A DNA stretch of 64,000 nt from Diplonema papillatum (lineage: Eukaryota > Euglenozoa > Diplonemea > Diplonemida > Diplonemidae): contig JAPJBO010000061.1 in assembly GCA_030068145.1 (NCBI GenBank), forward strand, positions 1 to 64,000, read 5' to 3'. Position 1 is the first letter of the stretch. Every line of letters begins with the position of its first letter. Shown in pieces: positions 1 through 64,000 of this stretch. A program made the translations under genes and the position numbers. The notes below the pieces were generated by a model that was not told where the DNA came from, did not search any database, and was given only the letters and a program-made list of their open reading frames with translations.

Positions 1-3000
1 GATCCTCAACTGACTCGGTGTAGGGCTTCTCCCTGTTTTTGAGTTCAAGCATCAGGAACGGTTCTGACGCCGGCGATGCTCGTGAAGACTCTTTGCATAT
101 TGTGCACGTTGTCAAACGGGAGTATGTCACCGTAGCTTGGTCGTCGTCGTCGCCCGTCACGCAGGAGCGTATCCACGTCAGCAGTTCGTGCACGTCCCGA
201 TGCGCGGAGTCGTCTGCCGTCGTGTTGAACACGAGGCTCCGGAGTGTGGCCATTGTACCGTGGATGTTTTGGCCTGCGTCGAAATCCGTGAACAGCCTCT
301 GCACCATCTGCTGGTTGGTGTCCAGGTGCGTTAGGTTTGCGAGTTGTAGTCGGAAGGACGTCCTTCGCGCCAGGAACTGCACGCTGGCGGCGAAGAAACA
401 TGAGTTGCGAATGTTCGTTATGCCGTTGCGTCCAGGTGGGTTTGTTGGTTTCGTCGCAGGGTGCGTAGTGCTGGTGGGTTCGGATTTGTGCGGCGACGTA
501 GACTGCGGCGAGGTTCTCCCGGGTGGATGTTTCGGTGAGCCGTCGGGCGGTTGCGGCGTGCGGATGCTGATGTACGATTTTTCCTCGTTGGTCGGGCGAC
601 CTTCGTCATAGGCCTTTCCGACGAAGTGGTAAAACCGTGACAGCACTCGCGCATCTAATTCGTACTTTCCGTACGTTTGTGCCACGAACGTGTCGAACGT
701 GCGCCGGAGTTCCCGTCCAGAGAATCCTCGGTTCCGAAGTCTGTAGTACACCTTCATGACCTCGACCTTCAGGCTGGCATGTTGTTGCAGATGCGCGCTG
801 CTCGGATCAGTGCGCCTTTGAAGATCGAGGTTCCGGTGTTTCGTGGTACCGTGGATTCGACGTGGGTGTACTTTATCGGATTCCAGGGGAATTCCTCACC
901 CTTGTCCAGGACAGACATCCGAATGAAGTCCGTCTTGTCATTCCTCTCCATCCGGATCCGCATCCCCAAAAAGACTACGTCGTCGACACCTTTCGACGTT
1001 TCACCATACTCCATGCCGTAGATATCTTCCGGCGGTGGTCGAACACCCCAGGTCAGGAAGTCGTCAATGAATCTGACGCTGTCGGCGTGATTCCTGGCCT
1101 CTTCTTGCAATCCTTTCGCGACCAGGCCGTCGATGTACTGCTTTTCGCACCAGTAGCAGTATAAGTTGGCGAGGTCTGGGCTTGCATTGCCGCCCATGGG
1201 GATTCCGGATACCTGCTGGTAGCATGTTCCACCGTTGGTGACGAAGGTGTTACCAACAATGAAGCTGACCAGTGCTCGAATCTCTTCGACATTGTAGGAG
1301 GTCGTGTTCGATTCGTCTGGTTTCCCAAATTCGGCGGTGTTGGCGCGCTGGGCTTCTACGTTCGCTCCTTTTTCGGACTTCATGTACTCGAAAGCCTCTG
1401 CAACCGCAGACATAACATAGTCAACAATCTGCTTCTGCGGAATCTTCGTGTACATCTCTTTGAAGTCGAAGGTTCGTGGCGCTTTTTTGCGCAGTCGAGC
1501 GTAGTTCGTCTTTATGTGTACTGCTACGTCATCGACCGACTCCACGACGAAGAAACGACGTATCCCCGTTTGCAAAAACGTCGCTTCGTCCTTGCTTCGG
1601 AGCGTTGCTAGCACCAGCTTCAGCAAACCGGAGGCTTCTTGGTGTGCAGGGGTTGTGGATGCACGTGTCTTCATTCGTTTCTTGTCGCGGCCTTTTTCGT
1701 CTCGGTCCTTCTGTTCGTCTTTCTTCTCAACGTTTCCTTTCTCCGACACGCCGGCAATGTACCGCATCCGTGGTTCGGGTTTGTGGAGCTTCGGGATGCC
1801 GTAAAGGTACGGTAGGTTGTCGGTGTGTACGAACTTGTGTGACTTGTTGAAGTCACGGTGTCGTTCGAGCACGTCATCAATCGACTCGCCAACTTCCTGG
1901 TACGTTGAACTCTGTTGTAATTCGTCCCGTAAGAGCTCCTTGTATTTTTCCTTGCAGATAAACCCGAAGTCATGGGACGTCTTATCTACAGGGAGAAACA
2001 CGAGGTGCTCCTGGAGCTTCTTCAGGGTGCGTAAGGCGTCTCGGAGTTGAGGTTCGTCGGTGTGCGCGTTGAGAGTTCCAAGGACGGCGTCGAACTCTTC
2101 GACCAGAGTTGTTGAAAATCTGGTCTTCTCGTCCTCGCTCGCCTTCGGGAAATTCGAGTTCACGAATTCTTCGACGTCGTGTCTTATCGAGTCGTACATA
2201 GTCATCGGACTACTCGCGACCCGGTATTTTCGTCCTTTTCGAAAAAGTGAAAGGAGGGCTTCGTCAGTCTTCAGATCCGTTGCAAGTCCTAAAGCGTGTC
2301 CACCAAGATCCGGGCGGTGTGGTGTCATATGCTGCATGCATGGGCAAACCGAACCTGAGCTAGTCGGTTGATTCGCTTCGTAACTTACTTCGGTGACGTT
2401 GCTGACGAGGGTTACCAAAGGTGGCTTCAGGCGGTTGCTCACCATGAGGTTTTTGAGGACGGCCGGGTTGGGGCACGTTTCGCGAACCCGTGCGCGTGAC
2501 AGGACGCCGGCAATTGCTGTCCGGTCTTGTGCCGGGTGATGATGCGTCAGCTTGAAATACCGTCGTGGGGGGGCCGCCGGTTTCTCGGTTCTGTTGCGGA
2601 TGCGCGCACTGAGGAGTCGTTCAAGGATTCGTACTTTGTCTGTGACGTCTTTTCCTTGAACGAAGGTTCTCAGCCACGTGCGTAGGCGGAGGGCGCGATT
2701 GGGATGCCATGTTGACATGTCGTAGGTTCCCAGTCGGTCCTGTGGGAGTGTCAACAGGTGGTCCAACTGTTTCCTCAACCCAGAACAGAAGCCCGGGGAG
2801 GTGTCAATGTGGAGTTCGTCGTTTTCCATGCGGTGCCAGACGCTGCCGTCGGTGCGTCGTTTGCGGAGGCGTTGCGGTGGACGTTGCCTCCTCTTCTTCT
2901 TTGCAGCCTTGTTGTTGACCCTCTCTCCCTGTCGCCGATTCGTCATGTTCAATGGCGGGTTTAGCCATTTGATCCAAAACTCTTCGATTGGGAGAGCCAC

Positions 3001-4104
3001 GCGCGCGAAGTCAGCGGGCTGTGCGTACAGCCGTTCCGGAACATTCTGTATCGGACACGCGTAGAGCTTCCGGCCTCGCTTTCGTAATTGTTGCGATACA
3101 CGGTTGCCCTTTGAGTTCCGATTTTCCCAGTGCTTGCTGTTTCGCACCTCGGCCGTCTTCGACGTCTGACCCACGTAGAGGACGGTGCCCCCTTCGTTCA
3201 GAAGTACGTAGATCACTCCCGTCGTGTTGTCGGCGACGTCGCTTCGGTCGGTTCCGCATTTGTTCCGCCCATTCGACACTTTTGTGCCGTATCGCTTCCA
3301 GAAGATTTCGATCGCGCTTTTTCTTCGGCTTCCGTGATCGTCGTCGTCGTCGTCAGGGTGGCGGCGCGTGTGGACAAAAGCGGCGAGGAAACGAGTGTCA
3401 GATTTGGGCCGGTTTGTTTTTTGTTTTCGCCGTTCTTTTCTGTTGGCGCGTGCACTTTTATTGTTTTTTTGGTTTTTTTGGTTTTTTTCGTTTTGTTTTT
3501 TTGCCTCAGAGTCACGTGGTCGTTCTTCCGATTTTTCTTGGCGGCGTTTTCGTGCTTGTGCTCTGGGTTTTTCTTTTTGCGGCCTCTTTTGTTCGCGCTC
3601 CTTTTGTCGATCGTTGTGAACCGGGTGGCTAGTCGTTCCACGGTTCCTCTGTTCTGGGGCTGCTTGGGGTCTGGAAAGACCTTTCTCGCAGGGCTTCTTT
3701 GTTTTGGGGGCCGCTTGGGGTCTGGGGTGACCTTTGTCGCAGCGTTTCTCTTCCTTTCCCTCTCTCCGTGTCGCTGGGAAACGACCAACAAGTTCAGGTC
3801 CTTCCTGGGAGTGGCGCTGTCGGAAAATAAGGCATTCGTCATCTGTCCGAATCGGATATCCGACGACTACCTTAGCGTCTGTTCCGTCGAGTTCATCATC
3901 AAAGTAGTTAACTTTCATGTTATCGGACTCGGTGGTGGTAGACGACGCAGCACTCCGCCTCGAATGGTTGTGCTTCCTAGGCACTTTCAATGGCGATTTA
4001 GAGACGGGTGTGGGATTTTTTATTTTGGGTCTATCAACGTGTCGGGCTGACAGGTCCAAAAGCGGTCCTGCGGCGTTTTTTAGGGCCACACGGCAAGGGG
4101 CCAT
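1..4104 (-). pseudogene. GIY-YIG/RT/USP polyprotein, frameshifted copy
   Basis: The reading frame opens at 4104 and runs to 769, giving 1111 residues with the GIY-YIG, CxC and RT domains intact. Near 777 this copy is one base shorter than copy 2 (6617-6618). The shift ends the protein just after the RT thumb region, so the USP domain is out of frame. A second indel cluster at 1335-1350 totals 3 bp and only changes a few residues between RT motifs 3 and 4. The sequence from about 776 down to 1 still encodes the linker and part of the USP domain in another frame, then leaves the window. It is either a decayed copy or a cloning/assembly error; reads over 777 would decide. Confidence 0.85.
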
Positions 4105-4457
4105 CGTGTGGTTACAACATCCATGAGGTCGGTATCAGTTCGGGTCTCCGTCGTTGCCCGGGGTTCTGGTTTCCCTGGTCTTGCTGCACTGGTGTGGATG
4201 GCACCTGTGCTTTTCTGTACCCTTTTTAGTTGGGGTATTTTTGCTTAGAAAGGACCCTGGAGTTCGTCCGTTCGTCTTCTTCCTGTCAGTTGTGAATGGC
4301 TGCCCCGACAAGAGCCACTGACGGGGAGTTGGCTTGGGGCTCGCTCAAAGGTTGTTCTAAGCTGGGGGAAAAAGTGGGGCGCAGGAAGGTTGACAGCCTT
4401 CCTCTCTGACGCGGGGTTGCGGGGCGGGGGTAAAATAAAACTTTTACTTTGCATCGG

Positions 4458-4502
4458 GGCCGGTACCGTATGGCGCTCGAAAGTACTGTAGTGGTACCGG
4501 CC
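4458..4502. repeat. Strong hairpin in the 5' leader of PLE copy 1
   Basis: Ten-base arms (4458-4467 and 4493-4502, GGCCGGTACC and its complement) enclose a 25-base loop. An identical structure occurs in copy 2. It lies about 350-400 bases upstream of the start codon on the element's sense strand. I saw no hammerhead ribozyme core in the leader. Confidence 0.7.
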
Positions 4503-5442
4503 GCGGCCAACAAAGGGATGCGGGGTTTTGCTTCCGGCTATCAGTCCCTGTGCTGCAGAGAAGCTGGGACGTCACATTTTGCATCCGGTAGGCGGGACGG
4601 GGGTAGGCAGCTGAGTGCTTTGTTTTCCGTTTCGCCACCCGGAAGACTGTTCTTTGTTGGGAAATGAAGGAGGGAAGAGAATAACTGGCAATTGACCTTT
4701 TCCCGCGTAGACAACGCGGTCCTTTCCAAATCTCGCCTTGTTTTGGGAATTCGGAGGTGGGGTGTTGTCAGTTCGATGCTGTTTATTGGGCCGTTCTCCT
4801 GCCGGTGCTGCTTTACTGCAGTCGGCCAGAGTTTTCCTATCTTCGTAGGTTGTTGGGTATTCCCTTGTTTTTGGGGAACTGTTGTCTTCTCCATTGGAGA
4901 GCAGAGTAAGACCTGTGTCTTCAGAAGACCGGCATACTCCGTAGGGGGGAAAATCTTAGTTTCGTGTTCAGGCGCTACTTGCCTCTAAGTGTTTGATGCT
5001 AGCATCAAGTCTTCTTCGCGGAATGCAGAGTCTTTTTTCTTCTTTTTTTCTTTTTTTCCGTTTTCTGTTTTTTCTGTTCTTTCTTTCGTTGTCGCCAATT
5101 TCTTTTTTCTCCTTTTACTTCTAATTTTAACTTTAATTTTCTTTACCATGGTATTTTTGGACTTTCTGGTGCCGTAGAGTAGTTCTTCTTTCTCTATGCC
5201 GCCCACGTCGATGTTCGTTTAGCAGCGGCTGCCGAATCATGCCGTGGCACCGTCCTTTTGTGCGTCTGCCTTGCTGAAGAAGTGTGGGAAAGGAGTCCAG
5301 GACTCCGTGGTTTGAAACCATGTGCTATGGCTTCACTTCCTCCTCCCTTCGTCCGTTTTTCTTTAAAAAAAGGGGGTTTACAAATTGGGTTGTGGCTCGT
5401 AACCAACCGCCACGGGGCACTACTTCCACCAGGTGAAAGTGT

Positions 5443-8400
5443 TTACGCTTTCTCGAGAGAGATGACGTAGCCATTGGTTGTGAATCTCCTGGCACATTCC
5501 TCCCATGAGAGTACGGATACTTGCTGGTCGTCGTAGCATACCCATTCATCGTCTTCCTTTAACACGGTATAGTAATGACCTGCCGTTGCTCTTCCGGTGT
5601 GGATAATGAAGCCTTTTACCGTGTAGGAGTCTTCACCGATCAGTATGGTTTGTCGGATCGGGGTGCGGGCTGGTATTTTTATTTCTTCGCGTGTTTTTTT
5701 CGATAGCTGTGCTCGTTGCAGTAGTACATCCATTTGCTTTGGAAATGTGTAATCTTCCTTCGTGGATCCAACGGTCTTTTTGTTACAGGTGCTACAGGGG
5801 AAGTCGTCCACTTTGGTTGCTCTCTTGTTTTGCACTTTCTTTATCAGATCCTCAACTGACTCGGTGTAGGGCTTCTCCCTGTTTTTGAGTTCAAGCATCA
5901 GGAACGGTTCTGACGCCGGCGATGCTCGTGAAGACTCTTTGCATATTGTGCACGTTGTCAAACGGGAGTATGTCACCGTAGCTTGGTCGTCGTCGTCGCC
6001 CGTCACGCAGGAGCGTATCCACGTCAGCAGTTCGTGCACGTCCCGATGCGCGGAGTCGTCTGCCGTCGTGTTGAACACGAGGCTCCGGAGTGTGGCCATT
6101 GTACCGTGGATGTTTTGGCCTGCGTCGAAATCCGTGAACAGCCTCTGCACCATCTGCTGGTTGGTGTCCAGGTGCGTTAGGTTTGCGAGTTGTAGTCGGA
6201 AGGACGTCCTTCGCGCCAGGAACTGCACGCTGGCGGCGAAGAAACATGAGTTGCGAATGTTCGTTATGCCGTTGCGTCCAGGTGGGTTTGTTGGTTTCGT
6301 CGCAGGGTGCGTAGTGCTGGTGGGTTCGGATTTGTGCGGCGACGTAGACTGCGGCGAGGTTCTCCCGGGTGGATGTTTCGGTGAGCCGTCGGGCGGTTGC
6401 GGCGTGCGGATGCTGATGTACGATTTTTCCTCGTTGGTCGGGCGACCTTCGTCATAGGCCTTTCCGACGAAGTGGTAAAACCGTGACAGCACTCGCGCAT
6501 CTAATTCGTACTTTCCGTACGTTTGTGCCACGAACGTGTCGAACGTGCGCCGGAGTTCCCGTCCAGAGAATCCTCGGTTCCGAAGTCTGTAGTACACCTT
6601 CATGACCTCGACCTTCAGATCTGGCATGTTGTTGCAGATGCGCGCTGCTCGGATCAGTGCGCCTTTGAAGATCGAGGTTCCGGTGTTTCGTGGTACCGTG
6701 GATTCGACGTGGGTGTACTTTATCGGATTCCAGGGGAATTCCTCACCCTTGTCCAGGACAGACATCCGAATGAAGTCCGTCTTGTCATTCCTCTCCATCC
6801 GGATCCGCATCCCCAAAAAGACTACGTCGTCGACACCTTTCGACGTTTCACCATACTCCATGCCGTAGATATCTTCCGGCGGTGGTCGAACACCCCAGGT
6901 CAGGAAGTCGTCAATGAATCTGACGCTGTCGGCGTGATTCCTGGCCTCTTCTTGCAATCCTTTCGCGACCAGGCCGTCGATGTACTGCTTTTCGCACCAG
7001 TAGCAGTATAAGTTGGCGAGGTCTGGGCTTGCATTGCCGCCCATGGGGATTCCGGATACCTGCTGGTAGCATGTTCCACCGTTGGTGACGAAGGTGTTAC
7101 CAACAATGAAGCTGACCAGTGCTCGAATCTCTTCGACATTGTAGGAGGTCGTGTTCGATTCGTCTGGTTTCCCGAATTCGAAGCGGTGTTTGGCGCGCTG
7201 GGCTTCTACGTTCGCTCCTTTTTCGGACTTCATGTACTCGAAAGCCTCTGCAACCGCAGACATAACATAGTCAACAATCTGCTTCTGCGGAATCTTCGTG
7301 TACATCTCTTTGAAGTCGAAGGTTCGTGGCGCTTTTTTGCGCAGTCGAGCGTAGTTCGTCTTTATGTGTACTGCTACGTCATCGACCGACTCCACGACGA
7401 AGAAACGACGTATCCCCGTTTGCAAAAACGTCGCTTCGTCCTTGCTTCGGAGCGTTGCTAGCACCAGCTTCAGCAAACCGGAGGCTTCTTGGTGTGCAGG
7501 GGTTGTGGATGCACGTGTCTTCATTCGTTTCTTGTCGCGGCCTTTTTCGTCTCGGTCCTTCTGTTCGTCTTTCTTCTCAACGTTTCCTTTCTCCGACACG
7601 CCGGCAATGTACCGCATCCGTGGTTCGGGTTTGTGGAGCTTCGGGATGCCGTAAAGGTACGGTAGGTTGTCGGTGTGTACGAACTTGTGTGACTTGTTGA
7701 AGTCACGGTGTCGTTCGAGCACGTCATCAATCGACTCGCCAACTTCCTGGTACGTTGAACTCTGTTGTAATTCGTCCCGTAAGAGCTCCTTGTATTTTTC
7801 CTTGCAGATAAACCCGAAGTCATGGGACGTCTTATCTACAGGGAGAAACACGAGGTGCTCCTGGAGCTTCTTCAGGGTGCGTAAGGCGTCTCGGAGTTGA
7901 GGTTCGTCGGTGTGCGCGTTGAGAGTTCCAAGGACGGCGTCGAACTCTTCGACCAGAGTTGTTGAAAATCTGGTCTTCTCGTCCTCGCTCGCCTTCGGGA
8001 AATTCGAGTTCACGAATTCTTCGACGTCGTGTCTTATCGAGTCGTACATAGTCATCGGACTACTCGCGACCCGGTATTTTCGTCCTTTTCGAAAAAGTGA
8101 AAGGAGGGCTTCGTCAGTCTTCAGATCCGTTGCAAGTCCTAAAGCGTGTCCACCAAGATCCGGGCGGTGTGGTGTCATATGCTGCATGCATGGGCAAACC
8201 GAACCTGAGCTAGTCGGTTGATTCGCTTCGTAACTTACTTCGGTGACGTTGCTGACGAGGGTTACCAAAGGTGGCTTCAGGCGGTTGCTCACCATGAGGT
8301 TTTTGAGGACGGCCGGGTTGGGGCACGTTTCGCGAACCCGTGCGCGTGACAGGACGCCGGCAATTGCTGTCCGGTCTTGTGCCGGGTGATGATGCGTCAG

Positions 8401-9954
8401 CTTGAAATACCGTCGTGGGGGGGCCGCCGGTTTCTCGGTTCTGTTGCGGATGCGCGCACTGAGGAGTCGTTCAAGGATTCGTACTTTGTCTGTGACGTCT
8501 TTTCCTTGAACGAAGGTTCTCAGCCACGTGCGTAGGCGGAGGGCGCGATTGGGATGCCATGTTGACATGTCGTAGGTTCCCAGTCGGTCCTGTGGGAGTG
8601 TCAACAGGTGGTCCAACTGTTTCCTCAACCCAGAACAGAAGCCCGGGGAGGTGTCAATGTGGAGTTCGTCGTTTTCCATGCGGTGCCAGACGCTGCCGTC
8701 GGTGCGTCGTTTGCGGAGGCGTTGCGGTGGACGTTGCCTCCTCTTCTTCTTTGCAGCCTTGTTGTTGACCCTCTCTCCCTGTCGCCGATTCGTCATGTTC
8801 AATGGCGGGTTTAGCCATTTGATCCAAAACTCTTCGATTGGGAGAGCCACGCGCGCGAAGTCAGCGGGCTGTGCGTACAGCCGTTCCGGAACATTCTGTA
8901 TCGGACACGCGTAGAGCTTCCGGCCTCGCTTTCGTAATTGTTGCGATACACGGTTGCCCTTTGAGTTCCGATTTTCCCAGTGCTTGCTGTTTCGCACCTC
9001 GGCCGTCTTCGACGTCTGACCCACGTAGAGGACGGTGCCCCCTTCGTTCAGAAGTACGTAGATCACTCCCGTCGTGTTGTCGGCGACGTCGCTTCGGTCG
9101 GTTCCGCATTTGTTCCGCCCATTCGACACTTTTGTGCCGTATCGCTTCCAGAAGATTTCGATCGCGCTTTTTCTTCGGCTTCCGTGATCGTCGTCGTCGT
9201 CGTCAGGGTGGCGGCGCGTGTGGACAAAAGCGGCGAGGAAACGAGTGTCAGATTTGGGCCGGTTTGTTTTTTGTTTTCGCCGTTCTTTTCTGTTGGCGCG
9301 TGCACTTTTATTGTTTTTTTGGTTTTTTTGGTTTTTTTCGTTTTGTTTTTTTGCCTCAGAGTCACGTGGTCGTTCTTCCGATTTTTCTTGGCGGCGTTTT
9401 CGTGCTTGTGCTCTGGGTTTTTCTTTTTGCGGCCTCTTTTGTTCGCGCTCCTTTTGTCGATCGTTGTGAACCGGGTGGCTAGTCGTTCCACGGTTCCTCT
9501 GTTCTGGGGCTGCTTGGGGTCTGGAAAGACCTTTCTCGCAGGGCTTCTTTGTTTTGGGGGCCGCTTGGGGTCTGGGGTGACCTTTGTCGCAGCGTTTCTC
9601 TTCCTTTCCCTCTCTCCGTGTCGCTGGGAAACGACCAACAAGTTCAGGTCCTTCCTGGGAGTGGCGCTGTCGGAAAATAAGGCATTCGTCATCTGTCCGA
9701 ATCGGATATCCGACGACTACCTTAGCGTCTGTTCCGTCGAGTTCATCATCAAAGTAGTTAACTTTCATGTTATCGGACTCGGTGGTGGTAGACGACGCAG
9801 CACTCCGCCTCGAATGGTTATGCTTCCTAGGCACTTTCAATGGCGATTTAGAGACGGGTGTGGGATTTTTTATTTTGGGTCTATCAACGTGTCGGGCTGA
9901 CAGGTCCAAAAGCGGTCCTGCGGCGTTTTTTAGGGCCACACGGCAAGGGGCCAT
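5443..9954 (-). CDS. GIY-YIG - reverse transcriptase - ubiquitin-specific protease fusion
   Basis: An intact 1503-residue protein. Residues 1-290 are basic, low complexity and Lys/Arg/Gln-rich, with a poly-Asp stretch. Residues 296-390 form a GIY-YIG nuclease domain: GVIYVL then LYVGQT, with a likely catalytic Glu in PIEEFW (373-378). The Cys/His zinc site of animal Penelope nucleases is not evident. A CxC motif (VCPCMQH, C587/C589) follows. RT motifs are YLYGIPKLHKP (766-776), TFDFKEMYTKIP (878-889), GIPMGGNASPDLANLY (968-983) and RFIDDFLTW (1012-1020, catalytic DD 1015-1016). A Pro/Thr/Ser-rich linker (1180-1228) leads to a USP-type deubiquitinase (1228-1503): Cys box NGITNIRNSCFF (C1237), CxxC pairs at 1335/1338 and 1387/1390 as in the USP zinc finger, and His box GHYYTVL (H1460) with CYDDQQV (D1475/D1476). 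The catalytic residues look complete. The family match is strong; the role of the protease, perhaps sparing the RT from ubiquitin-dependent degradation, is inference. Confidence 0.93.
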   Translation of the reverse strand: MAPCRVALKNAAGPLLDLSARHVDRPKIKNPTPVSKSPLKVPRKHNHSRRSAASSTTTESDNMKVNYFDDELDGTDAKVVVGYPIRTDDECLIFRQRHSQEGPELVGRFPATRREGKEEKRCDKGHPRPQAAPKTKKPCEKGLSRPQAAPEQRNRGTTSHPVHNDRQKEREQKRPQKEKPRAQARKRRQEKSEERPRDSEAKKQNEKNQKNQKNNKSARANRKERRKQKTNRPKSDTRFLAAFVHTRRHPDDDDDDHGSRRKSAIEIFWKRYGTKVSNGRNKCGTDRSDVADNTTGVIYVLLNEGGTVLYVGQTSKTAEVRNSKHWENRNSKGNRVSQQLRKRGRKLYACPIQNVPERLYAQPADFARVALPIEEFWIKWLNPPLNMTNRRQGERVNNKAAKKKRRQRPPQRLRKRRTDGSVWHRMENDELHIDTSPGFCSGLRKQLDHLLTLPQDRLGTYDMSTWHPNRALRLRTWLRTFVQGKDVTDKVRILERLLSARIRNRTEKPAAPPRRYFKLTHHHPAQDRTAIAGVLSRARVRETCPNPAVLKNLMVSNRLKPPLVTLVSNVTEVSYEANQPTSSGSVCPCMQHMTPHRPDLGGHALGLATDLKTDEALLSLFRKGRKYRVASSPMTMYDSIRHDVEEFVNSNFPKASEDEKTRFSTTLVEEFDAVLGTLNAHTDEPQLRDALRTLKKLQEHLVFLPVDKTSHDFGFICKEKYKELLRDELQQSSTYQEVGESIDDVLERHRDFNKSHKFVHTDNLPYLYGIPKLHKPEPRMRYIAGVSEKGNVEKKDEQKDRDEKGRDKKRMKTRASTTPAHQEASGLLKLVLATLRSKDEATFLQTGIRRFFVVESVDDVAVHIKTNYARLRKKAPRTFDFKEMYTKIPQKQIVDYVMSAVAEAFEYMKSEKGANVEAQRAKHRFEFGKPDESNTTSYNVEEIRALVSFIVGNTFVTNGGTCYQQVSGIPMGGNASPDLANLYCYWCEKQYIDGLVAKGLQEEARNHADSVRFIDDFLTWGVRPPPEDIYGMEYGETSKGVDDVVFLGMRIRMERNDKTDFIRMSVLDKGEEFPWNPIKYTHVESTVPRNTGTSIFKGALIRAARICNNMPDLKVEVMKVYYRLRNRGFSGRELRRTFDTFVAQTYGKYELDARVLSRFYHFVGKAYDEGRPTNEEKSYISIRTPQPPDGSPKHPPGRTSPQSTSPHKSEPTSTTHPATKPTNPPGRNGITNIRNSCFFAASVQFLARRTSFRLQLANLTHLDTNQQMVQRLFTDFDAGQNIHGTMATLRSLVFNTTADDSAHRDVHELLTWIRSCVTGDDDDQATVTYSRLTTCTICKESSRASPASEPFLMLELKNREKPYTESVEDLIKKVQNKRATKVDDFPCSTCNKKTVGSTKEDYTFPKQMDVLLQRAQLSKKTREEIKIPARTPIRQTILIGEDSYTVKGFIIHTGRATAGHYYTVLKEDDEWVCYDDQQVSVLSWEECARRFTTNGYVISLEKA

Positions 9955-10307
9955 CGTGTGGTTACAACATCCATGAGGTCGGTATCAGTTCGGGTCTCCG
10001 TCGTTGCCCGGGGTTCTGGTTTCCCTGGTCTTGCTGCACTGGTGTGGATGGCACCTGTGCTTTTCTGTACCCTTTTTAGTTGGGGTATTTTTGCTTAGAA
10101 AGGACCCTGGAGTTCGTCCGTTCGTCTTCTTCCTGTCAGTTGTGAATGGCTGCCCCGACAAGAGCCACTGACGGGGAGTTGGCTTGGGGCTCGCTCAAAG
10201 GTTGTTCTAAGCTGGGGGAAAAAGTGGGGCGCAGGAAGGTTGACAGCCTTCCTCTCTGACGCGGGGTTGCGGGGCGGGGGTAAAATAAAACTTTTACTTT
10301 GCATCGG

Positions 10308-10352
10308 GGCCGGTACCGTATGGCGCTCGAAAGTACTGTAGTGGTACCGGCC
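10308..10352. repeat. Strong hairpin in the 5' leader of PLE copy 2
   Basis: Same ten-base arms as at 4458-4502, here at 10308-10317 and 10343-10352. Conservation in both copies fits recent duplication and says nothing on its own about function. Confidence 0.7.
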
Positions 10353-10782
10353 GCGGCCAACAAAGGGATGCGGGGTTTTGCTTCCGGCTATCAGTCCCTG
10401 TGCTGCAGAGAAGCTGGGACGTCACATTTTGCATCCGGTAGGCGGGACGGGGGTAGGCAGCTGAGTGCTTTGTTTTCCGTTTCGCCACCCGGAAGACTGT
10501 TCTTTGTTGGGAAATGAAGGAGGGAAGAGAATAACTGGCAATTGACCTTTTCCCGCGTAGACAACGCGGTCCTTTCCAAATCTCGCCTTGTTTTGGGAAT
10601 TCGGAGGTGGGGTGTTGTCAGTTCGATGCTGTTTATTGGGCCGTTCTCCTGCCGGTGCTGCTTTACTGCAGTCGGCCAGAGTTTTCCTATCTTCGTAGGT
10701 TGTTGGGTATTCCCTTGTTTTTGGGGAACTGTTGTCTTCTCCATTGGAGAGCAGAGTAAGACCTACATCCGGGGGGGGGGGA

Positions 10783-10975
10783 ACAATACAACTACAAAGT
10801 GGGTCTTGTTGTTGAACGCTTACGCCCGCCACTAAACCCCAATAAAAACAAACAAAAAAAACGCCCGCCACTAAACCCAGATTTACCTGTGTTTCGTGTG
10901 GGCTACAGCACATTTACCTCCTTTGATCTACCGCCACTGGCAGTCTCCTCAAGCATTTCCTACAAAGCGGGTGCA
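10783..10975. repeat. Dispersed repeat, copy 1 (second copy 36566-36865)
   Basis: Shared blocks with 36566-36865 include an AACAATACAACTACAAAG block, an ACGCTTACGCCCGCCACT block (10817-10834, partly repeated at 10859-10875) and a GTGTGGGCTACAGCACATTT block near 10900. Fragments also occur reverse-complemented near 12440 and 12950. No coding potential seen. It starts at the G-run that borders the Penelope-like element. Confidence 0.6.
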
Positions 10976-11025
10976 GGACCACCTTGATGGGGGACCAGTC
11001 GTAGGTCAACCGCCATTCCGCACGA

Positions 11026-11137
11026 GCAATATTTTCGTTTGTGCGACACTACATGTGTTCTGGTTAAACCGCTGCCAACGTTCTTTTAGCTGTAACAAAT
11101 ACTGTCTCCAGGGAAGCAGAAATTGGTTATCGCAAAA
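11026..11137. repeat. Dispersed repeat, copy 1 (second copy 14487-14607)
   Basis: About 115 bp starts with CACGAGCAATATTTT and ends with GGTTATCGCAAAAAAA, matching 14487-14607 closely. Both copies lie in or beside introns of the TPR gene and end in an A-run on the plus strand, which resembles the 3' end of a short retroelement. Confidence 0.6.
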
Positions 11138-11144
11138 AAAATAC

Positions 11145-11300
11145 TCGGCGTAGCTGCTTCGACTCCGAATGGAAGGGGAGGTAAGGGGCAAATACAAGAC
11201 AAACACTATCTGATTTGTTCTTCGCTTACGCCATCTGTTCTTTGTCGGGCAGCATCGTCGAGCATTTCCTTGCAAGCTGGCGCTTATGTAAAAAAAACAT
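11145..11300 (+). repeat. A-tailed dispersed element, short copy
   Basis: Begins near TACTCGGCGTAGCTGC, includes a block around AATCTGATTTGTTCTTCGCT and ends ...GCTGGCGCTTATGTAAAAAAAA. Longer copies are at 49933-50215 (plus) and 61958-62245 (minus). It matches a SINE-like or truncated retroelement with an A tail. I saw no clear pol III boxes. This copy sits immediately 3' of the donor site of TPR gene exon 2. Confidence 0.6.
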
Positions 11301-11322
11301 GTTTTCGAAAAGGAGAACATAC

Positions 11323-12161
11323 CAGGATGACGCTGCTGAACCCGTGGCTGCCGGTGGCGAGGAGCCCGCCGACGACGGCGGTGGCGAGGACCAGCAGCGG
11401 GAGGACGACCGAGGCGGCCGTTGAGAACCGGGCCGGCTGCTTCGCGGGCGGCGCCGGCACGACGCCGCCCAGCGCGATGCCCCAAGCCGCGGCGCAAGCC
11501 AGCAGCAGCACCCAAGCCGCGCCGACGTCGAACCCGCAAGCGTCCGGCCACCCGCCGCCCCCGTCCCATGCCAGCTGGTCCCCCACCACCAGCGCGAACA
11601 CGACTCCGGGCACTGCGAAGGCGCACGCTGCAGCGGCCAGCCTACCCGCCGACAACCTCGGAGTGTACCCTTCCTGTGACACTACCACACCAGGTGGACT
11701 CGCCGTTCTACACCGGCTGTCAGCGGGTGTGGGGAACGCGTTCAGCGCCGATCTACCGCTGTGCGGCAGCGGAGACGTGAAGAACGTGTGGAACGACGTG
11801 CCGTCCTCGCGCACGATCCTGCGGGCACCCGGGCTCGACGGCAAAGGCGAGAGGCCCGAGAACGGGGTCGCCGCCGGCCGCCTGGGCGGGGTCAGCCCCT
11901 GCTGTGCCGATAGACTCGCCCGGCGCGCGGGGCTCGCGCTGTCAGCGTCCGCCGCCCGCAGCCGCGGGGGAGTGGCCCCGCCGTCGCTGCGCGCGGTCGA
12001 CGCGCTGGGCCGCCGCCCGCCTCTGGCCGGCGGGCTCTGCGAAGAGCGCGGCGGGCTGTCGCACGCAGACACGCGCGCAAGCGCGGCTTCGAACAGGTCC
12101 TCTGTCGTCGTGCAGCTGAGCAGCGTCTGCAGCTCGGGATCGTTCGCGTTTCCCTCTAGAC
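11323..12161 (-). CDS. TPR/transmembrane protein, exon 2
   Basis: The frame is open throughout and continues exon 1 (14626-14935) in the correct phase: exon 1 leaves one base and this exon supplies two, after an AACAG acceptor. The joined sequence reads LQKGLEG then NANDPELQTLL, closely resembling the end of the first TPR domain in Hop/Sti1-type co-chaperones. A Pro/Ser/Arg-rich region follows, then three likely membrane spans: AAAACAFAVPGVVFALVVG, VLLLACAAAWGIALGGVV and SVVLPLLVLATAVVGGLL. The exon ends at a GTATGT donor (11322-11317) in phase 0, so the protein continues; I found no next exon before the Penelope-like elements. This looks like a membrane-anchored TPR co-chaperone-like protein, but the full function is unknown. 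Confidence 0.75.
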
Positions 12162-12236
12162 CTGTTTTGTGTGTCAGAATCTTGCTTTTCCGACATTCCC
12201 GTGGGACGTTCAGTTGCTGTCTTTCGACCTAACTGT

Positions 12237-12420
12237 ATTTTTAGAGTTAAAGTTCGCTTGAGAGTCCGGGATGTTCGAGTCTCCTGGTGGTGACCTTCGT
12301 TTTCAGAGTTAAAGTTCGCTTGAAATTCCGGGGTTTTAGGGTCTCCGTGTGACCGTTCATGAATGGGTTCTCATAGAGCAAGAAAGGGCTATATGGTAAT
12401 GGGTTGTATATTTAGTGCAC
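12237..12420. repeat. Dispersed repeat family with core TTCGCTTGAAATTCCGGGG
   Basis: Two tandem copies of a short element (from 12237 and 12301) contain TTTTAGAGTTAAAGTTCGC, then the core, then a GTGACCGTTCATGAATGG block and GAGCAAGAAAGGGCTATA. Other full or partial copies are near 12846, 13025, 18930, 19207, 41498, 49311 and 57735. At least eight copies in 64 kb and no ORF suggest a non-autonomous element of unknown class. Confidence 0.65.
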
Positions 12421-12584
12421 AGGCATTCGACACAAAAGACCCACTTTGTAGTTGTACGGGTTCTGCTCCTCTAACCTCCGTCGAAATAAGCACAAGGCAG
12501 CCCCTCATGTATTTTTAGAGTGAGTTCGCTTGAGGGTCCGGGTTTTTTGAAGACACCGACTCAGCAGGTGAGGGAACGCATGCC

Positions 12585-12800
12585 GCGGGGGAGTGGCCCC
12601 GCCGTCGCTGCGCGCGGTCGACGCGCTGGGCCGCCGCCCGCCTCTGGCCGGCGGGCTCTGCGAAGAGCGCGGCGGGCTGTCGCACGAAGACACGCGCGCA
12701 AGCGCGGCTTCGAACAGGTCCTCTGTCGTCGTGCAGCTGAGCAGCGTCTGCAGCTCGGGGTCGTTTGCGTTTCCCTCGAGACCTGTTTTGTGTGTCAAAA
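12585..12800 (-). pseudogene. Partial duplicate of TPR gene exon 2 (copy A)
   Basis: It encodes the same start as exon 2 (KTGLEGNANDPELQTLL, then a block ending DGGATPPR) and then diverges to HAFPHLLSRC before stopping near 12507. It retains an AACAG-like acceptor at its 5' edge. It lies inside intron 1, between exon 1 and exon 2, so it could act as an alternative, truncating exon. The match is very high over about 210 bp. Confidence 0.75.
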
Positions 12801-13084
12801 TCTTGCTTTTCCGATATTCCCGTGGCTGTCTTTCGACCTAACTGTATTTTTAGAGTTAAAGTTCGCTTGAGAGTCCGGGATGTTCGAGTCTCCGGGTGAC
12901 CTTCGTTTTTAGAGTGAAAGCTTTTGTGTGTAAGCGTTCAATTTGTTCAAAGACCCACCTTGTAGGTGCATTGTTTCTTCCCTCCAGCCTCCGTCGAAAT
13001 AAGCACAAGGCAGCCCCTCATGTAGTTTTAGAGTGAATGTTTGCTTGAGATTCCGGGGTTTTTGAAGACACCGACTCAGCAGGT

Positions 13085-13250
13085 GAGGGAACGCATCGGG
13101 GGGAGTGGCCCCGCCGTCGCTGCGCGAAGTCCGCGGCGGGCTGTCGCACGCAGACACGCGCGCGAGCGCGGCTTCGAACAGGTCCTCTGTCGTCGTGCAG
13201 CTGAGCAGCGTCTGCAGCTCGAGGTCGTTCACGTTCCCCTCGAGCCCTCT
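13085..13250 (-). pseudogene. Partial duplicate of TPR gene exon 2 (copy B)
   Basis: A second, more diverged partial copy encodes NDLELQTLLSCTTTEDLFEA and then SACDSPPRTSRSDGGATPP, with an internal deletion relative to exon 2. It shares with copy A the divergent continuation FPHLLSRCLQK. The two copies therefore probably arose from one event followed by tandem duplication. Confidence 0.7.
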
Positions 13251-13518
13251 TTGGGTGGCTTAATCTTGTTTTTTCCGGCATTCTGGTGGGACGTGCAGAT
13301 TGCTGTATTTCGACCTTTTCTTTCTTTTTTTGTGCTTCCGGACGAAGTGTGCGCAAGTGTCAGACTAATCCATTCGAAGTTGATTTATTGGGGCAAGTTT
13401 TCTCAGCCGGCGTAAGTTGTTTGGGTTCGTTCGCGTTCCTCTCGAGCCCTGTTTGTGTGGCGGAATCTTGGTTTTCCGGCAGTCTGGTGGTACGTTCAGA
13501 TTGCTGCCTTTTGACCTT

Positions 13519-14244
13519 GTAGACTCTTGGTTTTTTCTTGAGGGGTCCGCTGTAGACTCGTGGTTTTTTCTTGAGGGGTCCGCTGTAGACTCGTGGTTTT
13601 TTCTTGAGGGGTCCGCTGTAGACTCGTGGTTTTTTCTTGAGGGGTCCGCTGTAGACTCGTGGTTTTTTCTTGAGGGGTCCGCTGTAGACTCGTGGTTTTT
13701 TCTTGAGGGGTCCGCTGTAGACTCGTGGTTTTTTCTTGAGGGGTCCGCTGTAGACTCGTGGTTTTTTCTTGAGGGGTCCGCTGTAGACTCGTGGTTTTTT
13801 CTTGAGGGGTCCGCTGTAGACTCGTGGTTTTTTCTTGAGGGGTCCGCTGTAGACTCGTGGTTTTTTCTTGAGGGGTCCGCTGTAGACTCGTGGTTTTTTC
13901 TTGAGGGGTCCGCTGTAGACTCGTGGTTTTTTCTTGAGGGGTCCGCTGTAGACTCGTGGTTTTTTCTTGAGGGGTCCGCTGTAGACTCGTGGTTTTTTCT
14001 TGAGGGGTCCGCTGTAGACTCGTGGTTTTTTCTTGAGGGGTCCGCTGTAGACTCGTGGTTTTTTCTTGAGGGGTCCGCTGTAGACTCGTGGTTTTTTCTT
14101 GAGGGGTCCGCTGTAGACTCGTGGTTTTTTCTTGAGGGGTCCGCTGTAGACTCGTGGCTTTTTCTTGAGGGGTCCGCTGTAGACTCGTGGTTTTTTCTTG
14201 AGGGGTCCGCTGTAGACTCGTGGTTTTTTCTTGAGGGGTCCGCT
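13519..14244. repeat. 33-bp minisatellite, 22 copies
   Basis: 726 bp is exactly 22 units of 33 bp, nearly identical (one T/G change in the first unit and one T/C change near 14158). Because 33 is a multiple of three, frames stay open on both strands: plus encodes VDSWFFLEGSA repeats, minus encodes ADPSRKNHEST or LQRTPQEKTTS repeats. It lies in intron 1 of the TPR gene. I read it as non-coding, because no start, splice site or neighbouring domain supports translation. Confidence 0.95.
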
Positions 14245-14486
14245 GGACCCCGTTGGACCCTCCTATAGGATAAATCGTCGTGTTTGTGTGCACCAGCGGA
14301 ACTCACCTGCTTTGGTAAGTTTCATGTAGTACGCCGTCAACTAAAGGGGTTGGTCGAATAATAACAGTTATTTGACATACGTCTGGTTGCCTAAAAACAC
14401 TACCACGACTTGATCCTGCTACTGTTCGGTACCCGGAACTCGACAAATCGAATAATAACACAGGTGTTACTATTCGACCCGGAGCA

Positions 14487-14607
14487 CGAGCAATATTTTT
14501 GTTTGTGCGATTTAACCTACACGTGTTCTGGTTAAACCGCTGCCAACGTTCTTTTTGGCTGTAACAAATACTGTCTCCAGGTAAGCAGAAGTTGGTTGTC
14601 GCAAAAA
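14487..14607. repeat. Dispersed repeat, copy 2 (matches 11026-11137)
   Basis: Nearly the same sequence as 11026-11137, in the same orientation, lying just inside intron 1 next to the donor site of TPR exon 1. Confidence 0.6.
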
Positions 14608-14625
14608 AAGGCGTGGTGCACACAC

Positions 14626-14935
14626 CTTTCTGAAGGTACTGCAGCGCGTCCGGGTATCGGCCGACGTGCCGCATGACCATGGCGGCTCGGATGAAGCCCT
14701 TCGACCACTGCGGAGAGAGGGTGATGCACTTCTCCGCGTCGCGCAGGGCGGCGTCGATGCATTCAAGCGACAGAAGAACCGCGCTCCGGTTGCTCAGCAG
14801 CCACGGGCTGCCCGGATCCACCGCGAGGGCTCTGTCGAAGCACGCCCGGGCATTATGCAGCGACCGTTGGCGGAACTCGGCCGTGCCTTCCAGCCACAGC
14901 CGCTTCGCCTCGCCGGCAGGCAGCGGGGGAACCAT
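14626..14935 (-). CDS. TPR/transmembrane protein, exon 1
   Basis: Starts at ATG (14935), MVPPLPAGEAKRLW, and encodes about three tetratricopeptide repeats: roughly residues 11-44, 45-78 (SNRSAVLLSL...LRDAEKCITLSPQW) and 79-103 (SKGFIRAAMVMRHVGRYPDA). Asn in SNRSA and Lys/Arg in SKGFIR sit at carboxylate-clamp positions of Hop-type TPRs, which bind the EEVD tail of Hsp70/Hsp90. The first clamp Asn seems to be Thr here. The exon ends CAGAAAG before a GTGTGT donor (14625-14620). Intron 1 (12162-14625, 2464 bp) holds the minisatellite, dispersed repeats and two partial exon 2 duplicates. The gene is 3' incomplete in this window. Confidence 0.8.
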
Positions 14936-15017
14936 GCTTTCACTGTGGGCGGACGCACCGCGCCCCCACTGTGAGTATTCTCCTCTTTCCCCGACCCGAC
15001 TCTAAGTGGGGGGGGGG

Positions 15018-15185
15018 GATTGCGAGAACGTGCTTGGAATGGGTATGTGCTCAACACCGCACTGGTCCCGTCTGCGCCGTGTTTCGGTCCTTTAAGCCAC
15101 GGACACATAAGGCGGACCATCATCAGCGTGGAACCTGAGTGTCTGCAGACAGGACTGCGGTGTGAGTCTGGTTTGTCAGGCGGCT
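15018..15185. repeat. Dispersed repeat family R1, copy
   Basis: A G-run followed by GCGAGAACGTGCTTGGAATG and about 150 more bases with a GTGTTTCGGTCCTTTAAGCC block and a CTGAGTGTCTGCAGACAG block. Very similar copies are at 34930-35100 and 38377-38545, with diverged copies near 37005-37165, 39180-39290, 48290-48420 and 63035-63185. Some carry the G-run at one end. No ORF is conserved; it is probably a non-autonomous mobile element. Confidence 0.7.
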
Positions 15186-15491
15186 GTTCTGGCAGTGTTG
15201 AAACGACAGTGAAGGTTCCGCGGTGTCCGGCCCAGCAAAAGCACGAGAAAAATTCACAAACGGAGGCAGGAGCGCAGCCGCCCAGATAGTAGAGAAGGTG
15301 GTGGCGACGCGATTAGGAGGGGGCGTGTTTGTTCATCCGGAGCAGCAGTTTCGAGTTTTTTTTTTTTTTTTTCGTAGCGCTCACCGGGACCTGCCTTGCT
15401 GCACCTTCCAGCCCGAGCCCGCGTCAAGCACAGGCCGGGGTTCGGGTTCTATCAGAACGTCGATTGCGCGCGAACGAGCTTTTTTCCCACA

Positions 15492-15522
15492 CAATTTGTG
15501 CCAGGCGCCCTGGCACAAATTG
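15492..15522. repeat. Perfect 14-bp hairpin
   Basis: CAATTTGTGCCAGG, loop CGC, then the exact complement. It abuts a G-run and the longer palindrome that starts at 15532. Confidence 0.8.
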
Positions 15523-15531
15523 GGGGGGCCA

Positions 15532-15679
15532 TAAGCAGGTGCTTATCATAGATGGCCGGTTGATAACGTTATATAACGTTATATAACGTTATAACGGTCA
15601 TAACGTTATATAACGTTATATTACGTTATCAACCGGCCATCTATGATAAGCACCTGCTTATCATAGATGGCCGGTTGAC
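15532..15679. repeat. Long AT-rich palindrome with TAACGTTATA subrepeats
   Basis: 15532-15660 is a near-perfect palindrome of 129 bp centred at about 15596, with arms of about 60 bases. Each arm has an outer unique part (TAAGCAGGTGCTTATCATAG) and an inner run of overlapping, self-complementary TAACGTTA motifs. A third copy of the outer part follows directly at 15656-15679. It resembles a small foldback element. Confidence 0.85.
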
Positions 15680-15714
15680 CTCCTGGGCTAGCATGTTCTC
15701 TCATCAACCGTGGC

Positions 15715-16013
15715 TATCTCGGGGGGAAAATGTTTCTTGGGTTTGAAGAGCGCGTGGTGCTTGCACCACTGAGGCCAGGTTATTTAACCGCGGATTTAGT
15801 GAAGGATCGTTCAGGAAACGGTCGCGAGCGAAACCCGACCAGGTAACGACCATATCACTGTCTTCTTTGTTTTGTGATGCGAACATCACGAGGTGCTGTC
15901 CGAAGACCGCCCACGTGAGCACTGTTAAGCATTGAGTTCTTTTAAGTACATGAACCACATGGATTAGCATGCACTACTGTTAAGCAGCGGTTGCCAGATA
16001 CTCCCGTAGCACC
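15715..16013. repeat. Dispersed repeat blocks shared with 48140-48200 and 49613-49703
   Basis: Block one (about 15722-15780, AAGAGCGCGTGGTGCTTGCA) matches 48144-48200. Block two (15923-16013, with CATGAACCACATGGATTAGC) matches 49615-49703. The minus-strand frame through block one is fortuitous. Confidence 0.6.
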
Positions 16014-17190
16014 TATTCACGGGTTTGCAGGGGTAAAAAGGAAGCCCGGGTTGGGGAGGGTGGTGGGTTTGGTGCGTAGTATTCTTCTTTTTTCGTTCTT
16101 TCTCGGTTCTGGTGGTGCTGCTCCTTCCTTCTCGTCCTGTGTTGGGTTACGACTTTTTTTGTTCTTTATCGGTTCTGAGCGTTTCCATATGCCTTTTCCT
16201 GCTTTGACATGCAGTCCCTTCCAAACTGTACCTCTCTTGGTGTTCGGGGTTGGGCCCAACGGAAGTGATTTCTCCCCTTTTCCCCTTTGTCCTGAGCTGG
16301 AGAGACAGAAGCATGTGCCCATGCCTGACTGAGTAGCCGGCGGAGAATTCCTACAGAAGTCCCACAAGCTCTGACAATGGTGCGAATATTCTTTTTGAGT
16401 TTCTAGTCAGCCACCCAAGAACCGGGTGGTGGGAATGGGGTGTCGTTGGACGGGTTTCATTTCCCTTCACTGGGATGGCTGCCGTGACGAACCTAGCTTC
16501 TTCGTATCACATGCGGAGAGAGAAAGAGAGAGGGTGGAGAGAACGACAGTGAGGATTTGGAGGAGGACGCGGCGTGCGTCGGGGCCCGTGAGGAAGCACC
16601 GGCCACCTTGCAAGATTAAACCTGCCTTGGAAGAGGCACCTTATTACTCGTAGGGGTAGGCACCCCTGCGGAGGCCCTCTTCCGTGTGCCACGCGGAAGG
16701 AACACTAGGCCTATAATAAAACCTCGGAGGGAAAAAGCCTGCGTGTTTATCCCACTCAAGAAAAACCCCGCCCTCAAGCTCGTCCCCGTGAGCCGTGGAC
16801 GTGGTACTCCCTGATTCGGACAACGCCCAACTACCATGGGTACCATATGGTGGTACATATCAGCTAATCTGAGCAAGGCCCTCTGCAAGAGCGCGGGTTC
16901 CACCACCACCACCACCACCACCACCAAATCTGATCCAGTCGTTGGTCAATTTGTTGCGTCTAACAAACGCAATTTGTCAAGAACAAAAACAGATCGATGG
17001 CAGCGCGCCATCCTCTCCCGTTAGATGAACAAAACAGGTCTGAAAGAAGTGCGCACAAACAAATTTTGCTTTCTTTTTCTTTGGATCCGAGCTTGAAAGG
17101 TCGGATCTCCAGCTCAGCGGAAGAGACCCCGCTTCGAAATTAGAACAGCAAGGGCTAGTTTCGAAGGGGACAGACGAGAACCAGGACGGG
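16014..17190. other. No gene recognised
   Basis: About 1.2 kb without a convincing coding region. It holds a T-rich stretch, and a CCA trinucleotide run at about 16900-16925. A motif at 16950-17015 resembles, reverse-complemented, the block at 37520-37580. Confidence 0.4.
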
Positions 17191-17197
17191 AAAGGAA

Positions 17198-17242
17198 GAA
17201 GAAGAAGAAGAAGAAGAAGAGAGAGAGAGAGAGAGAGAGAGA
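17198..17242. repeat. (AAG)n-(AG)n microsatellite
   Basis: About eight AAG units run into about twelve AG units. Confidence 0.9.
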
Positions 17243-17737
17243 TCACGTGTTTTGGCGGTACTGCAGAGCCACAAGTGGCTACCGGTTTCCCAAAGCACAG
17301 CAGCAAGGTGGGAGTGCACCCTGCGGCCGGCCTGTACACCCTGCGGCCTTGGCGCTTCAACACGAGCCCCAAGCAAGAGGGCAACGCGGACGGATTTGCG
17401 GCACTGCGGTAACTCCGACTCTCACTTTGCACGTCGTAACTAATTTCATCTTCTTCGACTTCCTTTCCCGTCCTGGTTCGACTTAAGCTTTGCTGACACG
17501 GGGGCCTCAGCCTTCCTCGGGAAGTGGCGTCAGGGTGTATGCTCTTTTTACGCTGCCTGGGTGCGCCGGCAATGCCGGGATTCACACACCGTCCACGTTT
17601 TGCAGCTGGACGGAGGACAGAGGCGATGTTAAACGGCATAGTAGCAGTTTGCTCCAAAGACAGCTGGAATGACGCCAAACCCGTGTACCCTCAGGACGTA
17701 GCCTTCGCTCAATGGAAGCTGAAGTTTCCCATCAAGG

Positions 17738-17997
17738 TGTTAGCCGCCGCCGTTGGCCGCGCAGTCGTGAGGAAGAAGAGGGCCCGCAGCGTTACAAGGC
17801 GGCGATCCCCCGCGAGACGAGCTCGCCCGCCGGCCAGAGCGCCCGCTGCAGCACCAACTCCGGTGCCGCCACTCACTGTAGCAGAGCCGCAACCTGCAGC
17901 GCGCCTCCGGAGCGACTTACGCCCGCCGTAGCAGTGCGAAGAGAAGTGAGGAGACCGGAAACTCCCCGGAGAGATGGTCCCTGCACTCTAACTCGTA
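17738..17997 (+). repeat. GC-rich dispersed repeat, copy 1
   Basis: About 260 bp with close copies at 18994-19203 (plus, shorter) and 54396-54655 (minus); a partial copy at 56588-56690 shares only one end. One end reads GAGTGCAGGGACCATCTC and, in the copies at 54370 and 56565, abuts a (GA)n tract; the same end follows (GA)n at 37312-37355. All copies keep an Arg/Ala/Pro-rich frame (SPARRARPPARAPAAAPTP), which is expected of GC-rich sequence. A short element with a microsatellite tail is the simplest reading. Confidence 0.7.
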
Positions 17998-17999
17998 TC

Positions 18000-18930
18000 A
18001 GCTCGACTCCCGTGTAACAGGCCTTCCCGGTCACTTTCGTGCTACAACCCCGTCCGCTCTGCCCTGTGGCTGACCGTCTCGACGAGCTTGTGCTCAGCGC
18101 AAGCGCCAAGCCCCAAGGGGCGCCACGCCTTGATGCTTTAGTTTGGGAAATCGGTAGCCACTTGACCCGAAGGCCCGTGGCTCTGCAACCGCCGAACACG
18201 TGGAGCTTGGCTCCCGTGTAGCAGGCTTTCCCTGGTACCTTCACCTAGGGAGGAATGCAATTTAACCGGGACCGGTGCGAGCACCGAGGCCTGGGAACCC
18301 GCGCCGAGGACTGACTCGGCCTCCCGCTCAGGCGGCAGTACCTCCTGGGCTTCCTCGGGCTCCGGTTCAACCGGAATCAACGGGCTGCCGTTGTGCACCA
18401 GCCAACAGCATGTGGGACATACCCACGTGGTGTTGAGCGCCTCTGGCAAGGCGAATCTGTCACGATTGTCCCTGCCCCTGAGTCGGGACCGCTGGCATAC
18501 AAACGCCGCCACAACGCGAACAGTGTCGTCTGTTGGCGACATCATGGGCGGTGTCGCATGATGGGGAAAAAACGCATTGTCTTCGTCCCACAGCAGCCGG
18601 GCGGCTCGCCGGATATAGTACGACTGGGATGGTATCCCAATCTACGTTCGGTAGATCCATTTGTTCTAGGGTAGGCCCAGCCGGCATATTCTTTGTTTGT
18701 ACGTACGTGTGTAAACCCGGTTTTGAGTGATTTAACACAGCACGCTGCCATCCGACCCTTTTTGATATAGACAAGCAAGCTTGTTACCATAAAAAAGAAA
18801 AAGGACACGGCATGCAAGGAACGTGCCTGCTGCTTCTGGAGGGAGCATCCTTTTCACTTGTTTACTTCCGTTCTGAGACGTGTTGTTTTGGTGCGATCCG
18901 CTTGGAATGGATGAGAATGACTCCGGCACT
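18000..18930. other. Unassigned region with a Cys-rich minus-strand frame
   Basis: No complete gene recognised. Minus-strand frames at about 18385-18560 contain closely spaced Cys pairs (HCSRCGGVC in one frame, WVCPTCCWLVH in the next), suggesting a decayed zinc-ribbon-like segment split by a frameshift. A short block around 18143-18165 (GGTAGCCACTTGACC) recurs, in either orientation, near 17270 and 48738. Confidence 0.3.
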
Positions 18931-18993
18931 TTTTAGAATTGAAGTTCGCTTGAAATTCCGGGGTTTTAGGGTTCCGTGTGACCGTTCATGAAT

Positions 18994-19203
18994 TGGAGCT
19001 AGCCGCCGCCGTAAGCCGCGCAGTCGTGAGGAAAAAGAAGAGGGCCCGCAGCGTTACAAGGCGGCGATCCCCCGCGAGACGAGCTCGCCCGCCGGCCAGA
19101 GCGCCCGCTGCAGCACCAACTCCGGTGCCGCCACTCACTGTAGCAGAGCCGCAACCTGCAGCGCGCCTCCGGAGCGACTTACGCCCGCCGTTGCAGTGCG
19201 AAG
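18994..19203 (+). repeat. GC-rich dispersed repeat, copy 2
   Basis: Matches 17738-17950 with a 3-bp insertion near 19035. It joins directly at its left to a copy of the TTCGCTTGAAATTCCGGGG family and at its right to the GAAAGGGCTATATGGT block of that family, so it appears to be inserted inside that element. Confidence 0.7.
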
Positions 19204-19708
19204 ATCTCCTAGAGCAAGAAAGGGCTATATGGTTACGGGTTGTATATTTGTTCTTTGACGTGTCGTGCAGGCAAAAGACTAAGGCGATGTGTTTTGACAG
19301 TGATCAGAACTTCTTCAACAGAAAACATGGCAACTGTCTCTGTCATGCTATATAGGTAAGGCAACTACCCAAAATTGAAGCATGAACAGCCCGGAAAACT
19401 GGAAAGCAGATCACACTCAGATTGAAACCGAAACAAAAAAAAAAAAGAAAAAAAAGACTCTAGAAATGAAATGGAAGCGCTTCCTTCGCCTGCCCAGGCA
19501 GGGCCAAGCAGGGCTTGTGAAGGAAACGCGGATGTTCCCTTCGTTTTGCTTTTCCAAAATATATGCCGGGGAAGGGGGAGGCAAAAAAGAAGGTGCGTGG
19601 AAGTTTGAATGGGATATAGGCAAGAAGTGTGCAGACAGTCGCATCCCTGTCAAAGAAAATGGGGGGGAACAGACACTCAGGCCAACACACACGTTCTGTA
19701 CAGACGTA

Positions 19709-19709
19709 C

Positions 19710-19756
<47 letters not shown>
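19709..19756. repeat. (AC)n tract at the 5' junction of a LINE fragment
   Basis: About 24 AC units immediately precede the LINE reading frame. A second AC tract follows its 3' end at 21571. Confidence 0.95.
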
Positions 19757-19757
<1 letters not shown>

Positions 19758-21511
19758 CGGTGGAACACCTGTTTTGGGAATGCCCCGCCTGGGAGACAAT
19801 ACGCTCAAAGTACGGGGAGCTAAGAACCGTGCAACACAGGTGGCCGCCATGCTTACGGTTGTGCGGGGTGGCTCCCGCTTTCCACGACCCGAATCTCTTA
19901 CCCACCGAACAGGGAAAGAGGCTTCAGCTGCTTGAGAAACTGCACTTTTACTTCGTGGAGGTGCTGTCTGCACGTCAAGGGGCAGATGACATGCTGGACA
20001 GGTCTACACGGCACCACCGAACGCTTGAGTATCCGCGACGATGGAAACCAGCAGAACCACACAAACTGGCTGTGCCGGACGTTGCGCCTTCGGCAGTACT
20101 CACCCAGTGGAAGTACGGCCCGGAGATGTGGATGGCGTTCACGGATTGGCTGAGGGAATTGAAATGGGCGCCGCCGGGGCACGAACTCGGGGTAAGCTTT
20201 GTGGAGTTGGCGGTGGACTTCGAGTTGCGCACCGGACGCCGCCTCCCAACGCTCAAAAGTAGATACTACACGGCGGTGCCACAACACACGAAGAAGGCCA
20301 CAACAGCACGACAGACTCTGCCAGAAGACGCCGCAGCTAGTTGCGATGTTGCAATCTACTTTGACGGAGGAGCGAGGGCCAACGGGACTGCCTTTGCCGT
20401 GGCGGGCGCAGGAGCGGTACTGTACAAGGAGGGCGTCAAGTACGCACAAATAGTGCTCCCGCTGCCAAACGTGCGCAGTAACAACGTGGCCGAGTACGAG
20501 GGATTTCTCGCGGGGCTGCAGCTCCTGGAGGATGCTGAAGGAACGGAAGGAGCGCAGTGTGTAATTCGCGGAGACTCGGCGCTGGTAGTCGGGCAAACCA
20601 CGCGGCAATTGGCGTGTTCAGAAGACTTGAAGCCATTGCTGACGCGAGCGGTGGCAAAAATAGTGGCCCTGCGACAGCGGCTTTCCCTGCGGGTAGAACA
20701 CGTGAAGCGCGAGCAAAACACCGATGCGGATGCTCTGAGCAACGCGGCAATGGACCTCGTGCAAGGCCAACGACCAACGCGGGAGCAGCAGGAAGCGGAG
20801 CTGCAGTCCTTCCGTGCCTCCGCACTCGGAAAAGCGATGAGCCTAATTGAGTTAGGCTCAGCATTCAAGAAGGTAACTGGACGACAGTGGTTCAGTGGCC
20901 ACGAAGCAACAACAACGATCTTAACTGCCGTCGGAGGATCAGTTGTAAGGGGAGCGTCGCGGCGGGCGCAACTTTCGGATGAGACGGACGAGGTGATCCT
21001 AGGCATACGGGAACATGTGCAGAAGATGGGCACAGCGCAGGCGGAGACCAACTTGTACCCGCAGCACCTGACGTGGGCGGCAACCTATCTGCCGGAGAAA
21101 GCCTACCCTGCAGGATGGGAACAAGGAAAGACTAACTGGAAACAGAGAGTGGAGATGGTAGAGAGAGTAACAGGCGCTGGACCTCGCAGAGGGTCACCAC
21201 CCAAGAAGGCACCGGAAGACGCGGTGAACACATCCCGCCCTGGAGAAATATGTGTGCAACACCGGAAACCACGCTGCAAGGACTGTACAAAGAAGCGTTT
21301 GCCGGCGGAAACCTGTTGCCGGTTCAAACAGCACCACCGTGAGGGGGACGGCCTGCGACCACGAATGCTCTTCTGCCCTGCCCACAGATTGGGACGCTGC
21401 GGTGATTGCACAGCGGGCGGCCTGGAGATCGTGCATTGCTGCCAAAGGCATCACCCACAGAAAAACACAGACCCCCACGCACAGCCTGGGGGAGCATCTG
21501 CAGTAACGTGA
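19757..21511 (+). pseudogene. LINE polyprotein C-terminal part: zinc finger, RNase H, Cys/His tail
   Basis: The open frame nominally begins at 19382, but everything before 19757 is unrelated sequence plus the AC tract. It begins with TVEHLFWECPAW, half of the finger seen in the full LINE (EDEQHMWWDCVKW). RNase H follows: YFDGGARANG, NNVAEYEGF, RGDSALVVG and DADALSNAAMD supply the acidic residues. The end carries two copies of a module C-x2-H-x4-C-x2-C-x8-CC-x3/x2-HH (CVQHRKPRCKDC, then FCPAHRLGRCGDC), which the intact LINE at 41806-47580 lacks. So it is a related but distinct family. The C-terminus is intact; RT, nuclease and any N-terminal protease are missing. Confidence 0.85.
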
Positions 21512-21570
21512 AACCGGAAGAAGCGTGGACGTCTCTCGTACAGGAAGGCACCACGTTAAAACGGGTCCGC
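19757..21570 (+). mobile_element. 5'-truncated LINE with RNase H, flanked by (AC)n
   Basis: Only the 3' third of a non-LTR retrotransposon remains: it starts at the CCHC-type finger after the RT and runs through RNase H to a Cys/His-rich tail. AC tracts at both ends act as the flanks, which fits either insertion into an (AC)n microsatellite or an (AC)n 3' tail. Targeting of AC repeats is known for Waldo and Mutsu LINEs of insects. A related fragment with the same 3' terminus (GGGTCCGCAACACACAC) is at 22975-23870. Confidence 0.85.
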
Positions 21571-21592
21571 AACACACACACACACACACACA
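21571..21592. repeat. (AC)n tail
   Basis: About ten AC units follow CGGGTCCGCA at the LINE 3' end. Confidence 0.9.
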
Positions 21593-22449
<857 letters not shown>

Positions 22450-22504
22450 ACATAGATATCGTCAGCATTGCAGAATGCTTGGCGACAAGTGATTCGCGCC
22501 TTCC

Positions 22505-22690
22505 CCGTGCGAGCGAGTCTCGGAACAGGACTCTAAAACTGTGACCCAGGCGGCGACTGCCGACCATGACGGATGCTTGCATCGGGAGTTTGAAACAGCT
22601 AGTCAGACCAAGCTCATGGCACAGAGAGAGAGCTTGCCACATCTTCGGGTGAGATGTGCTGCCTGTGAAAGACACTCAGCTGTTGCACGG
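22505..22690 (+). repeat. Dispersed repeat shared with 51785-51945
   Basis: TCTCGGAACAGGACT starts both copies; both include CTGCCGACCATG, CTGACCAAGCTCA-like and GAGCTTGCCACA blocks. In the second copy it lies in the loop of the foldback element at 50866-52950. One frame ends in a CAAC-x-(K/R) Cys pair in both copies, so a coding origin is possible. Confidence 0.5.
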
Positions 22691-22974
22691 GGCCGAAACC
22701 CCTGTGCAGCTAACACCGCATAATGAAAACAGAAGTCTTGAGCCGAGGGCCGGATGGAGAAGCTGACAGCCTCCCACGTTCTATCCGTCTCCCAAAGGAT
22801 CCCGCCCACCCACCCTTCGGAGAGGAGTCACAGGACCCAAAAGCAGCGTGTCGGAAACTCAGAACCGACTGGTGAAAGCGACAAGTGGGCTATACTTCGA
22901 TTCAGACGTTACCCAAAAGCCCTGAACCTAAACACTCGCACACACACACACACACGCACACGCACACACACGGG

Positions 22975-23870
22975 AGCTTGCACAAAGCGGCCACACTTCT
23001 GCGGATGAAACAGCGCTGTTCCTGCAACACCTGGCATGGGCCGCGACGTTCCAGCCATAGGATGCATATCATGCAGGGTCAAAACCTTGTGCCTTTTTGG
23101 TAACAGGGATTTAGACCCAAAAAAAATGACAGAGAAAAGAGGCAGGTTTGGTAAGGTGCGGCCGGAGATCAAGAGAGATTCCGCTTGAGATCCGTCTTTC
23201 GTTTTGCCTTAAATATGATGATTCAACCATTCATTCCATTCCATTCAAATTGACCAACATCGAGAGACTCTGGGTGGATTCACACCCATTTTTTCCGGGA
23301 ATTCTTTGGGGTATAAAAAAAGATTTGGACAAAAACTGCGGTGTTTTTTGATGAAGTTGAGCAAAAAAAAGTTTTTTCCAATTTTTTTTTCTTGGGGGCC
23401 ATCGGCCCTGCGGCAGCGTTTACCAAAAAGACACAAGGTGTTGACCCTGCATGATTTCCCGAAGGATGGTCGCAACTCGGAGCTAGACGGGGAGGTCACA
23501 AAACGTCGGGAGGTGGAATGCCGGGCAGGCGAGAAGGCATGGAAAAGTGCGCGACACACACAGCCGTGGCAGTGACCACGCCCGGAAGCCGAGCACGACC
23601 CCACGGACTAGAGCGATGCAGAGAGGCTGAGGAAAGAGAGACTATGCTGCCTCAAGCACCGCTCCGACCCCAGGAAACTCCCTGAAACTCCAGGCCCTCA
23701 CCAGCAGCGCGGTGAGGCTTCAGCTGTTAAATCACAAGTCAAACGGAGACTTCAAAACCTCCGACCGCTTACTACAAGAAACAGTCTAGAAACCACGCGT
23801 TGGACGCACTCTTGCTAAGAGGGGTCTCAAGTAGTTACAATGGGTCCGCAACACACACACAAACGAACAC
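22975..23870 (+). mobile_element. Second decayed fragment of the AC-tailed LINE
   Basis: At 22999-23065 the translation LFLQHLAWAATFQP matches LYPQHLTWAATYLP of the fragment at 19757-21570, then hits a stop. After an inserted inverted-repeat element (23068-23455), similarity resumes weakly and the 3' end has CCLKH and GEASAVK where the other copy has CCQRHH and GGASAVT. The copy ends GGGTCCGCAACACACACAC (from about 23842). An AC tract (22938-22973) lies at the 5' side, as in the other copy. Confidence 0.65.
23068..23455. mobile_element. 388-bp inverted-repeat element (MITE-like)
   Basis: The ends are inverted repeats of about 35 bp: ATCATGCAGGGTCAAAACCT at the left and its near-complement at the right, followed inward by CTTTTTGGTAA. 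The terminal CAGGGT resembles the hAT-like element at 30649. CATG on both flanks may be a 4-bp target duplication or part of the repeat. It is inserted in a LINE fragment. No ORF. Confidence 0.75.
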
Positions 23871-24099
23871 ACGGATACCATGTCAGGTACACAGGACCGA
23901 CATCGTGACTTCGTACTCTTCGTATTGACGACGATCGCGCGCCTTTCACAGGGGAGCGATTCGTACTGTTCACACGGTGGGCTGGTTATGGTCTTTGCCG
24001 CACGTTCGGCCGGCCAATGGCCGCTAGTTTAAGTCGCGAACACGTTTAGAACCTGAGTATCCGCAGACAGATTAGGTATCCGGGTCTGGGTTGTCAGCT

Positions 24100-25930
24100 T
24101 GTCCTGTGACAGGGGGTGAAACGGTGTCTCGTCTCACCTTTCAGTTACAGTTGTGGTCGGGTGGCCCAAAAGTGGACGCACGTTGCGCGCGCTCGTTGTT
24201 TTTTTTCCAAAGTGGCGGACGCGGGTCGACAATACGAAGTATCGCGACCCTCTGCAGGTGCGAACAAAAGGTTGATGCTGAGCACCTCCAAACCACGACC
24301 AGCAACAGCGGGTTCACTTCACACAAGCGGCTGGCAAGCTGCATGTGGAAACCCCTGATTCGACCGATCACATGTCACGACACCCGCGGTAGGCATCGTA
24401 CAGCAGACCTATAACGCACGGGTCAAACGCGCAACTTCGCGTACGAAGGTTGGTAACACATCGGCTAGCTGGGCCACGCCCGTGGCAGCCAGTGTGGCCA
24501 GAGGTCACCCCAAGTGACGTGCCGCAGGGCGAGCGAAGCGATGAAGAAGCTGACGGCGCACAACGCGGGCATGGGCACCTCGGCGGGTGCGAACAAAAGG
24601 TTGGCACCGCGCACTTTTCCAAACAGTCAGACCACAGCCAACGACGGCGGGTTAACTTCACACAAGCGGCTGGCGAGCTGCATGCGAAACCCCTGACTCG
24701 ACCGACTGCACGTGTCACGACACCAACGGTAGGCATCGTAGAGCAGACCGACGATCCAGGGGACCTTCGTACAAAGGCTGGCCACACCTGCTCGGCTAAC
24801 TGGGTCACGACGAGATCGGTGTGATGATCCCCGATGTTCACCAGAAGTCACGAAGTGACGTGCTGCAAGGCGAGCGAAGCGATGAAAGAAGCTGACGACG
24901 CACAACGCGATCATGGGCCTGGGCGGGTGTGAACAAAAGGCTGGCACACCAGCGGCTGGCAAGCTGCATGTGGAAACCCCTGATTCGACCGATCACGTGT
25001 CACGACACCCACGGTAGGCATCGTACAGCAGACCTATAACGCACGGGTCAAACGCGCAACTTCGCGTACGAAAGTTGGTAACACATCGGCTAGCTGGGCC
25101 ACGCCCGTGGCAGCCAGTGCGGCGATTCTCGGTTTTCACCAGAAGTCACGAAGTGACGTGCTGCAAGGCGAGCGAAGTGATGAAAGAAGCTGACGACGCA
25201 CAACGCGATCATGGGCACCTGGGCGGGTGTGAGCAAAAGGCTGGCAGTGTTCACTTTTCCAAGCAGTCAGACCACGGCCAGCGGGTTCACTTCACACCAG
25301 CGGCTGGCGAGCTGCATGCGGAAACCTCTGACTCAACCGACTGCACGTGTCACGACACCACCGGTGGGCGTCGTAGAGCAGACCGACGATCCAAGGGTCA
25401 TTTCGAACGCGCAACTTCGCGTACGGGGGTTGGTAACATATCAGCTCGGCTAGCTGGGCCACGCCCGTGGCAGCCAGTGTGATGACCCTTGGTTTTCACC
25501 AGAGGTCACCCCCGGTGCTGCAGGGCGAGCGAAGCGATGAAGAAGAAGCTAGCAGGCGGGTGCGAACGAAAAGGTTGGCATTGTGCACTTTTCCAAGCAG
25601 TCGGACCACAGCCAACGACGGCGGGTTCGCTTCACACCAGCGGCTGGCGAGCTGCATGCGGAAACCCCTGACTCGACCGACTGCACGTATCACGACACCA
25701 GCGGTAGGCGTCGTAGAGCAGACCGACGATCCAAGGGTCATTCCGAACACGCAACTTCGCGTACGAAGGCTGGCAGCACATCTGCTCGGCTAACTTGGCC
25801 AGGACGACGGGGCCGGTGGCGGTCAGTGTGATGATCCCCGATTTCCACCAGAAGTCGCCGCCGGAGGTGACGTACTGCAGGTCGAGAGACGCGATGAAGA
25901 AGAAGCTAGCAAGCGGGTGCGAACGAAAAG
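24100..25930 (-). pseudogene. Tandem partial copies of the P4-ATPase 3' end
   Basis: The landmark encoding AKLRVRNDPWIV, at about 26085-26125 in the gene, recurs in degenerate form near 25390, 25735, 25045, 24755 and 24420, at spacings of 290-357 bp. Each unit holds 3' flanking sequence (a CACTTTTCCAAGCAGTC block), the C-terminal coding part and, in the nearer units, the preceding WWKSGIIT segment, then joins the next at a GTGCGAACRAAAAGG block. Divergence increases with distance from the gene. They lack any promoter or 5' coding part. Confidence 0.85.
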
Positions 25931-25988
25931 GTTGGCATTGTGCACTTTTCCAAGCAGCCAGACCACAGCCAACGACGGCGGGTTCGCT

Positions 25989-28900
25989 TCACACCAGCGG
26001 CTGGCGAGCTGCATGCGGAAACCCCTGACTCGACCGACTGCACGTGTCACGACACCAGCGGTAGGCGTCGTAGAGCAGACCGACGATCCAAGGGTCATTC
26101 CGAACACGCAACTTCGCGTACGAAGGCTGGCAGCACATCTGCTCGGCTAACTTGGCCAGGACGACGGGGCCGGTGGCGGTCAGTGTGATGATCCCCGATT
26201 TCCACCAGAAGTCGCCGCCGGAGGTGACGTACTGCAGGTCGAGAGACGCGATGAAGAAGAAGCTGATGACGTACGACGCGAGGGTGGCCACCTCCGCGAG
26301 GGCGAAGAGGAAGCTGATCTTATGCATTTCGAACCAGATGGTGATGAGCTCGGTGAGGATCAGTGCTGTGAACGTGATGGTCACGATGCGGAGGAACGAC
26401 CGGTCGAAAAAGTAGATCGCCAGCAGCATGATCGCAGCGCCTTGGTAGATGGCTTTGAAGACCCACTGCAAGAACGTCCGGAGCGACAGGGCCCTCGCCT
26501 TTTGGAGCTCCCGGTAGAGCTCAGGGAACTCATCCGCCGCTGATTCGTCGACGTCCTCGTCGAGGACTATCGCGAAGACGGGACACATCGTGTACACAGT
26601 CGAATAGCCGACCAGCAGCCAGCCGGTGTAGATCGGGACGGCCATGAAGTAGAAGATCGCTGAAAAAATCGCTTGGATGAAGGAAATGATCAACCCGCGG
26701 TGGATCACGAACTGGCCGAGGCGGGCGGACCGTTTATACGAGTTCCGGCCGTGCCAGTTGAGGAGGCGGACGCAGTGGCAGAACTTTGTGAGGGAGTAGT
26801 CGGCTGCCAGAGACGCGTGGCGACCTTCTTTTCCCTCGATGCCAAGGCCGACGTGTGCGGCGAGGATCATCGACACGTCGTTGCCGCCGTCGCCGATGGC
26901 CGCCGTGCGGATCTTCGCGGTCGCGGTGTGCCGCTTCATCACGTCGACGACGTCGGCCTTCTGCGTAGGAGAGCATCTAGCGACCACGACACTCGACGCT
27001 CGCGCTGCCGCGCTCACGAACTCCTCCGTCTTCAGCAAGTGCACCAACGAGGCGCCGTCCACCACCAGGGTGATCCCCCCCATCTTCGCCCCGGAGTCAA
27101 CGAACCGGTTGAACGAGCACAACAGGTCCAGCGCGTCCTCTTCCCCAGCCACCTGCCGGCCAGGCGCCCAGCCTGGGGTTCCATCGGGGCGGTCCCAGAG
27201 GTACTCGTATCGGGGGCCGGTGCAGTCCTGGGGGAAGATCGCGCCGTCGCGGGCAGCGAGCCTGGTGGACCGGGCGATGCACACTGCGGTCTCGACCTTG
27301 TCGCCAGTGAGCATCCAGAGCTTGACGCCCATCTTCCGCAGGTGCTCCAGGCTCTTCGCAACGTCGTCCTGCAGCTTGTCCTCGACGCCGGTCACGGCGA
27401 CCAAATCAAGGTCCTTCTCGATGCGGGCCCGCACCTGCTCCACGGCGGCCTTCGGGTCGCGGCTCCGCATCGCCTCCTTATGCGCCGCTTCGAACTCCGC
27501 GAATTCCGCCTCGCTCAGCGTTTTCGACCCGAAAACCAGCGTCCGCAGCCCTTCGCGGGCGAGGTTGAGGCACTCCTCGTCGAGCCACGCTGTTTTCTTC
27601 ACGATTTCCGCCATCTTCGTGTCGGCGCCCTTCATCAGAAGCGAGACTTTCTTCGTGTCCGCTGCGCGCACGACGATCCCCATCCGCTTCGACTCCGACG
27701 TGAACGGGAACTCGAGCAGAATTTCGAGCTCGATCCGGCGCTCAACGGTCAGGTCGACGGCGTCGTCGAGGGGGGCGTCCGGCCGGTGGGGGGGCGGGGT
27801 TTCGACGCAGTTGGTGCCGTACTGTAGGGTTTCTGGGGTGGAGGGGGTGCCTGCGGCGTCGTGGGGGCGGGTGTCTGGGGCGGCGGCGCGCGCGACGATG
27901 TCGGCGACGGAGTCCTGTGTTCCGATGGGCGCTCCGCGCACCGCGGAGAGATACCAGCCCTTGTGCTCTCCGGCGACGAACGCGACGCCGGTCGCTGTCT
28001 TTTGGAGGTCGCCCGCCGCCGGCTTCGGCACGCGGACCGACTTGGCGGCGGCGCCGAGCGCCATGCGGCTGCGGTCGCGGTACTGCAGGGTGAGCCCGGA
28101 GGCTTCGCAGAACTGCACGAGCGCAACCTCGTCGGGGGACGAGGCTTGGTACACCTTTTGCTGCGTTTCGGAATCGACGACGGGAGTCACGTTGTGCGCT
28201 GCGGCGAGCGCGAAAAACGCCGCCAGCAAGTCATCAACCTGCTTCTCCGACGTCGCCCGGGTGAAGTCACACATCCGCCGGTCGCTGTCCAGGTCGCTGT
28301 CCGTCCGACTCCTCTTACTCTGCAACCCCCCCGCCGCATGCCGGCTCGTGACGATCTCCCGCATGTCCTCCGCATCGGCGTGCGTCCACCCCTTCGGCAC
28401 GTTCTCCCCCGTGAACAGCTTTTTGAACACCATGTCGTTCTTCGTCAGCGTCCCGGTTTTGTCCGAAAAAAGATATCCGATCCGTCCGAGCTCCTCAGGC
28501 AGGTTGCTGTTCCGGACGACGACACCCGGTAAATTTTTGTTGTCGCGCATGATGAACCAGGAGTACACGGCCTTCGCGATGTCGAGGTTGACGCGCAGGG
28601 AAATCGGGATGATCGACGAGAAGAGGATGACGAACCGGTTGAAGGAGATGTACCACGCGCCGTGGAATTCTTGGAAGATGATCATGATCAGCGCGAGGAC
28701 GAGGGTGAGGACGAAGAGCAGCTTCGACATGAAGTTGAGCTCGAGGTCAAGGAGCCCGATTTTCGACGTGGGGGTGTTCGCGTTCAACGACGCGCGGGTC
28801 TCGCGGCCGGTGTATATCACGCAGACCAACGCTTCACCGGTGGCCAGCACGCAGTTCGCCCAAAGCGTGTTTTCGAGGGTCAAGGGGTCCCCCTCCTGGA

Positions 28901-29711
28901 ACGACTCCCCCGACCGGAACGCCTTCCCGACGAAGTCGTAGATCCGGTCGTGCGGCTTCTGCGCCCACACCGACGCGCCGAGGCTCGGCACCGCTGCGAA
29001 CGGCTCCTTCTGCGTGAACCCCACAGGGATGCGGAGCTTCCAATCCGTCTCGCCGTCGAGCTGGTCGGTGCGAACAAAGGACCCGTCTTTCTCCGTCGTC
29101 TTCAGCAGGATGCAGTCAGCCGGCACGCGTTTATTCGGCTTCAGCTTGAGGAGCATCCCCACTTTGATGTCCTTGCTCGGGATCTTCTTCCACGTCCCCG
29201 CCGGTGTGTACGCCTCGTACTTTTCGCTGTTCGCCTCCCTGTCTTGCAGGAAGCGCTGGAAATCGTCGTACGACTCTTTGAACAGAGCGACTGCGACCAC
29301 GAATGCGAGCGGGGCGATGTATGTGAACAGGAACCCGACCTGAAGAGGGGGGAAAAACTGCGAGATGGCGACGACGAGGAAGTACATGTTGAAGAAGTAC
29401 TTGAACTGCTCGTAGAGGGACAGCGGGAGGAAGGAGAGGGTCGAATACTTCTGGTTGCGCACGATGTTCGGCGGGAAGCTGTGGTCGTGCGGCGCGGGGC
29501 CTACCAGCAGCAGCCGCTCCTGCATGGGCGCGCGGGAGGCGAGGCCGACGGCGACCAGCGCCGGTCGGATCGGCTCCCACCAAGGCTTGCCCGCCTCCTC
29601 CTGCTGGTGCGTGTAGTCGGGCGGCCCGCTCAGCCCGCTCAGCGACCGGTGCGTGACGCGGTCGTTCATCGGCGTCAGCGCCACGGCGTCGGACAACTCC
29701 CCTGACGACAT
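25989..29711 (-). CDS. P4-type ATPase (phospholipid flippase), Neo1/ATP9-like
   Basis: An uninterrupted frame of 1240 codons from ATG at 29711. P4 flippases move aminophospholipids to the cytosolic leaflet; the Neo1/ATP9 branch works in the Golgi/endosome system. Signatures: N-terminal NQKYSTLSFLPLSLYEQFKY (residues 86-105), LDGET (218-222), PISLRVNLD in TM4 (369-377, the Neo1/ATP9 form), phosphorylation site DKTGTLTKND (D417), LMKGAD, and GDGGNDVSMI in the hinge. About ten membrane spans are visible. The end, QPSYAKLRVRN, aligns with the last residues of ATP9 proteins; the following 40 residues read into sequence shared by the tandem 3' copies, so the true stop or a short last intron is uncertain. 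Length fits the family. Neo1/ATP9 members do not need a CDC50 partner. Confidence 0.92.
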   Translation of the reverse strand: MSSGELSDAVALTPMNDRVTHRSLSGLSGPPDYTHQQEEAGKPWWEPIRPALVAVGLASRAPMQERLLLVGPAPHDHSFPPNIVRNQKYSTLSFLPLSLYEQFKYFFNMYFLVVAISQFFPPLQVGFLFTYIAPLAFVVAVALFKESYDDFQRFLQDREANSEKYEAYTPAGTWKKIPSKDIKVGMLLKLKPNKRVPADCILLKTTEKDGSFVRTDQLDGETDWKLRIPVGFTQKEPFAAVPSLGASVWAQKPHDRIYDFVGKAFRSGESFQEGDPLTLENTLWANCVLATGEALVCVIYTGRETRASLNANTPTSKIGLLDLELNFMSKLLFVLTLVLALIMIIFQEFHGAWYISFNRFVILFSSIIPISLRVNLDIAKAVYSWFIMRDNKNLPGVVVRNSNLPEELGRIGYLFSDKTGTLTKNDMVFKKLFTGENVPKGWTHADAEDMREIVTSRHAAGGLQSKRSRTDSDLDSDRRMCDFTRATSEKQVDDLLAAFFALAAAHNVTPVVDSETQQKVYQASSPDEVALVQFCEASGLTLQYRDRSRMALGAAAKSVRVPKPAAGDLQKTATGVAFVAGEHKGWYLSAVRGAPIGTQDSVADIVARAAAPDTRPHDAAGTPSTPETLQYGTNCVETPPPHRPDAPLDDAVDLTVERRIELEILLEFPFTSESKRMGIVVRAADTKKVSLLMKGADTKMAEIVKKTAWLDEECLNLAREGLRTLVFGSKTLSEAEFAEFEAAHKEAMRSRDPKAAVEQVRARIEKDLDLVAVTGVEDKLQDDVAKSLEHLRKMGVKLWMLTGDKVETAVCIARSTRLAARDGAIFPQDCTGPRYEYLWDRPDGTPGWAPGRQVAGEEDALDLLCSFNRFVDSGAKMGGITLVVDGASLVHLLKTEEFVSAAARASSVVVARCSPTQKADVVDVMKRHTATAKIRTAAIGDGGNDVSMILAAHVGLGIEGKEGRHASLAADYSLTKFCHCVRLLNWHGRNSYKRSARLGQFVIHRGLIISFIQAIFSAIFYFMAVPIYTGWLLVGYSTVYTMCPVFAIVLDEDVDESAADEFPELYRELQKARALSLRTFLQWVFKAIYQGAAIMLLAIYFFDRSFLRIVTITFTALILTELITIWFEMHKISFLFALAEVATLASYVISFFFIASLDLQYVTSGGDFWWKSGIITLTATGPVVLAKLAEQMCCQPSYAKLRVRNDPWIVGLLYDAYRWCRDTCSRSSQGFPHAARQPLV

Positions 29712-29811
29712 TGTGCGTGCCGTCTATCCACTACCCCTCCACCCCCCACCTTTTGTTTTCCTGGCCGCGACTTTTTGGTGGAAGACTCTTCACGACAGTT
29801 TGCGTAGTTTC

Positions 29812-29970
29812 ATATCAGCTTTTGACGGCAGTGCAGTGGACTACCGTGGTAACGGGGGATTAAGGTTTGCGACTTCAAGTAACGTGCAAGCCCGCAAGAG
29901 CTCCTGTCCTATCAGCTTTTGACGGCAGTGCAGTGGACTACCGTGGTAACGGGGAATTAGGGTTTGCGGC
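29812..29970. repeat. Tandem duplication upstream of the P4-ATPase
   Basis: A block with AGCTTTTGACGGCAGTGCAG and GACTACCGTGGTAACGGGG occurs at 29817-29875 and 29912-29970, period about 95 bp, 100-260 bp upstream of the ATPase start codon. It could be promoter sequence. Looser repeats around GGGAAGTACTTGGGAAG follow at 30292-30425. Confidence 0.7.
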
Positions 29971-30696
29971 TCAGTTCGTGTCCAGCGGCGTGGGTAAGCC
30001 GTCGGCTCGCAGTCAAAGACAAACGGAGATAAAACGGCAAACAACTCTGGCGAGCGGGTAAAGCTGCACAAAAAGGTTCACGGTGGAAACATTTGCTTGC
30101 GTTTGGGGGCAACGAAAACGAACGATGTGGACGCTTGGGAGCCGTTTCGGACGAAGGAATAGTTGAGTCACTCTCGACAAACCAGGTAACAAGCAGAAGG
30201 TGCTTCACCGCACTGTTTTTTTGTGCAATAATATTGCCGTTTCTATATTGGTGTGATCCGGTGGCCTTACTTGGGTGGACAAGGGGTGTATTAGGGAAGT
30301 ACTTGGGAAGTCCTTGGGAAGGTCACGGGTAGTACTAAATGCAAAAATCGCCAGAAAACGCCGTTTTACCCTATTTGGGGTGTACAGGGGGCGTGCTTGG
30401 GAAGTACTTGGGAAGGTCATGGAAAGTTAAGTTTTCTACTGTGGATCACACCATGTATTCTCTCCTCGTTTGCTCACAAAATGGCAGGCTGCGCCAGGTT
30501 TTTCGACTATCGGCAACCGTAAAGCAGGACGAACTCAAGAAAAGAGGTCTAGTCAACTATTCCCCGCAGTATTTGCATACTTCCAAAAACAAAAAAGTCG
30601 TTTGCCGGTAGGCTTGCAGCGGCGGCCATTACATCGGGGGGGGGGGGGCAGGGTGTTTATTAAGATTTGGCCTAACCCGTAACATGTAACAAGTGC

Positions 30697-30736
30697 GGGG
30701 GGGGGTGGGGGGGGGGGGGGGGGGGGCCCCCCCCCC
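30697..30736. repeat. G-run/C-run hairpin in left arm
   Basis: A G tract (30697-30726, one T) runs directly into a C tract (30727-30736). A matching structure is at 34693-34743 in the right arm. Read lengths of such runs are unreliable. Confidence 0.85.
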
Positions 30737-31055
30737 TCCTGCATGGCTGGCAGGTCACCCGGCGTCAAGCGACCGACTCCGCAACTGCCGCTGGCCAGGT
30801 CAGGCTGGCACGAAGGAGTTACGGAGGGCGGCAGCTTGGGCAATGCCGACTTTGCGGAGGCATTCAACGGACGACGATCTGCCGCAGTGGACACAAGGAA
30901 GGATGGGATAAGCACTCGCGTGGTGTACCAGCAAGCTGCCACAGCACGTGCAGTGGACCGGAGAGGTCTTCACGGAACAGGAGGGGGATTTCCACTTTGG
31001 CATACCAAATCATCAAAAGGCCGGTTGTTCCTTCATGCGAAGCCTTCGTGAGTGC

Positions 31056-33179
31056 CTACTTCCGTGCGCGTTTTGGTGCCGGTTCGTGCATGCTGTCAAG
31101 CAGGCGGGCAGAAACCTTTGCTGCTGGCTTCAAGCGCACGGGTAACGGCAGTTTAGCCCCCGGCTCCGATGGTCGAGATGGGACCTGGCGCTCTACACTT
31201 GCCTCCGTGGATGTTGAACTGGAAGCTGAAGATGTCGTCGAGCCAGAAGAGGAGGACCGTGAAGAGGAGGACGACTGCGACGACACCGAAGATGAAGGCA
31301 GTGATGCATTCGGTGAATCCGAAGACTCGGATGCATTCGCGAAGGACATCGCCGACCACGTTTCGTTCCCTGACCACGGCGCGAAAGACGGTACAACGCT
31401 ACACCCCGAGTACTCAGTGCGCATATCCCCGTTAACCTGCTCGAATGCGTCGGCTCTATCCGTCTTCTTCTTTCCACCAGTCTTCCCCCCATGACGACGA
31501 TTCTTCCGAGAGTGCCATATCTTGGCGCCGAGAGTGCAGGTTTCGCTTACTTCTTCATCGGTCATTCCTTTACCCTGTTCAGCGAGAATGAGTTCGTTGC
31601 TCAGAGTCTCCACCACCAAATGGGGCCGATTGCAACCCACGCGTTGTTTGGCCTTGCTGAAAAACGACTCAGCTACGTTGCTGTTGTAGCGACTATGTGT
31701 GTGGACCAGCGCCAACACGTCAATGGCTCTCTGGTTGCCTTGTTCTTTTAGGGTTGCGAATACTCCGGTCCAGGCGTTCCACCCCAAGTCCTTGAACTGA
31801 ACGGCAAGAATTTTTATGTCTTGCCAGTCCTTCTGTACGGAGCTCGCTTCAAACCTCCCGACGAAAGCAGCCAAATAGGCGTACTCTTCGTTACCGTACG
31901 CCTTCAAGTCGGCTCCGGAGAGCACCTGCATTTTTTGTACGTCAAGAATGAGAGAGAGAGCTACGGCGTGGTCATCCTTCTTTATCTTTTCCTCGACGGC
32001 TTCGAGCGCCTTCGCGACCTTCGCCAAGCGACGTTTGTTTTCGTTGCCATCGGTCATCCCTTCGATGGCCATACGAGCTCGGCTCAACCGAAACTGCAAA
32101 TGCAGAACGGTGGGCTCTTGATGCTGCGAGGCCAGCGAGATATTGCGCAACATCCTTAGTACAGGGTACCACTGCTGGAACTGCTGAGCCCTGCGCTCCT
32201 TCCCAAAAACGCCAAGCAGCTCCTTTCGCTTCGCTGCGAGGTTATCCTTACCCTTCTTGGCATCCGCGGAGTGCCAGTCCCGCGAGCGCTGTTCCAGAAA
32301 CATCTTCCAGAGTGGCCACAATGCAGCGGCCTTCTCCCACAGACGAAAGGTTTTTGGCAACCACCGAATAGAGCAATGGAGGGATGGTTTGGGACCCGCA
32401 GCAAAGCCTTGCAGCTTAGCGAAACGCCTGAGTCGGCGATAAAGCTTTCCGGACGTTCGCAAGTTCGCCTCCATCGTAAGAATTGCTTCCGTGATTTCTT
32501 CAACAACGGATGAATCGAAGGCTCGCTCAAGTTCGGTCTCCAGTCGGTGCGAAAAGTCCGGAACACGGGCACACTGAGGGTTGAAATCTTTCTTCAACAA
32601 ACCGTATACCCCTGTGATGTGCCCCGCTAGATTCGATCCCGAATCACTGCAGGTTGCCGTTATCTGCTGTGCCGCAACGCCGAAATCTGCAAGCATCGCA
32701 CGAGACTTCAAGAAGATGGTGTTGCCATCTGTATCGTCGGAAGCCTCGAACCCCACGAGTCCCAAGGCAGTTTCTTTAACTGCGCACAACGATGAGACGA
32801 AGTAGCGTAGGATAACTACATACACCTCCATCTGCATTGCGTGCTTCAGTGTCGTTCCGTCCAAGATCAGCACAAAGGAGCTCGATACACTTAGTTCCTT
32901 GGCGATGCGCACTTGTGCGATGGAAGCCCAGATGCCCACCATTTCCGAGACGTGTGAAGTGGTGTTGTACTTCTTGGGTATATCAATACCCCGCAATCGG
33001 TCGGCTCTTATCTGCCGCACGGAACTTCTGTGAGACACTCCTTCCGTTGAATGCCTCCGCAAAGTCGGCATTGCCCAAGCTGCCGCCCTCCGTAACTCCT
33101 TTGTCGTGCCAGCCTGACCTGGCCAGCGGCAGTTGGGGAGTCGGTCGCTTGACACCGGGTGACCTGCCACACGGTGCAC
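31056..33179 (-). CDS. hAT-like transposase
   Basis: The open frame is 707 codons, but the first 46 lie in the terminal inverted repeat and the first three in the nested element. The real start is probably further in, for example ATG at 32942 (MVGIWASIAQV, 628 residues), or the first exon has been lost. Features of the hAT DDE fold: LILDGTTLKHA (D107 of the long frame), TCSDSGSNLAGH (D179) followed by PDFSHRLE, an RW pair in SIRWLPKTF, and a C-terminal NSNVAESFFSKAK segment with the expected acidic residue, resembling the hAT dimerisation region. No BED zinc finger is visible. The tail is Ser/Glu/Asp-rich. No internal stop or frameshift, so it may be functional, although the element's right arm is disrupted. 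Confidence 0.75.
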   Translation of the reverse strand: MHRVAGHPVSSDRLPNCRWPGQAGTTKELRRAAAWAMPTLRRHSTEGVSHRSSVRQIRADRLRGIDIPKKYNTTSHVSEMVGIWASIAQVRIAKELSVSSSFVLILDGTTLKHAMQMEVYVVILRYFVSSLCAVKETALGLVGFEASDDTDGNTIFLKSRAMLADFGVAAQQITATCSDSGSNLAGHITGVYGLLKKDFNPQCARVPDFSHRLETELERAFDSSVVEEITEAILTMEANLRTSGKLYRRLRRFAKLQGFAAGPKPSLHCSIRWLPKTFRLWEKAAALWPLWKMFLEQRSRDWHSADAKKGKDNLAAKRKELLGVFGKERRAQQFQQWYPVLRMLRNISLASQHQEPTVLHLQFRLSRARMAIEGMTDGNENKRRLAKVAKALEAVEEKIKKDDHAVALSLILDVQKMQVLSGADLKAYGNEEYAYLAAFVGRFEASSVQKDWQDIKILAVQFKDLGWNAWTGVFATLKEQGNQRAIDVLALVHTHSRYNSNVAESFFSKAKQRVGCNRPHLVVETLSNELILAEQGKGMTDEEVSETCTLGAKIWHSRKNRRHGGKTGGKKKTDRADAFEQVNGDMRTEYSGCSVVPSFAPWSGNETWSAMSFANASESSDSPNASLPSSSVSSQSSSSSRSSSSGSTTSSASSSTSTEASVERQVPSRPSEPGAKLPLPVRLKPAAKVSARLLDSMHEPAPKRARK

Positions 33180-34688
33180 TAGTCAAGGACTTTTTTGACT
33201 TTGACTAGTGGTTTTACTAGTCAAAATTTTGACTAGTAAAATGACTAGTGCCACTAGTAAAAATGACTAGTGCACTAGTAAAAATGACTAGTGCACTAGT
33301 AAAAATGACTAGTGATTTAGACAAAATCCACCTAACCTGGACCCAAGTCCTGGGTGTTTTGAGAGTTTTCGAGGGGTTCCACGGCACTACCGTGACCACC
33401 GGTGCCCAGACACCACAAACCACCTGGGCAACCCCAGTTTTCGCGAGACAGGCCGAGTTGCGAGGGTTTTGGTTGGTTTCTTGGGAAAGTCCCTGAGCTT
33501 GTATGGCTTAGCAAACATAGGCAGACATGGCCCCCAGCTTTCGTCAACCGCATTCAGAAAAATATTGGACCGGAACTTCTTTGGACCGGAATTTTTTTGG
33601 ACTTTTTAGAGTTAAAGATTTGGGCTTTTGGAGGTTCTAGAAGTTTTGGACTTTTCCCTGGGGGTTTCACTTTTTGGCGGTATTTTGAAGTCTGACCGAA
33701 GCAGCTTTTGCGTTTCATGTTTCCGTTACACCAATGATGGGACCGGCAGATTGTGCGAACATTCCAAAGCTTCCCGAGTTCCGGGCCGCAAACGCGTCCA
33801 AATTGGTTCAGGTTACCTTTAGTTTCTGTTCGTCCTTAAAACTCGCGGTTGCACGATCATGACTATGGGCGTAGCCTGGGTCGCGTAGACAAGCAGCTCG
33901 GGTGAGCATGGCGGGGCGACTCATGAGATTGCCCCCGTCGCCGACCACGTGCCGGAACACGACGTCCGGGACCGGCTATACTTGATCAACTCCTTGAACG
34001 CCAGCAGCCCGCTGTCGTCGGCATCCACCGTCAAAAACGCGCGTGACCGCCACTCGGCGGCCAGGACGTCGCCTTCACTCAGCGACGCTCGCTTCACTGC
34101 GAGCTCGCCGAGGTCGAGTCCTTCCGCGGGCATGCCGCCGGCCTTGCTCCGTATGGCCCGTGCCGACTACGCTCAGCGACTCGCCACCTTCTGCGTCTGG
34201 CTAAAGTAGCGACCTCCAAGTTGTAGGGCGCTGTTAACGGACTTGGGCGCGCCCTTGACTGTAGACACCACATGTATCATATCTTATCGTATTCTTGGAT
34301 TCTAAACTTCCTTGTGGGCGTGAACCCTACTGTAAAATATTTGAACCGGAACTTTTTTGGACTTTTGGGGGTTTTGAAAAGTACTTCGACTTTTTCCCGG
34401 TCCAACATTATTCCGAACACGGTTGTAAGCGCAACGGTAGGGTACAGTTGTGCCGTGGGACCCTCTGAAATCTACAAAATAGCCCAGATTTCGGTTCGGA
34501 ACAGGTGGATTTCTACTAGGACACTAGTCATTTTGACTAGTGCACTAGTCATTTTTACTAGTGCACTAGTCATTTTTACTAGTGTTTTTACTAGTGCACT
34601 AGTCATTTTTACTAGTGCACTAGTCATGCTTTTTCACTAGTAAAATGACTAGTCAAAACACCTTTTTCACTTTTACTAGTGCACCGTG
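33170..34688. mobile_element. Foldback element with ACTAGT-rich arms, nested in the hAT arm
   Basis: Ends are CACGGTGCACTAGT (33170-33183) and its complement (34675-34688), flanked by GCCA on both sides (33166-33169, 34689-34692), a likely 4-bp target duplication. Removing the element and one GCCA restores an uninterrupted hAT right arm that matches the left arm. Each arm (about 33170-33340 and 34505-34688) is built from 11-13 ACTAGT palindromes spaced by short A/T runs. The interior has further repeats (AAAATATTGGACCGGAACTT at 33560, similar at 34338) and a captured EF-hand exon. Confidence 0.85.
33895..34210 (-). pseudogene. EF-hand exon fragment carried by the foldback element
   Basis: The minus-strand frame (about 34133 to 33965) encodes AEWRSRAFLTVDADDSGLLA then FKELIKY, a good EF-hand: a 12-residue loop starting DADDSG and ending with Glu, flanked by helices. 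Directly after LIK lies GTATAG, matching the donor sites of the host genes here, so the fragment looks like a genomic exon, not a cDNA. No start or remaining gene is present. The GC content is higher than that of the surrounding element. It is probably host sequence picked up by the transposon. Confidence 0.6.
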
Positions 34689-34692
34689 GCCA

Positions 34693-34728
<36 letters not shown>

Positions 34729-34929
34729 CCCCCCCCCCCCCCCACCACCACCCGCACCCCCTGACCGCGATCCGTAACATGTAACAGCCCTTAATAAGCA
34801 CCCTGGGGGGGGGGGGGGTCGGGGCCCGTAAAAAAAGAGTGAGAGAATGTACGGTGCTCTCTATTGTGTCGGAATGAGGTGCAAGACTGAACTGACCTTG
34901 TGTGTGACGGCTTGGACGTAGACAGGGGG

Positions 34930-35100
34930 GGGGATTGCAAGAACGTGCTTGGAATGGGTATGTGCTCAACACCGCACTGGTCCCGTCTGCGCCGTGTTTC
35001 GGTCCTTTAAGCCACGGACACATAAGGCGGACCATCATCAGCGTGGAACCTGAGTGTCTGCAGACAGGCCTGCGGTGTGAGTCTGGTTTGTCAGGCGGCT
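34930..35100. repeat. Dispersed repeat family R1, copy
   Basis: Near-identical to 15018-15185 over about 165 bp, again starting at a G-run. Confidence 0.75.
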
Positions 35101-35852
35101 GTTCGTAGCTCGCCACAGCCAGGACCACCCGTGCTACTAGAGCACAGGCGAATCCGTCACGGGGAGAAGGCCCCTACAACCGTGTCTGAGCAATCAGTTA
35201 GACAGGGGGGGGAGGAGGGGGTTGCCGTGCCCGCGCTAACTTGCGGAGGGGGTTCGCTGACGGAGGGGGAAGGGGTTGCCCAGGGTGCCGTCCGTAAGGG
35301 GGTTAATCAGATAGACCCCACTCCTGACCCCACCCTATCTCACAGCGCAGGTGCCGCGCCTTAGAGAGGGACTCGTTGACTTGTCCCTGATGAAACAGCG
35401 TGAGCGCAATATCGCACGGTGGCTGTTCGCGATCCACGCGTTTTTCTTCCTCGTTTCGTGTGGCAATCTCCACCGTCAATCGTGTGACTCGAGTCCGAAT
35501 AAAAGTGCTCGTTCTGTCTTGTTTTAGAATGCAAGTTCACTTAGAGATCCGAGTTTTTATCCGTTCCATTCGTTCTGGGAACACATAAGACAGCGACGGG
35601 TCGCAACGTCGTTAGGGCTTCCTTCCCGCTGCAACGTTTACCGTTTACGTTGAGAAACGGTGCAGCTGACGTGGAAAAAGTGGCAGATTTCCCCGCGAAG
35701 AAGTCGTGGTACATACTCTGTATGACGTGTCATCCGTATCATAATTACGAATGCAAGTGCCGTCCAGTGCGATTGGCGATCGTTCTTTTTCAACACGGGG
35801 ACCCTCCTAAAATCGGGCGGGCCGATTTCTCGAAGAATGGACGGTCTTTTCG

Positions 35853-36372
35853 AAACCGTACACCGCGAGAGCAGGAGAACGTAGAAAGGGAAACTAGAGT
35901 TTTCGTTGACCGCACTACCCTGAGCCCAAATCCTGGACGTGGTTTCAGGTGGCAAATTTGGCAAATGATCATGATCGGAAGGTCCTACTTGGGCGGTTCA
36001 GTTTCCTCACACATTGCATGTGGCTAAAAACCGTACACGGCGAGAGTAGGAGAAAGTAGAAAGGGAAACTAGAGTTTCCGTTGACCGCACTACCCTGAGC
36101 CCAAATCCTGGACGTGGTTTCAGGTGGCAAATTTGGCAAATGATCATGATCAGAAGGTCCTACTTGGGCGGTTCAGTTTCCTCACACATTGCATGTGGCT
36201 AAAAACCGTACACCGCGAGAGTAGGAGAAAGTAGAAAGGGAAACTAGAGTTTTCGTTGACCGCACTACCCTGAGCCCAAAATCCTGGACGTGGTTTCAGG
36301 TGGCAAATGATCATGATCAGAAGGTCCTACTTGGGCGGTTCAGTTTCCTCACACAGTGCATGTGGCTAAAAG
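35853..36372. repeat. Tandem triplet of a 170-175 bp unit
   Basis: Three units (from about 35853, 36028 and 36205) each run from AAACCGTACACCGCGAGAG to GCATGTGGCTAAA and include TTGACCGCACTACCCTGAGC and TGATCATGATC blocks. The third has a short internal deletion. A single copy is at 57183-57352 in intron 1 of the syntaxin gene. Confidence 0.9.
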
Positions 36373-38370
36373 TTTTAATTTTCGGGTGAAGTGATTTCGG
36401 ACCGGACCATGGAGACACCTTGGGCCGGGCGACTAGACAGCGACTGTGCTAAGGGGGGCAAATGGCTGCTAAAGGCCGAGGCTCAAGTCCTGTAGGAAAG
36501 GGTGGTCTCTGGGAAGTCGAATACAACAGGTGCAGAAACACTCGAGGGACTGCCTTGTGCTCATTTCGAAAACAATACAACTACAAAGCGGGTCTTTGTT
36601 GCTGAACGCTTACGCCCGCCACTGAACCCAGAATTATTGCAGTTTACTGAGGGAATTGGCACAGCGGATTGTTCAACTTGTTTGATAACAAACCATCAGC
36701 AGGTCGCAGTTAGTGATGAAGGAAAAACCTAACCAAGCAAAAGACAAGGAGAGTTCGCGACAATTCCCTGTGTTTCGTGTGGGCTACAGCACATTTACCT
36801 CCTTTTGAGATGTCACAACTGGCAGTCTCTTCAAGTATTTCCTACAAAGCAGGTGCTTATACAAAAAAGCTGAAGTGAGGTGGAATGTAGACAAGGAAAA
36901 GCGTGCGGAGAATCACATCCTTAGTTATCCCCCAGCATACATTCAGGCGTGTACGCTCTACACACACAAACACGTGCACTACAAGTGTTGGGGGGCTGGG
37001 GTGGGGGTGCTCGGAATGGTGATGTGCTCAACACCGCGCTGGTCTGTTTCGGTCCTTGAAGACACGGACTCATATGAGGGGGACTACAGACACGTCAGGC
37101 GTTTCATCATCAGTGCGGAAGTTGAACGTCTGCAATCAGGACAGCGGTGTGTCGGGAGGCCTGTATAGTAAGGCAGTAGACATGACAGGATGCTGCGGAT
37201 GAAGAGGGTACACGATCGTGCTCGGAGGAATGGTATGCGCCCAGTACCGTGTGCGCATGCTTCCGTCCTCGAAGCCAGGGCAACGCGTTCCATGATCAGC
37301 ACGGAAGTTGAGAGAGAGAGAGAGAGAGACGAGTTAGAGTGCAGGGACCCTTGAGTGCAAGCAATGTTTGCGACACGATGTTAGTAGCTCGTTGTAGCCA
37401 GAACTGCCTATGCTGCAGGAGCACAGGAAAATCCGCCTCGAGGAGAAGGCCTTACAGCTGTGCCTGACCAACTTTTGTTTGTGCGCACGTGCTTTGTTCA
37501 TCTAACGGGAGTGCGGATTGTACGCTGCCATCGATCGGTTTTTTGTACCTGACAAATTGCATTCGTTAGACACAAACGCTGACAGTTTCTGATTTCCAGG
37601 GCGAGGGGTTGAAAAAAAAATATCTCGAGGTGGGAAATGCACTTCTGGAAAGGCACTGAAAATGTCCTGCAGATCTCTCCATCTGCCTGCACGTGGACTA
37701 TTAGTCAGCAGCAGACTACCAGGAAAGCACCGGAAGAATCACGATTCCCAGAGCAAGAACACATGGATACCAAAGACAAGTAAGGTGCCAACAGTGGGGG
37801 GTGGGGTTTAGGCAGAGTACTGCCTCCGGCGCATTTGTGGGGGGTTGAGGTTGCTGATACAGCTTTGGCAGCTCAGGCAGCTTTTGCGACTGTTATGTAG
37901 TGTTGTCAAGGGTGCGATAGAACGGGGAACATCGACGAAACGCCACACGGCGTGCTTCGACCACATGAATATAAAGCGAAGTGTATTTGGAGATACCGCG
38001 CGCTTGGCACCACAAGCTTATTCACCATTGTGCTCCTCAACAAGCACGCGTAGAGGCCATGCCTAGACGCCGCATCCCGACCAACACCCAGTACGTGTTG
38101 TTTGTGAATCACTGAATCAGCAAAAAAGAAACACCCGCATCACGCAGGTGGAGGAGACCCATTTGATGGGCAAAACAAGAACTTTCTTTACAATACTCCT
38201 TTTCCGCAGGTCCTTATGGAAAAAATGGACCCCATTGTCCCCCCCCCCCCCCAACTCGAATGCTCTCGGCTTTCTTCGCGCAATGGGATGCTAAATCGGA
38301 ATATACAGAGGAAGAAATGTGAAAACGGGGGTTATGCCCAGAGGCTTTTGTGTTATTCTGCAAAAACAGG
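36373..38370. other. No gene recognised; repeat fragments
   Basis: Contains the second copy of the 10783-10975 repeat (36566-36865), a diverged R1 copy (37005-37165), a (GA)n tract at 37312-37331 with the GAGTGCAGGGACC end of the GC-rich repeat, and a C-run at 38237-38252. Short frames show no recognisable domain. Confidence 0.5.
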
Positions 38371-38376
38371 GAGGGG

Positions 38377-38545
38377 GATTGCGAGAACGTGCTTGGAAAG
38401 GGTGTGTGCTCAACACCGCACTGGTCCCGTCTGCGCCGTGTTTCGGTCCTTTAAGCCACGGACACACAAGGCGGACCATAATCAGCGCGGAATCTGAGTG
38501 CCTGCAGACAGGACTGCGGTGTGAGTCTGGTTTGTCTTCGTAGCT
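38377..38545. repeat. Dispersed repeat family R1, copy
   Basis: Close match to 15018-15185. It is followed by GTTGATCATGGTCCGAATGC and the 3' flank of the gene at 39401, which is duplicated here. Confidence 0.7.
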
Positions 38546-38580
38546 CGTCACAGCCAGGACCACCCGTGCTACAAGAGCAC

Positions 38581-39065
38581 CACGTTGATCATGGTCCGAA
38601 TGCAGGCAGAAAGCAAGCAAAACGACTTGACAGCGGCGCGGTTGTCTGTTGCCTGGCACTTTCTACTGTTAATAGGCTGGGCTCATCCGGTTGTAAGCTG
38701 CCGAGGCGGGAGAAGGCGGAGACGTCTGCTGCGGGATGTCTGTGAGGACGTAAGCCGGGACCGCCTGCAACACACGGTGCAAGCTCCCGGTGCCTTCAGC
38801 CTTCGTCCTGACGGCGGACGCCTCGCTCGCCAGGCGGGCCGCCCGCTGCATCCTGGCCAGACTGTCCGACCCGCTGCTGTAGTACGCCGCGTCGCCCGAA
38901 GCCGACCGCCAGTGCTCGTCGCCCGAGTGCACAACATACCCGCTGCTTTGGTCCAACGTCGCCACCTGCACAGGTGACCCGGCAACCGACATCACGCCTT
39001 GCTGCGGAGGCCCGTTCGGAAAGCACACGAGCGGAGACCCCGGGGCCACGGGCGACGCCCCCCGG
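38581..39065 (-). pseudogene. Duplicate of the 3' end of the 39401-40663 gene
   Basis: About 480 bp nearly identical to 39315-39795, covering the 3' flank and the last 130 codons (GASPVAPGSPLVCFPNG to the stop). The copy breaks within the coding sequence at about 39060, where it joins unrelated DNA. It has no start and no PH-like region. Confidence 0.85.
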
Positions 39066-39400
39066 AGAGAACGGCCAGCTGAGAGAGGCTCGGTCTTGCG
39101 AACGGGAGGTAGGGAATGACTCCCGCAGCGACTACGGGATCCCAAAGAGGTCAGCCGCGGGCACCCCTTGTGCTTTACACTACACTGGTCGTGTCCGCAC
39201 CGTGTTTCGGTCCTCGAAGCTACGGGACATTATCAGCGCAGAACCTGAGTGTCTGTAGGCATGGTTCGTTAGGCAGCTGTTCGTAGCTCGTCACAGACAG
39301 GACCACCCGTGCTACGTTGATCATGGTCCGAATGCAGGCAGAAAGCAAGCAAAACGACTTGACAGCGGCGCGGTTGTCTGTTGCCAGGCACTTTCTACTG

Positions 39401-40663
39401 TTAATAGGCTGGGCTCATCCGGTTGTAAGCTGCTGAGGCGGGAGAAGGCGGAGACGTCTGCTGCGGGATGTCTGTGAGGACGTAAGCCGGAACCGCCTGC
39501 AACACACGGTGCAAGCTCCCGGTGCCTTCAGCCTTCGTTCTGACGGCGGACGCCTCGCTCGCCAGGCGGGCCGCCCGCTGCATCCTGGCCAGACTGTCCG
39601 ACCCGCTGCTGTAGTACGCCGCGTCGCCCGAAGCCGACCGCCAGTGCTCGTCGCCCGAGTGCACAACATACCCGCTGCTTTGGTCCAACGTCGCCACCTG
39701 CACAGGTGACCCGGCAACCGACATCACGCCTTGCTGCGGAGGCCCGTTCGGAAAGCACACGAGCGGAGACCCCGGGGCCACGGGCGACGCCCCGCCGAAA
39801 TTCTGCCCGGAGAGGACGACCAGCTGCGGGTCCTGCGACGGGAAGTACGGGTGGCTCCCGTAGCTCGGCGACTCCGGCGGCACCGGGCTGGTGAGCGGCC
39901 GCTGGTGGTGGTGCGTCGGGTGGTACGACGTGGGGAGGCTGAGGGACTGGTAGTTCGGCAGCGCCGCGGCCGAGTGCCCGTGCGCCGCCGGCTGCAGCGG
40001 CGACGCCTGCGGCTCATACACCGGCGACTTCTGCCCGTAGGAAGCCGACGCGTGCCGGTCGACGGGTTCAACTTCGTCGTGGGGCGACGGGGGTTGCTGG
40101 TTGTAGTGCTGCGGCTGGCTTTCGACCATCGCCGCGAAGGCGGCGATCAAGCTGTCCGAGCTTTTCACTTTCGACCCCTCTTTGTTCATGAGCGCAGCCA
40201 GGTTCCTGCCCCCGTGGACGGTCTGCCTGTATTCCTCTATCTCCACGGGCCTGCCCCGCGCCTGTGCGAGGTCTTTAATCCTTTGCAGCAATTCCAACGC
40301 GTTGCCGGGTTGGTTTACTGTTGACGAAGCGTCGGATTCGTACAGCAAATCCGGTTCGCTCAGGCGGCCGCGGTCGAGTTGCACGAGGACGGTGACGGCG
40401 GGGTTCGAGCCGGCGGTCTGCATCTGGTACATGAGGTTGGCGATGTTCTCGAAAACGACCAGTCGGCGCATCTCCGCGGGGCGCCGTCCGGCCATGCCGA
40501 GGATCCCGATGAAGTACCGGGTCAGCACCAGCATCCGGTCCTGGGAGCGACCCTTGGTGCTGATCTTCCGGATCAACGCCTTGCCAAAGACCTGCACGTC
40601 GCGCCGGCCCTGCAGTTCGATGTCCGAACTCGACCCGACCGGAGGCACATCCGGGGCTGCCAT
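39401..40663 (-). CDS. Uncharacterised protein, possible PH-like N-terminus, Pro/Gln/His-rich C-terminus
   Basis: A 420-residue frame from ATG at 40663 (MAAPDVPPVGSSSD); the frame also extends 4 codons upstream without an ATG. Residues about 25-150 look folded: VFGKALIRKISTKG, DRMLVLTRYFIGIL and RRLVVFENIANLMYQ suggest beta strands, and ALELLQRIKDLAQA a final helix, an order typical of PH or myosin-TH1-like domains. That is a fold guess, not an identification. Residues 195-340 are low complexity (Pro, Gln, His, Ser, Tyr). No signal peptide or membrane span. Both ends of the gene are duplicated nearby. Confidence 0.65.
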   Translation of the reverse strand: MAAPDVPPVGSSSDIELQGRRDVQVFGKALIRKISTKGRSQDRMLVLTRYFIGILGMAGRRPAEMRRLVVFENIANLMYQMQTAGSNPAVTVLVQLDRGRLSEPDLLYESDASSTVNQPGNALELLQRIKDLAQARGRPVEIEEYRQTVHGGRNLAALMNKEGSKVKSSDSLIAAFAAMVESQPQHYNQQPPSPHDEVEPVDRHASASYGQKSPVYEPQASPLQPAAHGHSAAALPNYQSLSLPTSYHPTHHHQRPLTSPVPPESPSYGSHPYFPSQDPQLVVLSGQNFGGASPVAPGSPLVCFPNGPPQQGVMSVAGSPVQVATLDQSSGYVVHSGDEHWRSASGDAAYYSSGSDSLARMQRAARLASEASAVRTKAEGTGSLHRVLQAVPAYVLTDIPQQTSPPSPASAAYNRMSPAY

Positions 40664-40894
40664 CGCGCGCCGCAACTCCCGACGCCAAAAAGTGTGAACT
40701 CAATCTTCTCTATTTGACTAATGTGTGCGCGTGATGCATCCTCTTTTTCGTTGTTTCCTTTCAACTCTTCCTGGGTCGTCAATTTTGCATGTCCCAGTGT
40801 CGGTATTCTGTCACGTCAGAGTTTGCAAGCCAGCTTTAAACTTCGGGAGACTTTGATTAATTGGTTAAATGAGGGGTTCGAGTATACACGTGTG

Positions 40895-41250
40895 CATGTT
40901 TCTTGGTACATGAGGTTGGCGATGTTCTCGAAACGACCAGCCGGCACATCTCCGCGGTGCCGAGGATCCCGATGAAGTACAGGGTCAGCACCAGCATCCG
41001 GTCCTGGGAGCGGCCCTTGGTGCTGATCTTCCGGATCAACGCCTTGCCAAGACCTGCACGTCGCGCCGGCCCTGCAGTTCGATGTCCGAACTCGACCCGA
41101 CCGGAGGCACATCCGGGGCTGCCAGCGCGCGCCGCAAATCCCGACGCCAAAAAGTGTGAACTCAATCTATTGGGTGCGCGTGATGCATCCTCTTTTTCGT
41201 TGTTTCCTTCCAACTCTTCCTGGGTCGTTAGTTTTGCATGTCCCAGTGTC
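40895..41250 (-). pseudogene. Duplicate of the 5' end of the 39401-40663 gene (copy A)
   Basis: Matches the first 80 codons and about 130 bp of upstream sequence. The start codon has become CTG (near 41124) and one base is missing near 41047 compared with the gene, which shifts the frame. A shorter stretch around AMFSKTT is also deleted in part. It cannot encode the protein. Confidence 0.8.
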
Positions 41251-41490
41251 GGTATTCTGTCACGTCAGAGTTTGCAAGCCAGCTAATAACTTCGGGAGAC
41301 TTTGATTAATTGGTGAAATGAGGGGTTCGAGTGTACACGTGCATGTTTCTTGGTACATGAGGTTGGCGATGTTCTCGAAAACGACCAGTCGGCGCATCTC
41401 CGCGGGGCGCCGTCCGGCCATGCCGAGGATCCCGATGAAGTGCCGGGTCAGCACCAGCATCCGGTCCCGGGCGCGGCCCGTTTTTGCCAA
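41240..41490 (-). pseudogene. Duplicate of the 5' end of the 39401-40663 gene (copy B)
   Basis: Another partial copy: 41346-41475 encodes DRMLVLTRHFIGILGMAG and RRLVVFENIANLMYQ, and 41240-41345 repeats the flank seen at 40800-40905. It lacks the first 30 codons. Confidence 0.75.
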
Positions 41491-41643
41491 CGCGATGTTT
41501 AAGAGTTAAAGTTCGATTTAAATTCCGGGGTTTTAGGGTCTCCGTGTGACCGTTCATATATTTGGTGCACGCTTTCGTTGCGGCTAACCATGTCCGGGAC
41601 TGTTTGTGACCGACACCAAGTGTAAATTTGTTGCATTAGTGTG

Positions 41644-44600
41644 TGGGCCTTTGAAGCGTGGATGATGCCTCTCGCGCTGCTCCCCTTGAGGTTCCTGGCT
41701 CATGCCAAAGCGCCGCCGCCCGGGTTAAGGGGTTGCGGCATCAGGCGTGGGCCAGGGCCAGGGAGACTGTTCGGAGGGGTCACCACCCACCGTTCGCGGG
41801 CTTCGTTACTTCACTGCCCCCGGCTCTCCCCGGCCTTCGTCATCCCGGGGAAGGGTTCCACGGCCATCCCCCCCCGCGTGGGGAATGGACTGGTGCTGTG
41901 CCGCGGGTCCTTCCGTGCGTCCTCGCGACGTCGCCGCTGTCGATATCGCTGCCGCTGTTGCTGCCGCTGCAGCCGCTGTCGGGCGGTTGGTTGACGATCC
42001 CGGTCTGCACCCCGCCCGTTGCGCGTCGGCTTTCTTCTTCTCGGCGTTCGCTAGGACGTCCCAAAGGTGGCGGCTGCCGCCGCCGCGTGCGCGACGGTGC
42101 GTCGCCCGGTCGTGTCTTGCCCGTGCCTTCCACTTCTCGCCGCTGTGTTGCCACCCCCGTGGGTAATGGGCCTGGGGTCGGAAGCTGCCGGTCAGGACAC
42201 CCGCCTTCTCCCAGTGGCCGCCCTGGTCGCCCCGTCCTTTGTTCGCCATCTTTTTGGGCACGTGCCGTACGGCGGCGACTTCGAACGCCCGCATCACCGC
42301 TTCGAAGGCCTCCCGGTTGTTGATCTGCGGCCGTTTGTTGAGGCCCTGGAGGATGGGTCCCCCGAGGCTGGTGAGGTGGTTGACGCGCATCTCGAGGGCC
42401 GGGTGGACGGCTTTCACGCGCGCAATCTTGCCCAACCTGCTCAGCGCGGTCCTCATCGCCCACCCTTTCGCGGTCGCCGAGTCGCTGTAGGCCTGTGCCG
42501 CCTGTCGCTGTGCGGTGTCCATGGCGCGGTTCGACAGTTCGTCCGCATCCTTGTTGAGCTCGCGAGGAATGTGCACCGGCTCGATCGTCGTCCGTCGGTC
42601 GTGCAGCTTCGCCAACAGGTTCTGCGCCTGGTCGTAGTATCGCCGGAGTGTTTCGTTGCACCTCTTCGTGCCCTTTATCTGACCAATGACCAGTTCGCTG
42701 TCGCCCTTGACGACGATGGTGCGGGGTGTCGGCGGCACGGGGTCCCGCAGCAACCTCGCCAACACGCTGACGAACCCGACGTATTCCGCCACGTTGTTCG
42801 TCGCTCTCCCGGCAATGGGCTTCTCAACTTCCCACTGCTTGACGCCTTTGTCGTAGAAGACCGCCCCGGCTCCCGCGACCGCGCCGTTGGTCCCGTTCCC
42901 CCGACTGCCGCCGTCGAAGAACGCCGCCGTCTCCTCTCCCGGCAGCGTGTCCGCCACGGTCCAGCGCTCCTTCGGCTGCCGCTGCGCGATGTTCTCCTGC
43001 CTCCGCTGTGTGCCGGCCGGCGTGAGGGTCAGGCCGCTGTGCAGCTCAAAATCGACAGCGAGCTCGAAATACGAGATGGAGGCCTCCTTGCCGGTTTCGG
43101 ACCACCGCTTCGTCGAGCACCATTCTGCCAGCGCCAGGAGCATCTCGTGGGTGTCCTTCCATGCGTTGCGGTCCGGCCGCGCACCGTCGACGTTGATGGT
43201 CTGGCTGGCCGTCGGCCGTTGCGGCTCCCACCCCCACGGATATGTCGACACCTTGAGCTCCTTGCGCCGGCAGTCCTGCTCGAGGATGCCGTCGGCCCGC
43301 TGCCTCCCGAGCAGGATCTCGACGCACATCAGCTGCATCCCGGCCGCCAGCTCCCTGCATTCGTCGAAGTCGAGTCCCATCGCGTCCTTGGGCATGACGC
43401 CGCATAGAGCCATGCACGGCTTCATCTCGGGCCGCCGAGCGAGCACATTCGGATACGCGCCGCGCACGTCGCTCCACTTGACGCAGTCCCACCACATGTG
43501 TTGTTCGTCCTCCGGGACACCCGCGTCGCAGAATCTGCAGGTTGCTTGCTCCCATCGCTTGCCGGTGTGTACCGCGTTGGCAATGACAGCTCTGACCAGG
43601 CCCTGCTGGTAGCCGGTGATGGCGCCCTTCTCCAGCAGGTCTCGCGTGGCACCCCCGTCGATGCCGTCCTCGATGCCGAGGAGGGATGCCCTCGTCTTGA
43701 CCACGTCCTTGTAGCGCATCGTCCGCCCGGCCTCCCGCAGCTCGTGCTGGAAGTTGTGCCGAGCGGTCTGCGCCCGCTGCCTCTCCTCTTTCGTCAGCGG
43801 CTCGACGTTCTGCACCACCGTCCATTCGCGCCGCCGGCCCGTTCCTTCCTGCAGGGTGTCGAACCTGGGCCACGTCCATCCGATGTCTGCGATCGCTCGC
43901 TCGAGCAGGAACACTGGCCCCTCCTTGCTTCGCCCCGGTGCCTCTGGAGCGCCGGGGGGGCGGTCCCGCCTTGCTTGTCGAGCTGCTCGGATGGCAACAA
44001 CCAGCGGCGCCAAGTGCGACTGCTTCACCATCTGCTGCGAAAACGTGTTTACCCGCCGATGAATCGCGGCGACACGCGGGTCCAATCTGTGCCCCCGACA
44101 CAGCGTGTTCAGCACGACGGCATCGCACCTCCTGTTGCCGCCGGTCCACAGCCCCGCCAGGGTAGCAACTCGCAGGCCTTCCATGTACGTCCCCGCCGGT
44201 TGCCACACCGAGACGCCGTACAACGCCTTCGCTGTGGCCGACGCAGCCACGTAACCTTCCTTCTGGTCCATCGGGATCGGCAGGCTTCTCGCCCTTCTCG
44301 CGATGTTCTTCGCGGCCTCGAACCGGGTTTGAATCCGCCTGCTGGGGGGCGGCGCACCCTTCCCGACCGTAAACATCGCCCCCAGAACGTCGAAGCTTGT
44401 CTTCCGCAGTACCTTGTTGCCCTGCACTGTGAGCGTTCCCGGAGCGTCCGCGTTCGTGGCGTAAAAGAACGACTTCCCAGCGTTGACGCCCCCATCGGTC
44501 GCGTTGGCGAAGTCCGTCGTGACTTCAGCCACGGCCTTGAGCCCCCTGAGGGACTCCGACATCGCATGAATGTCGTCCAGGTACGCCATCGCCTGGGCCG

Positions 44601-47600
44601 GTGTTGTCAACGCCCCCACGGCCCGCACCCAGACCGCGATGAGCGCGTTTAGGAACAGCACGCTGAGGGGGCACCCTTGTAAGATGCCATTCGTCGCAAC
44701 GAAAGGCTCCCCGACTGCCCGCGCCGTCTTGAAGTGGCGCTGCATGCTTCCGTACACCGCCTTCATCGCCCTCAGTACCCCCGGGTCCAGCCCCATCACC
44801 TCCATCAAACGGAACATGATCTCGTGCGGCAGCCGGTCGAAGCACTTCATGAAGTCGACCGAAAGACCAAACAAGGGTTTGCCACATTCTGCGGCGTGCT
44901 CGATGCGGAGACCGATGGCGTACATGACGTCGTCGGCCCCACGCTTCGGGATGGCTCCCCGCATACCCTCGGGGACCCACGCCAGCATCCACTCCATCAG
45001 CATCCGGAGCCGCGTCGCCGCCCACAGCCTGTAGACCGCGCTCGTGACGGAGATGGGCCGTAGGTCCATTGGTCCGGAGCCGCCCTCGCCCTTTGGGATG
45101 AGCGAGACCAGGGCCCTCATGAGCGACTCCGGCCACTTGCCCGTCTTCTCGACCACTGCAAAAAGTTCCGCGAACCGCCGCAACGCCTCGTCGGGGAGAG
45201 CCGCCAGTTCGCGTACCCGCCAGCCCTCCGCGCCCGGCGCGGTGTTCTTCTTCATCGTTCCAAGCGTCTTCCGCAGGTCGGCCGCCGTTATCGCGTTCAG
45301 CTCCACCGCGTTCGCCCGCGGGATGTGAGCCCGAAAGTCCTTTTCAAACGCCTCCCACTTGGGCGCCGGTGTCTCCTTCCTGCCGTGCCGCTCGTACACT
45401 CCGCCCCAGGCGGATGGCCCTCTCAGGAGCTCGTCCATCTCCTTCGCGTCCCAGGTCACGGAACCGTCTGCTCTCGCGAGGTACTCCACCTGTCTCCGGT
45501 CCGCCTGCTTTACCCACGCGAAGATTCTCCCGGGTGCAACCTTGGCGGCCAGCTGCATGCTCCGGCGCCACTCGTTTATCCGCGTCTCTTTCACGTCGTG
45601 CGCCAACTTCTTCTGCGACCCCCGCAGATCTGCGAGCATCTTCATCATCGTCTCGCCGACTGGCGGGCTCGGTCGACCCCAGACCTCTGCCCAGGCGTCG
45701 TCAGCCATCAGCTTCTTCCCGCCCGCCCTCGCCTTGTCCCATCGCTGCTTCCGAACCAGCTGCGCCTTTAAACCCGTCACGTCCGCAGAGTCGCGCTCAA
45801 TCGCCTCGATCTGCCGGATCAGCTTCGACGTCGCTTGCTGGTGCGCGTTCACCGCTCCCCCGTCGAGCGGGTTCGCCGGTGCCGTCACCCGCCTGAGCCG
45901 CGGCTTCGTGGTCAGCGCCCTCCCCACGAACTTCCCGGACGGACCCGGTAGCTCTGGCGCCGCCTCCAACAGGTACGCTTCCGCTGGTTGCGCGGACAGT
46001 TGCCACATCGCTTCGACGTCTTCCCTCGCTGCTGCTTCCATGTGGCGTGCTCGGGTGGGCTCCATCATCTTCGCGCACAGGACGCCTCGCTCTTCAACCG
46101 AAAGCATCGATGAGCCAGCGGGGATGGGGGCCGGTCGCACTACCGTTCCCGTGGTCGCCTGGAGGCGTTGCAGATTGAGGTCCACCACCACGGCGCTGTG
46201 TGTGGGCACGCCCGGTACCCGTGTCACCGTCACCTGTCGCACGGCGCCTACTGCTGCTGCGTTGGCGAACACCATGTCGATGCGCGTTCCTCCGTCCGCC
46301 TGCGAGCAGGTGCTCTCGGGTTGTCGCCCCCGGCGTTGCGCGTCGAGCAGGGCTGCATCCGTCCAATGCCCCACAGACACTGCCTTCCGCAGTGCCGGCG
46401 AGTCTTCGACCGCGGTGTTCCAGTCGCCCATCACCAGTACCGGAACGTCTCCCAATCCCGCGGCCACTTCGAAAACAGCCTCCAGAAGTTCTTCCCTCCG
46501 TGCCCTTCCTCTCGCATGCGCATACACCGTCATCAGGTGTAGCATTCGTTTGCCGTCGCCGTATGGCACTGCCAGGTGTTGCCATCGTCCCGTCTCCCAC
46601 AGTCGTCGTTCCGCCGCATGTCCCATGGGCGGCTGCCATACCTTTGTGCTGCGGTCGCGGACATGAAACGCCACGCCGCCCGGGGGAGCTTGCAGCCCTC
46701 CGTTCCCCATCCGTTTGAGCGGTAGCGGCTTGCCAACGTAGAGCCTGGCTCCGAGCTCTTGCCGGACGAGCGCCGCACTCGCCTTTGCCGACGCCTCGTC
46801 CAGCCGGACCTCCTGCAAAGCGACCAAGTCCGCGTCCAGTCCATGCACATCGAGGTAGTGCCGCCTGTAGGACGTGACGTTGAACGTCGCGACCGTGAGG
46901 TTGGACCTCAGATCCGCAAGTTTGTCGCAGGGTCGCCTTGATCCGGGCGCGCGGGGGCGCGTGTCCTGTTGCCGGGTCTGCGCAGCGACGGGCACGCCGG
47001 TTGGTGGGCGGTGGGTCGGTGCGGCCGTGCCAGCAACCGGGCCGGCATTGACCAAAGCGAGCCGCGCCAAGGGTACCGAGTCGCCTGTCGTCGCCTCCAG
47101 CAAGCGCTGGCTCGGCAGCGGCAAGAGCATGGCGTCGTAATGCTCTGGCCGGTATGTCAAGATGATGGTCGCGGTCGGCGCCGGTTGCCTGCATCCGCGC
47201 AGGGTCTCCCGACTCGTCGCGTTCAGCACCCAGATGTCGCAACGCAGCACCCGCGATGCTGCCCGCAGCGTCAGCTCGTCGCCGTACGTCGCATTTCTTC
47301 GCATGGCCTCCAGGTACGCCTGCCACCTGGCCAACTCTTCCGCCACCGTGAGCTCTCGGTCGTTCGGCCCCGGCTCTACCACCATGTACGGACGGTAGTC
47401 AGCCGGGCGCGCCTCCATCTCGTCAACCACCATCCGTCGAAGTCGCACAGCATCCACTGTCCCGTGCCGCTGCGCGATGGCCGAAAACTGGCAGTTCCCG
47501 TCTCCCGGCACCGGACATGCGCGGCCAAGCATCTTGCGCGTCGCAGCTTGAACCCACCGCTCGTTGGCGAGGATGGTCACCGGTGCCCCCCCAACGAGCT

Positions 47601-47718
47601 TCCTTCCCGTCGTGTCGTAGCCGGCATGTCCCCCGCCGCCGGCGGAGCGCCTTCCCGACCCGCAGCAGCCGTGTTTCTGCCCCGCCCCGCCAGGGGGGCT
47701 CCGCCTTCACTTCCGCGC
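41644..47718 (-). mobile_element. Full-length LINE with 19-bp target-site duplication
   Basis: Flanked by identical AATTTGTTGCATTAGTGTG (41625-41643 and 47719-47737). The 6075-bp element has a 138-bp 5' leader, one intact ORF and a 162-bp 3' region. On the sense strand the 3' end reads GGCCCA followed by CACAC shared with the target duplication. An intact ORF plus perfect duplication indicate recent insertion. Two short tails of the same family occur in a syntaxin intron at the related target TTCCATTAGTGTG, and a longer fragment of a related LINE is at 59352-60106. Confidence 0.95.
41806..47580 (-). CDS. LINE polyprotein: OTU protease - APE endonuclease - RT - CCHC - RNase H
   Basis: An intact 1924-residue protein. 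OTU cysteine protease at about 16-155: VPGDGNCQFSAI (D27, C30) and YRPEHYDAML (H148). Endonuclease/exonuclease/phosphatase (APE) at 225-470: ATFN, LQEVRL (E257), VMGDWNTA (D386, N388), RIDMVFAN (D435) and THSAV (H461). RT at about 820-1070: DLRPISVTSAVYRLWA, LSVDFMKCFDRLPHE, NGILQGCPLS and AYLDDIHAM (DD 1002-1003). A CCHC finger (C1348, C1351, H1361, C1366) and RNase H at 1550-1690 (FFDGGSRGNG, NNVAEY, KGDSEL, DADELSN) follow. No restriction-like endonuclease motif is visible after the RT, unlike Dualen/RandI, the known OTU-bearing LINE group. All catalytic residues appear present. The ATG at 47580 fits the OTU start. Confidence 0.95.
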   Translation of the reverse strand: MTILANERWVQAATRKMLGRACPVPGDGNCQFSAIAQRHGTVDAVRLRRMVVDEMEARPADYRPYMVVEPGPNDRELTVAEELARWQAYLEAMRRNATYGDELTLRAASRVLRCDIWVLNATSRETLRGCRQPAPTATIILTYRPEHYDAMLLPLPSQRLLEATTGDSVPLARLALVNAGPVAGTAAPTHRPPTGVPVAAQTRQQDTRPRAPGSRRPCDKLADLRSNLTVATFNVTSYRRHYLDVHGLDADLVALQEVRLDEASAKASAALVRQELGARLYVGKPLPLKRMGNGGLQAPPGGVAFHVRDRSTKVWQPPMGHAAERRLWETGRWQHLAVPYGDGKRMLHLMTVYAHARGRARREELLEAVFEVAAGLGDVPVLVMGDWNTAVEDSPALRKAVSVGHWTDAALLDAQRRGRQPESTCSQADGGTRIDMVFANAAAVGAVRQVTVTRVPGVPTHSAVVVDLNLQRLQATTGTVVRPAPIPAGSSMLSVEERGVLCAKMMEPTRARHMEAAAREDVEAMWQLSAQPAEAYLLEAAPELPGPSGKFVGRALTTKPRLRRVTAPANPLDGGAVNAHQQATSKLIRQIEAIERDSADVTGLKAQLVRKQRWDKARAGGKKLMADDAWAEVWGRPSPPVGETMMKMLADLRGSQKKLAHDVKETRINEWRRSMQLAAKVAPGRIFAWVKQADRRQVEYLARADGSVTWDAKEMDELLRGPSAWGGVYERHGRKETPAPKWEAFEKDFRAHIPRANAVELNAITAADLRKTLGTMKKNTAPGAEGWRVRELAALPDEALRRFAELFAVVEKTGKWPESLMRALVSLIPKGEGGSGPMDLRPISVTSAVYRLWAATRLRMLMEWMLAWVPEGMRGAIPKRGADDVMYAIGLRIEHAAECGKPLFGLSVDFMKCFDRLPHEIMFRLMEVMGLDPGVLRAMKAVYGSMQRHFKTARAVGEPFVATNGILQGCPLSVLFLNALIAVWVRAVGALTTPAQAMAYLDDIHAMSESLRGLKAVAEVTTDFANATDGGVNAGKSFFYATNADAPGTLTVQGNKVLRKTSFDVLGAMFTVGKGAPPPSRRIQTRFEAAKNIARRARSLPIPMDQKEGYVAASATAKALYGVSVWQPAGTYMEGLRVATLAGLWTGGNRRCDAVVLNTLCRGHRLDPRVAAIHRRVNTFSQQMVKQSHLAPLVVAIRAARQARRDRPPGAPEAPGRSKEGPVFLLERAIADIGWTWPRFDTLQEGTGRRREWTVVQNVEPLTKEERQRAQTARHNFQHELREAGRTMRYKDVVKTRASLLGIEDGIDGGATRDLLEKGAITGYQQGLVRAVIANAVHTGKRWEQATCRFCDAGVPEDEQHMWWDCVKWSDVRGAYPNVLARRPEMKPCMALCGVMPKDAMGLDFDECRELAAGMQLMCVEILLGRQRADGILEQDCRRKELKVSTYPWGWEPQRPTASQTINVDGARPDRNAWKDTHEMLLALAEWCSTKRWSETGKEASISYFELAVDFELHSGLTLTPAGTQRRQENIAQRQPKERWTVADTLPGEETAAFFDGGSRGNGTNGAVAGAGAVFYDKGVKQWEVEKPIAGRATNNVAEYVGFVSVLARLLRDPVPPTPRTIVVKGDSELVIGQIKGTKRCNETLRRYYDQAQNLLAKLHDRRTTIEPVHIPRELNKDADELSNRAMDTAQRQAAQAYSDSATAKGWAMRTALSRLGKIARVKAVHPALEMRVNHLTSLGGPILQGLNKRPQINNREAFEAVMRAFEVAAVRHVPKKMANKGRGDQGGHWEKAGVLTGSFRPQAHYPRGWQHSGEKWKARARHDRATHRRARGGGSRHLWDVLANAEKKKADAQRAGCRPGSSTNRPTAAAAAATAAAISTAATSRGRTEGPAAQHQSIPHAGGDGRGTLPRDDEGRGEPGAVK

Positions 47719-47737
47719 AATTTGTTGCATTAGTGTG

Positions 47738-49310
47738 ATTGTCAGGCCTTCGACTACCCTGAGCAACGCACTATATGACACCAAGTACATTCCTTCGTGG
47801 AGTGTAGTCTTGGGCCCCCCACGTTCTACAAGCTTTGTCCGTGCGCACTCGCGGAGCTCACCTGCTTTGGTAAGTTGCATGTAGTGCGCTGCCAACTCCT
47901 GATGTCTACCGTTTATTGTGGTTTAGAGGTTCGGTGTTTTAGGGTCTCCGGTTGACCATTGAGGCTGTGAGGCGGGTAGTATGAAGGATGCAGGTATGAT
48001 TATACACTTTAACTACGGCTAGCCAAGTTTGTAAGTGTTGCGTTTGTAGTACCAACAATTCATTGTTAGCACGAAAGAAACGAGAAAAGGGGGAGCAAGA
48101 GAGGAGCAAAACACAGACACGGCGCAGAAGAATGGCCGATTTCCCGGGGGGAAATGCTTCTTGGGTTTGAAGAGCGCGTGGTGCTTGCACCACTGAGACC
48201 AGGGGGCGTGAAGGTCAGGGAAGCAAGCAAAAGGAGGCTGGTACACTCCCGCCCCCACACTCCGTGTACACAGTGGAAGCGACAGTAACTTCTTTTCGAC
48301 TGGTCTTTTCGGTCCTTCAAACCGCGGGCACACAAGTAGAGGCGGACCATCATCAGCGCGAAACCAGGGACGAGGCTAGCCACATGCGGCCGCGGGTGTG
48401 AGTATCGCAACTACAGCCAGAATCTGCACTCACCCGCGCTCCAATGAGACTCACGCCGACGGCTTCGCGGCGTGCCACGCACGCCTGGTTTTGAGAACGA
48501 GTACGCGGGGAACTATGAATGGATCGCTTGACAATGTGTACCCCGTATGGGACCGGAACATTCGGCAGGGTGAGTTGTTGCACACTCATTATCGGATGCC
48601 GACTTCCACGGCCACCGTCCTGCTGTCAAGATGCACCGACTTTTGTGGGGTCTGATGATCGATTCACTCGGACACATTACGTCAGCTCTCGGTGCATCCC
48701 GCGTCTCCGGTCCTGCTTACCCACGGTTACACACGGTCAAGTGGCTACCGAGTTCCCAACTGAAGCATCGTGGCGCACCTGCGGGTTTGCACTGGGCGTA
48801 AGCCGAGTGACAGACTACCACATGGAAACGTCCTTACTACACAAGCGACCTCCGCAACTCGCAAGGCGAGGTGGCGTCTCTCCTTTGCGTAACTTCCTTT
48901 TCGTAAAGCAGCCTTTCTAGCTGAGACACTCTCCCCGCATGGGCACCCACAATGAATAGGCCCGCACCCCCCTGTGCCTTCCAGGTGTTCCAAGAGGACT
49001 CGCATCAGTCACGATCGTGGCCATTACTCCCTCCCCCGAGACTACAGTAACTCCGGGCTGCATTGAACCACCCAGGCCCCGAGGTGAACCGAAGAACACT
49101 TGCTGCGAGGTGTCACTAACATGTGGTGACGTGATATGAAAAGAATAATACAGGTAGAAAGCATGCGGTCACATGCCATGTCTTATTAGCAGCATAGCGT
49201 GTGAAAACACTTGTTATTTCGGGTCGTGTGGGGTAGGGGCTGTTTGATTGAGCGAAGCCCTGTAGAAAACTGGTGCGGGCACCGGCCGACCCCTGGTAGA
49301 TGGTCACGAT
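47738..49310. other. No gene recognised; dispersed repeats
   Basis: 47770-47860 (a GACACCAAGTACATTCCTTC block) recurs at 49478-49530 and partly at 41610. 48144-48200 and 48290-48420 match repeats listed elsewhere. Short frames show no recognisable domain. Confidence 0.5.
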
Positions 49311-49530
49311 CTTTTTAGAGTTGAAGTTCGCTTGAAATTCCGGGGTTTTAGGGTCTCCGTGGGACCGTTCATGAATGGGTTCTCTTAGAGCAAGAAAGGG
49401 CTATATGGTTACGGGTTGTATATTTAGTGCACGCTTTCGCTATGGGTTCTCCATGTCCGGGACTGTTTGTGACCGACACCAAGTACATTCCTTCGTGAAG
49501 TGTAGTCTTCGGCCCCCCACGTTCTACAAG
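49311..49530. repeat. Composite of two dispersed repeats
   Basis: A good copy of the TTCGCTTGAAATTCCGGGG family (49311-49430) continues into the GACACCAAGTACATTCC block (49478-49530). The same order occurs at 41498-41625, so the two blocks probably belong to one element of at least 220 bp; the LINE inserted into one copy of it. Confidence 0.65.
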
Positions 49531-49932
49531 TTGAGCATTGAGTTCTTTAAGGTGCAAGTGCCATCAAGGCAGGCAAGTTGAGCAGGTAATCTCAGGGCCG
49601 CCCACGTGATAAGCCGTTAAGCATTGAGTTCTTTTAAGTACATGAACCACATGGATTAGCATGCACCGTTAAGCAGCGGCTGCCGGCTTATCCCGTGACA
49701 CCTTTTGTAGTACGTTATAGAAAGAGTAGCGTTGGCACTCTTACAGGTTCGTTCCCTCTTAGATCGCCGGGAACGGGCACTCCAGTGAAACTGGGTATGT
49801 TACCGTTTCAGGTTTGGATTTTGGGAGCATTGCCTCATATGAATTCTGAGACCTGGGTATTTCGGCACACCAGCTGCAAAATTGAAGATTTTGCAACGGA
49901 GCCATCAAAGAGAAGCTCGAAAATACTCGACA

Positions 49933-50215
49933 CGTAGCTGCTTCGACTCCGAATGGAAGGGAGGAAATATAGAGGTAGAGGGGCAAATACATTACAAACA
50001 CAATCTGATTTGTTCTTCGCTTACACCACCGTGTGTTTCTCACCCAGGACTTTGACCTGTTGTGTTGGTGTGATTTGTCGACTAGGGGTAGACCCGCATG
50101 ACCTCACGTCCGCTCAACACGTGGTTCGGTAGTTACAGCAGTTGGGATCCCTTCTGTTCTTTGTCGGGCAGCATCGTCGAGCATTTCCTTTCAAGCTGGC
50201 GCTTATGTAAAAACA
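49933..50215 (+). repeat. A-tailed dispersed element, long copy
   Basis: About 283 bp from CACGTAGCTGCTTCGACTCC to GCTGGCGCTTATGTAAAAA, matching 61958-62245 in inverse orientation almost fully and 11145-11300 over its two ends. Confidence 0.75.
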
Positions 50216-50702
50216 GGAAGCAGTCTATAAAGACGGCTATTCGCGAACGTGCCGATCGATATCCCGCTTGTTTAGTTCCTGGTTCAGGTTGGGGATCCTG
50301 CTCGACCAAAAACACGCTCACCGCGTCTCTGTCAGCCTTCACAATACACGGTCTGCTGTCCGCGTTTTTATGTATTTTCTCGTAGAGTAGTGCTTGGGTT
50401 TCACGACACTTGCGGTGCTTCACGAGGTGCAGGTTTTTGATAGTACAGTAGTGTCAGATACGGTGCAGGGTTGAAATATGGCTAAAGATAAAGTGGTGTC
50501 ACCTGAGTGGGCAAAAACCCCCCGCAAGAACTGTTACTAACGTGGTACTTCCTTATTAGTACTAAGTGTTAGTACGAAAAGGTGCTGGCCAGCGCCGCCC
50601 ACGCCCAAGAGCATGTGGTTGGCAGCTGCTGATCGCCCGGTACTTCGTTTGCCAGCGCTGCGCCGCCACTCTGAAAACGGGCTTCCCTTCTGTTTATTCT
50701 TT

Positions 50703-50760
50703 CTTTTTCGTTTTGGCTTTTTTTTTTTTTTTTTTTTTTTTTTTTCCTCCTTTCTTTTTT
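50703..50760. repeat. T-run
   Basis: A run of about 28 T (50719-50746) inside a T-rich stretch. Confidence 0.9.
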
Positions 50761-50865
50761 GGAGTGAAAATACTCTCCAAATGAGGCAAGAAGAGGCGGG
50801 GCAAGGGTCGCGGAAGATCGAACGATAGCTTGGATAGGTTGAAAGGCGAATCGTACGCCGCGTGT

Positions 50866-52950
50866 CATACGTGCGACAAGTACATGGGCTTGATGTGATA
50901 AGCATGTAGCCATGACAGACAAGCAGGTACTTGTCGTATGACTGACACAGCGTCCACTTGTCGTATACTTGTCATATGATATGTATGTACTAGTCATATG
51001 ACTGACAAGCATGCACTTGTCATATGACAAGTACAGGGTACTTGTCATATGACTGACAAGCGTCTACTTGTCATAGGATACGTAGACCCTTGTCATATGA
51101 CTGACAAGCGTCCACTTGTCGTATGATAAGCGTCCACTTGTCATATGATATGAGTCGATGCCAAAAGGGGGGGGGGGGGGGTTGGGCGGAAAAATCCCCG
51201 CATAGTTCACCAGGGTCTGACGGGTACTGAGGCCCCATACCCTTCCTAAAACATCATTCTGCGTTCAAATACGCCCTCAGAAGCCTCCGGAGAGCCTTCT
51301 ATGATGTCGCAACTGCGATTTTGTGGGTTTTTAGGGGGTCCCCCCGTCTGCTGGCCGTAAACCGCCATAGAAGACACATATGCAACCTGATGCTGGGTCG
51401 CTCCTCGGAGCAAAATCTCGGCCTAAACACACGTTTTCGGCGTTCTCTATCATTCTCCAGGTGCATTCGACCCTCGGACTTCATAAATTATCTCGCTTAC
51501 AGGTATTCCGGGGTGTGCAAAGACAAGGCGAATGGACCCTACAGACCGTACCACGCCCTGCCTGTCTATACAGGCTTTGGGGTCGAATTGCGCCGCCTTG
51601 GCGCCATGTGCACCGTTTTGGTCTCGTTTGTGCTGCTTTGGGATCCACTAAGAACTCTAGTCTGATTTGCGGGACGCTTTGCTCGGTTTTGGTGCCCACT
51701 TCACCGTTCAAAGTGCATCCAGTGGTGAAGACTTTGCGCCGAAGCTGGAGAGGAAGCGACCCAGTAGGCGCCACTTCACCGTGAGCGGGTCTCGGAACAG
51801 GACTCAAACTGTGGCCCAGGTGATACTGCCGACCATGGCAGGTGTGTGCGCCACACAGTTTGTCTGACCAAGCTCACTGCACAGGAGCTTGCCACACATC
51901 CCTCGGGTCATGTGCCGCCTGTGCAAAGACATCCAGCGAGAAGCACTTTGCAGCCATGGGTGAGAAAGATGCCAGAAGGGAAGACATTGCCAGGAAAGCT
52001 CTGAAAGCCTGCCCTGAAAGCGGTGAAGCCTGCTTCAAAATCATGAAGTGAACGCGTCGTAGTCAACCGCTTGAGAACGGCTGATGATCGCCTGTTACTT
52101 AACGCTTGTCCTACTTCGTTCACCAAGCCTTGCAGAATCACCAGAATAGCATAACATGATGCAGGTAGAAGCCTGAACAGGCCTTAGAACAGTGAAAGTG
52201 GGCGCCAAAACCGAGGAAAGCGTCCCGCAAATCAGACCAGAGTTCTTAATGGACTCCAAAGCAGCACAAACGAAGCCCGAAACGGTGGATGTGGCGCCAA
52301 AGCCGGTGCAGGTTGACCCCAAAGCCTGTATAGACAGGCAGGGCGTAGTTCGGTCTGTCCCCAATGCAGGGGGCCATTCTCCTTATCTTTGCACGTCCCG
52401 GAACACCTGTGAGTGAAAGAAACCACGAAGCCCGAGGGTCGAATGCACCTGGAGAGTGCTAGAGAACGCCGAAAACGTGTGTTTGGGCTGGAATCTTGCA
52501 CAGAGAAGCGACCCAGCATCAGGTTGCGTATGTGTCTTCTATGGCGGTTTACGGCCAGCAGGCGGGGGGACCCCCTAAAAACCCACAAAATCGCAGTTGC
52601 GACATCATAGAAGGCTCTCCGGAGGCTTCTGAGGGCGTATTTGAACGCAGAATGATGTTTTAGGAAGGGTATGGGGCCTCAGTACCCGTCAGACCCTGGT
52701 GAACTATGCGGGGATTTTTCCGCCCAAACCCCCCCCCCCCCTTTTGGCATCGTACCATATGTATGTACTTGTCCTATGACTGACAAGCATGCACTTGCCA
52801 TATGACTGACAAGCATGCACTTGTCATATGACAAGTACAGCGTACTTGTCATATGACTGACAAGCGTTTACTTGTCATATGATATGTTTGTACTTGCCAT
52901 ATGACTGACAAGCATGCACTTGTCATATGACAAGTACAGCGTACTTGTCA
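50866..52950. mobile_element. Large foldback element with CATATG-rich ends
   Basis: Two long inverted arms (about 50866-51705 and 52190-52950) pair over most of their length; for example GATGTCGCAACTGCGATTTT at 51303 and its complement near 52586. The outer 250-300 bp of each arm is a tandem array of ACTTGTCATATGAC motifs, which are self-complementary as ACTTGTCATATGACAAGT. Then comes a G-run (51170-51184) or C-run (52728-52742), then an arm body. The loop (51706-52189) contains a copy of the 22505-22690 repeat. No transposase is recognisable; the mirrored arm frames are probably not coding. Confidence 0.85.
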
Positions 52951-53439
52951 AACGTATGAAAAGTACGCGGTGTACATTCGCGGAGAGAGGGGAGCGGATC
53001 TTAGTTCAATGTTCAAGAAAAACACTGCCTCTCAGGCACGTCAAGCCACACGGTGGACTCCCACGTCAGAAGCAGGAGTTGGTGCCTCGTAGCCAAAACG
53101 CGTGTAAATGTACACCCGAAAGGCGGGTGTTAACCCCCGCTTTCGACTCCAGCTTTTGTCAGCACCAGCTTCTGAGGCTGGATTTCACCGTGTGGACACC
53201 ACTGGTGAATTGCACTCACTAATTCGGAGACTTTTCGTCGATGCGATGCCGTGTCGCGGTTATTTGGCGCAAACAGGATGCGATTCTCTGAGGTGAAAAG
53301 GATGGCGCTACTGATAGCTTGACTTAGGTACCACTGCACCATGCACCCACAACCCACCATCCACTGGCAGCTAGTGTGGTATGCTGAGTGGTATCGCAAT
53401 TTCTTGACCCGGTTCCAGACTCGTGACCGGCACGGAACC

Positions 53440-53640
53440 TGATCCTTCGATGTCGGCTCTGCCCAACCAAGACAAACAAAATTGTCTAAGGGTTGTATTG
53501 TCCACCCACGAACAGGGAGCGCGAGCAGGGTTTAGACCGTCGTGAGACAGGTTGGTTTTACCCTACTGATGGAGAGAGAGCCCATCGGGCCAGCGCATTC
53601 CGACAGCAATACGGGGTAGTACGAGAGGAACTCCCGTTTC
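53440..53640 (+). rRNA. 28S rRNA fragment
   Basis: GATCCTTCGATGTCGGCTCT, then a segment with GTCCACCCACGAACAGGGAG, then TTTAGACCGTCGTGAGACAG and GGTTTTACCCTACTGATG, then AGTACGAGAGGAAC follow the order of the 3' part of eukaryotic large-subunit rRNA, including the sarcin-ricin loop. Variable stretches between them are unusual. Upstream 28S sequence is missing, and at about 53670 the similarity is broken by a palindrome-rich insert; TCTAAGCCC near 53788 may be a further piece. This is a partial copy, a pseudogene or an rDNA remnant, not a working rRNA gene. Confidence 0.8.
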
Positions 53641-53664
53641 TAGTCCCTGGTAGCCAGGGCTTAC

Positions 53665-53760
53665 GCTCCACGTGTGGAACGTGTGGATTTCCACACGTTA
53701 ATTATTTTTTTGAATTTTGTTCCCCCACGTGTGGATCCACAGGTACCACATGTGGATTTT
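53665..53760. repeat. Palindrome-rich insert with CACGTGTGG motifs
   Basis: CCACGTGTGG, GTGTGGATTTCCACAC, CCACGTGTGG and CCACATGTGG occur within 95 bp around an AT-rich centre; a related CCCACATGTGGACC is at 53910. It separates the 28S fragment from possible further rRNA sequence. Confidence 0.6.
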
Positions 53761-54048
53761 GATTTATTGGTCTACATGCAGGGGAGTCTAAGCCCACTAG
53801 TGGTCAAGGCCGCACAGCCAGGTGCCGCCAAGTCCAGTAGCTACCTAGCGACGCTATTCTTTTTTGCCGTCGCACAGGAAAGATTTTTTCCCCCTCGAAC
53901 CTTAAGCGCCCACATGTGGACCACACGTATTTGCTCTGAGACCAAAAACGGAGCGTTAGCCCTGCTGGTAGCTACGGTCGCGCGTTCCTGGGTCGAACGG
54001 GATGAACCAGCAATGAACCAGCACCGGAACTGAACGTTCCAGCCAGAC

Positions 54049-54112
54049 GAGTAGCGTAGTGGTATAGCGCGTCGGCTTCGTGGTTGTTTGAAATCGCTCC
54101 CTATGCAAGGCC
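54049..54112 (+). tRNA. tRNA-like remnant
   Basis: TAGCGTAGTGGTATAGCGC matches a tRNA D-arm with an A box, but the anticodon arm is shortened and the B-box-like GTTTGAAATC lacks the invariant C. It could be a decayed tRNA or the head of a tRNA-derived SINE. Confidence 0.3.
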
Positions 54113-54395
54113 GTCCTTGAGCCATCGCAGCTCGTTTGCAAAAAGGCTAGAGTCCTTGGGTGTATTGACAACGTCTGAAGCCGGGAAATAGCCGACTTGG
54201 ATCGTAGATGTGTCGCACGTGATCACCAGCCTTCTGCACACGCATTTCGTCATTGCGATGCTGCGTCACGTCTGGTTCGCTGGTCATAGGCCCTAGTATA
54301 GGCAAACAGACTGCCTCCTTCCCAAACAGGTTGAGCGCTGGGCGTTAGCGATTACGAACAAAGATACAGAAAGAGAGAGAGATAGACGAGAGAGT

Positions 54396-54655
54396 TAGAG
54401 TGCAGGGACCATCTCTTTGGGGAGTTTCCGGTCTCCTCACTCCACTTCGTGCTGCTACGGCGGGCGTAAGTCGCTCCGGAGGCGCGCTGCAGGTTGCGGT
54501 TCCGCTACGGTGAGTGGCGGCGCCGGAGTTGGCGCTGCAGCGGGCGCTCTGGCCGGCGGGTGAGCGCGTCTCGCGGGGGATCGCCGCCTTGTAGCGCTGC
54601 GGGCCCTCTTCTTTCTCACGACTGCGCGGCCTACGGCGGCGGCTAACACCTTGAA
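54396..54655 (-). repeat. GC-rich dispersed repeat, copy 3 (inverted)
   Basis: Reverse complement of 17738-17997, next to a (GA)n tract at 54370-54395, and only about 90 bp downstream of the syntaxin stop codon. Confidence 0.75.
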
Positions 54656-54744
54656 GGGAAACTTCAGCAGATGCATTTGGAGTTGTATCGTGTCCGCTTT
54701 CTAAGCCTCCCCCGGCCGAAAAACGTAAGGGAAGCATCACGTGT

Positions 54745-55120
54745 TCACTTGTGCATGATCAGCGCGATGCTGAAAATGATGATCAGGAGAAGCAGAAGGG
54801 CGATGGTCAGCTTGAACCGGGTGTTTTTCGCGTGGTCCTCGGCCTTCTTCAGCTCCCCGACGCCTTTCCGCACGCTTTCCCGGGCGTGGCCCACGTTTTC
54901 GTCGATGCGGTCGAGCATCGTGCCTTGGTCGATGACCATCGAGTTCAGGTCCGTGAACATCTCCTGCACTTCCAGCAGGTTCTTCACGATGTCTTGCAGC
55001 TCGGCGTCCCGCTGCGACACCATTTCGTCGGTGAGCCGCATCATTTCCATCTGGTCGACGGTCAGGTTCTGCTGCCGCATGTTCTCCTCTTGAAGATGCT
55101 GCTGCTCCTCGCGCTCCCAC
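54745..55120 (-). CDS. STX16: Syntaxin-16/Tlg2-like Qa-SNARE, exon 4
   Basis: Encodes the SNARE motif and membrane anchor. After a CTACAG acceptor the frame reads WEREEQQHLQEENM, then RDAELQDIVKNLLEVQEMF and LNSMVIDQGTMLDRID, with Gln of IDQGTM at the zero layer, and ends in the span LTIALLLLLIIIFSIAL before a short tail and stop. The zero-layer Gln and the DQGTMLDRID sequence are typical of STX16/Tlg2, the Qa-SNARE of the trans-Golgi/endosome. Joining all four exons gives 933 bp, 310 residues, close to the roughly 325 of animal STX16. All three junctions keep the frame. Confidence 0.93.
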
Positions 55121-55155
55121 CTGTAGTAGCAAGTAGTTCCATTAGTGCATTTGTG

Positions 55156-55303
55156 TGTGGGCCTTTGAAGCGTGGATGATGCCTCTCGCGCTGCTCCCCT
55201 TGAGGTTCCTGGCTCATGCCAAAGCGCCGCCGCCCGGGGTAATAGGTTGCGGCATCAGGCGTAGGCCAGGGCCAGGGAGGCTGTTCGGAGGGGTCACCAC
55301 CCA
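55156..55303 (-). mobile_element. Short LINE tail in syntaxin intron 3 (copy A)
   Basis: Matches the 3' end of the LINE (41644-41792) at high identity, ending at GGTCACCACCCAC. It is flanked by AAGTAGTTCCATTAGTG sequences. Confidence 0.8.
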
Positions 55304-55323
55304 CAAGTAGTTCCATTAGTGTG

Positions 55324-55438
55324 TGGGCCCCCTTGAGGTTCCTGGCTCATGCCAAAGCGCCGCCGCTCGGGTTAAGGGGTTGCGGCATCAGGCGTGGGCC
55401 AGGGCCACGGAGGCTGTTCGGAGGGGTCACCACCCACC
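55324..55438 (-). mobile_element. Short LINE tail in syntaxin intron 3 (copy B)
   Basis: Same tail with an internal deletion of about 40 bp, also ending exactly at CACCACCCAC and flanked by AAGTAGTTCCATTAGTGTG and AAGTAGTTCTATTAGTGTG. The shared break point with copy A suggests a defined short element or a local tandem duplication. Confidence 0.75.
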
Positions 55439-55504
55439 AAGTAGTTCTATTAGTGTGTGGCGATACCCACCTGGACAGGGTGTCTTGCGCCCCGCCAAGT
55501 AGTT

Positions 55505-55850
55505 CGAACGGATATGCAGCAACAATCTGCGACAATAGACTGCGCAACACGCACGTGGAGTAGTTAAAGTAGCAGTTTGAAAACTGCACACGTAGCAGCA
55601 GTGCACGTACTAGCAGTACAACATGTGGTATGCGTAGCACCACGTAGCAGTAGCAGCACGTACTAGCAGTACAACATGTGGTATGCGTAGCACCACGTAG
55701 CAGTAGCAGCACGTACTAGCAGTACATATGCGTACGTAGCATCTACATGGTGTACGTAGCAGCAGCACGTATGTGGTTGCATGCACACACTGGATAGGCA
55801 GCAACAAAGTGCGACGATGGGACTGCGCAGCACGCACGTGTTGCCCCGAG
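55505..55850. repeat. Tandem repeats around ACGTACTAGCAGTAC
   Basis: A unit of about 53 bp (AGCACGTACTAGCAGTACAA, then ATGTGGTATGCGTAGCACC) is repeated about 2.5 times at 55605-55735. An outer direct repeat (GGATATGCAGCAACAA at 55509 and GGATAGGCAGCAACAA at 55791, each followed by CTGCGCA and ACGCACGTG) brackets it. Confidence 0.8.
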
Positions 55851-56197
55851 CTGCGGCAATATCCGAACCGGACCGGAACACAACAGAACTGCTCTTACTT
55901 GGCCCACTGTGGATTGGGTCATCAGACTTTCAAACTCGCAGCCCGAAAGGGTTTCGCTTCCCACAGAGCAGTTCAAGGACTTTCACTCCAATGAAAAACA
56001 AGAACGTTGAAGTATGGTGAAAGATACCCCTGACCTCCAGGCACAGGGCCGTATTTTCCTGCATAGGCATCGACGCCCCTTTTGCGGCTACATTAGATTT
56101 GCGTTGTTGGCCACATTCGTCGGTTGTCCGGGTGGACCTTTCATTTGACTCTTTTACGTTTCTCGTTTTTTGAAATGCTGAGTCGCAAGAGGCATAC

Positions 56198-56273
56198 CGT
56201 TCAATTTCTTCCGATTGCTTGAACAGTGGTTTTCCCGAGCGCTCCTTCTCCGCCCGAAGGAAATTCCGTTGCA
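56198..56273 (-). CDS. STX16: Syntaxin-16/Tlg2-like Qa-SNARE, exon 3
   Basis: A 76-bp exon between a CAAACAG acceptor and a GTATGC donor (56197-56192). With the last base of exon 2 it reads MQRNFLRAEKERSG, then KPLFKQSEEIER, the stretch between the Habc helices and the SNARE motif, where STX16 has LKRMKNREE. Its phase (2 bases in, 2 bases out) is what exons 2 and 4 need. Confidence 0.88.
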
Positions 56274-56334
56274 CTGTTTGTGTTGGTGTGAATCGGGATC
56301 AGGTCGTCGGGAATGGAAGGGATTACAATGAGTC

Positions 56335-56437
56335 ACAGAATCAGAATCAGAATCAGAATCAGAATCAGAATCAGAATCAGAATCAGAATCAGAATCAGAA
56401 TCAGAATCAGGATCAGAATCAGAATCAGAATCAGAAC
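56335..56437. repeat. (CAGAAT)n hexanucleotide microsatellite
   Basis: About 17 units with one CAGGAT variant, inside syntaxin intron 2. Confidence 0.95.
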
Positions 56438-56564
56438 CTCAGAGCACACTTCCTTTGTTGCAACTCGGGCTCTCATTGCGTTAGTTAGATGTCATTTGCA
56501 CGCAAACGAGTACCCGCAATCCGTCTCTTCAAAAATTTCCTAACGCACGCTCGCTACTATAAAG

Positions 56565-56690
56565 AAGAAGAGAGAGAGAGAGAGACAAGTTAGAGTGCAG
56601 GGACCATCTCTCCGGGGAGTATCCGGTCGCCCCACTACTGTCCCGTACTACTACGGCGGGCGTAAGTCGTAGCGCCGTGGGCGCGGAGCG
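56565..56690. repeat. (GA)n plus partial GC-rich repeat
   Basis: GA tract (56566-56585) followed by GTTAGAGTGCAGGGACCATC and the next about 60 bp of the GC-rich repeat, then unrelated GC-rich sequence. Lies in syntaxin intron 2. Confidence 0.7.
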
Positions 56691-56861
56691 AGCCGCGGCC
56701 CAGTCAAAGATGATTGTTGGACCGATGGTGGCGCAGCCGGGGGCGTTCTGACTGACGGACGAGACCGCCTGGCAGGCGTGTGTCGACACGTTGTTCCGCG
56801 GGCTCTTCTCCTTGTGGCAATAGTCCGCCCTATGGCGGGGAGAAGAACGGATTTAGCATAC

Positions 56862-57116
56862 TTTCTCGGAACTCCTTGGACAAGTCGCTGAGCTGCGTGG
56901 TTAGGGAGAGCTGCACGTTGGTGATGATCTTCTTGTGTTCGCCACCTTCGGCACCGCTGAGCAGTGACGGGAGCCGCCTTATGTTTTTGTCGGCCTTCTT
57001 GAACTGGACGGAGATCTGCGCGGAGAGAAGCTGGATGTCGGTGTTGTCGTTGTCTTTGAGCGTGAAAAGCGACTTCGGGAGAAGCTTCTTACGCTGCAGC
57101 TCGGCAAGCTCGAGAA
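56862..57116 (-). CDS. STX16: Syntaxin-16/Tlg2-like Qa-SNARE, exon 2
   Basis: A 255-bp exon from an ATACAG acceptor to a GTATGC donor (56861-56856). It encodes the N-terminal helical (Habc) region: LELAELQRKKLLPKSLF, then NDNTDIQLLSAQISVQFKKA, RRLPSLLSG and TTQLSDLSKEFRE. The order of motifs matches animal STX16 (LASLHDKHLNRPTL, then EITQLFHRCQRAV, then LSTSFR). The first codon is split with exon 1. Confidence 0.92.
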
Positions 57117-57182
57117 CTGTATTGGTGTGTCAGCATGCATGCGCGAATCGTGGTTTAACGTGGTAAGTCTGAAGAAATGTAC

Positions 57183-57352
57183 AAAACCGTACACCGCGAG
57201 AGTAGAAAGTAGAAAAAGGAAACTAGAGTTTCCGTTGACCGCACTACCCTGAGCCCAAATCCTGGACGTGGTTGTGGCAAATTTGCAAATGATCATGATC
57301 AGAAGGTCCTACTTGGGCGGTTCAGTTTCCTCACACACTGCATGTGGCTAAA
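57183..57352. repeat. Single copy of the 35853-36372 repeat unit
   Basis: Matches the 170-175 bp unit with two small deletions; in syntaxin intron 1, about 65 bp from the exon 2 acceptor. It shows that the unit is dispersed as well as tandem. Confidence 0.85.
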
Positions 57353-58680
57353 ACAAAAAGAAGAAGATGAAAGAATGAGCGAACTGGACGCCGTGAGAGA
57401 CTTCTGCAATACTAGTTGCATGCGAAGGCGGACCCACTATCAGCACGGGACCTGAGTGTCTTCGGTCAGGAAGCGGGTTTCCAGACGGCTGCTCGTTGGA
57501 CGGCACAACCACGGCCACGCATGCTACGAGAGACAGGCACATCGGTCTCGGGGTCTGAGCAATCTGATAAACCCCCTACATCCTTCAGCCTCCACGTCGC
57601 TACACAAAGGGTGAGCAGAAGCCAGTACGACGATGACAAGGATCTTGCTGTCTTGCGTGCGGTGGATACTCCGTTCCTTTTCCGAGTTTGTGATTCTGAA
57701 CGACCACTAAACACGCTATGTCTACGTCTTCGTTGAAGATTCGCTCGCTTGAGATTCCGGGTTTTTGAAGTCTCTCGGTGACCTTTGCGAGATGGAATAC
57801 GCTGCCAACCGTTTCTTTTTTAATAATGACAAACGCGTTTTGTTACCATAACAAGCATTTATTCGGCAAGATGATTTCCGTTTATTTTGTCGAGGTGTCG
57901 GCTTTAGCCCCGAGGGAGGCCCGAGGGGGGGTTTGCAACTCCGAGCCACGAGCGGCAAAAAGAATAGGCGTGTGTTTGTTTGTACGTGCCGGGGGAGGAT
58001 TAGCCTGTTAGTGAGTGATAGTGAGTGAATATGATCGGTAGGCTAATCTTCTCCCAAACGCGCTGCCAGCGTTCTCTTTCGTGTTTACAATGCATTGTTA
58101 CTACGAAAAAAATGAAGCTCCCAGGTGTGTCGTTCTTTGTTTCTTCTCTTGGCGAGTTCGGCGCAGTTCCTGGAGTTAGTAGTATCCCGTCGTAGGGACG
58201 AGAACGGGGAGGGTATTACAGACAGAGTGCGTGTCTTTTTGGAATACTACGAGGTTTTATGGACTTTTTTTTTTGGGCAAATTATCTTATAGCCACCCGG
58301 TATTTTCAATATTTGAGCCAATTCACCTACCCCCTGATCGAGCGTAATCGAGTGTAATCGAGTGTAATCGAGCGTAATAGAGTGTAGTAGAGTGTAGTAG
58401 AGCGTTGTAGAGTGTGATCGAGATTGACACTAGTATTTTGGGTTCGACCACTGGTGGACCCCTGACTGGCCCATGGGCGACCATGTTGACCACTGTCTGG
58501 CCCAAGACGTGCCAAGCATAAGCATACGAGGGACGGAAACCGCAGGCAAGTGGGCGATGTGCATATGAGACCGGAAGCTCTCGAGATGAAGATGTTCTAA
58601 ATCATGGCAGCAAGCACGGGGACTGCAGGCGGGTTGGTGGCGAAAAGGGACAGAAAGATCTTCGAGCGACTGTGAGCAGC

Positions 58681-59178
58681 CTAGCAAGACGGGATGATGA
58701 ATGATGAAGAAGCGCTAAGTGATCGCAAAGGTCCTTGTCTGGCGACCGACCTTCCTTGAAAGGAAGGTCGGTAGCCAGACATTTTTGTCAGCAAGGTGCA
58801 GGCGATGCACGGGCTCCATGATGACCTCGTCAACGGCCCCACAGGCGTACACTCACTAGCCGTCGTGAAGAGGCCTCTGTCTGTAACCATCTTTTTCATC
58901 CTTGGGAGCAGTGCATCGCCAGGGAGATCGAACCCCAAGGCAAGGAGCGACTCTTGCAGCTTCTGAAAGTAATCCAGCACGTACTGGAGATACTTGGTTG
59001 TCGTTGCTGGATCCTTCTGCCACACAAGTGCTGCAAACACAAGCCGCATCCTCCATCTCTGCTCCATCGTGTCCAGGTACGAGAACGTCAGGCAGAGGAT
59101 ATCTTTGCTCCCCGGAAGCTCTCCTGCATCCCCGGCAATGACGAAGTCACCACCCCCAAGCCGGAGCAGAAACTCCAT
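58681..59178 (-). CDS. Unidentified ORF inside an inverted-repeat element
   Basis: 166 codons from ATG at 59178; the frame is open to about 59218 upstream. The first about 110 residues look protein-like: MEFLLRLGGGDFVIAGDAGE, then TFSYLDTMEQRWRMRLVFAA and YVLDYFQKLQESLLALGFDL. The remainder reads like non-coding sequence. I recognise no family. Its position between inverted ends suggests a transposon gene fragment or captured host exon; it could also be chance. Confidence 0.35.
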   Translation of the reverse strand: MEFLLRLGGGDFVIAGDAGELPGSKDILCLTFSYLDTMEQRWRMRLVFAALVWQKDPATTTKYLQYVLDYFQKLQESLLALGFDLPGDALLPRMKKMVTDRGLFTTASECTPVGPLTRSSWSPCIACTLLTKMSGYRPSFQGRSVARQGPLRSLSASSSFIIPSC

Positions 59179-59351
59179 GTCACCGAGGACAAGGTGCCTA
59201 CCGAGCGCTCGGCGAACACCCTATCGCCTGGAACTGGCCCGCACGGAATGCCTAAAGGCTCAAGTACTAACTGCGCTAAATTTAATATATGCGAGCTATT
59301 GTGGTACTCATTTGCATGCAAATGACTCCCCACTGACGCAACAAGAAGACG

Positions 59352-60106
59352 CCGATGCTCTATCGAATCACGCGATGGATGAGGTTCAGAGACGAGCGAC
59401 AGCCGAGTATCGGGACTCGGCGACCGCGAAATCGTACGCGATGAAGAGCGCGATGCGACGGCTGACGAGTATCGTGCAGACGCCGATTCACCCGGCGCTT
59501 GAGATGCAAGTCAACGTCCTGACGTCTCTCGGAGGCGGGAACATGGCCGGACTCAACAAGAGACCACAAATAGCAAACCAGCAGGCGTTTGAAGCTGTGA
59601 TGCGCGCCTACGAAGCCGCCGCACGAGAGCAGACGGCGAAGTAGGCCGGCGACAAGGTGCGAGCCGTACCGCAGGCTGGGCTCCGCAAAGCTGCAACACT
59701 GAATGGCAGTTTTCGACCGCAGACGCATTACCCGTCGGGATGGGAGCGCAAGCAGGCTCGATGGAATCACGAAGTCAAGCAGGAGAGACGAACTGCGCAG
59801 ACTGAGCGCAAGACGTGCACCAAGGGCAGACCAGGACGTTGGGACCGTGCGAAGTCGAAGAAGGAGTCCAAAAGCGAAGCAACAACACCAACGCGGAAAC
59901 GCAACTCGAAGGCAGCCAAGCGGGCCTCCAGTGAAGTAACGAAGCTCATCCGAGTGTCCGATGAAACCCCTTGTCAATACCACCCAACGACTGCGACGCG
60001 CGTGCGAAATGTCGGACGCTAGCGTCTGTCAAGAGCATGCGTGACTCAGCCGTGTTTTAAAGGTGAGATGAGAGGCACCGGCTCACTCTGTCAAAGGACT
60101 ATACTA
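59352..60106 (+). mobile_element. 5'-truncated LINE fragment with 16-bp target-site duplication
   Basis: ACGCAACAAGAAGACG at 59336-59351 and 60107-60122 brackets the insert. The frame reads DADALSNHAMD, HPALEMQVNVLTSLGG and GLNKRPQIANQQAFEAVMRA, then, past a TAG at 59642, NGSFRPQTHYPSGW, all matching the C-terminal region of the LINE at 41806-47580 and then a Cys/His stretch (TPCQYHP). The fragment starts at the end of RNase H. The 3' end shows no AC tail. Confidence 0.85.
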
Positions 60107-60502
60107 ACGCAACAAGAAGACGAGCTAATGCGAGATAGTGGTACCCGAGCCCGTACGCACTCGACAACCTGCTTCCGTGAGTCAGCCCGAGCTTCCTGGT
60201 CTCCAGCTACACTGCCTGTCGCGGTCATTTTTTCAGACTAATATTCTTGTTTTTATTCCAATTTCAATATCCTGTCATCAGCACCTTTTTAGCCCCGGAA
60301 GAAGGTGCGTTAGTGGGCCCGTTGAACCGGCCTATCAAGATTGGCTGAGTGTCACGCCTTTAATCAATTACTGCAGTACCCCCCCAATTCACCCAAATGT
60401 TGATCGAGTGTAATCGAGCGTAATCGAGCGTAATCGAGTGTAATCGACGCGTAATCGAGCTAAAGTCACTTTCAGGGGGGCTAGGTGAATTGGCTCAATA
60501 TT

Positions 60503-60800
60503 CCCTTATAGCCACGAAAAAAGAATTTTATTCCCTTATAGCCACGAACTGACTACAACCGTTTTTTTTTTCCCTTATAGCCACCACGAAAGAATTTTAT
60601 TCCCTTATAGCCACGAAAAAAGAATTTTATTCCCTTATAGCCACGAAAAAAGAATTTTATTCCCGCCACGAAAAAAGAATTTTATTCCCTTATAGCCACG
60701 AAAAAAGAATTTTATTCCCTTATAGCCACGAAAAAAGAATTTTATTCCCGCCACGAAAAAAGAATTTTATTCCCTTATAGCCACGAAAAAAGAATTTTAT
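60503..60800. repeat. 30-bp tandem array (plus orientation)
   Basis: About nine units of TTCCCTTATAGCCACGAAAA plus AAGAATTTTA, some missing the TTATA part. The same unit is inverted at 61670-61945. Confidence 0.9.
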
Positions 60801-61669
60801 TGGGAAAAATAAATTCCCTCTGGTGGAAATGGCTTGCGGAGCGTGACGATAAATTTCGTTTATTTTTTGACAGGATTCCGTTGTGTTTACACAGGCCGGA
60901 CAAATAAACGAATTTATTTTTTCCGATCTCGGAATTTATTTTGCGCCGCCAGCTATTTTCAGTCGAAACAAATAAATGAAATTTATTGTCCCTAGGGAAA
61001 TAAATTCGTTTATTTTTCCGACTGAAAATAGCTGGCGGCGAAATAAATTCGTTTATTTTTCCGACTGAAAATAGCTGGCGGCGCAAAATAAGGTCGTAGG
61101 CAGAAATCTGTAGGGGAGACCCCTCGTCCGCTCGTGGCTCGGGGTTGCAAACCCCCCCTCGGGCCTCCCTCGGGACTAAAACCGACACCTCGACAAAATA
61201 AACGGAAATTATCTTGCCGAATAAATGCTTATTATTCCCTTATAGCCACGGAAAAAGAATTTTATTCCTGGAGAGCCACCTTCTCCTGTTCGTGTTCATA
61301 GGGTGCCCACCCCTCGCAAGATCAGTCTAAAACTATGGTCCTACCTCCACGAGAGTTCTGAGGAGGATACCCCTGTCGTCCCCATACATCGTGAGGCTTG
61401 CTGCCTGATTTCCGATCATAAAATTGGTCCTTTGCATTCTATCCGAGGGAGAGGGAGGGGATGCAAAATGCAGTTCAGACTGAAATAGAAGGAACACACA
61501 CTTATCCGTTTCTTGACCTACGATGCCGTGTTATGAAAACTGTTGAGGGGCCCCTTCACAGGGGAAAACTCCCCTTGAAACCACGACTCAGAGGACCCTT
61601 GCCGTTGATACCTTAAAGCCAGGACTTAGTGTCTGGTGCAACCAGGACGGGCTGTCCAGGCTGGTCAGG

Positions 61670-61945
61670 GAATAAAATTCTTTTCCCGTGGCTATAAGGG
61701 AATAAAATTCTTTTTTCGTGGCTGTAAGGGAATAAAATTCTTTTTTCGTGGCTATAAGGGAATAAAATTCTTTTTTCGTGGCTATAAGGGAATAAAATTC
61801 TTTTTCCGTGGCTATGAGGGAATTTAAAAACATGTGGTGGCTGTAAGGGAATAAAAAACATTGACGTGGCTATAAGGGAATAAAATTCTTTTTTCGTGGC
61901 TATAAGGGAATAAAAAAAAATCGTGGTGGCTATAAGGGAATAAAC
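61670..61945. repeat. 30-bp tandem array (inverse orientation)
   Basis: About nine units of GTGGCTATAAGGGAATAAAA plus TTCTTTTTTC. With 60503-60800 it forms a widely spaced inverted pair around the AT-rich hairpins at 60840-61090. The FYSLIATKKE frame on the minus strand is a product of the repeat. Confidence 0.9.
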
Positions 61946-61957
61946 CCTTTTTTTTTA

Positions 61958-62245
61958 CATAAGCGCCAGCTTGAAAGGAAATGCTCGACGATGCTGCCCG
62001 ACAAAGAACAGAAGGGATCCCAAGTGCTGTAACTACCGAACCACGTGTTGAACGGACGTGAGGTCATGCGGGTCTACCCCTACACGACAAATCACACAAA
62101 CACAACAGGTCAAAAAATCCTGAGTGAGAAAACAACTTCCGCGGACGGTGGTGTAAGCGAAGAACAAATCAGATTGTGTTTGTATTGTATTTGCCCCTTA
62201 CCTCTATATTTCCCCCATTCCATTCGGAGTCGAAGCAGCTACGTC
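61958..62245 (-). repeat. A-tailed dispersed element, inverted copy
   Basis: Reverse complement of 49933-50215 over nearly its full length, with the A tail shown as a T-run at 61950. It lies about 55 bp inside intron 1, next to the exon 1 donor site. Confidence 0.75.
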
Positions 62246-62301
62246 GAGTATTCTTGCAGGGTCTTCGCCGGTTAATTGTTACTACGAAAAAAAGCGCATA
62301 C

Positions 62302-62527
62302 GGGAGGTGCGGATGCTGTTTTCGTTTTCCCGGATCTCGTCGAGGGCGTCGACCCACTCGGGCATGACATACTCACGGCCCATGCCCGCCTGGCCCTCCT
62401 CCATCGTCATGAGGGGGTTCTTGTCTTCGTAGTTCCGGGACGGCGCCCGCCGGATGCCGGTTTGCCGCACGCGCCGCCGCTTCGCGAAGAAGTCGTCTGT
62501 GCGGCTTCTGCACATGGGAGCCGCCAT
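62302..62527 (-). CDS. STX16: Syntaxin-16/Tlg2-like Qa-SNARE, exon 1
   Basis: Starts MAAPMCRSRTDDFFAKRR (ATG 62527; a second ATG, 12 bases on, gives MCRSRTDDFF). The RTDDFF segment is the short N-peptide that binds Vps45-type SM proteins. The exon continues to YVMPEWVDALDEI, matching PKWVDGVDEI of animal STX16, and ends at a GTATGC donor (62301-62296). Intron 1 is 57117-62301 (5185 bp) and filled with repeats. The upstream sequence (62535-62600) carries a CCGGGGGACGTGCAGATT block related to repeats near 12200 and 13270. Confidence 0.9.
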
Positions 62528-62599
62528 CTTTCCGTGTTGTGTTTCCGACGATCCCGGGGGACGTGCAGATTCGGTGTCTTTCGACCTTGCGTTTGTTTC

Positions 62600-63440
62600 G
62601 TGAGTTTCAGCTTGGCAGGTACATGCCATGTGGTCAGTGGACGGTGGACGGGGGCTGGGATAGAAAGCTTTACTGTATCGGGAATGCATGCTTGAGCTAG
62701 GATGCCCGCTGCATTCCTCTCTTCCCCTTCGACCTTGCGTCTTGCGTCTTGCTGTCACCAGAGATTCATTCTCTCACCCGGACGATGGCCTGTGCCGACC
62801 TGTGCAGATCTTCCAACAAATCAGCACCCACAGACAAGCAATTAATCCTCCAGAGAGATCAGACCGTTGCTCCGCGTTCTTGTCATCACGCGTGTCGGCA
62901 CCTCATCTTCCCGACCAAAAGAATCCAGAGAACGGGCCACTCATGTACAGCGGGACTACAACTATGCTGAGGCAGTACTATCTGCCTTGCATTCACGTCT
63001 GATGCTAGCGTCAAGAGTCTTCTTGAGAACAAGCAAACACGCTTGGAATGATTTTGCGCCCAACACAGCTCTGGTCCCATCGGCACTGTGATTTGGTCAA
63101 GCATCATCAGCACGGAATCAGAGTGTCTGCAGACAGAACAGCCGTGTGGGTCTGGTCTGTCACGCGGCTGTTCGTAGCTCCCCCACCCATGCTACGAGAG
63201 CACAGAAGGCCCCTACAGCCGTGTCTGAGCACACAGAAAAACCGTCCGAGTCGCGTCTCAAACGCCGGTCTCGCCATTCTCGCACGCGCGTCTCACCTTC
63301 GCGGCAAGTTGACCCTGACATCCTATCAGGCCTTCCAACATGCGCATGGGTCTGCCCCTACAGGGGGGACTTGGTCTCCCCCATACTTCCTTGTACGGCT
63401 CGGCGTGCTCCTATCCTCTTCGCTTGCTCCCAGTAAGAAA
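62600..63440. other. No gene recognised
   Basis: Upstream flank of the syntaxin gene. Contains a diverged R1 repeat (63035-63185) and a TGATGCTAGCGTCAAGAG block similar to 4995-5013. No convincing coding region. Confidence 0.5.
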
Positions 63441-63445
63441 TTGGG

Positions 63446-63600
63446 ACCATATGGTTTCGGGGGTGGAAGGTAGGTGCACGGCGGAGTCCAGCCTCAGAAG
63501 CTGGAGGTAAACTCATGGTACTCCCTATGGTTTCGGGGGTGGGAGGTAGGTGCACAGTGGAGTCCAGCCTCAGAAGCTGGAGGTAAACTCATGGTACTAA
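63446..63600. repeat. Tandem duplication of a 73-75 bp unit
   Basis: Two copies of a unit from TATGGTTTCGGGGGTGG to AACTCATGGTACT, with CAGCCTCAGAAGCTGGAGG in each. A CAGCTTCTGAGGCTGGATTT block near 53165 is related in inverse orientation. Confidence 0.85.
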
Positions 63601-63627
63601 GGGGGTCCATCCCCTGTCCCCATCGCA

Positions 63628-63822
63628 GTGTCTTATAACACACTGGATTTGCGGGTGTGGCACACCCGCAAAATCGACCGCACAGTTTCACTCCCCCAAC
63701 CGATGCTGGAGTGCGGTGTGCCCTGGGGCGGTATTACGGCGAATTACGGTGGTTGTTATCCGTCTAACAACAAAGGCGGGTACATCGCCGGATATGGCTC
63801 CAACATGAAATCTTGCAGCTGA
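63628..63822 (+). CDS. Possible terminal exon or short ORF, Gly/Tyr/Cys-rich end
   Basis: The last 37 residues, ECGVPWGGITANYGG, then CYPSNNKGGYIAGYGSNMKS and CS, look less random than the rest and end in a stop. A TTGCGGGTGT hairpin (63649-63672) lies in the first part, so any real exon probably starts after it, for example at the CACAG at 63683-63687. No family recognised. Confidence 0.25.
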   Translation: MSYNTLDLRVWHTRKIDRTVSLPQPMLECGVPWGGITANYGGCYPSNNKGGYIAGYGSNMKSCS

Positions 63823-64000
63823 CGCACACATGATCACGCGCGTCAGCTTCCTTCATTTCTGACCTTGTCTTGTGTGTGGCGTCGGCCCTTGGGGTGACGC
63901 AAAGTGGCTTTCGGAGCGTTTTCCAACCAACGCTCCAGGCACAGAAACCCTTGCGCCCGCGGAACTAGTTGGCAAGGAAAGGAAGCAACAGGTCAACAAC

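Follow-up and report, generated by a model that had tools for sequence, protein, structure and literature searches.

Known N-terminal-endonuclease elements and transposon-borne deubiquitinases

Penelope-like elements (PLEs) of the Chlamys/Naiad type encode a GIY-YIG endonuclease (EN) domain ahead of the reverse transcriptase (RT), with a CxC motif between the two, and are further characterized by pseudo-LTRs, tandem copies, insertion near simple repeats and the lack of a hammerhead ribozyme. Their RT is of the PLE/TERT type and contains an insertion-in-fingers domain (IFD), and their host range spans green algae, spike mosses, slime moulds and invertebrates. We know of no described Chlamys/Naiad member in which the ORF, rather than finishing at the RT, continues into a later enzyme domain. 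Among other retroelements, the Dualen/RandI LINEs carry an OTU cysteine protease. The defining description of the N-terminal-EN PLEs is reportedly that of Craig et al. 2021 (MBE).

Deubiquitinase (DUB) or Ulp1 domains on mobility proteins are reported (PMC6431247, PMC2836005) for Ginger1, Helitrons/Helentrons, Mutator and a Trichomonas transposase. Ginger1 DNA transposons bear an OTU or Ulp1 domain at the C-terminus of the transposase, varying family by family (Bao et al. 2010, PMC2836005), some Helentrons contain an OTU domain (PMC6431247), and a Trichomonas transposase_11 is fused to a Peptidase C19 domain, which is the ubiquitin-specific protease (USP) class (PMC2836005).

The element analyzed here lies in a window of 64,000 nucleotides from the genome of Diplonema papillatum. 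Like the Chlamys/Naiad PLEs, it combines an N-terminal GIY-YIG domain, a CxC motif, pseudo-LTRs and tandem copies, and no Rfam match, hammerhead ribozyme included, was obtained up to E=5 in positions 4000-11000 of the window. Unlike them, proteins of this type have a further USP or OTU domain beyond the RT, with a C2H2 finger following the DUB in the families designated B to E below, and the host is a diplonemid (Euglenozoa), outside the range given above. Because a USP follows the RT, we file the element as a putative variant, and not a standard member, of the N-terminal-EN (Chlamys/Naiad-like) order of PLEs, an assignment that would extend Penelope-like elements to a diplonemid. The Dualen/RandI LINEs and a LINE in the same window (Table 1) resemble it as retroelements bearing a DUB-type domain, but have another RT class and endonuclease, the OTU being N-terminal in the window LINE. 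Ginger1 transposons share with the element a protease fused C-terminally to the mobility enzyme and varying in type among families, but are DNA transposons with an integrase-like transposase, without RT, and with an OTU or SUMO protease instead of a USP. The OTU-bearing Helentrons and the Trichomonas transposase_11-C19 fusion also place a DUB-type domain on a mobility protein, but are rolling-circle or IS-type DNA transposons and not retroelements. DUB fusion is known, then, in other transposons, and what appears to be new, as far as we found, is its presence on Penelope-like elements: the literature searched, which did not cover Craig et al. 2021, yielded no published PLE with a deubiquitinase.

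Structure of the element and its predicted USP domain

The original prediction had described a continuous 1503-residue ORF at this locus, which proved exact and which lies on the minus strand, and had ordered its domains as GIY-YIG, CxC and RT, an order that profile matches and motifs bear out (Table 1). The strand, the pseudo-LTRs, the further families and the OTU-bearing relatives are additions to that prediction.

Table 1. Features of the Diplonema papillatum window, with positions counted from its first nucleotide.
Feature	Position	Strand	Residues	Basis or remark
Element copy 2	4940..10764	minus		a run of 11 C lies six bases from the 5' end; copy 1 is joined on at the 3' end
3' pseudo-LTR of copy 2, about 436 bp	4940..5376	minus		begins CCCCCTTTTTTT, finishes GATTTTCCCCCC; locus comparison
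Tandem copy 1, cut by contig end	1..4914	minus		ORF parts 769-4104 and 2-757 (frameshift near 770)
Element ORF	5443..9954	minus	1503 plus stop	single frame: basic N-terminus, GIY-YIG, CPC, RT, linker, USP
GIY-YIG endonuclease domain	8806..9069	minus	296-383	Pfam PF01541 E=7.7e-6, above cut-off; own-genome GIY-YIG search
CPC (CxC) motif between EN and RT	8188..8196	minus	587-589	sequence and alignment A1
CxC and RT region	6430..8277	minus	560-1175	stretch used for profiles and dN/dS
USP domain	5464..6270	minus	1229-1497	Pfam PF00443 (UCH) E=3e-15
Predicted catalytic Cys codon	6244..6246	minus	C1237	NIRNSCFF box, Asn at -5
Predicted catalytic His codon	5575..5577	minus	H1460	AGHYYTV box
Predicted catalytic Asp codon	5530..5532	minus	D1475	CYDDQQV
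LINE with N-terminal OTU	41806-47580			

The two copies in the window are arranged head to tail with a spacing of 5850 bp in the element's sense, and copy 1 is 99.86% identical to copy 2 over 4918 columns. Comparison of eight loci revealed that both element ends carry the same repeat, about 436 bp long, the pseudo-LTR. At the junctions between the start of the pseudo-LTR and host DNA, four of six distinct sites (L003 and L006 being taken as one site) fall in a run of 10-11 C, one next to only 5 C and one in a G run, counts in which five of the 10-11 C may be the element's own, as the element starts with five C. On these few sites, insertion near simple C-rich repeats is suggestive. Some copies are 100% identical at the protein level, which points to recent activity, with assembly duplicates as a possible source of some of them.

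Within the EN domain no CCHH motif was seen by eye, and the CPC motif is invariant in all six rows of alignment A1. The RT is recognized by Pfam only weakly and below the cut-off (RVT_1, E=0.043, residues 874-1018), and the one addition from NCBIfam for the window protein was a weak group II RT match (E=0.001) that falls far short of the cut-off. Reading the motifs by eye, we assign D880 as a predicted catalytic residue and locate the FIDD motif at 1013-1016. As regards an IFD, the stretch between the MRYIAG and FDF motifs is variable and charged. A profile of the RT family gave no match at E<=1 against the PDB. Searches for RT relatives outside this genome confirmed none of the 93 pattern matches obtained in viral contigs with the RT profile and none of the 24 obtained in genome contigs with the RT protein.

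The C-terminal domain had been read as a complete USP with a Cys box, two CxxC pairs, a His box and an Asp pair, and all of the predicted residues are present. A UCH/USP profile search, set beforehand as the check on this reading, gave a highly significant match of 57 bits (cut-off 23.9) that covers positions 2-251 of the 254 in the profile; searched alone, the USP part reaches E=2.3e-16. Against the PDB, the best match is USP15 for the single sequence (phmmer, E=1.4e-8) and USP46/USP12 for the family profile (E=4e-22). The Cys-box Asn is N1232, five residues ahead of C1237, and the domain further has D1305/H1307/E1308, D1476 and CxxC pairs at 1335-1338 and 1387-1390. C1237, H1460, D1475 and N1232 are invariant in all seven rows of alignment A2, which spans families A and B. 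The element domain shares its Cys, His and Asp boxes and CxxC pairs with cellular USPs (USP12/46, USP15), from which it differs in being fused to a retroelement RT and in being short, at about 275 aa. A single-sequence AlphaFold2 model, with a pLDDT of 37, was uninformative on its fold.

The C-terminal place of the domain and its cysteine-protease class would also suit an enzyme that cleaves the element's own polyprotein in the manner of a retroviral protease. USP and OTU enzymes, however, recognize folded ubiquitin or ubiquitin-like proteins, and even at E-values up to 1 Pfam revealed no ubiquitin or ubiquitin-like domain within the element protein, so that we consider self-cleavage very improbable.

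The RT-USP fusion across copies and families

Copies and relatives of the element were sought in the D. papillatum assembly (271 Mb, 2910 contigs), in which copy numbers may include assembly duplicates. Among the 31 matches scored, of 9,556 candidates, in a search with the whole protein, and with the window's two included, 28 run to residue 1502 or 1503, and 15 (the window copy among them) are full length and stop-free. The three others are C17, which stops at 1461 inside the USP, C1753, which lies at a contig edge, and the frameshifted copy 1. The latter had been said to encode the part of the USP that falls inside the window, and its second frame does encode a stretch 100% identical to residues 1-145 of the USP query. 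Full-length copies lacking the USP were looked for in the same genome, and none of the 31 scored matches ends cleanly after the RT. A search with the USP region alone gave 140 matches, of which 137 are uninterrupted by stops over the part that matches, and subfamilies at 92% and 73-75% identity likewise carry the USP.

The boxes of the USP recur throughout these loci. In frames of at least 150 aa, the Cys box and the D[AV]HE box are found in 27/27 loci of family A, to which the window copy belongs, and the His and Asp boxes in 25/27, the exceptions being L018 and L020; all four boxes are present in the six family B loci (L036-L041), by the same frame length. Family B emerged from a UCH-profile search of the genome, which scored 149 matches of 935 candidates and returned host-like USPs, the highest at 206 bits, together with numerous near-identical matches at 76-86 bits, often inside frames of 1562 and 1585 aa. 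The latter matches, where fetched, correspond to L036, L037 and partial relatives, in which GIY-YIG, CPC, RT and USP follow one another, with 29-30% identity to the window protein over 1337-1384 aa. The GIY-YIG of this family stands at the Pfam cut-off (22.9 and 22.4 bits versus 22.6), and its C-terminus holds a C2H2 finger that is complete in L037 and cut by the fetched edge in L036. L038-L041 are partial frames; L038-L040 were left out of alignment A2, the RT of L038, L039 and L041 out of A1, and L040 out of the alignment used for reading RT motifs. Taken together, the searches show the predicted RT-USP fusion to be a trait of many copies and of families that are only about 30% identical, as the original prediction had held in describing it as a property of the element and not a chance fusion.

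Selection on the USP was assessed with Nei-Gojobori estimates for seven pairs, which are not independent (three of the seven lie within family B) and are rough, several dS values exceeding 1. In the order of the pairs, dN/dS is 0.244, 0.115, 0.116, 0.096, 0.206, 0.140 and 0.163 for the USP, 0.108, 0.075, 0.066, 0.062, 0.157, 0.062 and 0.291 for the RT, and 0.342, 0.181, 0.506, 0.284, 0.332, 0.523 and 0.411 for the linker preceding the USP. The USP value is below that of the linker in all seven pairs and above that of the RT in six of seven, and, at 0.10-0.24 over the seven pairs, the USP looks to be under constraint.

These data bear on the idea that a single copy recently captured a host USP, which it would carry as a passenger through chance fusion. 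The genome does contain many host-like USP matches, and retroelements are known to transduce host DNA (PMC6431247). Such a capture is nonetheless hardly credible given the USP in families at 92%, 73-75% and about 30% identity, its dN/dS and the lack of a clean RT-only copy among the 31 scored matches. Chance fusion was rejected on the copies that reach the USP end, the dN/dS values and the 140 USP-region matches.

A GIY-YIG search of the genome, with 127 matches, showed further frames. Family C (L042, a 2210-aa frame at about 30% identity to the window protein) presents GIY-YIG, a CAC motif, an RT whose RVT_1 match is below the Pfam cut-off, a USP (E=5.8e-14) and C2H2 fingers, and a USP is likewise present in two further subfamilies that resemble C, with RT identity of about 62% (L047, E=5.4e-11; L048, E=2.9e-12). 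In families B and C the UCH match, as in the window protein, exceeds the Pfam cut-off. In families D (L043) and E (L044), which are 49% identical to each other, GIY-YIG, CPC and RT are followed by an OTU domain and then a C2H2 finger. The OTU (PF02338) matches at E=2e-5 and 25.5 bits, versus a cut-off of 23.3, in family D, with a GDGNC Cys box, and at E=1e-8 and 36.2 bits in family E, where the box is GNGNC and not GDGNC. Pfam does not list RVT_1 for families B, D and E, whose RT is called by homology to the window protein. A deubiquitinase is present in each PLE family representative whose C-terminus was read, a reading that left out short GIY-YIG frames (e.g. C121, C1026), possible elements without GIY-YIG, and matches that were not fetched. 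Among the matches listed, an OTU lies 133-444 bp downstream of the RT in 16 of 36 D/E-type places, on a comparison of 36 RT matches hand-picked from 106 with 23 hand-picked from at least 150 OTU matches; the other 20 (8 of family D and 12 at about 64% identity) have no OTU among the matches listed, where the family D OTU itself scores under the lowest OTU match.

The Cys box of the family C USP has, by eye, Thr rather than Asn at -5. Because of this residue and of GNGNC in family E, activity may differ in these two families, and the former fits a catalytically inactive ubiquitin reader that would tether the element to, for example, ubiquitinated chromatin or a ribonucleoprotein. Cys, His and Asp are kept, however, in families A and B, and replacement by an OTU preserves the class of activity and not a binding surface, which makes an inactive reader improbable.

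The exchange between USP and OTU is the most surprising part of these results. On a tree of EN and RT (9 rows, with a long-branch warning), a 100/100 branch sets the two OTU families apart, family C being their closest neighbour (92/91), and a single USP-OTU exchange, in either direction, suffices for the predicted domain distribution. The USP tree, also with long branches, splits eight element rows from eight host rows at 87/89; its best topology parts family A from family B, and a tree constraining A and B together was not rejected (p-AU 0.12). A single acquisition of the USP by the elements is suggested, not decisively, by the USP tree. Only one of the eight host USP loci fetched (L031) matches the window protein (blastp, E<=1e-5), with 23% identity over 179 aa.

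Possible roles of the deubiquitinase module

GIY-YIG domains nick DNA, and the RT copies RNA at the nick. In the mechanism that we propose, the element protein would bind its own RNA, the GIY-YIG domain would nick a C-rich target and cDNA would be made by target-primed reverse transcription, while the DUB module would work in cis on the ribonucleoprotein, stripping ubiquitin put on the element RT protein by host E3 ligases and sparing that protein from proteasomal removal. We find it fairly probable that the element is an N-terminal-EN PLE with a fused USP whose predicted DUB activity protects its own RT protein. Self-protection is inferred by analogy with human L1 ORF2p, which, according to PMC10716122, is ubiquitinated by TRIM41 and then degraded. 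The presence of an OTU in place of the USP favours a shared activity over a fold-specific contact.

The least certain step is whether the module would protect the element or act on chromatin and repair proteins at the target site, and we would give the former about an even chance. Under the second reading, the DUB would work in trans, its substrates being chromatin or DNA-repair proteins of the host where the element inserts (ubiquitinated H2A/H2B, PCNA or similar), and would thereby ease nicking, repair or the synthesis of the second strand. USP46 and USP12, which the USP profile matches best in the PDB, have histones among their targets, and the C2H2 finger that follows the DUB in families B to E might recruit it to DNA. 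Bao et al. 2010 also proposed a DNA-repair role for the OTU and Ulp1 domains of transposases (PMC2836005). The similarity to USP46/USP12 may, however, be one that USPs share in general, and the OTU of another fold found in families D and E hardly points to a single fixed histone substrate. We regard this reading as unlikely, though it is the main rival to protection of the RT protein. The predicted USP might also have a ubiquitin-like protein as its substrate, or host targets reached in trans.

The suggestion in the original prediction that control of ubiquitin matters to the element is strengthened by the constraint on the USP and by the OTU in sister families, and we continue to infer it. 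A broader proposal is that, in this lineage, a DUB is an essential and exchangeable module of retrotransposition, with PLEs bearing USP or OTU and LINEs independently bearing OTU; the host would ubiquitinate retroelement proteins and different element classes would have converged on removing the mark, an arms race inside the element polymerase. We advance this tentatively, as possible but somewhat doubtful. If true, a whole radiation of Penelope-like elements would need deubiquitination to move, with a module that can be swapped for an unrelated fold, and the earlier suggestion (PMC2836005) that the ubiquitin pathway takes part in transposition would become testable by one point mutation.

Some further observations concern the host genome. 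An 18-base core of the spliced leader occurs 635 times in the assembly, versus none for the reversed control, and two loci show ACCAACGATTTAAAAGCTACAGTTTCTGTACTTTATTG. This sequence agrees with the diplonemid spliced leader. The genome paper for D. papillatum (PMC10161547) gives an assembly size of about 280 Mb, a repeat content of 52%, a leader of 39 nt and about 3600 pieces of 28S scattered through the genome, and lists LINE-1, SLACS, R2 and jockey-like proteins; the terms 'Penelope' and 'ubiquitin' are absent from its main text. Two LSU pieces lie in the window, which fits the scattered 28S pieces described there (PMC10161547).

A LINE with an OTU domain

Beside the Penelope-like element, which ends in a USP domain of the deubiquitinase class, the same window holds a LINE that, on its domain content, is a second retroelement class with a putative deubiquitinase, in this case an OTU. 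The OTU matches listed genome-wide, of which there are at least 150, include many frames of 1876-2130 aa, with domain make-up read for the window LINE alone.

Additional features of the window
Feature	Position (strand)	Content
33-bp minisatellite	13496-14293	Open frame; encodes repeated peptide of DPSRKNHESTA type
709-aa ORF	19382-21511 (+)	RNase H-like stretch FDGGARANGTAFAVAGAGAVL, by eye; perhaps a truncated LINE
1240-aa ORF, uninterrupted	25989-29711 (-)	Pfam: phospholipid-translocating P4-ATPase
707-aa ORF	31056-33179 (-)	No Pfam match up to E=0.1
LINE ORF, 1924 aa	41806-47580 (-)	N-terminal OTU (E=3.7e-9), then APE-type endonuclease, RT, RNase H
Eukaryotic LSU rRNA, first of two separate pieces	48427-48801 (-)	
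Eukaryotic LSU rRNA, second piece	53444-53553 (+)	
~45-nt motif, entire or partial	49621-49663 and 15929-15971 (-)	CATGCTAATCCATGTGGTTCATGTACTTAAAAGAACTCAATGC

Scattered rRNA pieces and spliced-leader copies

Passages of the D. papillatum genome paper (PMC10161547) report ~3600 scattered 28S pieces and 110 SL RNA genes. In the two fetched loci displaying the diplonemid-type spliced-leader exon (L045 and L046), the exon is directly followed, near position 1480, by GC in place of the splice-donor GT, and this difference suggests that the two are not SL RNA genes but retrocopies made from trans-spliced mRNAs. The 635 leader matches in the genome, against 110 SL RNA genes, would fit the existence of such leader-bearing retrocopies.

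A recurrent motif of ~45 nt

The ~45-nt motif was not found in the window's pseudo-LTR, the ~436-bp repeat at both ends of the Penelope-like element. Entire or partial, it is present at six loci fetched from the same genome (L001, L014, L015, L019, L020 and L022, with L020 carrying a window-type element) and also in L045, immediately 5' of the leader. Most of its sites have a common context, GGCAGCCGCTGCT(A/T)AAC...ACGTGGGCGG.
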